From a virus, in the IMG/VR virus record IMGVR_UViG_3300027687_001309, positions 1 to 33,837 of that record: a stretch of 33,837 nucleotides of DNA; one strand, 5' to 3'. The translations under genes and the position numbers were made by a program. The notes below the pieces were generated by a model. The model saw nothing but the letters and a program-made list of their open reading frames with translations, did no database searches and was not told where the DNA came from. This document shows positions 1 to 33,837 of this stretch, one piece after another; positions within the stretch are counted from its first letter, which is position 1, and every line of letters starts with the position of its first letter.

Positions 1-1
1 A

Positions 2-454
2 TTCAAGGTGCTAACTGATGTTGATCTAATGTCAGCATTGAAGAAGATAGACATAGACGATGGTAAAAGGAAACAACTCGACAATTGGTTAAGGTATCTA
101 AACTTGCCAGGCACTAGCGAAAAAGATCCAAACAACTGGTCTAATGAAAGCCGTGACAAAAAAATAGAGATAGTAGTTATGGATGAAAATAATAAATGGA
201 AAGATAATGGAGAACTAAAAAAGTTTATTATATCCTTTGATGAAGACTTTAAAACCCATTACAAAGATGCCTATAATTGGACCCAGGATGGTGGTCAACA
301 ATCTCATATTATATGGTCCCAATCGACAGCAGTCGCTTGCAGAAAAGAAGCTAAAAAGAATAAAGGAAGCCTTACTGTAGCACAAATTATTTATTTTTAT
401 AACAAAATTTATCTTAAGAACATACTTTCCTCTTATAATTCTTCAAAATATTAA
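2..454 (+). CDS. Hypothetical protein, probably 5'-truncated by the window edge
   Basis: I do not recognise this protein. The reading frame is open to the window edge. A GTG at 8 or an ATG at 29 could be the start, but no ribosome binding site can be assessed, so it is probably the C-terminal part of a longer gene. The visible part (about 150 residues) is hydrophilic and rich in Lys, Asp and Asn. It has no membrane segment and no motif I can name. It ends just before a strong promoter that opens the next transcription unit, so it belongs to an upstream operon. Confidence 0.6.
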   Translation, partial: FKVLTDVDLMSALKKIDIDDGKRKQLDNWLRYLNLPGTSEKDPNNWSNESRDKKIEIVVMDENNKWKDNGELKKFIISFDEDFKTHYKDAYNWTQDGGQQSHIIWSQSTAVACRKEAKKNKGSLTVAQIIYFYNKIYLKNILSSYNSSKY

Positions 455-465
455 TAAAAAAACAC

Positions 466-494
466 TTGACTTTTAGTTAATCTTCTAGTATAAT
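466..494 (+). promoter_or_regulatory. Sigma70-type promoter upstream of the DsbA-like gene
   Basis: A TTGACT -35 box (466-471) and a perfect TATAAT -10 box (489-494) are separated by exactly 17 bp. They lie in the gap between two genes, about 35 bp upstream of an ATG that has an AAGGAG ribosome binding site (516-521). The site needs only the host vegetative sigma factor, so it would be active early. It probably drives the DsbA-like, membrane protein, DNA polymerase and sugar-nucleotide genes. Confidence 0.85.
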
Positions 495-529
495 ACATAG
501 TAGTATATGAACACAAAGGAGACATACTT

Positions 530-790
530 ATGAGTGACCGTACCTATGGTGCAGAAGAAAAAGCTAAACTAGAACGCCTTGTTAACGAAGGTGTAACTGT
601 TTTACAAGAAGTAGAGGATCTACAAGAAGGCCTCAGAGAAACAGTTAAAGCAGTAGCAGAAGAATTAGATATCAAACCAGGTCTTATTAACAAAGCAATT
701 AAAATTGCCCAAAAAGGTGACTGGGCAAATCATGCAGATGCATTTGATGATTTAGAAACTTTAATTGTTACCGTTGGTAAGGACAAGTAG
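530..790 (+). CDS. dsbA: DsbA-like double-stranded DNA binding protein (T4 type)
   Basis: This 86-residue protein is predicted to be mostly helical: a charged coiled-coil-like first half, then a segment (DIKPGLINKAIKIAQKGDW, residues about 46-64) of the kind seen in small phage DNA-binding proteins. It resembles the T4 DsbA family, which binds double-stranded DNA and modulates late transcription. The resemblance is from overall length, pattern and position, not from a diagnostic motif. The start is the ATG 8 bases after a clear AAGGAG. It is the first gene behind a strong sigma70-like promoter and only 2 bases separate it from the next start. Confidence 0.55.
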   Translation: MSDRTYGAEEKAKLERLVNEGVTVLQEVEDLQEGLRETVKAVAEELDIKPGLINKAIKIAQKGDWANHADAFDDLETLIVTVGKDK

Positions 791-792
791 GT

Positions 793-1068
793 TTGAATAG
801 TATTATAACATTTTTTAAAGATAGCTATAAACTTAGTCCTGTAGCATTTTATTGTGAATTAGTAGAAGCAATGTTCTTAATATCTGCAAGTGCTGTTCTA
901 ACCTTTACTGTATTAGATCCTGCAACAAAAATATTTATTCCTATGTACTTAATAGGTTCAGTATTAGGTGTGTGTAGTGCCATTATTAGAAAGGCAGCAT
1001 TTGTGATAGTATTATGTAGCTGGTTTGTTATTATGAATACAATTGCTATCATTCAACTATTTTTATAG
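793..1068 (+). CDS. Small integral membrane protein
   Basis: This 91-residue protein starts at TTG, 2 bases after the previous stop, which suggests translational coupling. It has three hydrophobic segments (residues about 24-41, 46-65 and 68-90) and short charged loops, so it should sit in the host inner membrane. There is no lipobox, no signal-peptidase site and no catalytic motif. The function is unknown. Its place between the DsbA-like gene and DNA polymerase shows it is co-expressed with replication genes. A lysis role (holin-like) cannot be excluded but nothing specific supports it. Confidence 0.6.
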   Translation: MNSIITFFKDSYKLSPVAFYCELVEAMFLISASAVLTFTVLDPATKIFIPMYLIGSVLGVCSAIIRKAAFVIVLCSWFVIMNTIAIIQLFL

Positions 1069-1077
1069 GATTACTAA

Positions 1078-3747
1078 ATGAGTTATGTAGATGCATTTTT
1101 TGATCGTGACGCAGATATTATTAGAGCTGTTGAACGAAAAGATGGAAAGAGAAGTTTTACTGAATACCCAGTAAAGTATACTTTCTATTTTGAAGACCAA
1201 CGAGGCAAGTATAAAAGTGTATATGGTGATCCTCTAAGTCGTATTGTGTGTAAAAGCACTAAAGACTTTCGTAAGGAAGTTGCAATTAACAATTCAAAGA
1301 AATTGTTTGAAAGCGACATTAATCCAATCTTTCAGTGTTTAAGTGAAAACTATCTTAACCAAGATGCACCTAAGCTAAACATTGCGTTCTTTGATATTGA
1401 GACTGACTTTGATCCAGAGCGAGGCTTTGCTGATCCAAGTGATCCGTTTATGCCTATAACAAGTATCTCGGTATATTTGCAGTGGTTAGACACAATGGTG
1501 TGTATTGCTGTTCCGCCTAAGACACTTACTATGGACGAAGCAAAGAAAGAACTTGAAGGCATTGACAACGTAATGTTGTTTGAAAAAGAAGGTGACATGA
1601 TTGACACTTTCTTAACGCTAATTGAAGATGCTGATATCTTGTCAGGCTGGAATAGTGAAGGATATGATATTCCGTACATTGTTAACAGAACTAGTCGTGT
1701 ACTAAGCAAAGATGACACACGTAGATTCTGCTTGTGGGGACAACTTCCTAAGAAGCGTATGTACGAAAAGTTTGGCAAGGAAAGTGAAACGTTTGACCTA
1801 GTTGGGCGTGTACACTTGGATAGTTTGAACTTGTATCGTAAGTACACTTATGAAGAGCGTCATACATATCGATTAGATGCTATCGGTGAAATTGAAGTAG
1901 GCGAAAACAAAGTTCCGTATGAAGGAACACTTGACGCACTATACAATAATGACTTCCGAAAGTTTATTGAATATAACATTCAAGATACTGCACTACTTGA
2001 CAAGTTGGATAAGAAGCTTCGCTTTATTGATCTTAGTAACGAATTAGCACATGCTAATACTGTTATGCTACAAACTACAATGGGTGCTGTGGCAGTTACA
2101 GAACAAGCAATTGTGAACGAAGCACATCACAGAGGGTTGCAAGTGCCTAATCGTCAAAAGCGTGATGACGAAGCTACACAGGCGGCAGGAGCATATGTTG
2201 CTTTTCCTAAAAAAGGATTGCACAAGTGGATTGGCTCAATGGATTTAAATTCACTATATCCTTCAGTGATTCGTGCATTAAACATGGCACCTGAAACTGT
2301 TGTAGGACAAATCCGTCCTGAGATTAGTGACGCTCGTGTACACGAAGACATGTTCTTAAAGAAAAAGAGCTTTGCGGGTAGTTGGGAAGGACGCTTTGCT
2401 ACTGAAGAATACGATGCAGTTATGGAACAACGCAAGGACATTTCACTTACTGTAGACTTTGAAAATGGTCAGTCAAAGATAATGAGTGGCGCAGAAATAT
2501 TTAAACTAATATTTGACAGTAATAATCCATGGATGATTAGTGCTAACGGTACTATCTTTACTACAGAATTTGAAGGTGTTATTCCAGGTATCCTAAAGCG
2601 TTGGTACAGCGAACGTAAAGATTTACAGAAGAATCTAAAAAAAGCAAAGGATGCCGGTAATGCAATTGAAGTTGAGTATTGGGATAAACGTCAGTTAGTT
2701 AAGAAGATTAACTTGAACAGTTTGTATGGTGCTATTCTTAATCCAGGATGTAGATTCTTTGACAAACGTATTGGACAAAGTACTACACTTACAGGACGTA
2801 CAATTGTTAAGCACATGAGTGCAGAAGTCAATAAGACTATTACAGGTGTTTATGATCACACTGGTGATGCAATGATCTACGGTGATACTGACTCTTGTTA
2901 TTTTAGTGCTTGGCCAATTCTTAAAAACGATATTGAAGCAGGTAAAATTCCCTGGAGTAAAGAAAATGTAATTACTCTTTACGACCAAGTATGTGAAGCT
3001 GCAAACGTAACGTTTCCAGAAATGATGCAAACAGCATTCCATTGTCCAAAGAGTCGTAGTGATGTTATTGCAGCTGGACGTGAGATTGTCGCACAGTCAG
3101 GATTGTTTATTACTAAGAAGCGTTATGCAGCACTAGTATACGACATTGAAGGATTTAGAAGCGATGTAGATGGTAAGCCTGGCAAAGTTAAAGCAATGGG
3201 CTTAGACCTTCGTAGAAGTGATACTCCAGTGTTTATGCAAGAGTTTTTAAGTGAGATCTTACTTATGGTACTTACCGACGTTCCACAAAAAGAAGTATTA
3301 GAACGTATTACTGTATTCCGTAAAGAGTTTAGTGAACGGCCTGGATACGAAAAAGGTAGTCCGAAACGTGCAAACAAAGTTGGCCACTATCGCCGCTTAG
3401 AAGAGAAGCAAGGTAAAGCTAACATGCCTGGGCATGTACGAGCAAGTATTAATTGGAATACGCTTAAACGTATGAACGGTGACAAGTACTCGCAAGAGGT
3501 TGTTGACGGCATGAAGGTTATTGTATGTAAACTAAAACAAAATCCACTAGGTTACACAAGTGTAGCTTATCCAACAGATGAGTTACATATACCTGACTGG
3601 TTCAAAGAACTTCCGTTTGATGACGGAGCAATGGCAGAAACTATTATTGATAACAAACTAGACAACTTGATCGGTGTGCTAGACTATCCATTAGAAGATA
3701 CTAAGCGTCACAATACATTTACTAGTTTGTTTGACTTTGGTGAATAA
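1078..3747 (+). CDS. 43: DNA polymerase, family B (T4 gp43 type)
   Basis: This is the replicative polymerase with 3'-5' proofreading. The exonuclease motifs are present: Exo I FFDIETD (D106, E108), Exo II around N192-D197 (NSEGYD) and Exo III YNIQD (Y299, D303). The polymerase motifs are present: A DLNSLYPS (D389), B KKINLNSLYG (542-551) and C YGDTDS (D603, D605), followed by a KKRY element. At 889 residues it is close to T4 gp43 (898) and appears intact. It starts at an ATG with an AGGA site 6-9 bases upstream and ends 1 base before the next small gene. It would work with the clamp-like protein encoded at 7203. Confidence 0.97.
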   Translation: MSYVDAFFDRDADIIRAVERKDGKRSFTEYPVKYTFYFEDQRGKYKSVYGDPLSRIVCKSTKDFRKEVAINNSKKLFESDINPIFQCLSENYLNQDAPKLNIAFFDIETDFDPERGFADPSDPFMPITSISVYLQWLDTMVCIAVPPKTLTMDEAKKELEGIDNVMLFEKEGDMIDTFLTLIEDADILSGWNSEGYDIPYIVNRTSRVLSKDDTRRFCLWGQLPKKRMYEKFGKESETFDLVGRVHLDSLNLYRKYTYEERHTYRLDAIGEIEVGENKVPYEGTLDALYNNDFRKFIEYNIQDTALLDKLDKKLRFIDLSNELAHANTVMLQTTMGAVAVTEQAIVNEAHHRGLQVPNRQKRDDEATQAAGAYVAFPKKGLHKWIGSMDLNSLYPSVIRALNMAPETVVGQIRPEISDARVHEDMFLKKKSFAGSWEGRFATEEYDAVMEQRKDISLTVDFENGQSKIMSGAEIFKLIFDSNNPWMISANGTIFTTEFEGVIPGILKRWYSERKDLQKNLKKAKDAGNAIEVEYWDKRQLVKKINLNSLYGAILNPGCRFFDKRIGQSTTLTGRTIVKHMSAEVNKTITGVYDHTGDAMIYGDTDSCYFSAWPILKNDIEAGKIPWSKENVITLYDQVCEAANVTFPEMMQTAFHCPKSRSDVIAAGREIVAQSGLFITKKRYAALVYDIEGFRSDVDGKPGKVKAMGLDLRRSDTPVFMQEFLSEILLMVLTDVPQKEVLERITVFRKEFSERPGYEKGSPKRANKVGHYRRLEEKQGKANMPGHVRASINWNTLKRMNGDKYSQEVVDGMKVIVCKLKQNPLGYTSVAYPTDELHIPDWFKELPFDDGAMAETIIDNKLDNLIGVLDYPLEDTKRHNTFTSLFDFGE

Positions 3748-3748
3748 G

Positions 3749-3853
3749 ATGAAGATCAAACTAGAGATAGAAATTGATACAGAGAACGAACAGGACCTAA
3801 ATACTATTGAAGAAATAATTGAAAAGTTGCGGGAACTAAAGGAGATAATGTAA
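3749..3853 (+). CDS. 34-residue acidic/basic helical peptide
   Basis: This is a very small ORF, ATG to TAA, starting 1 base after the polymerase stop codon and overlapping the next ATG by one base (TAATG). The peptide begins MKIKLEIEIDTEN and then forms an amphipathic helix rich in Glu, Ile and Lys. The tight coupling on both sides, and the fact that it fills the only gap between two genes, argue that it is translated. The function is unknown. Confidence 0.5.
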   Translation: MKIKLEIEIDTENEQDLNTIEEIIEKLRELKEIM

Positions 3854-4179
3854 TGAGCCTTAATATTAAAGATATTGGTGGAGAAGTTGCTAAAGAAGAT
3901 GATAGATATGTTGTTAAAGACAATACTACACTAAAAAACTTAGTAGTAAGTAGTACAGAACTACAGCCAATGAAAAGTACTAGCGGCCACAAACACAAAG
4001 GGCAAGAAGAAGTTTATTATTTTGTTAGAGGAAGTGGTAGATTAGAACTTAATGACAAAGTTATCAAATTTAGAGAAGGTGACATAGCACTAATTGAGGA
4101 CGGTGTTTTTCATCGAGTTCATGCAGGACCGCTTGGAGTTTATTTTGTATGTGTATTTGATGGAAAGAGAAAACATTGA
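3853..4179 (+). CDS. Cupin-domain protein
   Basis: This 108-residue protein is a single small beta-barrel cupin. Motif 1 is visible as GHKHKGQEEVYYFVRGSG, with likely metal ligands H46, H48 and E52 or E53. Motif 2 is GDIALIEDGVFHRVHAG, with H87 as the fourth ligand. Cupins of this size act as sugar isomerases or epimerases, dioxygenases, or ligand-binding proteins; the substrate cannot be told. It is coupled by 1-base and 4-base overlaps to the peptide before it and the cytidylyltransferase after it, which favours a role in nucleotide-sugar or small-molecule metabolism. Confidence 0.8.
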   Translation: MSLNIKDIGGEVAKEDDRYVVKDNTTLKNLVVSSTELQPMKSTSGHKHKGQEEVYYFVRGSGRLELNDKVIKFREGDIALIEDGVFHRVHAGPLGVYFVCVFDGKRKH

Positions 4180-4580
4180 AAGTAGGATTTACTTGTAGCA
4201 CGTTTGATTTACTTCACGCAGGACATGTAATTATGTTACGTGAAGCTAAAGAATGTTGTGACTACTTACTAGTAGGATTACAAATGGATCCAAGTGTAGA
4301 TAGAAAAGAAAAGAACGCACCTATACAAACTTGTGTTGAACGTTATACTCAACTTAAAGCAATAGGGTACGTAGACGAGATTATTCCTTATAGTACCGAA
4401 CAAGACTTAGAAGATATTTTACAAATGTATCCTATTAATATTCGAGTACTAGGGGAAGAATATAGAGACAAGGACTTTACTGGCAAAGATATCTGTCGTA
4501 GTAGAGAAATTGAATTACATTTTAACAAGAGAGATCACCGCTTTAGTACAAGCGATTTAAGGAGAAGAGTCTGTGAATAA
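4176..4580 (+). CDS. Cytidylyltransferase-like nucleotidyltransferase
   Basis: This 134-residue protein is of the glycerol-3-phosphate cytidylyltransferase (TagD) and RfaE-C type. It has the HxGH signature in FDLLHAGH near the N-terminus and the C-terminal element FSTSDLR, matching the family's (I/F)STT/S-x-x(L)-R motif. Such enzymes join CMP or AMP to a phosphorylated alcohol or sugar. It starts at a TTG overlapping the cupin stop, and its end overlaps metK by 8 bases. With the adjacent phosphomannomutase-like and SDR genes it suggests assembly of an activated sugar or polyol. The exact substrate is not visible. Confidence 0.85.
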   Translation: MKVGFTCSTFDLLHAGHVIMLREAKECCDYLLVGLQMDPSVDRKEKNAPIQTCVERYTQLKAIGYVDEIIPYSTEQDLEDILQMYPINIRVLGEEYRDKDFTGKDICRSREIELHFNKRDHRFSTSDLRRRVCE

Positions 4581-5664
4581 ATATGTCTTTACAAGTGAAT
4601 CAGTAAGTGATGGGCATCCTGATAAAGTTGCCGATCAAATAAGTGATGCATTAGTAGATGCTGGATTAAAAAACGGCGACGAAACAACTCGAGTAGCAGT
4701 TGAAACATTAGTAACAACTAATCACGTAACACTAGCAGGAGAAGTTAAAAACTTTAACCTAAGTCTTTACGATGTAGAAGATATTGTAAGAGCCAAAGTT
4801 AAAGAAATTGGATACGAGCAAGAAGGATTTCATCATGAACAACTTGCAGTATTTAATAAGTTACATGCACAAAGTGGCGATATTGGATTAGGTACAGACG
4901 ACTTTGGTGCAGGAGATCAAGGCCTAATGTTTGGTTATGCATGCAACCATACTCCTAGTATGATGCCAGCGCCTATTCATTACAGCCATGCAGTGTTAAA
5001 AAACTTAAAAACAAAGCGTGGAAGTATACTAGGCCCTGATGCAAAATCACAAGTAAGTGTTGAGTATAATGGTGCTAGACGTGATGGTGTTGTTAAACGC
5101 ATTGATCAAATTGTTGTTAGTACACAACATACAGAAGGTAACGTAGAAGAAGCAAGACATCTTTGTAAACTTGCGGCAATGGAGGAACTAGGAGATTTAA
5201 TTGATGAAAATACTATATGGCATCTTAATCCTACTGGTAATTTTGTTATTGGTGGGCCAGATGGTGATACAGGACTTACAGGACGAAAGATTATTGTCGA
5301 TACATATGGGGGCTTCGCTCCTCATGGTGGTGGCGCTTTTTCTGGAAAGGACCCTACGAAGGTAGATCGTAGTGCTGCTTATATAGCACGTTGGATTGCT
5401 AAGAACGTAGTAGCAGATGAAATGGCAGACTGGTGTAATATACAATTAAGCTATGCTATTGGTGTTAAACAACCTACTAGCATTTATATTGATTCAAACG
5501 GACACAATGCTAGTATTGCTAAGTTTATTGCAAACGAAATTGATCTAAGTCCTAAAGGAATCATTGATAGATTTGATTTGTTTAATTTTAACAAATACAG
5601 CGAAAACTGTACATATGGACACTTTGGTGACAAAGATGTTCCTTGGGAGAAAATAGGTTGGTAA
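4573..5664 (+). CDS. metK: S-adenosylmethionine synthetase
   Basis: This enzyme makes S-adenosylmethionine from methionine and ATP. The family signatures are complete: SVSDGHPDK near the N-terminus (H15, D17, K18), GAGDQGLMFGYA starting at residue 112 and GGGAFSGKDPTKVDRSAAY starting at residue 252. At 363 residues it is slightly shorter than the usual 380-390 but no motif is lost. The start is a GTG inside the previous gene. MetK is unusual in a phage. Here it could feed QueE (a radical SAM enzyme), the second radical SAM enzyme on the minus strand, or methyltransferases outside the window. Confidence 0.97.
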   Translation: MNKYVFTSESVSDGHPDKVADQISDALVDAGLKNGDETTRVAVETLVTTNHVTLAGEVKNFNLSLYDVEDIVRAKVKEIGYEQEGFHHEQLAVFNKLHAQSGDIGLGTDDFGAGDQGLMFGYACNHTPSMMPAPIHYSHAVLKNLKTKRGSILGPDAKSQVSVEYNGARRDGVVKRIDQIVVSTQHTEGNVEEARHLCKLAAMEELGDLIDENTIWHLNPTGNFVIGGPDGDTGLTGRKIIVDTYGGFAPHGGGAFSGKDPTKVDRSAAYIARWIAKNVVADEMADWCNIQLSYAIGVKQPTSIYIDSNGHNASIAKFIANEIDLSPKGIIDRFDLFNFNKYSENCTYGHFGDKDVPWEKIGW

Positions 5665-6455
5665 GATTCATTTTTGATGTTGACGGGACACTTACTCCTA
5701 GTCGAGGAAGTATTGATACTGAATTCCAAAGATTCTTTTTAGATTTTATCTATGCTAATCAAGTATATCTAGTAACAGGAAGCCATAGTAATAAAACTAT
5801 AGAACAACTAGGTCAAGATATATTTAATCAAGTAGCACGAGTATATAATTGTAACGGGAACGACACTTGGGAACGAGGAGTAAACACTTACACTAACGAA
5901 TGGATTATTCCTCATAATGCTAAATCTTGGCTAACAGAAAAGTTAAAAGAAAGTAGTTTTCCTTTACGTACTGGCAATCATATTGAAGAGCGACCAGGAA
6001 TGGTTAACTTTAGTATTGTAGGACGTAATGCTACAATGGAGGAACGTAAACTATATGTGGAATACGATCAAAAGGATAACGAACGTAGTCTTATTGCAGA
6101 ATTATTTAACAAAGAATTTCCAACTTTACAAGCTACAGTTGGTGCCGATACCGGGTTTGATATTGCACCAATATGGGGAGGTATTAGTACCAGCTGTACT
6201 ATTAGCAATATGGAATGGTTGCATGAACTTGGCAAGCATACCGGGTTTGATATTGCACCAATTGGATTAGATAAAAGTCAAATTATGAAAGACTTTAATA
6301 AAGATGACCAAATATACTTCTTTGGAAATATGATGGAACCAGGTGGCAACGATTATCCATTAGCTATAAAAGTATCAGACCCTATACAAGTATCTGATTG
6401 GAAAGAAACAAAAGAATATTTAGAAAAGTTTCAAAAGTCAGGTATTGCTATATGA
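5658..6455 (+). CDS. Phosphomannomutase-like HAD-superfamily protein
   Basis: The protein (265 residues from the chosen TTG) has the HAD motif FDVDGTLTPSR at its N-terminus (nucleophile D7, acid D9). It also has segments typical of the eukaryotic-type phosphomannomutase family: a RPGMVNFSIVGRNATMEER stretch and IYFFGNMMEPGGND near the C-terminus. That family interconverts mannose-6-phosphate and mannose-1-phosphate. The start at 5658 overlaps the metK stop and follows GGAG; a TTG at 5643 is an alternative. An odd 30-residue in-frame insertion lies between two copies of TGFDIAPI (residues 165 and 195) and falls in the substrate-binding region, so activity is uncertain. Confidence 0.8.
   Translation: MVRFIFDVDGTLTPSRGSIDTEFQRFFLDFIYANQVYLVTGSHSNKTIEQLGQDIFNQVARVYNCNGNDTWERGVNTYTNEWIIPHNAKSWLTEKLKESSFPLRTGNHIEERPGMVNFSIVGRNATMEERKLYVEYDQKDNERSLIAELFNKEFPTLQATVGADTGFDIAPIWGGISTSCTISNMEWLHELGKHTGFDIAPIGLDKSQIMKDFNKDDQIYFFGNMMEPGGNDYPLAIKVSDPIQVSDWKETKEYLEKFQKSGIAI
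6148..6262 (+). repeat. 25-bp perfect direct repeat bounding a 90-bp in-frame insertion
   Basis: The 25-base sequence at 6148-6172 is repeated exactly at 6238-6262, a period of 90 bases or 30 codons. Both copies encode TGFDIAPI. The family pattern needs only one copy followed directly by GLDKSQIM, so one copy plus the 65 bases between them is extra. The intervening sequence is not an obvious repeat of its flanks. It may be a real duplication-insertion or an assembly chimera of strain variants. Confidence 0.9.
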
Positions 6456-7162
6456 ATATATTACTAACTGGACACTTGGGCTATATTGGAAAGTCGTTGT
6501 ATGATCGTTTGTGGCTACGAGGATACAATGTCCACGGGCTAGATCTATTAGAAGATTTAGATATAACAACATGCCCATTAGAGTATGATGTAGACTTAGT
6601 AATACATCTAGCAGGAAAAAGTGGGGTTAGAGAAAGTATTAACGACCCAAGTGCATATTGGATGAATAACGTAGAAGGTACTAAAAGAATATTTAATGCG
6701 TTCAGTAAGAAAACAAGAATTCTATATGCTAGTTCAAGTAGTGCATACGAACCAGCACTAAATCCGTATGCTGCTTCAAAATTTATAATAGATCAAATTG
6801 CACCTAAAAATTCAGTGGGCATGAGATTTCACACAGTATATTCTAATAAGCCAAGAGCAGGAATGTTTTTAGATAAACTAATTAACGGCACATTAGAATA
6901 TGTAACAGATCATAGTAGAGATTTTATTCATATTGAAGACTTATGTGATGCCATAGAACTAATTATGGAACATAAAGAATTAAATGGATTAATAGACATA
7001 GGTACTGGAGAAAGTATAAAGATCCACACTTTAGCACCAAGTCTTCCGAAGCGTCTAAATACTATACACGAACGAATGTGTACAAAGGCAGACGTTAGCA
7101 TATTGCAGGGATTGGGCTTTAAACCTAAATATAAAGTAAAAAAGTTCTTGACAAGCAGTTAA
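6452..7162 (+). CDS. NAD-dependent epimerase/dehydratase, extended SDR family
   Basis: This 236-residue Rossmann-fold protein has the glycine-rich nucleotide-binding motif TGHLGYIG at residues 6-13, an acidic residue after beta-2 (HGLDLL), HLAGKSG, the SSSSAYE serine region and the catalytic YAASK pair. This is the pattern of nucleotide-sugar 4-epimerases and 4,6-dehydratases. It is shorter than the usual 300-340 residues, mainly in the C-terminal substrate domain. The start is the ATG overlapping the previous stop (ATGA). With the cytidylyltransferase and phosphomannomutase-like genes it fits a small nucleotide-sugar pathway, perhaps for glycosylating DNA, virions or the host surface. Confidence 0.9.
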   Translation: MNILLTGHLGYIGKSLYDRLWLRGYNVHGLDLLEDLDITTCPLEYDVDLVIHLAGKSGVRESINDPSAYWMNNVEGTKRIFNAFSKKTRILYASSSSAYEPALNPYAASKFIIDQIAPKNSVGMRFHTVYSNKPRAGMFLDKLINGTLEYVTDHSRDFIHIEDLCDAIELIMEHKELNGLIDIGTGESIKIHTLAPSLPKRLNTIHERMCTKADVSILQGLGFKPKYKVKKFLTSS

Positions 7163-7176
7163 TTAGGCACTATAAT
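7148..7176 (+). promoter_or_regulatory. Sigma70-type promoter upstream of the clamp-like gene
   Basis: A perfect TTGACA (7148-7153) and a perfect TATAAT (7171-7176) are 17 bp apart. The -35 box lies inside the last codons of the SDR gene. The start codon at 7203 follows a GGAG site at 7192-7195. This should give strong early expression of the clamp-like and DpdA genes. Confidence 0.92.
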
Positions 7177-7202
7177 ATAACAATACACAATGGAGATTAG
7201 GC

Positions 7203-7946
7203 ATGAAAGACATTCTACAAGACGTGGTATCACATACACACGCACTAGGTTTTTTAACATTAGTTAAAGTTACCTCTGAAGATGGAGTAACATCTATCGA
7301 TTCTATGGCTGAAGATAGGTCAGTAATTTTATCTTCGGCTACACACAATACTGTATCTGAATTTACAGGAACTTTTGGTATGCCAAACTTAGACAAGTTA
7401 GCATTACACTTAAAGAATCCTGAATATCAAAAGGATGCAAAACTAGAAGTTGTTCAAGCAGAACGAAATGGAGAAGTTATTCCAACACATATTCATTTTG
7501 AAAATGCTGGTGGTGACTTCCAAAATGATTATCGCTTTATGAATAAAGCAATCATTGAAGAAAAACTTAAAACTGTAAAGTTTAAAGGTGCAGCATGGAA
7601 CGTATCATTTAAGCCAAGTATGGCAGCTATCAGTCGTATGAAACTGCAAAGTGCAGCTCATGCTGAAGAACCTACATTTAATGTTAAGACTGAAGAAACA
7701 GCTGGAGTAACAGATTTAATTTTTAGTTTTGGTGACGCAGCTACTCATGCAGGTAGTTTTGTTTTTCAAAACGCAGTTGAAGGAACATTAAGTCATACAT
7801 GGAGTTGGCCTGTAGCACAAGTTCAAAGTATTCTTAATCTGAATGGTGAATTAACTATGAGTATTAGTGATCAAGGTGCAATGCAAATTAGTGTTGATAG
7901 TGGTATGGCAAAATACGACTACATCTTACCAGCTCAGAGTAAATAA
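7203..7946 (+). CDS. 45: Sliding clamp-like protein (probable T4 gp45 homologue)
   Basis: This 247-residue protein has the length and two-half beta-rich pattern of phage DNA sliding clamps. The second half (FSFGDAATHAGSFVFQNA, then the L-N-L-N-GELTMSISDQGAMQISVD region, ending in a strand and an acidic or polar tail) matches the layout of the T4 gp45 C-terminal domain. The assignment rests on pattern and context: it has its own strong promoter and is in the replication region with the family B polymerase. No catalytic motif is expected in a clamp. It overlaps the DpdA gene by one base. Confidence 0.62.
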   Translation: MKDILQDVVSHTHALGFLTLVKVTSEDGVTSIDSMAEDRSVILSSATHNTVSEFTGTFGMPNLDKLALHLKNPEYQKDAKLEVVQAERNGEVIPTHIHFENAGGDFQNDYRFMNKAIIEEKLKTVKFKGAAWNVSFKPSMAAISRMKLQSAAHAEEPTFNVKTEETAGVTDLIFSFGDAATHAGSFVFQNAVEGTLSHTWSWPVAQVQSILNLNGELTMSISDQGAMQISVDSGMAKYDYILPAQSK

Positions 7947-9490
7947 TGAATCGTGATTTAACAGCAGCACAAAGTGATTATGCACACTTTCTACCCGCAC
8001 TTAGCGGATTCTATGCAACGTATATAGGTAAACAACGTTACCCTGATCCTGTTAAAGGAATGTACGTTGACCCTGCTCGTATACCTAGTAACTTAAAAAA
8101 CGGTATGGAAAGTCTAAACTATCTTAATGCAAAAGAAGGAGCGTTCACATACAAGTGGACGCTTTACTCTGCAGGACATGCTGAATTAGACACTAACAAA
8201 CATAGTCCTAAAGAAGATATGATCCGTAACAGAGATAGAGCTAACACCTGGGCACTTGGTGACTCAGGTGGTTTCCAAATTGGTAAAGGAGTTTGGGAAG
8301 GTGATTGGAAAGATCCTAACTGTCCAAAGGCACAAAAAAAACGTGACGGTGTGTTACGTTGGATGGATGCATACATGGATTATGGTATGATCTTAGATAT
8401 TCCAGCCTGGGTTGCACGTTCACCCGAAGGTGCAAAAGCAACAGGCATTAGTACATATAGTGAAGCTGTTAAAGCAACACGTATTAATAACGACTATTGG
8501 CTGAAACATAGAACTGGTGCTTGTAAATTCTTAAATGTATTACAAGGCGAAAATCATACTGATGCAGAAGATTGGTATCAGCAGATGAAAGACTATTGTG
8601 ATCCAACAGTATATCCAGACAATCATTTTAACGGTTGGTCAATGGGCGGACAGAACATGTGCGATGTGCATTTGGTTCTTAAACGTCTAGTTGCATTGAG
8701 GTTTGACGGACTACTGGAACAAGGAGTACACGATGTAATGCACTTCTTAGGAACGTCTAAACTAGAATGGGCTACATTGTTAACTGATATACAACGAGCA
8801 GTTCGTAAGTATCATAACCCGAACTTTATGATTACATTTGATTGTGCAAGTCCTTTCCTTGCTACTGCTAACGGACAAATTTATTGCGAACTAGAAACAG
8901 AAGATAGATCAAAGTGGGTGTATCGAATGGTACCTAGTATTGACGATAAGGCAATGTCAACAGACACAACTCCTTTTAGTACTGCATTTGTACGTGAAGG
9001 CAAACACAGAAGTTTTAAAAACTCTCCTATTACAGACGGACTAGAAGCAAAGGATATTTGTATATATGGTCCAGGTGATCTTAATAAGATAGGTAAAGAA
9101 GGAAAGACTAGTTGGGATAGCTTTAGTTATGCGATCCAAATGGGTCATAATGTATGGAGTCATATTAATGCAGTTCAAGAAGCAAACAGACAATACGATG
9201 CAGGACACATTCCTAAAATGCTTGTACAAGAGCAATTTGACAGGGTTTTATTTAGAGACGTTGTGGAAGCAGTATTTGCAACTGACAAACGAGATGAAGC
9301 AAATGCAGTAATTGAAGAGTTTTCAAAGTTTTGGATGGCTATACCTGGTACTAGAGGCGCTATTGGAAAGAAAACTAAAAATTCAGGAACTTACTTCAGT
9401 GCGTTGTTTGACATAGAAGATACAGTTGAACAACCTCAAGAAGAACTTGACGACACAAAGTTAGAGAGTTTGGAAGATGAGCAAGGTTGA
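7946..9490 (+). CDS. dpdA: DpdA-like DNA guanine transglycosylase
   Basis: This 514-residue protein belongs to the tRNA-guanine transglycosylase superfamily. It has DSGGFQIG at residues 106-113 (substrate-binding Asp D106), LDIP (D151), GWSMGG, HFLGTS and FDCASP, whose D299 is the probable nucleophile. Phage members, DpdA, exchange guanine in DNA for a 7-deazaguanine base and protect the genome from restriction. It is coupled to the clamp-like gene before it and overlaps a YdcH-like gene after it. FolE, QueE and a QueD-like protein in the same window make a DNA rather than tRNA target the better reading. The sub-family cannot be decided by eye. Confidence 0.88.
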   Translation: MNRDLTAAQSDYAHFLPALSGFYATYIGKQRYPDPVKGMYVDPARIPSNLKNGMESLNYLNAKEGAFTYKWTLYSAGHAELDTNKHSPKEDMIRNRDRANTWALGDSGGFQIGKGVWEGDWKDPNCPKAQKKRDGVLRWMDAYMDYGMILDIPAWVARSPEGAKATGISTYSEAVKATRINNDYWLKHRTGACKFLNVLQGENHTDAEDWYQQMKDYCDPTVYPDNHFNGWSMGGQNMCDVHLVLKRLVALRFDGLLEQGVHDVMHFLGTSKLEWATLLTDIQRAVRKYHNPNFMITFDCASPFLATANGQIYCELETEDRSKWVYRMVPSIDDKAMSTDTTPFSTAFVREGKHRSFKNSPITDGLEAKDICIYGPGDLNKIGKEGKTSWDSFSYAIQMGHNVWSHINAVQEANRQYDAGHIPKMLVQEQFDRVLFRDVVEAVFATDKRDEANAVIEEFSKFWMAIPGTRGAIGKKTKNSGTYFSALFDIEDTVEQPQEELDDTKLESLEDEQG

Positions 9491-9674
9491 TAGTTTAAGG
9501 AACCGCCTAAAAACTTTAGAAATTAAGCATAGAGAGCTTGACAATGTCATACAATCGTGTTATACTAATGTTAATATAGATGATAATGTTCAAAGAATGA
9601 AAACATTAAAACTTTGGTACAAAGACGAAATACACCGACTCAATCAACAACTAATACAAATGGTTTTAAAATGA
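9477..9674 (+). CDS. Small coiled-coil protein, YdcH/DUF465-like
   Basis: This 65-residue protein is nearly all helix. It has the spacing of the DUF465 (YdcH) family: L-x3-H-x2-LD-x2-I near residues 13-25 and a lysine-rich LK-x-WYKDEIHRLNQQL tail. The family is widespread in proteobacteria and phages and has no settled function. The start lies 14 bases inside the dpdA end and its stop overlaps the next ATG, so it is translated in a coupled series. Coiled-coil self-association is likely. Confidence 0.65.
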   Translation: MSKVDSLRNRLKTLEIKHRELDNVIQSCYTNVNIDDNVQRMKTLKLWYKDEIHRLNQQLIQMVLK

Positions 9675-10192
9675 AACGATCTTATGACACAGGCGAACAA
9701 GAAGACGTTCAATTCTTTACAGGCGTAGAAGTTGAAAAGACTCCTGCATTTGGAATGAAGACATTATTTGTTACAGGTGTACAAGATTACTATGCAATTA
9801 GACAAAAATACATTAGCGAAGAATGTACACATATCTTCTTTGGTGCTAATCACAGTTACAATCCAGTTAACTCAAATGACTTTAATCAGTGGGATGCATT
9901 AATTACTCTTTTCTTAAAAGACGACATTTTATGTAGCTTAGATATTCCAAGCACAATTGACCTAGAATGGTTTATGGAAGGCGGATTAATTGAATACAAT
10001 AACTTTATTCCACAACTTCGTGTAGTTGTTCCTTACATTAAACAGTGGGGATACAATGCAATGGTTAAAATTGACGACAAAGGATTTAATGCATCTAATC
10101 CAGGAGTCTGGTGCCATAGCTTACACGACTTAATGGATAGAAATAAATTTACACCTTGGTCTAAATACGGCCTTGACAACATATTAGAATGA
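9671..10192 (+). CDS. Conserved marine T4-like phage protein, function unknown
   Basis: This 173-residue protein starts MKRSYDTGEQEDVQFF at an ATG overlapping the previous stop (ATGA). An earlier in-frame ATG at 9614 lies inside the previous gene and is not preferred. The sequence alternates strand and helix (VEKTPAFGMKTLFVTG, THIFFGANHSYNP, VKIDDKGFNASNPGVW) and looks like an alpha/beta fold. From memory it resembles a hypothetical protein common in cyanophages. Its place between DpdA and the QueD-like gene makes a part in base modification possible, but no motif proves it. Confidence 0.7.
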   Translation: MKRSYDTGEQEDVQFFTGVEVEKTPAFGMKTLFVTGVQDYYAIRQKYISEECTHIFFGANHSYNPVNSNDFNQWDALITLFLKDDILCSLDIPSTIDLEWFMEGGLIEYNNFIPQLRVVVPYIKQWGYNAMVKIDDKGFNASNPGVWCHSLHDLMDRNKFTPWSKYGLDNILE

Positions 10193-10262
10193 CTGTATAA
10201 TGATATTACGTGAAGGATATTACGATTATATGCTCAGACGAATAAGAGAGGAAAATAATAAA

Positions 10263-10655
10263 ATGGAAACAACTACACAAGAACGAAGTATTTGGGTAAC
10301 CTTTAAGAAAGAAGGTATACACTTATATCCTGGAGCAGACACTGATCCTAAACTAGCAACTGGCGATTGGGATGATGTATCATTTCTTGGATTTCCTCAT
10401 CGTCATATTTTTCACTTTAGAGTACGCATTGAAGTATTCCACGATGATCGCGATATTGAATTTATCCAATTTAAACGTTGGATGGAAAGGTTGTATGCAC
10501 AAGATGTAATACAACTAGATCACAAGAGCTGTGAGATGATTGCAGATGACTTGTACGAAGAAATTTCTACAAAATACCCTGGCCGTTTTGTAGAGATCGA
10601 AGTCTCCGAAGATGGAGAAAACGGTTGCCAGATCTTTTACCCGAAACCTATTTAA
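10263..10655 (+). CDS. QueD-like protein (6-carboxytetrahydropterin synthase fold), putative
   Basis: The protein (130 residues from ATG 10263, or 151 from ATG 10200) has PHRHIFHFRVRIEVFHDD, an HxHxxH cluster like the zinc-binding histidines of QueD and pyruvoyl-tetrahydropterin synthase. It then has an LDHK element and MIADDLYEEI, in the order seen in QueD (LDHK...E-x-LA). QueD makes 6-carboxy-tetrahydropterin, the substrate of QueE. The usual catalytic Cys near the HxH cluster is not obvious, so the call is tentative. I prefer 10263 because an AGAGGA site precedes it and the conserved part begins soon after. Confidence 0.5.
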   Translation: METTTQERSIWVTFKKEGIHLYPGADTDPKLATGDWDDVSFLGFPHRHIFHFRVRIEVFHDDRDIEFIQFKRWMERLYAQDVIQLDHKSCEMIADDLYEEISTKYPGRFVEIEVSEDGENGCQIFYPKPI

Positions 10656-10666
10656 GGATTATTAAA

Positions 10667-10858
10667 ATGAGCACGAACTTTCCACCAGTCGACCAAGTGT
10701 TTGACGATTTGGAGAAGTTTTTCAACTACTGTCGTTTTGAAGGAAAAGTATATGACGAAAAGTTCCTTTATAACGATAATGCCGCAAGTTGGCAATCATA
10801 TAAGAAATGGCAGTATTGGATGCAAAATAAAAATAAGAGGAACACACGGAGGAATTAA
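10667..10858 (+). CDS. Small hypothetical protein, conserved-looking
   Basis: This 63-residue protein starts at an ATG behind AAGGATT. It is rich in aromatic residues (FFNYCRFEGK, then WQSYKKWQYWMQ) with a basic tail. I recall similar short ORFs in marine T4-like phages but none with a known role. There is no membrane segment. Its TAA overlaps the next ATG by one base, so it is translationally coupled to the glycosyltransferase. Confidence 0.6.
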   Translation: MSTNFPPVDQVFDDLEKFFNYCRFEGKVYDEKFLYNDNAASWQSYKKWQYWMQNKNKRNTRRN

Positions 10859-11922
10859 TGACAGCATATATAGTAGACATCGAGGCAGTTGATTCACGTT
10901 ATACTAGACAGTGGAAACAACATTTGCCTAAGCAACTAGAACGTTATACTAATAGTAACGTAATAGTAATATCTGGTGGTGAAGTTCCTCAAGCAACCAC
11001 ACCAGGGGCTTTCTTAAATTTTGCCGGCACTAATAATTATAAATCTCAACAAATGTTAGAGATTAGTAGATTGTTTGCTGAAGGTAATATTAAAGACGGT
11101 GACTACTTTTTATATACAGATGCTTGGAACCCTACAGTTATTCAACTACGGTATATGGCAGAACTATTAGGTATAGATATTCGTATAGGCGGCATGTGGC
11201 ATGCAGGTAGTTATGATCCACATGATTTTCTTGGTAGGCTAATTGGCGATAAGCCGTGGGTAAGACAAGCAGAGTTATCAATGTATAACTGTTACAACGA
11301 TAACTATTTTGCAACAAAATTCCATATAGATATGTTTGCAGATGCATTTGCAAATGATGTTGGGGAACTTGATCGTAGATCAATGAAGCGTGTTGGTTGG
11401 CCAATGGAGTATTTACATAATAGTCTAGAGCAATACAAAGGTATGCAAAAACGTGATTTAATCTTGTTTCCGCATAGAATTGCTCCTGAAAAACAAATTG
11501 ATATTTTTAGAGATCTAAAAGAACAACTACCACAATATGAGTTTGTTGTTTGTCAAGATCAAGAACTTACAAAGAACGAATATCATAACTTACTAGGCGA
11601 AGCTAAACTAGTGTTCAGTGCTAACTTGCAAGAAACACTTGGCATTAGTTGGTACGAAGGAGCCATAGTAGGAGCACTTCCAATGGTTCCAAATAGACTA
11701 AGCTATAGTGAAATGGCTGTTCCAGAATTTAAATATCCTAAAGAATGGACTTCTTCAGTCTCTACATATAACCTTCATAAAGAAATGGTTATTGCAAAAA
11801 TAATTGATTACATGGAAAATTATGATTCATACTTACCTGTGTTAGTTAAACAAATAGAAATCTTACAAAAAGATTTCTTTTCAGGAAAATTACTTTACGA
11901 GGGAATTAAAAATGAGCAATGA
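10858..11922 (+). CDS. Glycosyltransferase-like protein, GT-B fold
   Basis: This 354-residue protein has a C-terminal half typical of GT4-like glycosyltransferases. LILFPHRIAPEKQIDIF is the equivalent of the 'RL..EKG' element, KLVFSANLQETLGISWYEG carries the E-x-x-G-I-S donor-sugar region, and GALPMVPNRLSYSEM follows. The N-terminal half is more divergent, with a DYFLYTDAWNP stretch. The acceptor is unknown: candidates are modified DNA bases, virion proteins or a host glycan. The location in the early, DNA-modification segment makes DNA worth considering, but this is inference. Confidence 0.75.
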   Translation: MTAYIVDIEAVDSRYTRQWKQHLPKQLERYTNSNVIVISGGEVPQATTPGAFLNFAGTNNYKSQQMLEISRLFAEGNIKDGDYFLYTDAWNPTVIQLRYMAELLGIDIRIGGMWHAGSYDPHDFLGRLIGDKPWVRQAELSMYNCYNDNYFATKFHIDMFADAFANDVGELDRRSMKRVGWPMEYLHNSLEQYKGMQKRDLILFPHRIAPEKQIDIFRDLKEQLPQYEFVVCQDQELTKNEYHNLLGEAKLVFSANLQETLGISWYEGAIVGALPMVPNRLSYSEMAVPEFKYPKEWTSSVSTYNLHKEMVIAKIIDYMENYDSYLPVLVKQIEILQKDFFSGKLLYEGIKNEQ

Positions 11923-12232
11923 TACTATAACACTAAGAAGTGGACTTACTTTTGAAGACTCGGTATATACTAACGATACCGGTGGAGAATATACTATTAA
12001 TATATCAGATGCTGCGCCAGGGCATGTAAGCACTATTGCTCCTGCTTATACATATGATACTGACACTATTAATATTAGTGGTTATAATACTGTAAGTAAT
12101 ATGATAGACTTAGACGAAGTTGAAGAAATGTGTAATGAGTATCCGGGCTTAAAGAACGTATACGAAAAGTTTAAACATGTATATAATCTTGTTAAGCAAG
12201 ATTGGATTGGTAAACAAAATGAATCTAAGTAA
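11912..12232 (+). CDS. Hypothetical acidic protein
   Basis: This 106-residue protein starts inside the end of the glycosyltransferase gene. The first 60 residues are rich in Thr, Asp and Ser and should be mainly strand. The last 40 form a helix (YPGLKNVYEKFKHVYNLVKQ). There is no transmembrane or catalytic motif. I cannot assign a function. Confidence 0.6.
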   Translation: MSNDTITLRSGLTFEDSVYTNDTGGEYTINISDAAPGHVSTIAPAYTYDTDTINISGYNTVSNMIDLDEVEEMCNEYPGLKNVYEKFKHVYNLVKQDWIGKQNESK

Positions 12233-12389
12233 AGGATTAACAGTAATATTTCTAATGATATTACTTAATGCTTGTTCTACTAGTATTGCAATATTAGATG
12301 TAGCAGGTACAACAGCAGTATATGCAGGAAAAACAGTTGTAAATACGGTAGATATGATAACACCAGACATTATTAATAAGGAGAATTAA
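12219..12389 (+). CDS. Small predicted lipoprotein
   Basis: This 56-residue protein starts at the ATG at 12219, inside the previous gene's end. An in-frame upstream ATG (12177) would spoil the signal peptide. The N-terminus has K5, a hydrophobic core (LTVIFLMILL) and a lipobox LNAC with C19, so signal peptidase II processing and a mature peptide of about 38 residues are likely. Small phage lipoproteins include outer spanins and superinfection-exclusion proteins. There is no inner-spanin partner here and no Pro-rich mature region, so the role is left open. Confidence 0.65.
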   Translation: MNLSKGLTVIFLMILLNACSTSIAILDVAGTTAVYAGKTVVNTVDMITPDIINKEN

Positions 12390-12391
12390 AA

Positions 12392-12580
12392 TTGAGTAAG
12401 ATTACACAACGTATGGCAGAATTATGTCAACCAATTGATCAACAAATTATGATGTGTAACGGTCGAGAAGATGTTCTAATGATGGCATGTGCTATGCTTA
12501 CAAAAGTTAAAACAATCCTTGATTCACAAATTGGTGCAGATGCAAGAAAACAGATTATAGGAGATGCAAATAATGATTAA
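12392..12580 (+). CDS. Small hypothetical protein, conserved-looking
   Basis: This 62-residue protein starts at TTG behind a clear AAGGAG. It is helical throughout (PIDQQIMMCNGREDVLMMACAML fragments, then KVKTILDSQIG). It resembles from memory a short cyanophage ORFan of the same length. It has no membrane segment or catalytic motif. It overlaps the phosphoribosyltransferase gene by 8 bases. Confidence 0.55.
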   Translation: MSKITQRMAELCQPIDQQIMMCNGREDVLMMACAMLTKVKTILDSQIGADARKQIIGDANND

Positions 12581-13133
12581 GAAACATTATTATAGCTGGA
12601 CTGACATTGAACGCATGTGCATAAGCATTGTTAATCAAATGTATGCCGACAACTGGCGGCCTGACTACATTATAGGTATTACTAGAGGTGGTAACGTTCC
12701 TGCTACTATACTAAGCAATATGTTAGGCATACGTTGTGAAGCACTTAAAGTTAAATTACGCGACTCTGAAGAAGGCGAAGAAAACGAAAGCAATCTTTGG
12801 ATGGCTGAAGAAGCATTTGGTCGTAATAATGAAGATAAAACAGGGATAACAGGATCACGGTGGGACCTTAGTCTACGTAAGAAGATACTTATTGTAGATG
12901 ATATTAACGATACTGGTGCTACATTTAATTGGATTAAAAAAGATTGGGAAAGTGGTTGTTATCCTGATAATGAAAGTTGGGATACAGTTTGGGGGCAAAC
13001 TGTAAAGTTTGCAGTACTTACTGAAAATCTTGCTAGTGAGTTTGATTACATTAACTTTCATACACATGAAATTAATAAAGCAGAAGATGATGTTTGGTTA
13101 GTATATCCTTGGGAAGCTGTAGGAACATACTAA
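12573..13133 (+). CDS. Phosphoribosyltransferase domain protein
   Basis: This 186-residue type I phosphoribosyltransferase has the PRPP-binding signature ILIVDDINDTGAT (two acidic residues, then DTGAT) and the upstream PDYIIGITRGGNVPA loop. The family transfers a base to or from 5-phosphoribosyl pyrophosphate in nucleotide salvage. The substrate here is not evident; the hood region has an acidic, Glu-rich insertion. The start at 12573 is preferred over 12564 because an AGGAG lies 9 bases upstream. It may help recycle purines or serve the deazaguanine pathway, but neither is shown. Confidence 0.85.
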   Translation: MIKKHYYSWTDIERMCISIVNQMYADNWRPDYIIGITRGGNVPATILSNMLGIRCEALKVKLRDSEEGEENESNLWMAEEAFGRNNEDKTGITGSRWDLSLRKKILIVDDINDTGATFNWIKKDWESGCYPDNESWDTVWGQTVKFAVLTENLASEFDYINFHTHEINKAEDDVWLVYPWEAVGTY

Positions 13134-13321
13134 TGAGTATTGAAGATAAAAAAAATTACATACAATCTTTAGAAAAAAGTGTAAATGAAGATATTCAGCA
13201 ATTAAAAAAGATGCAAGAAGTTAATACTAAGTTTTTAGATATGCAAAGTACTAAAGAAAGTATATTTAGAAAGCAACGACAAATTTCAAAACTGGCTCAG
13301 GAAATTAAAAATGAAAGATAA
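13133..13321 (+). CDS. Small coiled-coil protein
   Basis: This 62-residue protein starts at an ATG overlapping the previous stop (TAATG). It is almost wholly charged helix: MSIEDKKNYIQSLEKSV, then repeated K, E and Q heptad-like runs to the C-terminus. This predicts a coiled coil. The function is unknown. Its end overlaps the HIT-family gene by 11 bases. Confidence 0.6.
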   Translation: MSIEDKKNYIQSLEKSVNEDIQQLKKMQEVNTKFLDMQSTKESIFRKQRQISKLAQEIKNER

Positions 13322-13715
13322 AGATTTATTACCGTGGAAAGAAATTTTAGTAGACACAAAACACTTTACGGTATACAAAGACGGCTTTCCAGTAACAGAA
13401 GGACATGTTCTTTTTGTACCAAAAAAAGAACACTGGAGTGACCTTACTAAATGTTTTGAGGCAGCATATAAATGGGGTTATGATTGGGTTGAACGTGGGT
13501 ATTGTGATGCGTTTAATATTGGGCAGAATGTAGGAGTTGAAGCAGGTCAAACTGTTATGTATGCACATGTACATTTAATTCCAAGACGGAAAGGGGACAT
13601 GGTGGATCCCCGAGGTGGAGTACGACACGTAATTCCATCAAAAGGCAACTATCGAAATAATATCGAATTTGAGTATGATAAGAATGTTGCACACCAAGCA
13701 AGGTTTGATTTTTAG
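13311..13715 (+). CDS. HIT-family protein
   Basis: This 134-residue histidine-triad protein has FPVTEGHVLFVPKKEH, the N-terminal 'GH..v.PK.H' element, and GQTVMYAHVHLIPRRKGD, the triad. In the triad the first histidine of H-x-H-x-H is replaced by Tyr, while the catalytic and last histidines are kept (YAHVH). HIT enzymes hydrolyse or transfer nucleotidyl groups (Ap4A, AMP-amides, adenylylated intermediates). Its substrate is unknown. It is translated in the same coupled series as the phosphoribosyltransferase. Confidence 0.85.
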   Translation: MKDKDLLPWKEILVDTKHFTVYKDGFPVTEGHVLFVPKKEHWSDLTKCFEAAYKWGYDWVERGYCDAFNIGQNVGVEAGQTVMYAHVHLIPRRKGDMVDPRGGVRHVIPSKGNYRNNIEFEYDKNVAHQARFDF

Positions 13716-13725
13716 GAGGTTTATA

Positions 13726-13929
13726 ATGAGATCAACACTACTAGGAGCTGCAAGGAAACACGCAGAAGGAGAGATAGAACTCCACAAGGCAAATATAGAA
13801 GTATATATGCATAACCCTGCCGGCATCGGCGAACACAGTGATATTGTAGAAGCTGTTCAAAAAGAACTTGATAAATTAGCTACAGCAGATGATCGACTAG
13901 AAATGTTAAACAAATATTTTAATGGTTGA
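13726..13929 (+). CDS. Small hypothetical protein, conserved-looking in T4-like marine phages
   Basis: This 67-residue protein starts at the ATG 6 bases after a near-perfect AGGAGGT (13714-13720). An earlier in-frame start lies inside the HIT gene and is not used here. The sequence has an N-terminal helix (LLGAARKHAEGEIELHKANIE), a NPAGIGEHSDI turn and a C-terminal helix. I recall very similar ORFs in cyanophages, function unknown. The next promoter's -35 box overlaps its stop codon. Confidence 0.7.
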   Translation: MRSTLLGAARKHAEGEIELHKANIEVYMHNPAGIGEHSDIVEAVQKELDKLATADDRLEMLNKYFNG

Positions 13930-13954
13930 CAAAAACCTAAATACAATGTATAAT
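13926..13954 (+). promoter_or_regulatory. Sigma70-type promoter upstream of folE-queE
   Basis: A perfect TTGACA (13926-13931) and a perfect TATAAT (13949-13954) are separated by 17 bp. The -35 box overlaps the stop codon of the preceding gene. Transcription would begin near 13961, leaving a leader of about 55 nt before folE. Confidence 0.92.
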
Positions 13955-13982
13955 ATAACTATTGTGCATTGTATTTTACTAA

Positions 13983-14009
13983 CGGCAATCCACTGCCTAA
14001 ACATCGGAG
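13983..14009 (+). promoter_or_regulatory. folE leader hairpin with possible pseudoknot to the ribosome binding site
   Basis: In the leader, GGCA (13984-13987) and TGCC (13994-13997) can pair around a 6-nt loop. The loop's TCC (13989-13991) could pair with GGA of the ribosome binding site (14006-14008), and the linker between them is A-rich. This is the general shape of an H-type pseudoknot that hides a ribosome binding site. The stem is only 4 bp and it does not match the preQ1-I consensus, so this is a weak call. Confidence 0.25.
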
Positions 14010-14015
14010 AAATTA

Positions 14016-14699
14016 ATGAATAAAGCACTACAGATTAAGACTAAATTAGAAGACGCAGGCATACGCTATTGGGCTGGTGATAACATCAGCGAAGTATTAC
14101 AGGCAGGCGATAAAGAAGAACTTATTAATAACGCAACTACAGCATTTGAAGGTGTACTAGATGCACTACTAATTGATCGTATTAATGATCCTAACTCAGA
14201 GGGTACAGCAAAGCGTCTTGCTAAAATGTACTACAATGAAATTATGGTAGGACGTTATGATCCTGCTCCAAGTGCAACAGCATTTCCAAATGACAGTGAT
14301 GAACGTTATGATGGCATGCTAGTAGTACGTAGTGAACTTAAAAGTATGTGTTCGCATCATCACCAGCCAGTAGCAGGTGTAGCATACATTGGTATTATTG
14401 CTAGTGATAAACTTATTGGACTTAGTAAGTATACACGTATTGCACAATGGTGTGCTAGGCGTGGTACATTGCAAGAAGAACTTGCAAATGATATTGCACG
14501 TGAAATACAACTAGCAACTGATGCAGAACATTTAGGTGTTTACATTCAAGCAACACACGGTTGTTGCGAGAACCGAGGCATTATGGCAACTAGTAGTCTT
14601 ACACAGACAACTGTATTACGTGGTGCATTTAAAGATGATGCAGGAACTAAGAAAGAGTTCTTCGACAACATTAAATTACAACAGGAGTTTGCACGATGA
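14016..14699 (+). CDS. folE: GTP cyclohydrolase I
   Basis: This enzyme converts GTP to 7,8-dihydroneopterin triphosphate, the first step of both folate and 7-deazaguanine synthesis. The zinc ligands are visible: C112 and H115 in CSHHH, and C183 in HGCCENRG. At 227 residues it matches the family length. The core elements are intact (LVVRSELKSMCSHHHQPV, GLSKYTRI, ATHGCCENRG). It starts at ATG behind GGAG, has its own promoter, and overlaps queE by 4 bases. With QueE, the QueD-like protein and DpdA it is best read as part of DNA base modification. Confidence 0.95.
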   Translation: MNKALQIKTKLEDAGIRYWAGDNISEVLQAGDKEELINNATTAFEGVLDALLIDRINDPNSEGTAKRLAKMYYNEIMVGRYDPAPSATAFPNDSDERYDGMLVVRSELKSMCSHHHQPVAGVAYIGIIASDKLIGLSKYTRIAQWCARRGTLQEELANDIAREIQLATDAEHLGVYIQATHGCCENRGIMATSSLTQTTVLRGAFKDDAGTKKEFFDNIKLQQEFAR

Positions 14700-15592
14700 A
14701 GCTAAGATATTCAGAAGCATTCTATAGTGTGCAAGGTGAAGGCAAGTTTGTAGGAGTACCTAGTGTGTTCCTGCGTACCTTTGGTTGTAACTTTCGTTGT
14801 ATGAACTTTGGACTTGGTAAAGATGAGCCTAGTCGTGCTGAAAAACTTGCAAATGGTCAAAGGTATAATCAAGAAGTAAAAGACTTACTAGACGATGGTA
14901 TTATTGCAAAGACTGAAAAGTTTAATGACTTGCCTATTATACATACAGGTTGTGATACTTATGCAAGTATCTATCCTGAGTTTAAAGACTTTAATAAACT
15001 TGCAGAAGTTGAGGAAGTAGTTGAACACTTGTTATCTCTTACTCCAGAAGGCAAGTGGACAATGGATAATGGACAAGATATTCATTTAATTATGACAGGT
15101 GGTGAGCCGTTGTTAGCGTGGCAACGACTTTACGTAGAGCTGTTTGATCACCCACGCATGAGAGACTTAAAAAATGTTACATTTGAAACAAACACTACAC
15201 AAGTATTACACGACGACTTATACGACTATCTTAACGATAGCAAACGTATTACAGTTACATGGAGTTGTTCGCCTAAGCTATCCGTTAGCGGAGAATCTTG
15301 GGAAGATGCTATTAAGCCTAGTGTGGCTCTTAATTATTCCACTGTTAATGATAGCGACATGTATTTTAAATTTGTCGTTGCTGATCGTTCAGATATTGAA
15401 GAAGCTGGCAGAGCTGTGCAAGCATACCGTGATGTCGGCGTTGAGTGTCCAGTATATTGTATGCCGCTTGGGGGACGCTCGGAAGAGTATGTCCTCAATG
15501 TTAAAGAAGTTGCAGAAGTCTGTATGGAAAAAGGATGGCGATTTACCCCTAGACTACACATCAGCTTATTCGGAAATGCCTGGGGAACTTGA
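14696..15592 (+). CDS. queE: 7-carboxy-7-deazaguanine synthase (QueE-like radical SAM enzyme)
   Basis: This radical SAM enzyme makes 7-carboxy-7-deazaguanine from 6-carboxy-tetrahydropterin. The N-terminal FYSVQGEGKFVGVPSVFLR is the QueE signature, and MTGGEPLL is the SAM-binding GGE motif. The cluster cysteines are unusual: C31-x3-C35 (GCNFRC) are followed not by a nearby third Cys but by C86 in HTGCDTYAS, after an insertion of about 50 residues. At 298 residues it is longer than a typical QueE (210-250). This layout resembles phage versions I recall from cyanophages. It overlaps folE by 4 bases. Confidence 0.88.
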   Translation: MKLRYSEAFYSVQGEGKFVGVPSVFLRTFGCNFRCMNFGLGKDEPSRAEKLANGQRYNQEVKDLLDDGIIAKTEKFNDLPIIHTGCDTYASIYPEFKDFNKLAEVEEVVEHLLSLTPEGKWTMDNGQDIHLIMTGGEPLLAWQRLYVELFDHPRMRDLKNVTFETNTTQVLHDDLYDYLNDSKRITVTWSCSPKLSVSGESWEDAIKPSVALNYSTVNDSDMYFKFVVADRSDIEEAGRAVQAYRDVGVECPVYCMPLGGRSEEYVLNVKEVAEVCMEKGWRFTPRLHISLFGNAWGT

Positions 15593-15692
15593 TGCATTAC
15601 ATGCAATTAAGCAAGAAACAAATGAAAAACTAGATAAAGCAATGAAAGCACCTATTGACCCTACTGACAAAATACGAAAGGCAGGATATTAA
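15576..15692 (+). CDS. 38-residue hypothetical peptide
   Basis: A short ORF from ATG 15576 to TAA 15692 overlaps the end of queE by 17 bases and the next ATG by one base (TAATG). The peptide, MPGELDALHAIKQETNEK then DKAMKAPIDPTDKIRKAGY, is a helix followed by a Pro-containing tail. It exactly bridges two real genes and has coherent codon use, so it is probably translated. The same frame is open for a long way upstream, but that part runs through queE and is not used. Confidence 0.5.
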   Translation: MPGELDALHAIKQETNEKLDKAMKAPIDPTDKIRKAGY

Positions 15693-16090
15693 TGAATAAA
15701 ATAAAAGATTGGTTTAATAAAACAGTAGGTAAAAAACCTACAAAACCTACTACCCCTAAGAAAGAAACAAACGAAGAAGTTAGACGCAAAACGTTAGAAC
15801 TTGAAAAGGTTGCTGCAACTAAGGCTAAAGAACCGTGGGTAGCAGTTATTGACACACAAATTAATCCTAAAGACATTAAGAACGGATTCTTTGAGCTCGA
15901 TTGGAATAACGAATTTATTGAGCAGTTACTAGATGCTGGATACTCAGGTGAAACTAACGAACAGATTGTTGATGCTTGGTTTAGAACTATTGTTGTACAA
16001 ATGCTTGAAGAAGAGCAACAATCAGTTGATAGAGATATGGGATATATTAAAGTTGTTCCTGTTAGCAAAGATAAGTCAGAAGTTAGTTGA
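15692..16090 (+). CDS. Conserved marine T4-like phage protein, function unknown
   Basis: This 132-residue protein has a basic, Lys/Pro/Thr-rich N-terminal segment (residues about 12-30) and a compact C-terminal domain: EPWVAVIDTQINPKDIKNG, FFELDWNNEFIEQLLDAGY, then an acidic helix. I recall the C-terminal part from cyanophage ORFans. There is no catalytic motif. Its stop codon overlaps the -35 box of the next promoter. Confidence 0.7.
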   Translation: MNKIKDWFNKTVGKKPTKPTTPKKETNEEVRRKTLELEKVAATKAKEPWVAVIDTQINPKDIKNGFFELDWNNEFIEQLLDAGYSGETNEQIVDAWFRTIVVQMLEEEQQSVDRDMGYIKVVPVSKDKSEVS

Positions 16091-16115
16091 CAACAGTCAA
16101 GTTTTATGTTATAAT
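16087..16115 (+). promoter_or_regulatory. Sigma70-type promoter upstream of the 5' nuclease gene
   Basis: A perfect TTGACA (16087-16092) and a perfect TATAAT (16110-16115) are 17 bp apart. The -35 box overlaps the preceding stop codon. The start codon at 16145 follows AAAAGG. This promoter should serve the nuclease, the two ORFans after it and purN. Confidence 0.92.
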
Positions 16116-16144
16116 AATAGTATAATAATAGAAAAGGCATACTT

Positions 16145-17134
16145 ATGAGTACATACATATTAGTTGATACAGCAAATACTTTCTTTAGAGCAAGGCACGT
16201 AATACGAGGTGATCTTGATACTAAAGTTGGCATGGCGTTACATATAACACTTAATAGTGTTAAAAAAGCATGGAATGACTTTAAGGCTGATCATGTTGTG
16301 TTCTGCTTAGAAGGGCGTAGTTGGCGTAAGGATTATTATGAGCCTTACAAGCGTAATAGGCAAGTTGCACGTGATAAACTTACTGTAACTGAGAGTGAAG
16401 AAGATAAGGTCTTTTGGGAGATCTTTGACGAGTTTAAAGACTTTGTTACAACTAAGACTAACTGTACTGTTATGCAACACAAGCAACTAGAAGCAGATGA
16501 TCTTATTGCTGGTTGGGTACAAGCACACCCTAATGACACTCATATTATTGTTAGTACAGACGGTGATTTTGCACAACTTGTTGGTCCTAATGTAACTCAA
16601 TATAACGGCGTTAGCAATACTATTATTGCACATGATGGCTATTTTGATGATAAGAAGCGTCAGCCGATTATTGATAAAAAGACTAAAGAAGCAAAGCCTG
16701 CTCCGCATCCTGAATTTATGTTGTTTGAAAAGTGTATGCGTGGCGACACAAGTGATAACGTGTTTAGTGCTTACCCTGGTGTACGTAAGAAAGGCACTAA
16801 GAATAAAGTTGGTCTTATTGAGGCTTTTGAAGATAAGAGTACAAAAGGTTATAACTGGAATAACATGATGCTACAGCGATGGGTAGATCATGAAGGCGTA
16901 GAACATCGTGTTCTTGATGACTACAATCGTAATGTTGTACTGTGTGACCTTACTGCACAACCTGGTAATATTAGAAGTATTATTAATGATGTAATTGAAG
17001 ATCATATGGTTGCTAAGGATATTACACAAGTTGGCATGCGTCTTATGAAATTTTGTGCAAAATGGGATATGCAAAGAGTTGCAGATCAAGCTACCTATTT
17101 TGCTGAACCACTTAATGCGAGGTACCCTGGATGA
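16145..17134 (+). CDS. rnh: 5'-3' exonuclease / RNase H of the T4 Rnh (FEN1) family
   Basis: This 329-residue nuclease removes RNA primers and flaps from the lagging strand. Acidic metal ligands are visible in order: D8 (ILVDTANTFF), E116/D118/D119 (LEADDLIAGW), D139 and D141 (STDGDFAQL), and RGDTSDNV, followed by the PGVRKKGTKNK helix-hairpin-helix-like region. The length matches T4 Rnh (305 residues) and the order of motifs is complete. It has its own early promoter and overlaps the next gene by 4 bases. Confidence 0.93.
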   Translation: MSTYILVDTANTFFRARHVIRGDLDTKVGMALHITLNSVKKAWNDFKADHVVFCLEGRSWRKDYYEPYKRNRQVARDKLTVTESEEDKVFWEIFDEFKDFVTTKTNCTVMQHKQLEADDLIAGWVQAHPNDTHIIVSTDGDFAQLVGPNVTQYNGVSNTIIAHDGYFDDKKRQPIIDKKTKEAKPAPHPEFMLFEKCMRGDTSDNVFSAYPGVRKKGTKNKVGLIEAFEDKSTKGYNWNNMMLQRWVDHEGVEHRVLDDYNRNVVLCDLTAQPGNIRSIINDVIEDHMVAKDITQVGMRLMKFCAKWDMQRVADQATYFAEPLNARYPG

Positions 17135-17607
17135 CAATAAAAGCAAAAGAAGTTTTAGATGGAAAATTTTGGATTGTTGAAGACGAAGGTGTTAATGTCG
17201 GAACATTAACTTTTAATGACGAAAAATACATGCTTAACGATACAAATGGTAAATGTGTTATTTTTAATAACGAACAGCAAGTATCAAAGAACTTTGGTAG
17301 TAAAATACTTTGGTCTAAATTAGATATTACTGAAACAGTTCCTACTGAGAAAATAGTACATGGAGTTCCAACTAGTTGTGTTCCATATAATCCTATATAC
17401 GATGTAAAGAATAAACTACCAATGTTTAGTAAATCAAATAAATCTAAAAGTTTATATTGTGCTGGATATTTTATAATTCGATTTAATAAAGGTTGGGTTA
17501 AAAGTTTTTGTCCTAAACTAATTACTATTGAACGTTATGAAAGTAAAGGTCCGTTTAAGTCGGAGATAGAAATGAGAACGGAGTTATCGCGTGTCAACAA
17601 TAGATGA
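17131..17607 (+). CDS. Conserved marine T4-like phage protein, function unknown
   Basis: This 158-residue protein has a beta-rich N-terminal half (KFWIVEDEGVNVGTLTF) and a C-terminal half with two conserved-looking cysteines (YCAGYFIIRF, KSFCPKLITIERYE). I recall a similar ORFan in cyanophages. No enzyme motif is present. The ATG overlaps the nuclease stop (ATGA) and its end overlaps the next GTG start by 17 bases. Confidence 0.7.
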   Translation: MTIKAKEVLDGKFWIVEDEGVNVGTLTFNDEKYMLNDTNGKCVIFNNEQQVSKNFGSKILWSKLDITETVPTEKIVHGVPTSCVPYNPIYDVKNKLPMFSKSNKSKSLYCAGYFIIRFNKGWVKSFCPKLITIERYESKGPFKSEIEMRTELSRVNNR

Positions 17608-17836
17608 ACCATTAAACACAAGTGCTATTCAAAATTTTATCCAAATGGTAAAATCAGCAGAGGCGTCTAACTCAAAAGAACTACGTCTTCCAATTGCACA
17701 AGCAAAGAACCTTGCATTCACTCTTGGTATTACAATGGCTAGATTACATGGTGATTTAGAAAAATTTGTAAAAGAAAGCAAATCAAACGATGGCGAATTA
17801 ATTGAAGTAAATATGGATGTTGGCGGCAAGTGGTAA
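17591..17836 (+). CDS. Small conserved-looking phage protein
   Basis: This 81-residue protein starts at a GTG within the end of the previous gene. It is helical: SAIQNFIQMVKSAEASNSKE, then an AKNLAFTLGITMARLHGDLE helix and a short acidic, Gly-ended tail. It resembles a short ORFan of marine T4-like phages. No function is known to me. Confidence 0.65.
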   Translation: MSTIDEPLNTSAIQNFIQMVKSAEASNSKELRLPIAQAKNLAFTLGITMARLHGDLEKFVKESKSNDGELIEVNMDVGGKW

Positions 17837-17845
17837 ACATTTAAA

Positions 17846-18391
17846 ATGAACAGTGTAGGAGTACTATTAAGTGGCGCTGGTTCTAATTTAAATGCAATGA
17901 TTAACAACGGCATTGATGTTAAATTTGTTGTATCAAATAAACAACATGCATACGGGTTAGATATTGCCGAAGAAGCAAATATTCCTATATATTGTTGGCA
18001 AAGTTTAAAAGAACTAGAAGAACAGGTATCTAAGCTAGTTATACAATACGATACTAAGTTACTAATACTTGCAGGGTTTATGAGATTATTAAGCAAGCAA
18101 TTTGTGCAATCAATGCCAAGTAACAGTATTATAAACATTCATCCATCTTTATTACCTGCATTTTCAGGTGCTAATGCTATTGAACAAGCATTGGAATATG
18201 GTGTTAAGTATACAGGAGTAACTATACATTTTGTTGATGAAGGCATGGACACAGGTTCTATTATAGTACAAGAGGCATTAGATATAAATGAAAACGACAC
18301 CGTAGAAATCCTACACAAACGCCTACAAGAAGTAGAACATAAATTGTATCCGTATACAATTAAGTACCTACTTAATGAAAAAAATAGATAA
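17846..18391 (+). CDS. purN: Phosphoribosylglycinamide formyltransferase-like protein
   Basis: This 181-residue protein has the formyltransferase fold signatures: SGAGSNLNAM at residues 9-18 and NIHPSLLPAFSGANAIEQAL with N97 and H99. D135 comes later (DEGMDTG), at the same 36-residue spacing from the His as in E. coli PurN. PurN transfers formyl from 10-formyl-tetrahydrofolate to glycinamide ribonucleotide in purine synthesis, and marine phages often carry it. Because DpdA is present, a different acceptor such as an aminomethyl-deazaguanine cannot be excluded. It is slightly shorter than usual (about 210). Confidence 0.9.
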   Translation: MNSVGVLLSGAGSNLNAMINNGIDVKFVVSNKQHAYGLDIAEEANIPIYCWQSLKELEEQVSKLVIQYDTKLLILAGFMRLLSKQFVQSMPSNSIINIHPSLLPAFSGANAIEQALEYGVKYTGVTIHFVDEGMDTGSIIVQEALDINENDTVEILHKRLQEVEHKLYPYTIKYLLNEKNR

Positions 18392-18394
18392 ATA
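18387..18394 (+). promoter_or_regulatory. T4-late-type promoter box GATAAATA
   Basis: GATAAATA overlaps the purN stop codon and lies 30 bases before the ATG at 18424. T4 late promoters need only a TATAAATA-like -10 box. The first base differs from T4, but the core ATAAATA is exact and the spacing agrees with the other boxes in this window. Confidence 0.5.
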
Positions 18395-18423
18395 TACGTA
18401 GTTAATTGATAAGGATTACGTAT

Positions 18424-18714
18424 ATGAGTAGACCAAAGCCAAACATACTTTTAGAGTATGTTGATAAAAAAAGTTACAAGAGCGAACAGATTTTAGAAGC
18501 AGATGCCATTTGGGCAGTATTCTACGAAGGCAAGCCTTTTAACCTAAAAACACAAAATATACTTACTAGTTACCCTGGACCAAAATATAAAAAAGTTTCG
18601 TTTAGTAATCCCGGACATGCTATTAATCTATCTAAGAAATTAAATGAAACATTTAATTGTATCAAATTTTCAGTTGTAAAATTAATTGCAGGTGAAGAAG
18701 TTAAAGAATCATGA
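18424..18714 (+). CDS. Conserved marine T4-like phage protein, function unknown
   Basis: This 96-residue protein begins MSRPKPNILLEYVDKKSYKS. The ATG at 18424 is preferred over 18406 because AAGGA lies 9 bases upstream. Notable features are the ADAIWAVFYEGKPFNL segment and a basic YPGPKYKKVSF run, then a helix. It resembles an ORFan common in marine T4-like phages. It overlaps the next ATG by 4 bases. Confidence 0.7.
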   Translation: MSRPKPNILLEYVDKKSYKSEQILEADAIWAVFYEGKPFNLKTQNILTSYPGPKYKKVSFSNPGHAINLSKKLNETFNCIKFSVVKLIAGEEVKES

Positions 18715-19091
18715 ACTGGAAAGAAATTTATACTAAGATATTTTTAAAAGAATCTGGAAAGTCTGTTAACGAATCCACTATGCAAGAATTTATGCCCGTG
18801 TGGTGGCAAAATAATAGAAGTAAAGATAAAGGTGGATTACGACTTACTGATTCTGGAATGGAATTTGTGACTTCAGAAATTGAATTAACTACATACGAGG
18901 TTCCTTTTCCAAAAGACTTTACAATGACTTCTAACACCTTAGTATGGTTAGATGAGTTTATTGATTGTCCTTATTGGATTGGTAGGCACGGAATGATAGT
19001 TACGAACGAAAAGAAAGCATTAGAACTGCATCTTTTCTCTGGTGATGTTAAGAAATACGGTATAAATAAAGCTCTAAACAGACAGAAATAA
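18711..19091 (+). CDS. Conserved-looking phage protein, function unknown
   Basis: This 126-residue protein has a WKEIYTKIFLKESG start, then a WWQNNRSKDKGGLRLTDSG element, a beta-rich middle and a C-terminal EKKALELHLFSGDVKKYG segment. The aromatic and Lys-rich composition is like other ORFans in this window. No catalytic or membrane motif is visible. The start overlaps the previous stop (ATGA). Confidence 0.7.
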   Translation: MNWKEIYTKIFLKESGKSVNESTMQEFMPVWWQNNRSKDKGGLRLTDSGMEFVTSEIELTTYEVPFPKDFTMTSNTLVWLDEFIDCPYWIGRHGMIVTNEKKALELHLFSGDVKKYGINKALNRQK

Positions 19092-19099
19092 AAATACAT

Positions 19100-19107
19100 A
19101 ATAAATA
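19100..19107 (+). promoter_or_regulatory. T4-late-type promoter box AATAAATA, weak
   Basis: AATAAATA lies 32 bases before the iscU-like ATG, in a 47-bp gap between genes. The ATAAATA core is exact, but the region is very A/T-rich, so chance occurrence is possible. Confidence 0.35.
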
Positions 19108-19138
19108 ATACAGCATGACTTAGATAAGGACTATAATT

Positions 19139-19519
19139 ATGGCATATTCAGAGAAAGTGTTAGACCATTACGAAAATCCTCGTAATGTAGGTAAGTGGGA
19201 TCCTGCTAAAAATATTGGAACCGGTATGGTTGGAGCTCCAGCCTGTGGCGATGTTATGCGTCTGCAAATTAAAGTAGACGATGATGGCATTGTAGAAGAC
19301 GCATGTTTTAAAACATATGGTTGCGGTAGTGCTATTGCAAGTAGTAGCTTAGTAACCGAAATGGTCAAAGGCATGACACTAGATCAAACACTTGCAATAA
19401 CAAATACTATGCTTGCCAGTGAGCTTGCACTTCCGCCAGTAAAGATACATTGCTCAGTACTAGCTGAAGATGCAATTAAAGCAGCAGTAGCAGATTATAA
19501 AGAACGAAATAAATCATAA
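19139..19519 (+). CDS. iscU: Fe-S cluster assembly scaffold, IscU/NifU-N type
   Basis: This 126-residue protein is a complete IscU-type scaffold. The three cluster cysteines are present: C36 in PACGDVM (with D38), C62 in YGCGSAIASSS and C105 in KIHCSVLAEDAI (with H104). The N-terminal YSEKVLDHYENPRNVG is typical. It assembles [2Fe-2S] clusters for transfer to target proteins. No cysteine desulfurase is visible, so it would use the host IscS. It may support the phage's radical SAM enzymes. Confidence 0.95.
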   Translation: MAYSEKVLDHYENPRNVGKWDPAKNIGTGMVGAPACGDVMRLQIKVDDDGIVEDACFKTYGCGSAIASSSLVTEMVKGMTLDQTLAITNTMLASELALPPVKIHCSVLAEDAIKAAVADYKERNKS

Positions 19520-19535
19520 AATCTGTTAAAAGAGG

Positions 19536-19564
19536 TTGACCTTTAGTAAATAAGGTGCTATACT
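19536..19564 (+). promoter_or_regulatory. Sigma70-type promoter upstream of the MoxR gene
   Basis: TTGACC (19536-19541) and TATACT (19559-19564) are 17 bp apart, one mismatch in each box. About 57 bases of untranslated leader precede the ATG at 19622, which has an AGAGGA site. The leader shows no strong hairpin. Confidence 0.8.
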
Positions 19565-19621
19565 GTATATATAGTTAGAAGTAGGCACTGATAAACTTAG
19601 CAATAAGAAGAGGAATACTAA

Positions 19622-20713
19622 ATGTCAGAAGTTGTTATGACACGTACTGTTAGCCCAAATAAGGCTAAAAAAAGCATTATACGAGCTTTTAAGAAAAAAC
19701 GTCCACTATTTTTATGGGGACCTCCAGGAATTGGTAAGTCTGATATTATTGGACAAGTTACCACTTCATTACCTAACAGTTATCTTATTGACATTCGTTT
19801 GTCACTTTGGGATCCTACTGACATTAAAGGTATGCCGTATTATAGTGCAAACGATAATACAATGAAATGGGCACCTCCAGCAGAACTTCCTACTGCTGAG
19901 TTTGCAGCACAATATGATAACATTGTATTGTTTTTAGACGAAATGAACTCTGCAGCGCCTGCAGTACAAGCGGCGGCTTACCAGTTAATTCTTAACCGTC
20001 GTGTAGGACAATATAAACTACCCGACAACGTCCTTATTGTTGCAGCTGGTAACAGAGAAGCAGATAAAGGTGTTACTTACAGAATGCCAGCACCGTTAGC
20101 AAATCGTTTTGTTCACTTGGAACTTGCTGTTGATTTTGATGATTGGTTTGCATGGGCTGCTGAAAACAAGATCCACAGAGATGTTGTTGGTTATTTGACT
20201 TTTAGCAAGAAAGACTTGTATGACTTTGATCCAAAAAGTCCAAGTCGTAGTTTTGCTACACCGAGATCCTGGTCATTTGTATCCGAATTACTTGAGGATG
20301 ATGATGACGAGAGTACCACTACAGATTTAGTTAGTGGCGCAGTAGGCGAAGGCCTTGCTGTGAAATTTAGTGCTCACCGTAAAGTTGCATCGAGCATGCC
20401 TAACCCAAGTGATATTTTGGCAGGTAAAGTAAAAGAGCTAAAGACAAAAGAAATCAGTGCCATGTATTCCTTAACTGTCTCACTCTGTTACGAGCTAAAA
20501 GACGCATCAGACAAGAACGATAAAAAGTTTGATGATAAAGTAAATAACTTCCTTAGGTTTTCTATGGATAATTTTGATACTGAATTGGTTGTAATGGGCA
20601 TTAAACTTGCTCTTACCCAATACGGCTTACCAATTGACCCGGACGAAATCGATTGCTTTGATGAATTTCATGAAAAGTATGGAAGATATATTACTGCTGC
20701 ACAAAAGGCTTAA
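19622..20713 (+). CDS. MoxR-type AAA+ ATPase
   Basis: This 363-residue ATPase has Walker A GPPGIGKS (residues 33-40), Walker B IVLFLDEMN (D106, E107) and a sensor-like AAGNREAD, followed by an acidic DDDDES linker. MoxR ATPases usually act with a VWA-domain partner to remodel or insert cofactors into target proteins, and the next gene encodes a VWA protein. The two therefore make a likely functional pair. A terminator lies between them, so they are expressed as separate units. It appears full length. Confidence 0.93.
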   Translation: MSEVVMTRTVSPNKAKKSIIRAFKKKRPLFLWGPPGIGKSDIIGQVTTSLPNSYLIDIRLSLWDPTDIKGMPYYSANDNTMKWAPPAELPTAEFAAQYDNIVLFLDEMNSAAPAVQAAAYQLILNRRVGQYKLPDNVLIVAAGNREADKGVTYRMPAPLANRFVHLELAVDFDDWFAWAAENKIHRDVVGYLTFSKKDLYDFDPKSPSRSFATPRSWSFVSELLEDDDDESTTTDLVSGAVGEGLAVKFSAHRKVASSMPNPSDILAGKVKELKTKEISAMYSLTVSLCYELKDASDKNDKKFDDKVNNFLRFSMDNFDTELVVMGIKLALTQYGLPIDPDEIDCFDEFHEKYGRYITAAQKA

Positions 20714-20727
20714 CGGTGAAATGAGTT

Positions 20728-20757
20728 TGGACGTTCTCAACAAAAACGTCCATTTTT
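20728..20757 (+). terminator. Intrinsic terminator between MoxR and VWA genes
   Basis: An 8-bp perfect stem, TGGACGTT (20728-20735) with AACGTCCA (20745-20752), closes a 9-base loop and is followed directly by a T5 tract (20753-20757). The next promoter's -35 box begins 3 bases later, so this separates two transcription units. Confidence 0.85.
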
Positions 20758-20759
20758 AC

Positions 20760-20788
20760 TTGACATCTACTGTAAATAAGTATATAAT
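20760..20788 (+). promoter_or_regulatory. Sigma70-type promoter upstream of the VWA gene
   Basis: A perfect TTGACA (20760-20765) and a perfect TATAAT (20783-20788) are 17 bp apart, placed immediately after an intrinsic terminator. An AAGGA site at 20806-20810 serves the ATG at 20820. Confidence 0.92.
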
Positions 20789-20819
20789 AGTATTATAACA
20801 GTTACAAGGAACATGGCAA

Positions 20820-22097
20820 ATGAGCGTTGAAGGCAAAAAAAATTGGCAACCAAATCCAGATATTACTCCTGAAGAACTTGCAGAAATGCGAGTCGAAGTA
20901 CTTGATCGTATCATTATTGCAAGAGTAGGCTTACTACTTCGTCATCCGTTTTTTGGTAATATGGCTACACGTTTACGCATTGTTGCTGCTGACGAATGGG
21001 TTCCTACTGCCGCAGTTGATGGCAGACATTTATACTTTAACACACAATTCTTTAATGCACTTACAAATAAAGAAATTGAATTTGTTATTGCACATGAAAT
21101 TTTACATTGTGTGTTTGATCACTTTACTCGTAGAGAAGATAGACTTCCTACATTACACAATATCTCCGCAGACTATATTGTAAACAACTTATTGGTTCGT
21201 GATCGTATTGGTACTAAGCCAACATTAATTGACTGTTATCAAGATTTTAAATACGAAAATTGGAGTTCTGAAGCAGTATACGATGACTTATTTGAAAACT
21301 ATGATGAAGAACAACTTAAAGCATTAGGTGAATTACTTGATGAACACATTGATTGGGAAGCATCAGGAGAAGACGGTGATTCGCCAGAAGGCAACGGAGC
21401 ACCAGGTAAAGGAAAACGACCTTCATATTCTAAAGAAGAATTAAAGAAGATACGTGATGAAATTAAAGAAGGCATGATGGCATCAGCTCAAGCAGCTGGC
21501 GCTGGCAATACGCCAGCTGAGATTCAACGTATGATTAAAGAACTTACTGAGCCTAAAATGAACTGGCGTGAAATATTACGTCAACAAATACAATCAACAA
21601 TACGTAACGATTATACCTTTACTCGTCCAAGCCGTAAAGGACAGATGTCAGGTGCAGTTTTACCTGGTATGAGTTTTATGGAAACAATTGATATTTGTAT
21701 TGGACTTGACATGTCAGGATCAATTGGTAATGAACAAGCACAAGACTTTTTAGGTGAAGTTAAAGGCATCATGGACGAGTACAAAGACTACAATATTAAG
21801 TTATGGTGCTTTGATACTAAAGTATATAACGAACAAGACTTTAGTGCAGATTGTGGTGACGACTTGCTAGATTATCAAATTATGGGCGGCGGTGGAACTG
21901 AATTTGATTGTAATTGGGAATATATGAAGCTTAACGATATACAACCTAAAAAGTTTATTATGTTTACAGATGGCTATCCTTGGGGTAGTTGGGGTGACGA
22001 AGATTACTGTGATACAGTATTTGTTATCCACAGTAATAATGATCAAACCCTAGAAGCACCGTTTGGATTAACTACACACTATGAACTTGCCGCATAA
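20820..22097 (+). CDS. Metallopeptidase-like/VWA-domain protein (DUF2201 type)
   Basis: This 425-residue protein has two parts. The N-terminal domain carries HEILHCVFDH with H92, E93 and H96, the zinc-peptidase HExxH motif. The C-terminal VWA domain has a complete MIDAS: D297-x-S299-x-S301 (DMSGS), T360 in GGGGTEF and D384 in FTDGYP. Between them lies a low-complexity linker (EASGEDGDSPEGNGAPGKGK) and a helix. This is the partner type of MoxR ATPases. Whether it cleaves anything is unknown. A nearby out-of-frame ATG at 20813 gives only five codons, so 20820 is the start. Confidence 0.92.
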   Translation: MSVEGKKNWQPNPDITPEELAEMRVEVLDRIIIARVGLLLRHPFFGNMATRLRIVAADEWVPTAAVDGRHLYFNTQFFNALTNKEIEFVIAHEILHCVFDHFTRREDRLPTLHNISADYIVNNLLVRDRIGTKPTLIDCYQDFKYENWSSEAVYDDLFENYDEEQLKALGELLDEHIDWEASGEDGDSPEGNGAPGKGKRPSYSKEELKKIRDEIKEGMMASAQAAGAGNTPAEIQRMIKELTEPKMNWREILRQQIQSTIRNDYTFTRPSRKGQMSGAVLPGMSFMETIDICIGLDMSGSIGNEQAQDFLGEVKGIMDEYKDYNIKLWCFDTKVYNEQDFSADCGDDLLDYQIMGGGGTEFDCNWEYMKLNDIQPKKFIMFTDGYPWGSWGDEDYCDTVFVIHSNNDQTLEAPFGLTTHYELAA

Positions 22098-22371
22098 AAT
22101 TAAAGAGCCTAACCCATTAAACTTTTTTAAGTTAAGAAAACTTGATAGGTTACCACCTCATTTTGAGTTTATATCTGTTCCGTTAACTTACAACATACAA
22201 GGTAGTATTGAAAAATGGATACTATATAACTTAAAAGGTCGATTTTATACTGATAAAAGTATAGATTTAGACTCTAGTGACACTATCCAATCTGTGTTAA
22301 AGATTGGATTTGAAGAAGGGAAGGAAATGAGTTATTTCACTTTAGCCTGCCCACATTTAAAATATAAGTAA
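22081..22371 (+). CDS. Hypothetical protein, conserved-looking
   Basis: This 96-residue protein starts inside the end of the VWA gene (17-base overlap). It has a Pro- and Lys-rich start, a FEFISVPLTYNIQGSIEKWI core and a C-terminal EMSYFTLACPHLKYK. I recall a similar C-terminus in cyanophage ORFans. No function can be given. Confidence 0.65.
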   Translation: MNLPHKIKEPNPLNFFKLRKLDRLPPHFEFISVPLTYNIQGSIEKWILYNLKGRFYTDKSIDLDSSDTIQSVLKIGFEEGKEMSYFTLACPHLKYK

Positions 22372-22395
22372 ATAATACTGAAGGAGATAATACTT

Positions 22396-22668
22396 ATGAG
22401 CGAAGATACAAACATAAACGAACTAGGTGAAGTTTCAGCAGCACCGATGGTAGGAGAAGCACCAACTCCTGAAGCACCTGGAAATAGTTTAGAATTAACT
22501 GTAAACGATTTACAGCTAATACGGCAGACTATTGAAGTAGCAACATCTAGAGGTGCTTTTAAAGCAAATGAGATGTTAACTGTAGGAACTGTATTTAATA
22601 AATTAGAAACATTTTTAACCGCTGTTGCTCAAGAACAGCAAAAGCAAGGAGAAACAAATGGCTCTTAA
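22396..22668 (+). CDS. Conserved marine T4-like phage protein, function unknown
   Basis: This 90-residue protein starts at an ATG with AAGGAG upstream. The first 30 residues are acidic and Pro/Ala-rich and probably disordered. The rest is two helices (LTVNDLQLIRQTIEVATSRG, NEMLTVGTVFNKLETFLTAV). I recall near-identical patterns in cyanophages. It overlaps the next gene by 11 bases. Confidence 0.7.
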   Translation: MSEDTNINELGEVSAAPMVGEAPTPEAPGNSLELTVNDLQLIRQTIEVATSRGAFKANEMLTVGTVFNKLETFLTAVAQEQQKQGETNGS

Positions 22669-23275
22669 ACACGTAGGACGAGTTGCTAAAAATAAAAATA
22701 AAGTTGTTGTAGCATATAGAACTATCCCCGGAGATTCAAGTTCTGCCGTTATAGTTAATATTAATGCGTTATCAGCAGACGAACACGATGCTCTTATGAA
22801 AGCAGTAGAATCAGAAGCAGGTCAAAGTGCATATGAATTTGCAGAACTAATGGCAAGGTCAAGCCTACCAGACGGTAGGAATATGTTAGGTGCGTTTCAT
22901 GCAACTGGAAAAATGCAGAAAGTAGACGTTTCTAGTATTGAAATGCAGCCAGATCATAAGACAGTAATAAACTTAACCGATCTTAATCAACTAATTGCTA
23001 CACAAAAAGGTGTTACAATTGATGAGTTAGCTGTTTCTCCAAATGTACCAACTAAGCCAGTAGCAACACCAGTAGCATCAATGGAAACTGCTAATATAGC
23101 AACGCCTGCTGCTAATGCAACTGACGTATTGTCAGATACAGACTTAGCCGCACAATTCCGTAGTCAAGCTGATTCATTGTATAAAGAAGCTAAATCACTA
23201 CGAGCACAAGCTGAGGAATTGGTTCCGACTGTTAAAAAGTCTAAAGCAAAAGCAACAGCTAGTGCCGAAGGATAA
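22658..23275 (+). CDS. Conserved marine T4-like phage protein, function unknown
   Basis: This 205-residue protein starts MALKHVGRVAKNKNKVVVAY at an ATG 6 bases after AAGGAG; the earlier ATG at 22625 lies inside the previous gene. The N-terminal domain (about 120 residues) has a SLPDGRNMLGAFHATGKM element. A Pro/Ala/Thr-rich linker (about 145-170) and a charged helical tail follow. I recall homologues in marine T4-like phages, role unknown. Confidence 0.7.
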   Translation: MALKHVGRVAKNKNKVVVAYRTIPGDSSSAVIVNINALSADEHDALMKAVESEAGQSAYEFAELMARSSLPDGRNMLGAFHATGKMQKVDVSSIEMQPDHKTVINLTDLNQLIATQKGVTIDELAVSPNVPTKPVATPVASMETANIATPAANATDVLSDTDLAAQFRSQADSLYKEAKSLRAQAEELVPTVKKSKAKATASAEG

Positions 23276-23582
23276 AAATAAACTTCCTAAGCATGTTATA
23301 GATATATGGCCTGACGTATTTAAAGACATTGACCTTAAAGTTGTGCCTTTAGAATATTTGCACTCTATTAGAGTTGTCTTTCAAGATGGAAAAATTTGGG
23401 ACATTGATATTCAAAATTCTAAAGACGATAATGGTAAAGAAATAAATGTACAATCAGAGTTAGAGAATATATTCAAACATTACGAGCAAGAAATTTCAAA
23501 CGTTGACTTTAGACTTGATACTGAAAGAGTTAAACGAGATATTAAGAAAAGAACTGCTCTTTTTATGAAGAAAAGAAGATAA
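23262..23582 (+). CDS. Conserved-looking phage protein, function unknown
   Basis: This 106-residue protein starts at a GTG inside the previous gene's end. It has DIWPDVFKDIDLKVVPLEYL, a strand pair (IRVVFQDGKIWDIDI) and a very basic C-terminus (DTERVKRDIKKRTALFMKKR). The basic tail suggests binding to nucleic acid or to an acidic partner. I recall a similar protein in cyanophages. Confidence 0.65.
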   Translation: MPKDKNKLPKHVIDIWPDVFKDIDLKVVPLEYLHSIRVVFQDGKIWDIDIQNSKDDNGKEINVQSELENIFKHYEQEISNVDFRLDTERVKRDIKKRTALFMKKRR

Positions 23583-23599
23583 GAATTATTGTTACGTGG

Positions 23600-23607
23600 C
23601 ATAAATA
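23600..23607 (+). promoter_or_regulatory. T4-late-type promoter box CATAAATA
   Basis: CATAAATA is in the 59-bp gap before a virion fibre-like gene, 35 bases from its ATG. The ATAAATA core is exact and a late class fits a structural gene. Confidence 0.6.
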
Positions 23608-23641
23608 CATGTAAGAAACTATATTTTAGGAGTTCCAAAGA

Positions 23642-24778
23642 ATGGCTTTAAGATTAAGACGTGGTAGTAATGCTGATAGATTACTTATAACCCCTTTAGA
23701 GGGAGAGTTAGTATACACCACAGATTCAAAATTAATTTACATAGGTGATGGTGCAACAGTTGGCGGAGTGCTAGTTGGAATTCAAGCACTAGGTTCAAAT
23801 TTAAATTTAGCTGGCAATGACATAGTAGGAACTGGAAATATTAATATTACTGGTACTATTACTGCTAGTGGAGATATTAACTTAGGTGACGGAGTAGGTG
23901 GTGACACTATTGGGATCCAAGGAAATATTACTTCTAACTTATTGCCAAATGTAGATAGTAATTATAATATTGGTAGTGGATCACTAAGATGGAATAATAT
24001 ATTTTCAACAGGTGTAGATGTTGGTGGACAAATTAATGCTGAAACAATTAATTCTAATATTGTTGCAGACGATAGTACTATTTCGTATAACAAAGCATCA
24101 AATACATTTAACGGTGTATTTAATGGTGATTTATCTGGAAGTGTATTCGGCGATGATAGTACACTATTAGTTGACGGAGTTAATAGTAAAATTGTTGGCG
24201 CAGTAACAACTCCTAATCTTAAAATTGAAGCAGACGGCACAGATATTAGCTTACTAACAATTTCTTCAAACGTTGTAGGTGCTACTGGTGCTAATGATAT
24301 TGTATTTGAGTCTTATGGTGGATCTACACTATCACGAACTAATGTAGTAGCTGGTAACGCAGTCGTAGATATAACTTCCAAAGCCTGGCACACAGGTGCC
24401 GCTGTGGGTGTAGCAACTATGAGATTTAGAACTGATCCGTTAGGCACATTTAGCAATCCTTCTACTGGCTTGCCTGGAAGTATTCTGTTTAGTACGTTTA
24501 ATGATGCTGGCACGCAACCACTTCTTAACTTTATGGAATTAGATTGCCAAGGAAGATTAAATGTTGGCGGTACATCTGTTAGTAATCCTTCTTTACCTGG
24601 TAAAGTTCGAGTCGTTGGCGGAGTAACTTCTACTAGTTTTATGCGGCCAGGAGTATATGCAGATGATACAGCACGTGACGCGGCAATTACAAGTCCAGCT
24701 GCTGGTATGATGGTGTTTAACACAACAGGTACCAAATTCCAAGGTTACACTGGCGCTGCTTGGGTAGATTTAAACTAA
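23642..24778 (+). CDS. Virion structural / tail fibre-like protein
   Basis: This 378-residue protein is rich in Gly, Asn, Ser, Thr and Val and has almost no Cys. The N-terminus LRLRRGSNADRLLITPLEGE, followed by YTTDSKLIYIGDGATVGG, is the start typical of marine T4-like fibre and structural proteins. The middle is made of beta-repeat-like segments (GNINITGTITASGDINLG). The C-terminus MMVFNTTGTKFQGYTGAAW is a common fibre tip ending. It probably forms a trimeric fibre or head/tail decoration. The gene ends tail-to-tail with the minus-strand cassette, the two stops overlapping by 9 bases. Confidence 0.82.
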   Translation: MALRLRRGSNADRLLITPLEGELVYTTDSKLIYIGDGATVGGVLVGIQALGSNLNLAGNDIVGTGNINITGTITASGDINLGDGVGGDTIGIQGNITSNLLPNVDSNYNIGSGSLRWNNIFSTGVDVGGQINAETINSNIVADDSTISYNKASNTFNGVFNGDLSGSVFGDDSTLLVDGVNSKIVGAVTTPNLKIEADGTDISLLTISSNVVGATGANDIVFESYGGSTLSRTNVVAGNAVVDITSKAWHTGAAVGVATMRFRTDPLGTFSNPSTGLPGSILFSTFNDAGTQPLLNFMELDCQGRLNVGGTSVSNPSLPGKVRVVGGVTSTSFMRPGVYADDTARDAAITSPAAGMMVFNTTGTKFQGYTGAAWVDLN

Positions 24779-25312
24779 TTTAATAAGTTTGATAACTTCA
24801 GATAACGGATCATTAAATCCTATCTGAAATAATATTCTAGATTGAGTATTTTCTAAACAGCCATGTTTAACTTTAGTATTAATTAGCACCGGTCCGGAAT
24901 AGTGATAACAATCTATAAAATTATTATCATTATCTACCCAAGTTATTGGATTTACAGTTTCTCCAATAGGAATAGTTAATACACAATCCCTAGCATCTAT
25001 ATGATACGGTAGTTTACCTGTTACTACTGCAATATGTGCTCTACTATAAAGATACATTAAATCAGAATGTAATGGTAATCTTACACAATATTTTGCAATT
25101 TTTTTAAACAAGTTGTGAGTTGAATAGTCAACATTACTATTTTTTAAATAAAAGTTTTTATATTGATTAAACACTGGCCTAAGTGTTCCATCAGGATTTT
25201 TACCTTGAACAGCGACTGCTTTGTCTTGATAAGTATTTTTTAGATGCTCTAAAAATTGATAATCTTTTTCATCTAAATTTAAGTCAACTTGATGGTATAA
25301 AATATTATTCAT
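24770..25312 (-). CDS. Fe(II)/2-oxoglutarate oxygenase-like protein, putative
   Basis: This 180-residue protein shows a plausible oxygenase active site: H104 and D106 in YHIDARD, H150 in KHGCLEN and R159 in SRILFQIGF, spaced as in small Asp- or Pro-hydroxylase-type folds. The substrate is unknown. The start at 25312 (MNNILYHQVD) overlaps the previous gene's stop; a 6-codon longer start is possible. It is the last gene of the minus-strand cassette, directly after the desaturase. Confidence 0.6.
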   Translation of the reverse strand: MNNILYHQVDLNLDEKDYQFLEHLKNTYQDKAVAVQGKNPDGTLRPVFNQYKNFYLKNSNVDYSTHNLFKKIAKYCVRLPLHSDLMYLYSRAHIAVVTGKLPYHIDARDCVLTIPIGETVNPITWVDNDNNFIDCYHYSGPVLINTKVKHGCLENTQSRILFQIGFNDPLSEVIKLIKLV

Positions 25313-25979
25313 GATTATGATGATCCCCATGCCTCCACGATAGCGGTGTTAGCCATGCTATCTCTGGTATATTTCTAGGCACGCCATTTTTGTGGCCTAA
25401 CCAATTAACTAAGCCGTTTACATGAATTGTATAAACAACAGAAGGTGCAATCATAAACAATACCAGTCGTAGGTCAATAGTTGCTAATATTAAAACACAT
25501 AAAAAATGTAGTTTAACTTGATTATGATGTAAAAACACTAATGATTTACTTTTAACTAAATCTCTTGCACTTGCTGGATTAATTTTTACTTTCTTCCACA
25601 TTAATGTATAAACCCTCCACCAGCCAATGTGTATTGGACTGTGCGGATCTTTATCAGTGTCTACATGTTTATGATGATGTCTATGTATTACTGAGAAGTT
25701 AAACGGACCACCTGCAGCAGTAAATAAATTAATTAAATACGAGTATACATTATTATACCAAACATCTTTATATTTTCCATGTGCAATATATAAATGTCCA
25801 ATATGTCCAAATAAAGCAAACCCAATATATCCACTTAATACGGACATAATTATATATGCTGTTTCCCAATTGTAATACCATAGCCCAGCAACAAGTGCAA
25901 TATGATGGAAAATAATTATACTTTTATTTCTATGAGCTTTAGTAAAGTTCTGTAAGTTTTTGTAAAAATTATGTATCAT
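25305..25979 (-). CDS. Fatty acid desaturase-like membrane protein
   Basis: This 224-residue integral membrane diiron enzyme has all three histidine boxes: H62-x4-H67 (HLYIAH), HRHHHKH at residues 99-105, and H217-x2-H220-H221 near the C-terminus (HGDHHNH). Hydrophobic segments lie around 21-60 and 155-185. The pattern is that of acyl-lipid or acyl-CoA delta-9 type desaturases, at the short end of the family. It overlaps the aldolase-like gene by 11 bases and the oxygenase by 8. It should act in the host inner membrane on acyl chains. Confidence 0.88.
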   Translation of the reverse strand: MIHNFYKNLQNFTKAHRNKSIIIFHHIALVAGLWYYNWETAYIIMSVLSGYIGFALFGHIGHLYIAHGKYKDVWYNNVYSYLINLFTAAGGPFNFSVIHRHHHKHVDTDKDPHSPIHIGWWRVYTLMWKKVKINPASARDLVKSKSLVFLHHNQVKLHFLCVLILATIDLRLVLFMIAPSVVYTIHVNGLVNWLGHKNGVPRNIPEIAWLTPLSWRHGDHHNHE

Positions 25980-26694
25980 AACCTGGATTTATCCTATCTA
26001 ATTTTCTCTTCATTGCAGACCATAATAAAGGTGGTGCTCTATCTGACTGATTATCTGTATTGTATTTAGTAGTGCGATCTGTAACATCTTTTTCAATCGG
26101 TATAAATAGATTATCTGTAGATTGGATTGCTAGTTGTATTTCACACGCTCGCTGAAGTATATATTGATTAAAAAATGCACTATCAATTGTTTTTGCCGTA
26201 ACAAGAGAACCGTGATTCTTCATCATGCAAAAGTTATTTTTTCCTATGCTAGATACTAATCTTTCTTTTTCATCTTCCCAGAAAAATATTCCTTCATAAT
26301 CATGATATGAAATATTTTTAGTAATATATACTCCGTACTGAGAACACGGCTGTAGTCCGTTAGTAAACGACGATACTGCAACAATAGGAGTTGTATGTGT
26401 GTGTACAATATAATTTATATCTGGACGAGCTACATGAACAGCACTATGAATATTGTATCCAACTTTATTGTATAGTCTTTCTTCTGAAGATCCATCGTTA
26501 AGGTTTATTTTAATTAAAGATGATGCTGTAATTTCTTCGTACAAGTAACCATACGGATTCATAAGAATATAGTCCGTTCCAGGAATTCTAGCACTTATAT
26601 GTGTAAAAATTGAGTCTGACCAATTAAGTATATCGAATATTCGATATATTGCAGCAAGATTACATCTTGTTTTCCATTCAAGTTCTAATTGCAT
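25969..26694 (-). CDS. Class II aldolase/adducin-family protein
   Basis: This 241-residue protein has the aldolase/adducin pattern: GYNIHSAVHVARPDINYIVH followed by THTT gives the metal-binding histidines H98 and H100, and KNHGSL gives H161. The IHSAVH element is that of the adducin-like branch, whose biochemical role is poorly known, rather than of fuculose-phosphate aldolase. The gene lies between two desaturase genes and overlaps both (11 and 17 bases), which suggests that it works on the same substrate pathway. Confidence 0.85.
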   Translation of the reverse strand: MQLELEWKTRCNLAAIYRIFDILNWSDSIFTHISARIPGTDYILMNPYGYLYEEITASSLIKINLNDGSSEERLYNKVGYNIHSAVHVARPDINYIVHTHTTPIVAVSSFTNGLQPCSQYGVYITKNISYHDYEGIFFWEDEKERLVSSIGKNNFCMMKNHGSLVTAKTIDSAFFNQYILQRACEIQLAIQSTDNLFIPIEKDVTDRTTKYNTDNQSDRAPPLLWSAMKRKLDRINPGYDT

Positions 26695-27448
26695 GTATAA
26701 AATATTTCATTAAATCAAACTCATACCATTTATTTCTTATATCAGTAGTATACGACGATTGATAACAATGATGTGTATTATGCATACCATTACCAATAGT
26801 TAGTGCATTTAAAATTATATTGTTAGTACTATGATCAGGTGTATTGTACGTTCGGTAACCGTGTCCATGTCCTACAATATTAACAATTCCTGTTTCTAAA
26901 AAGAATCCAAAACACGGAAATGCAAATAAAAGTAATAGAGGATATATACCAAACATACTTAATACTACTAACCATAAATAAAATAATTTAAAATAATGCT
27001 TATGAATAAACATTATCTCAGTATCTCTAATAATGTCTTTGCCGTATTTTGCTGACGGAACAAAATCCGAACTCCAGGTTCTTAAAAATATTTTTAAGTT
27101 ACCTGCTATTGCCGGAGGATGCGGATCATCTACGGTATCTGAGTCTTTGTGATGGACTCTATGTGTTATAACCCATAAAAATTGACTACCATGGCCTACT
27201 ATAAAAGATATAAATTTAAGAACTTTATCCCAAAAATTAGATGTTTTAAATGATCGATGAGAAAAATATCTATGTAATGCTACATCCCCTCCAATTTTAC
27301 CAATTGTATAGTACGACAACAGACCTAATAGCAATACTGTCCAGGAAAAATAATTTACACTCCAATATAAAATTACTATTATAGATAGTGCAAAATTAAT
27401 CTTCATCTTTGCAGAAGATGAAAAAAGTTTATCCGGGTCTAAAGTCAT
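26678..27448 (-). CDS. Acyl-CoA/acyl-lipid delta-9-type fatty acid desaturase
   Basis: This 256-residue membrane protein has the stearoyl-CoA desaturase-type boxes HRYFSH (H59, H64), HRVHH (H96, H99, H100) and HNTHH (H223, H226, H227). The spacing and the GDVALHRYFSHRSFK context are close to that family. Hydrophobic segments are at about 20-50, 75-92 and 152-188. It is distinct from the other desaturase in sequence, so the pair is not a recent duplication. It should introduce double bonds into host acyl chains. Confidence 0.92.
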   Translation of the reverse strand: MTLDPDKLFSSSAKMKINFALSIIVILYWSVNYFSWTVLLLGLLSYYTIGKIGGDVALHRYFSHRSFKTSNFWDKVLKFISFIVGHGSQFLWVITHRVHHKDSDTVDDPHPPAIAGNLKIFLRTWSSDFVPSAKYGKDIIRDTEIMFIHKHYFKLFYLWLVVLSMFGIYPLLLLFAFPCFGFFLETGIVNIVGHGHGYRTYNTPDHSTNNIILNALTIGNGMHNTHHCYQSSYTTDIRNKWYEFDLMKYFIHAIRT

Positions 27449-28494
27449 TAATATGCATACCTAAATTTTTCAATATATTCTTCAATTGTTATTACTTTGC
27501 TATCAAGCACAATACCTGGTTCTGCATAACCTAAATTTTGTAAGCCTTGAGTTCCTTTGTGTAAGATTTTGTCATAGTTACAAGTCTGTCTAACCATAAC
27601 TCGCTTACTACAATCTTCTGTCATTCTTCTATGCACTGTAATTGTTTGATCCATCATGATTAATTCGCCATCGGCCCATTTCTGTTCGTACATAAACTCA
27701 GGACGCATAAACCAATTCTTTAAATATTCCATGATTTCATTGCTATCGGCTTCGCTATATCCTTTAAAATGATGCAATGTAGCATAACTTAAACGAATAC
27801 CTTTTCGTCCAAGCGGGCTATAACAAACAACAGGTACTTCGCTATCATCAATTGGACACATGTTCATTCTTAGAATGTTATCCTGACTTGCGTTTAATCC
27901 GGGTGCCATTTTGTTAGGAACATACTTATGGACACCTACTAAGTTTTCAAGTTGATCTTTCCATTCACTCGACAAAGTTTCATAAGCATCAGCAGTTTGT
28001 AAAAATTCAGTACTTGTATTTTCTGTACCTTCGACAGACATAAGCACAATCATTGGTACAAAGTTTCCTGTACCTTGTCTATCACAATGCCAATCTAAAA
28101 CACCTTCGGCGAACATGCCTAGAAAATCACCCTCTTCATCTCTTTTTCCGGTAACTCGTATCATTCCGTCGTATTGCTCAAGGCCAGATCGAATTTTTCT
28201 AAGTTCTTTAAGCGTTTGTAAATCTTTTTTAGTTATATTTTTAGACTTTCTACGTTCTGAAGTCATTTTGTAAGCAGATTGGTCTACACCGCCGAACGGA
28301 TTGCCAAATATATTAGCAATATAATTTAAACGTTCTGGAGTTACACTACAGTTGTCTTTATTAATATAAACTAATAGTTGATCAGCAGATATTAATCCTA
28401 CTTCAATTAATTCTTCATCTGAACAATTTTGCAAATTGATATCATAAATTTCAACTCCTAGCGAGCCAAAGCCATTTAGTTTTCTTATTTTCAT
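27448..28494 (-). CDS. TauD/TfdA-like Fe(II)/2-oxoglutarate dioxygenase
   Basis: This 348-residue protein has an HxD motif in LDWHCDRQG (H136, D138), the distal histidine H288 in MDQTITVHRRM and a following arginine (R298 or R302) for 2-oxoglutarate. This is the full active site of the clavaminate synthase/TauD family. The substrate is unknown. It starts at ATG behind GAGG, directly after a 26-residue peptide, and overlaps the desaturase by one base. Its second-half loops are longer than in TauD (about 280). Confidence 0.9.
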   Translation of the reverse strand: MKIRKLNGFGSLGVEIYDINLQNCSDEELIEVGLISADQLLVYINKDNCSVTPERLNYIANIFGNPFGGVDQSAYKMTSERRKSKNITKKDLQTLKELRKIRSGLEQYDGMIRVTGKRDEEGDFLGMFAEGVLDWHCDRQGTGNFVPMIVLMSVEGTENTSTEFLQTADAYETLSSEWKDQLENLVGVHKYVPNKMAPGLNASQDNILRMNMCPIDDSEVPVVCYSPLGRKGIRLSYATLHHFKGYSEADSNEIMEYLKNWFMRPEFMYEQKWADGELIMMDQTITVHRRMTEDCSKRVMVRQTCNYDKILHKGTQGLQNLGYAEPGIVLDSKVITIEEYIEKFRYAY

Positions 28495-28501
28495 AATTAC
28501 C

Positions 28502-28582
28502 TCATTTCAACTGATTTATGATTGCAATTTCCCAAGCATCTCGAGGTTTACCATCTCTATGACCTTTATAAAATTTGTACAT
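28502..28582 (-). CDS. 26-residue hypothetical peptide
   Basis: This is a tiny ORF, ATG to TGA, starting 4 bases after the fibre-like stop and ending 5 bases before the dioxygenase start. The peptide is MYKFYKGHRDGKPRDAWEIA then IINQLK. It fills a gap between two coupled genes, which supports translation, but a chance ORF or a leader peptide is possible. No ribosome binding site is clear. Confidence 0.3.
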   Translation of the reverse strand: MYKFYKGHRDGKPRDAWEIAIINQLK

Positions 28583-28586
28583 AGAA

Positions 28587-29165
28587 TTAATCACCTAGTA
28601 ATATCTCTCTCCATTTAGTTCCATCGTAAAACACTGTGTATGGAGTTTTAGAATTTTTCCCGCAAGGATCCCATTCATTTGGATTACCACTAGCAACAGT
28701 TATCATTCCTGCTTCGCCTTCTGCCGGCGGTGTTGATTGCACTCTTAACTTTGCAATACCGTTAATATCTAACCTTGCATTAGGCGACGGGTGTTTTGTT
28801 CCTATTCCAAAATTATTATGATTAGCAATTACAAAAACACCATTTTCTGGAAACAAATGTCCTTCTGTTTTTTCACGATTGCCTAGTAATAAAAAGTTTG
28901 AGCCACCAACAATTATAGAGTTAGCACCTGATCCATTTATATCTTCTTTTTCAAAAACAACTCTTCCAAAAACAGTATGCGGCAAGGATAAGTCTGCCTC
29001 GGGATCCCGGCGAATTAATTTTAACGTAGCTCTATTAAACCAACTGCTAGTAGTTGTCCGTACTTGTAGTGTTGCAGGGGTGTCAATATCATTGTTGCTA
29101 TTAGAAACTGTTAAAATGTTAGTATCTGAAGTAACTATATCTTTTATATCATTTAATTTTTCTAT
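28587..29165 (-). CDS. Fibre-like virion protein with no standard start codon in the sequence
   Basis: The reading frame is a fibre-like protein: ANHNNFGIGTKHPSPNARLD, LDINGIAKLRVQSTPPAEGE, and a C-terminal TPYTVFYDGTKWREI. The standard start found is TTG at 28985, but coding-like sequence (LTVSNSNNDIDTPATLQVRT) continues upstream to near 29165 without ATG, GTG or TTG. An AAGGA ribosome binding site lies 8 bases before an ATA at 29165-29163. Alternatively a lost A in the homopolymer after ATG 29191 has broken the frame. I give the ATA start; the 5' end is uncertain. The late box at 29206-29213 fits this transcript. Confidence 0.6.
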   Translation of the reverse strand: MEKLNDIKDIVTSDTNILTVSNSNNDIDTPATLQVRTTTSSWFNRATLKLIRRDPEADLSLPHTVFGRVVFEKEDINGSGANSIIVGGSNFLLLGNREKTEGHLFPENGVFVIANHNNFGIGTKHPSPNARLDINGIAKLRVQSTPPAEGEAGMITVASGNPNEWDPCGKNSKTPYTVFYDGTKWREILLGD

Positions 29166-29205
29166 TTTATTGTTCCTTTTTATTGTTTCATTAGACTATT
29201 TTTAG

Positions 29206-29213
29206 TATTTATC
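29206..29213 (-). promoter_or_regulatory. T4-late-type promoter box GATAAATA
   Basis: On the minus strand GATAAATA lies in the short gap before the fibre-like gene, at the 3' end of the SGNH gene. It is 41 bases from the ATA start proposed for that gene. The core ATAAATA is exact. Confidence 0.5.
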
Positions 29214-30030
29214 GGTGACATAATTTATTATATAAATAATTGGCCATTATAGAATGATGATGTTCTTTTGGATGACTATACCCGTGAACATCATCATCCC
29301 AATTTTTTACAATCTGACTAAAAGAGTAATTACAATCAATTATAGACGATAACTTAAAAACTTCGTTAGACAAATTTTTATATTTGTTCTCTAATAACGG
29401 ATCAACTACCCAAGGCCTATGCATAAATTGTAATAGTATCCTATTGTTTAATTGTTTAGAAAGAAAATTTAGATGTTTCAACGACAAAAATGTATTAAAA
29501 AAATACTGATTTACATTTGAAATATATAATAAAAATTCATTATAAAATTTTGTTGAGGGCCAATCATGTTTCCAATCAAAAATAGTTTTATGTGTATTGC
29601 CGTTTTTGTCTATCCACATCCATCTTTCATACGGACTGATTCCTACAATAACAAGATCGGTATCTTTTATTAGAGATGCCGATAGATCTAATTCTATATT
29701 GTAAACTGATAGCTGATTATTGCCTGCTGGAACTGATCGATTATCACAATCAACATTAAATAATTGTGCTAATTTATTAGCCCATGATTTTGTCTTAGAG
29801 TAATTTTCTATTTCTTCAAAAGATACATCAGAGTTTATATATTTTTCTATAAACAATTTCCTAGTATGCTGTTTTTTAATTTTATCAATATCAGAAATAT
29901 CAAATTTACGTTTATAATCGTTATTTAAAAATAATTCATTTCCTATTTCTGAACCGGCGGTAATACTACATCCGTAAAATACAATCCTATCAAAATTTAT
30001 TATAGTATTGTCACGAACAATTGATGCCAT
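29209..30030 (-). CDS. SGNH/GDSL-type hydrolase-like protein
   Basis: This 273-residue protein has the block I motif GCSITAG with S22 as nucleophile. It then has NRSVPAGNNQ (block with Gly/Asn oxyanion residues) and a C-terminal YSHPKEHHHSIMANYLY block, in which H253-P254 is the likely catalytic His. The usual DxxH aspartate is not at the expected place (a Gly is there; D247 is close), so activity is uncertain. Such enzymes de-esterify lipids or polysaccharides. Next to fibre-like genes it could act on a host surface polymer. It starts 2 bases after the radical SAM stop. Confidence 0.75.
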   Translation of the reverse strand: MASIVRDNTIINFDRIVFYGCSITAGSEIGNELFLNNDYKRKFDISDIDKIKKQHTRKLFIEKYINSDVSFEEIENYSKTKSWANKLAQLFNVDCDNRSVPAGNNQLSVYNIELDLSASLIKDTDLVIVGISPYERWMWIDKNGNTHKTIFDWKHDWPSTKFYNEFLLYISNVNQYFFNTFLSLKHLNFLSKQLNNRILLQFMHRPWVVDPLLENKYKNLSNEVFKLSSIIDCNYSFSQIVKNWDDDVHGYSHPKEHHHSIMANYLYNKLCHR

Positions 30031-30032
30031 TA

Positions 30033-30980
30033 TTAATAGCCACCTTCGTTCATTTTAACATGCTCGCTCATTGGTGCTACTTTAAAATCTGCTGTTAATC
30101 TGCCACGGCGGTTATTTCCAGGTAACGGAACACCATCTGGATTTGAGAATGTATTCCAATCAGCTATTTTAAACCATATTCCGCTTTTATGAAAAGGTTT
30201 ACCTTTAGAATTTTCAGATAAAGGAAATACAAAACTGCTTTCTTCAATATCTTTGTTTTTATAGATTGGATTATTTCTCCAGCTTTCTATATAATCTACA
30301 CTTAACTTAGTTTGTTCTGATACTAAATTAATTAATCCTTGCATAGTGTAGTTACTATCCATAGTTATAATTTGTCCACCGAGGTTTTCATCAAACATAC
30401 TTCGTCCTAAATTGCCAACGTTTTTTATCCTAGCTAGTACATTAACTACACCAGTTTGATTATATAAATGTAACAATCTAGAAACTGCTTCATCATTAAC
30501 ACCTTTAACAATAATAGTTCCGGTATCAATAATCATTCTGTTATTAACTAGATTTTGAAGAGCTGCAATTTTTTTAGTTGCACATCTAAGTTCGTCAATT
30601 TCTTCGTACCAGTCGTCGTTGTCAACTCCGTTTAGGCTGAGATATATGTGAGATAATCTATTAGATTTTAGTTCTTTGACATACCTATCACTTGCTAACC
30701 GAAGTCCGTTAGTTAACAAAGTTGCACGATGACCTGTTTCTCTTATTCTGCGGATAAGTTGAGGCAAATCTTTTCTCATAGTAGGCTCTGCACCTACTAC
30801 ACGTATCATAGTTTTATTGGGGAATTTTTTAATAGTTTCAATTAGTATATCAGCATCTAGATCAGGTATGTTTCGATTAGGAATATAACAATTTTTACAA
30901 CTCATATTACATCGATGTGTAACATCCACCATTACATCACTAAAATGATTATGTTCTGGGTCTAATTCATAATATTGCAT
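30033..30980 (-). CDS. Radical SAM enzyme, function unknown
   Basis: This 315-residue protein has the cluster motif C24-x3-C28-x2-C31 (THRCNMSCKNCYIPNRN), followed by VVGAEPTMRKDL, a variant of GGEP, and TLLTNGLRL. This is the SPASM/MoaA-like core. The rest (with a long insert and a C-terminal tail) shows no second Fe-S cysteine cluster. The substrate could be a peptide, lipid or nucleotide. A good AGGAG site lies 7 bases before the ATG. It would need an Fe-S cluster and SAM, both with possible phage supply (IscU, MetK). Confidence 0.9.
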   Translation of the reverse strand: MQYYELDPEHNHFSDVMVDVTHRCNMSCKNCYIPNRNIPDLDADILIETIKKFPNKTMIRVVGAEPTMRKDLPQLIRRIRETGHRATLLTNGLRLASDRYVKELKSNRLSHIYLSLNGVDNDDWYEEIDELRCATKKIAALQNLVNNRMIIDTGTIIVKGVNDEAVSRLLHLYNQTGVVNVLARIKNVGNLGRSMFDENLGGQIITMDSNYTMQGLINLVSEQTKLSVDYIESWRNNPIYKNKDIEESSFVFPLSENSKGKPFHKSGIWFKIADWNTFSNPDGVPLPGNNRRGRLTADFKVAPMSEHVKMNEGGY

Positions 30981-31518
30981 TTTTGATACTCCTGAGGTTT
31001 GCCCTATTTACACAGTATTTACCTAGTAACGCTACTCGATCTGCAGCATCTGAGTTTTTCACAGAATGTTTATAACATCCATTCACAAAATATAGTTCTC
31101 CAGGTTCCATAACAACACTGTCTCCTGTTTCTGACATAAAAGTATGACGTCCTTGGATTACACATAAACATCGTAACGTAAATGGTTCATCGAGATGAAA
31201 TGGAAGAGTTGAATTTGCTTCTAATTTGCCAAATCTTAAATGATGTATGCCGGACAATATATTATATTCATTTGGCAGCGTTAATTCATTTGTGTATAAT
31301 TGATTATAATATGTTGTTAATTCATCAAAAGCTTCAACTGTAGTTCCTTTAATGCCATCTTTTTCTCGCTGGTATTTTGCATAATCACTTGATACAGGTG
31401 TGTTACTATATACAGAATATGCATAATCTAACCATTCTTTTTTTACTTTTCCTAATAGCAAAAACGCCGGTAGTTGTCGTCCTTTAACGTATGCCCTTAG
31501 TGTCTTTATATCGTTCAT
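30967..31518 (-). CDS. Asp/Asn beta-hydroxylase-like Fe(II)/2OG oxygenase
   Basis: This 183-residue protein carries an active-site set: H108 and D110 in LPFHLDEPFTLR, H151 in YKHSVKN and R161 in DRVALLGKY. It also has the GELYFVNGCYKHS element seen in the aspartyl/asparaginyl hydroxylase family. The substrate may be a protein side chain or a small molecule. The start overlaps the end of the GNAT-like gene by 35 bases. The ORF is intact. Confidence 0.75.
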   Translation of the reverse strand: MNDIKTLRAYVKGRQLPAFLLLGKVKKEWLDYAYSVYSNTPVSSDYAKYQREKDGIKGTTVEAFDELTTYYNQLYTNELTLPNEYNILSGIHHLRFGKLEANSTLPFHLDEPFTLRCLCVIQGRHTFMSETGDSVVMEPGELYFVNGCYKHSVKNSDAADRVALLGKYCVNRANLRSIKNAIL

Positions 31519-32110
31519 GGTATTCCTCTATGCTAATTTTTTTAAGATCAAAATTTTTAAATTCTGTTAAGTAATATATAGCAATACTCTGCCAACATTC
31601 CGGCTTTGGTCTAGGACTACCATCTGATAAACATTTGCAAGTGTTGTAAAGATCAGGCAGCAATTCAAATTTATATTGCGGTTGCCTGTTCGTCAGCATT
31701 TCTAAAGCTCTTCGTTTTTTTGGGTTTTGCATACTGATAAAAACAGAACTAAACCCTCTAGCTTTAGCTACTTCCATCTGATATGGTATTACATAAAACG
31801 AATTGTATCTTAAATTGTTGTTAAAAGGGCTAAACATACCGCCATTTTTGTTCCAATCATAGTAGTATGTTCTATCTAATATACGTGCAGTATAGTTTGG
31901 ATATCGACCACCGTTATACAATCCACTAATAGCAAGTAGTTTATCATTTTCAACCAATACAGTAAAGCACTCATAATCATTAAGTTTAGACTCTAAGTCA
32001 ACATAATTTTTTGCATTATGATGTCCAGAATTAACTATTTCTGGGATTGAATCAATTACACGTTGTTTCCATTTATCTGATGTTAATATATTATAAATTT
32101 GGATAGTCAT
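31484..32110 (-). CDS. GNAT-like acetyltransferase, tentative
   Basis: This 208-residue protein has the general shape of a GNAT N-acyltransferase: a first strand-helix part, a LLAISGLYNGGRYPNYTARI stretch, YNSFYVIPYQMEVAKARGFS (possible acetyl-CoA binding region) and SVFISMQNPKKRRALEML. The classical R/Q-x-x-G-x-A motif is not clear, so the call is tentative. The start is the ATG at 32110, overlapping the previous gene by 20 bases. The substrate is unknown. Confidence 0.45.
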   Translation of the reverse strand: MTIQIYNILTSDKWKQRVIDSIPEIVNSGHHNAKNYVDLESKLNDYECFTVLVENDKLLAISGLYNGGRYPNYTARILDRTYYYDWNKNGGMFSPFNNNLRYNSFYVIPYQMEVAKARGFSSVFISMQNPKKRRALEMLTNRQPQYKFELLPDLYNTCKCLSDGSPRPKPECWQSIAIYYLTEFKNFDLKKISIEEYHERYKDTKGIR

Positions 32111-32936
32111 AAGCAATCCTGTGCATTAGTCTATCTTCCATTTGATCAAACTGCCAACGCTTATGAATACTTAACCATTGCTCTGATAACAACAGATCGT
32201 GGTTTTGCCATTCATGATGGTAAATGTATTTCTCTTGTACCACGTGTTGTCGCAATTCTTCAATTAGTGCATCACATTCTTCTTGGGGAGTATTTTCCAT
32301 TTCTAAAATTTGATGGTAGGGAAAATAAAGTCCTGTTTGGCCACCGTCATTTGTATACACTAAAGGAATTCCCCAATCTCTATTGATATGCTCTTTGAAT
32401 TGTGATGACTCAGAGTATGTACCCTTTCGGTATCCGCAGAATACTTTTTTATCAGCAATCTTATCTTTCAATGTCTGAGGTAAATCATTATACGTAACAA
32501 TGTTATTGATGAAACTGGTTTTGCTGTTAACCATACCTGTTTCACCCCACATCCATATTATTGGTTTACGTTCTGGAGAACTACATCTGTTTGCATGCCA
32601 GTCAAGAGTACTGGTGTGCCCAAATAGTCCAATAATACCATCTTTATTTTTTTTACCTGTTACTCTAATAATACCCGGTAATATTGTAGTATCGTCTACC
32701 CGTTTATCTTTAATTGTACTAATAGGGTTGCCTATAATTTTAACAATTCGAAGTTCTTCTTCTGGTGTTAAATTTTGGTCTTTCATTATTACTACTGTGC
32801 TACGCAATAATGTTTTATGAATATATTTTATTTGATCATTATTAAATGTAGCAATTTGACCACACACTTCTACTGTCCAGCCGTTGTCTAGATAATGCAT
32901 ATCTAATCCAAAATCATTTTTAATTTTTGTTATCAT
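32091..32936 (-). CDS. TauD/TfdA-like protein with an altered metal site (HxN)
   Basis: This 281-residue protein is of the TauD family: RVTGKKNKDGIIGLFGHTST, then LDWHANRC, and distal SEQWLSIHKRWQ with H258 and R273 near the end. In the HxD motif the aspartate is asparagine: H114-x-N116 (codon AAC). Such a change removes one Fe(II) ligand. The protein could be inactive, a binding protein, or a variant chemistry. It aligns by motif with the intact oxygenase at 27448-28494, so the two may be paralogues. Confidence 0.8.
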   Translation of the reverse strand: MITKIKNDFGLDMHYLDNGWTVEVCGQIATFNNDQIKYIHKTLLRSTVVIMKDQNLTPEEELRIVKIIGNPISTIKDKRVDDTTILPGIIRVTGKKNKDGIIGLFGHTSTLDWHANRCSSPERKPIIWMWGETGMVNSKTSFINNIVTYNDLPQTLKDKIADKKVFCGYRKGTYSESSQFKEHINRDWGIPLVYTNDGGQTGLYFPYHQILEMENTPQEECDALIEELRQHVVQEKYIYHHEWQNHDLLLSEQWLSIHKRWQFDQMEDRLMHRIAYDYPNL

Positions 32937-32940
32937 TTTC

Positions 32941-33564
32941 TTATCCGATCATTTTTGAACAAACATCATTAACTGCTTCATTTGTTAATTCAATGTTAGC
33001 TACTAAAAAGTAACATGTATCAGTAGGACTAACATTACATAATGTATGCATTTTAGCAGTATCTATAAAATAAAAGGTACCGTCGTCAAATTTTAAAGGA
33101 GTGTCTTCTAATAAAAATACACAACTCCTTTTTGGAAATCTAATAGGCAAAAATAATCTAAATGCAGATATTCCCGGATACTTGCTATCTCTGTGCCAAG
33201 GAAAAAATCCGCCTGGTCCCATTTTAATAATGTGCGTTCTACTTACTGAAGTGCCAAAATGATCTAACCATTTAGCAAAATACGGATACACTTCAGTTTT
33301 AGCTTTAAAGTTGTTTTCAGTTAATCTAATTCCTGTATTATCATAATGTTCATAAAGAGAATCTAAATCAGGAATACCAGACATGCCGCCATCGTGGCTA
33401 ACGACGCTAAGTGCAAAACGATCAATTTTTTTTTTCGGATTATACCTTACCCAATCATATTTTTCTTCTAATTCTTTTACGATATTTTCAACAGAAAATT
33501 TCAAATTTATCGGATAACAACTACCGAAGCGAGTTAGTATTGAATATAAATCATGTCCTATCAT
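32941..33564 (-). CDS. Asp/Asn beta-hydroxylase-like Fe(II)/2OG oxygenase
   Basis: This 207-residue protein has FFPWHRDSKYPGISAFRLFL with H124 and D126, and TFYFIDTAKMHTLCN with H173, the three metal ligands. The distal arginine for 2-oxoglutarate is not obvious. It is a second member of the aspartyl-hydroxylase-like group in this cassette, only loosely similar to the first. It is the first gene of the minus-strand cassette. Its ATG has no strong ribosome binding site. Confidence 0.75.
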   Translation of the reverse strand: MIGHDLYSILTRFGSCYPINLKFSVENIVKELEEKYDWVRYNPKKKIDRFALSVVSHDGGMSGIPDLDSLYEHYDNTGIRLTENNFKAKTEVYPYFAKWLDHFGTSVSRTHIIKMGPGGFFPWHRDSKYPGISAFRLFLPIRFPKRSCVFLLEDTPLKFDDGTFYFIDTAKMHTLCNVSPTDTCYFLVANIELTNEAVNDVCSKMIG

Positions 33565-33657
33565 ACTATTACTTATTAGAGCATTTCTTTACTATCTGTA
33601 ATTGTGGCTTCTATTTTTGTGATTATTTAACATCTTTGATTTCTCTATACATATTAA

Positions 33658-33665
33658 TATTTATA
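33658..33665 (-). promoter_or_regulatory. T4-late-type promoter box TATAAATA (minus strand)
   Basis: An exact TATAAATA on the minus strand, 94 bases before the first gene of the minus-strand cassette. It probably starts the cassette's main late transcript. The leader in between has only very short ORFs. Confidence 0.65.
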
Positions 33666-33698
33666 TAGCCAAGAAAACATATACAGTAAGTAGTGGTT

Positions 33699-33706
33699 TA
33701 TAAATA
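33699..33706 (+). promoter_or_regulatory. T4-late-type promoter box TATAAATA (plus strand)
   Basis: An exact TATAAATA, divergent from the one at 33658-33665 and 7 bases before the ATG at 33714. If used, the transcript would begin at or near the start codon, so translation could be leaderless. The 149-bp gap between the divergent genes holds these two boxes and nothing else recognised. Confidence 0.6.
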
Positions 33707-33713
33707 TTACATA

Positions 33714-33837
33714 ATGATCAATATTGTAGTTACAAGCAAACCAGTAGACGGATTACTATATTACAGTTATGAATATTGTGATATGCTAAACAATGCTGGT
33801 TACCCTGCACGAGTTGTTATTATCTGTCACAGAAAAT
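33714..33837 (+). CDS. Possible glycosyltransferase N-terminus, cut by window end
   Basis: A reading frame from ATG 33714 runs off the window (41 codons visible). It begins MINIVVTSKPVDGLLYYSYE and continues with a helix and a VVIICH strand, a pattern like the first beta-alpha-beta of GT-B glycosyltransferases in marine phages. There is no ribosome binding site. The function is an inference from a short piece. Confidence 0.45.
   Translation, partial: MINIVVTSKPVDGLLYYSYEYCDMLNNAGYPARVVIICHRK

Follow-up and report, generated by a model that had tools for sequence, protein, structure and literature searches.

The minus-strand run of overlapping genes at 24770–33564 of the window (the whole 33,837-nt stretch analysed, IMG/VR record IMGVR_UViG_3300027687_001309) forms one arm, on the fibre side, of a hypervariable island. 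This island has a fixed position next to an Mtd-type fibre gene across a large uncultured clade of marine phages related to alphaproteobacterial jumbo phages. The island draws on a limited pool of families: 2OG oxygenases, desaturases, GNAT proteins, radical SAM enzymes, a PLP enzyme and a methyltransferase. This enzyme set is not peculiar to the phage of the window, since relatives keep a reshuffled version in the same place, and it probably builds an oxidised decoration for the cell or virus surface. In the reading that we prefer, with a probability of roughly 0.4, the island would be a late-expressed modular pathway leading to an oxidised, N-acylated surface decoration, for which the host envelope would be a likelier target than the fibre.

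Gene content of the cassette

The original prediction described a minus-strand, overlapping run comprising five probable Fe(II)/2OG oxygenases, which fell into at least three types, together with two diiron desaturases, a radical SAM enzyme and class II aldolase-like, SGNH hydrolase and GNAT-like genes, and its coordinates, strand and gene order were correct. Three of the five probable oxygenases were recognised by Pfam: two TauD-type enzymes at 27448–28494 (7e-19; PHROG 24590, 2e-45) and 32091–32936 (2e-20), and an Asp_Arg_Hydrox-type enzyme, family AAH12, at 32941–33564. An Asp_Arg_Hydrox/cupin-type enzyme at 30967–31518 (HLD...H...R) reached 22.4 bits, just below the cut-off of 22.6. The fifth, at 24770–25330 (family 2OGa), gave no library match and was identified by its HID...H...R motif; it has homologues in four relatives, and HxD/E...H is kept in 74 of 79 members of the phage family that contains it. 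The TauD facial triad HxD...H and the 2OG-binding Arg were present in the 27448 protein (HCD...H...R), and HAN at residue 114 replaces HxD in the 32091 protein, so that the triad is complete in one of the two TauD enzymes of the window. His-X-Asn was also found in 26 of 35 phage relatives of the latter.

Both desaturases were also borne out. DES A (26678–27448), a membrane enzyme, matched Pfam FA_desaturase (1.2e-17) and, as its best PDB hit, acyl-CoA desaturase 1 (5e-11). Its His boxes (HRYFSH/HRVHH/HNTHH) follow the ordered pattern HX3-4H, HX2HH, HX2HH of PF00487, as do those of 163 of its 177 viral relatives. DES B (25305–25979) had no Pfam match, and its assignment came from its likeness to DES A (25% identity, 2e-15), a match to DesA (4e-5) and its His boxes; it is 31% identical to a desaturase of the Kyanoviridae phage Mosig. 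Acyl-lipid, acyl-CoA or acyl-ACP substrates are expected for the PF00487 family and would be predicted for the window enzymes.

Pfam supported the radical SAM enzyme at 30033–30980 (9e-18; CNMSCKNC), whose N-terminal half resembles the tetraether lipid synthase GDGT-MAS in the PDB (7e-17), and the class II aldolase/adducin-domain protein at 25969–26694 (2e-40), which exceeds the cut-off of the NCBIfam subfamily PRK07044 and is rare among relatives. The GNAT-fold protein at 31484–32116 (family G10) had no match in sequence libraries, Pfam included, and was supported by its AF2 model (pLDDT 90.8), which Foldseek matched to PDB GNAT enzymes (best E 1e-6). An ornithine-lipid pathway was considered. 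Its LpxO-type hydroxylation feature, PF05118, was found in the AAH12 protein (24.1 bits against 22.6), and its OlsB-type N-acyltransferase feature, PF13444, was absent, the 31484 protein having no Pfam match despite its GNAT fold; this pathway was rejected. The SGNH hydrolase proposed at 29209–30030 kept its motif (FYGCSITAG, with the GCSIT core) and one strong viral homologue, in the island of a relative (2e-34), and received no support from Pfam or other libraries, so that it is given here as SGNH-like and unproven. The run also contains an additional gene that the original prediction did not list, a fibre-like open frame at 28587–29195 with an uncertain start codon; its phmmer relatives include one beside an Mtd fibre.

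Recurrence beside the fibre gene

To the left of the cassette lies a plus-strand block annotated by Pfam/PHROGs (19622–23582; ATPase at 19622, VWA/DUF2201 at 20820, c52 at 22081, c55 at 22625 and c53 at 23262), followed by the fibre-like gene that borders the island (23642–24778, plus strand; Pfam Mtd_N, 1.4e-8). Gene order in this block is maintained in relatives, and the Mtd_N fibre adjoins it in nearly all relatives that reach that far. A c55 profile scan traced the flank from VWA to the fibre to no fewer than 576 IMG/VR contigs. The DNA polymerase was nearest to those of the jumbo phages Phosso and Atu_ph07, and megablast of positions 1–12000 of the window against phage records gave no match.

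Relatives were obtained by alignment-based scans of the desaturase, c55 and AAH12; scans with TauD or the aldolase as single proteins returned none, and the GNAT alignment was too diverse for scanning. In a sample not chosen by cassette genes, a 2OG oxygenase followed the fibre in 26 of 27 nonredundant relatives, and an oxidative metalloenzyme lay 3' of the fibre in 30 of the 31 nonredundant relatives whose contigs extend 3 kb or more on that side. The density of oxidative enzymes was 5.66 per 10 kb 3' of the fibre and 0.19 on the opposite side of the conserved block, and their clustering thus exceeds chance. Islands carried 2OG genes in 34 of 35 cases and a desaturase in 13 of 35.

Order and content of the island are strongly reshuffled between relatives. 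Had its genes been loose cargo, they would be expected to vary independently, without conserved pairs; this is not what relatives show, though their content varies strongly. Non-random pairs were detected among the 27 unbiased relatives: 2OGa with G10 (p = 4.7e-5; G10 is present in 12 of the 27), DES with TauD (p = 0.0037) and DES with G10 (p = 0.007). Moreover, a set of about ten genes (AAH12, DES, AMT, FMN reductase, PRX, M76, TauD, MT74, GNAT and AAH) moves together and occurs both in Mosig and in two members of the jumbo-related clade, and the enzyme set adjoins a fibre in both lineages. Purifying selection acts on the cassette genes (median dN/dS 0.10–0.17). The same families in the same place, the pairs, the co-moving subset and this selection support a functional grouping and not chance neighbours. 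AAH12 had at least 498 viral relatives against 13 in the genome collection, and its tree requires at least six label changes for the jumbo group, a sign that genes have been exchanged between phage lineages. Homologous clusters were also found in Bdellovibrionota genomes.

Relatives whose contigs extend further contain a second arm, better conserved than the cassette arm, with a probable glycosyltransferase (GTm), a DegT aminotransferase, a carbamoyltransferase, nitroreductases and radical SAM genes; the order GTm-M85-rSAM-DegT-NTR-CARB-MT90 was observed in four relatives and in Mosig. Beyond it, a conserved right block was found in two relatives, and the right flank of the window's own phage lies beyond the record. 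Since the window stops before the arm, its presence in this phage is suggested by the 41 residues of GTm at 33714–33837 (plus strand), the first gene of the arm, truncated by the record end. This start is near-identical to GTm of two relatives and homologous to Mosig_00083. GTm had no Pfam match, and its poor model (pLDDT 60.7) gave a weak, suggestive match to GT-B glycosyltransferases. Neither a flippase, a polymerase nor a classical O-antigen set was found in a Pfam census of 55 unlabelled proteins from island-bearing loci, and no bactoprenol glucosyltransferase or flippase of gtr-type serotype conversion was found among those 55 or the cassette proteins.

Proposed pathway and alternative readings

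Late timing is proposed from two observations. An ATAAATA late-promoter-like box precedes the fibre gene (23601–23607, plus strand), and similar boxes were present in 63 of 63 distinct fibre upstream regions and in 0 of 59 for VWA/c5x genes. In addition, the 150-bp gap between the cassette operon and the divergent gene contains one oriented TATAAATA box per strand (33658–33665, minus strand, preceding the cassette; 33699–33706, plus strand, preceding the divergent gene; P ~5e-4). TATAAATA was not enriched over the whole window (5 found, 7.3 expected), and only its position and orientation carry weight. Overall, such a box preceded 21 of 77 cassette operon leads, about a quarter, and 78 of 315 other genes, which is no excess.

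In the preferred reading, the two arms would jointly make the decoration, late and together with the fibre. The second arm (GTm, an APH-like kinase, the DegT aminotransferase, a QueC-like PP-loop enzyme, the carbamoyltransferase, nitroreductases and radical SAM enzymes) would supply and transfer a modified amino-sugar-like unit. The cassette arm would make an acyl or amino-acyl group carrying a double bond or a hydroxyl, to be attached by the GNAT-fold protein, a logic recalling viosamine/anthrose-type acyl-sugar pathways, and varying gene combinations would yield varying decorations. It is plausible that all cassette enzymes act on one molecule, with a lipid, a peptide or a glycan as candidate substrates; the desaturases are as compatible with lipids as with acyl-sugars. 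The product would most likely change the receptor on the host envelope and so guard against coinfection or re-adsorption; second among the candidate targets is the fibre of the phage itself. A broader proposal is more tentative: a new type of combinatorial receptor-masking or adhesin-decorating pathway, horizontally traded among Bdellovibrionota chromosomes and two or more unrelated lineages of marine phages. Its product would be a heavily oxidised surface conjugate, whose chemistry would change as 2OG, desaturase, GNAT and radical SAM genes are reshuffled in concert with the fibre gene.

Expression late in infection would suit decoration of the fibre no less than avoidance of coinfection, and the 2OG hydroxylases, GNAT and radical SAM enzymes might instead have the Mtd-type or tail fibre as their substrate, or a decoration attached to it, altering binding or shielding it from proteases and competitors. 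The position directly next to fibre genes in both phage lineages, the fibre-like frame inside the cassette, the boxes upstream of the fibre and on both strands of the divergent gap, and the likeness of AAH-type enzymes to amino-acid and protein hydroxylases (Beta-hydroxylase and proline 4-hydroxylase in the PDB) agree with this. However, integral-membrane desaturases could not act directly on a folded fibre, and protein hydroxylation needs neither a sugar-type second arm nor a carbamoyltransferase; this reading is unlikely.

A free bioactive or signalling compound resembling a natural product, in place of a surface decoration, is distinctly improbable: it would be of little benefit to a lytic phage if secreted, it leaves the fibre adjacency unexplained, and the phage islands examined contained no recognisable carrier protein or exporter. 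In its favour, antibiotic pathways often include members of the PP-loop, DegT and carbamoyltransferase families, and the Bdellovibrionota clusters include a B12-radical SAM enzyme of the KedN5 natural-product family and, near one of them, an acyl carrier protein gene. An SdpA/SdpB-like identity for small membrane-protein pairs in these clusters was dropped after NCBIfam gave no match.

Little probability was likewise given to remodelling of host fatty acyl chains by desaturases and LpxO-like hydroxylases for late replication or release, a role that has been proposed for the lipid desaturases of cyanophages. The acyl-CoA desaturase likeness of DES A, tandems of up to eight desaturase genes in other viral loci and the tetraether synthase-like radical SAM domain agree with it, but desaturases are far scarcer in the islands than 2OG genes, and TauD, DegT, carbamoyltransferase and PP-loop enzymes fit simple lipid editing poorly. 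Desaturase and fucA matches in the Acinetobacter 'phage' MD-2021a were set aside, as the desaturase contig looks like host chromosome. DNA hypermodification, suggested by the PP-loop, radical SAM and 2OG enzymes, was set aside, since neither the membrane desaturases nor the position next to a fibre gene would be in keeping with it. Least probable is a loose assemblage of unrelated cargo at a hot spot next to the fibre gene, which would account for the variable content and order, the lower GC of the island (31.7% against 35.9% in the remaining window) and the exchange between lineages, but not for a narrow, strongly oxidative pool in 34 of 35 islands, non-random pairs with a co-moving ten-gene set, and purifying selection.

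A shuffled but non-random set that accompanies an adhesin gene both in a large phage clade and in a cultured pelagiphage would turn many marine phage 2OG oxygenases and radical SAM enzymes of obscure purpose into one testable pathway in place of scattered auxiliary genes. If the host envelope is altered, the pathway would represent a chemical front of phage-phage competition on some of the commonest bacteria of the ocean; if the fibre is altered, a new kind of virion decoration. The genes in common with Bdellovibrionota raise the possibility that the same cell-surface chemistry serves both intracellular phages and predatory-type bacteria.

Comparison with known systems

The cassette had been put forward as an undescribed system. 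The analysis did not support it as a stand-alone, wholly undescribed one, given the larger two-arm island in relatives, a published precedent and the homologous set in Mosig. In Sinorhizobium phage Phosso, several radical SAM genes and one for an oxidoreductase come after a c55 homologue and precede a virion structural gene, but 2OG or desaturase family genes were not found in its island. Cyanophages carry diiron lipid desaturases, proposed to remodel lipids; the enzymes described here are likewise phage-borne but lie within an oxygenase/GNAT island beside a fibre. T4-like cyanophages have several 2OG genes per genome, with a proposed role in 2OG/N-stress or repair (Sullivan 2010; PMC3037559). 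A TauD homologue occurs in P-HM1/P-HM2, although that of P-HM2 is solitary, near gp59/gp32.

The island of Pelagibacter phage Mosig EXVC030M (MT647606, Mosig_00072-00094) shares AAH12 (35% identity, 32941 to Mosig_00081), a desaturase (30%) and TauD (28%) with the window, has GNAT, AAH, radical SAM and GTm homologues, and adjoins a tail fibre. It differs in having an additional aminotransferase, FMN reductase, peroxiredoxin and methyltransferase and in lacking the aldolase and a second desaturase; the Mosig genome paper does not mention this enzyme set.

Among published systems, the nearest is the host recognition cluster (HRC) of pelagimyophages, a hypervariable island beside tail fibres with glycosyltransferases and radical SAM cassettes, which has been proposed to change the host O-chain, in phages whose core genes include an aspartyl/asparaginyl hydroxylase (Zaragoza-Solas 2020; PMC7029224). 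Here too the content is hypervariable and non-syntenic between a conserved left flank and, in two relatives, a conserved right block, and the receptor-binding or tail-fibre genes are represented by the Mtd_N fibre and the fibre-like frame. The HRC is defined between VrlC and gp14 in T4-like pelagimyophages, whereas the present island lies beside VWA-Mtd_N in a jumbo-related clade. What appears new relative to the HRC is the predicted oxidation arm of 2OG enzymes, desaturases and GNAT beside the fibre, which was not presented as a unit in that work (PMC7029224).

Layout and gene content of the oxidation cassette

The left part of the 33.8-kb virus contig contains a gene for a family-B DNA polymerase, whose nearest relatives are those of two jumbo phages, Sinorhizobium Phosso (50%) and Agrobacterium Atu_ph07. 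According to family searches, this part ends in a plus-strand run coding for an ATPase, a VWA protein, three flank proteins (c52, c55, and c53) and an Mtd_N fibre. The replication half also carries GTP cyclohydrolase (14016-14699), phosphoribosyltransferase (12564-13133), and formyltransferase (17846-18391) genes, possibly involved in nucleotide or deazaguanine metabolism. The minus-strand cassette (24770-33564) starts at the point where the fibre gene stops. The gene list of the original prediction was borne out: five 2OG oxygenase-like genes, two desaturases, one radical SAM enzyme, and one class II aldolase-like protein were recognized by family searches and motifs, and one GNAT-fold protein by a structure model, all on the minus strand; the SGNH hydrolase also predicted is putative, assigned by its motif. 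The run is broken up by a fibre-like open frame without a clear start codon (28587-29195), perhaps a relic or an exchanged fibre tip. To the right of the cassette, a divergent gap of 149 bp precedes the start of a plus-strand gene (33714). The 41 residues of it that the contig contains correspond to the beginning of a GT-B-like protein found in relatives.

Two further features of these enzyme families were observed. Of 35 TauD-type phage proteins (window example, 32091-32936), 26 have His-X-Asn where metal binding calls for His-X-Asp, a change kept across lineages and also found in the Bacteriovoracaceae locus L185; these could be either altered oxygenases or enzymes catalyzing a different reaction. 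In other viral contigs (L041, L042, L062, L068, and L011), five to eight desaturase-like genes are arranged in tandem, a number far exceeding the needs of simple lipid editing.

Conservation and sharing of the gene set

IMG/VR was scanned with c55, a flank protein unrelated to the cassette; at least 576 contigs matched, of which the best 80 were retained. Every relative contig extending beyond the fibre drew on the same family pool, with order and strand shuffled. Past the fibre, at least 3 kb of sequence was available for 31 nonredundant loci; 28 of them had a 2OG gene there and 30 an oxidative metalloenzyme, the density of the latter being 5.66 per 10 kb versus 0.19 upstream of the same conserved block. 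Conserved co-occurrence, proposed earlier as a check, was found as non-random pairs in 27 islands, each longer than 6 kb, from the unselected c55 scan (26 with a 2OG gene): the 2OG family of the gene at 24770 pairs with the GNAT-fold family of 31484 (p=4.7e-5, holding after correction for 36 pairs), and desaturases pair nominally with TauD (p=0.0037) and with the GNAT-fold family (p=0.007), the family labels deriving from iterated profiles that may drift. Catalytic motifs were retained in 139/145 Asp_Arg_Hydrox-type proteins, 79/79 members of AAH12 (the family of the gene at 32941), 163/177 desaturases, and 262/274 radical SAM proteins, and median dN/dS of the cassette families was 0.10-0.17.

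Longer contigs of relatives show the cassette to be one of two arms, the second being the more conserved. This second arm codes for the GT-B-like protein, an APH-like kinase, a small SPASM-like partner (M85), radical SAM enzymes, an SGNH-like protein, a DegT aminotransferase, a QueC-like PP-loop protein, nitroreductases, a carbamoyltransferase, and a methyltransferase. In L168 and L170, a conserved block, read for gene order and size, closes the far side of the island.

The cultured Pelagibacter phage Mosig (Kyanoviridae) also has the two arms, arranged divergently in the same way and with tail-fibre genes at the end; its ten-gene oxidation arm is nearly identical in set to those of L161 and L209, both of the window's clade. 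Taken with the AAH12 tree, on which the jumbo group must change label six or more times, this similarity shows that the oxidation gene set transfers between phage lineages. At the matching position, Phosso carries several radical SAM genes and an oxidoreductase gene. AAH12 is mostly viral (at least 498 viral relatives versus 13 in 84,980 genomes, these 13 mostly Bdellovibrionota). A similar set lies on the L185 chromosome, adjoining aroA and with an acyl carrier protein gene nearby, and related clusters are present in G012 and G013. Radical SAM/2OG/PP-loop clusters on Bdellovibrionota chromosomes (L273, L274, L275, and L185) include paired small membrane proteins of ~134-168 aa and ~291-329 aa.

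Promoter-like boxes

All 63 distinct regions upstream of fibre genes have an ATAAATA box, which resembles the T4 late promoter; of the VWA/c5x regions, 0 of 59 have it. Its distance to the fibre start is 30-41 bp in the examples listed, and it also precedes structural-block genes in L168 and L170. Clade-wide, the element (23601-23607 in the window, upstream of the Mtd_N fibre) is mostly followed by C; it could be used for predicting which genes belong to the late regulon in this uncultured group of phages. The divergent gap of the window contains one TATAAATA on each strand, each directed at its own gene (P ~5e-4). This box occurred in 7/37 co-directional cassette leads versus 0/37 on the opposite strand and was not enriched across all cassette leads (21/77 versus 78/315 other genes); the stricter ATAAATAC was commoner in cassette leads (9/77 versus 3/315). 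The window's operon is thus likely expressed late, and for the cassette family as a whole late expression is no more than suggested.

Proposed product and comparison with known islands

Beyond the steps that are shown (enzyme classes, co-occurrence, location, selection, and transfer), we propose that both arms would feed one product. DegT, the kinase, the carbamoyltransferase, and the GT-B-like protein would handle a sugar-like unit, and an acyl or amino-acyl group tailored by the desaturases and 2OG enzymes would be attached by the GNAT-fold protein. Decoration of the fibre is a serious rival as target, because the cassette adjoins the fibre gene and has late-type promoters. Our proposed target is the host envelope; pelagimyophage islands have been proposed to alter the host O-chain as a guard against coinfection (PMC7029224).

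Pelagimyophages are already known to carry islands that combine tail fibres with glycosyltransferases and radical SAM cassettes (PMC7029224), and cyanophages to carry many 2OG genes (PMC3037559). Compared with the pelagimyophage islands, the same kind of island is found here in an unrelated, abundant, and uncultured clade. Also new are a defined oxidation arm with non-random gene pairs and its presence in common in the window's clade, Mosig, and Bdellovibrionota.
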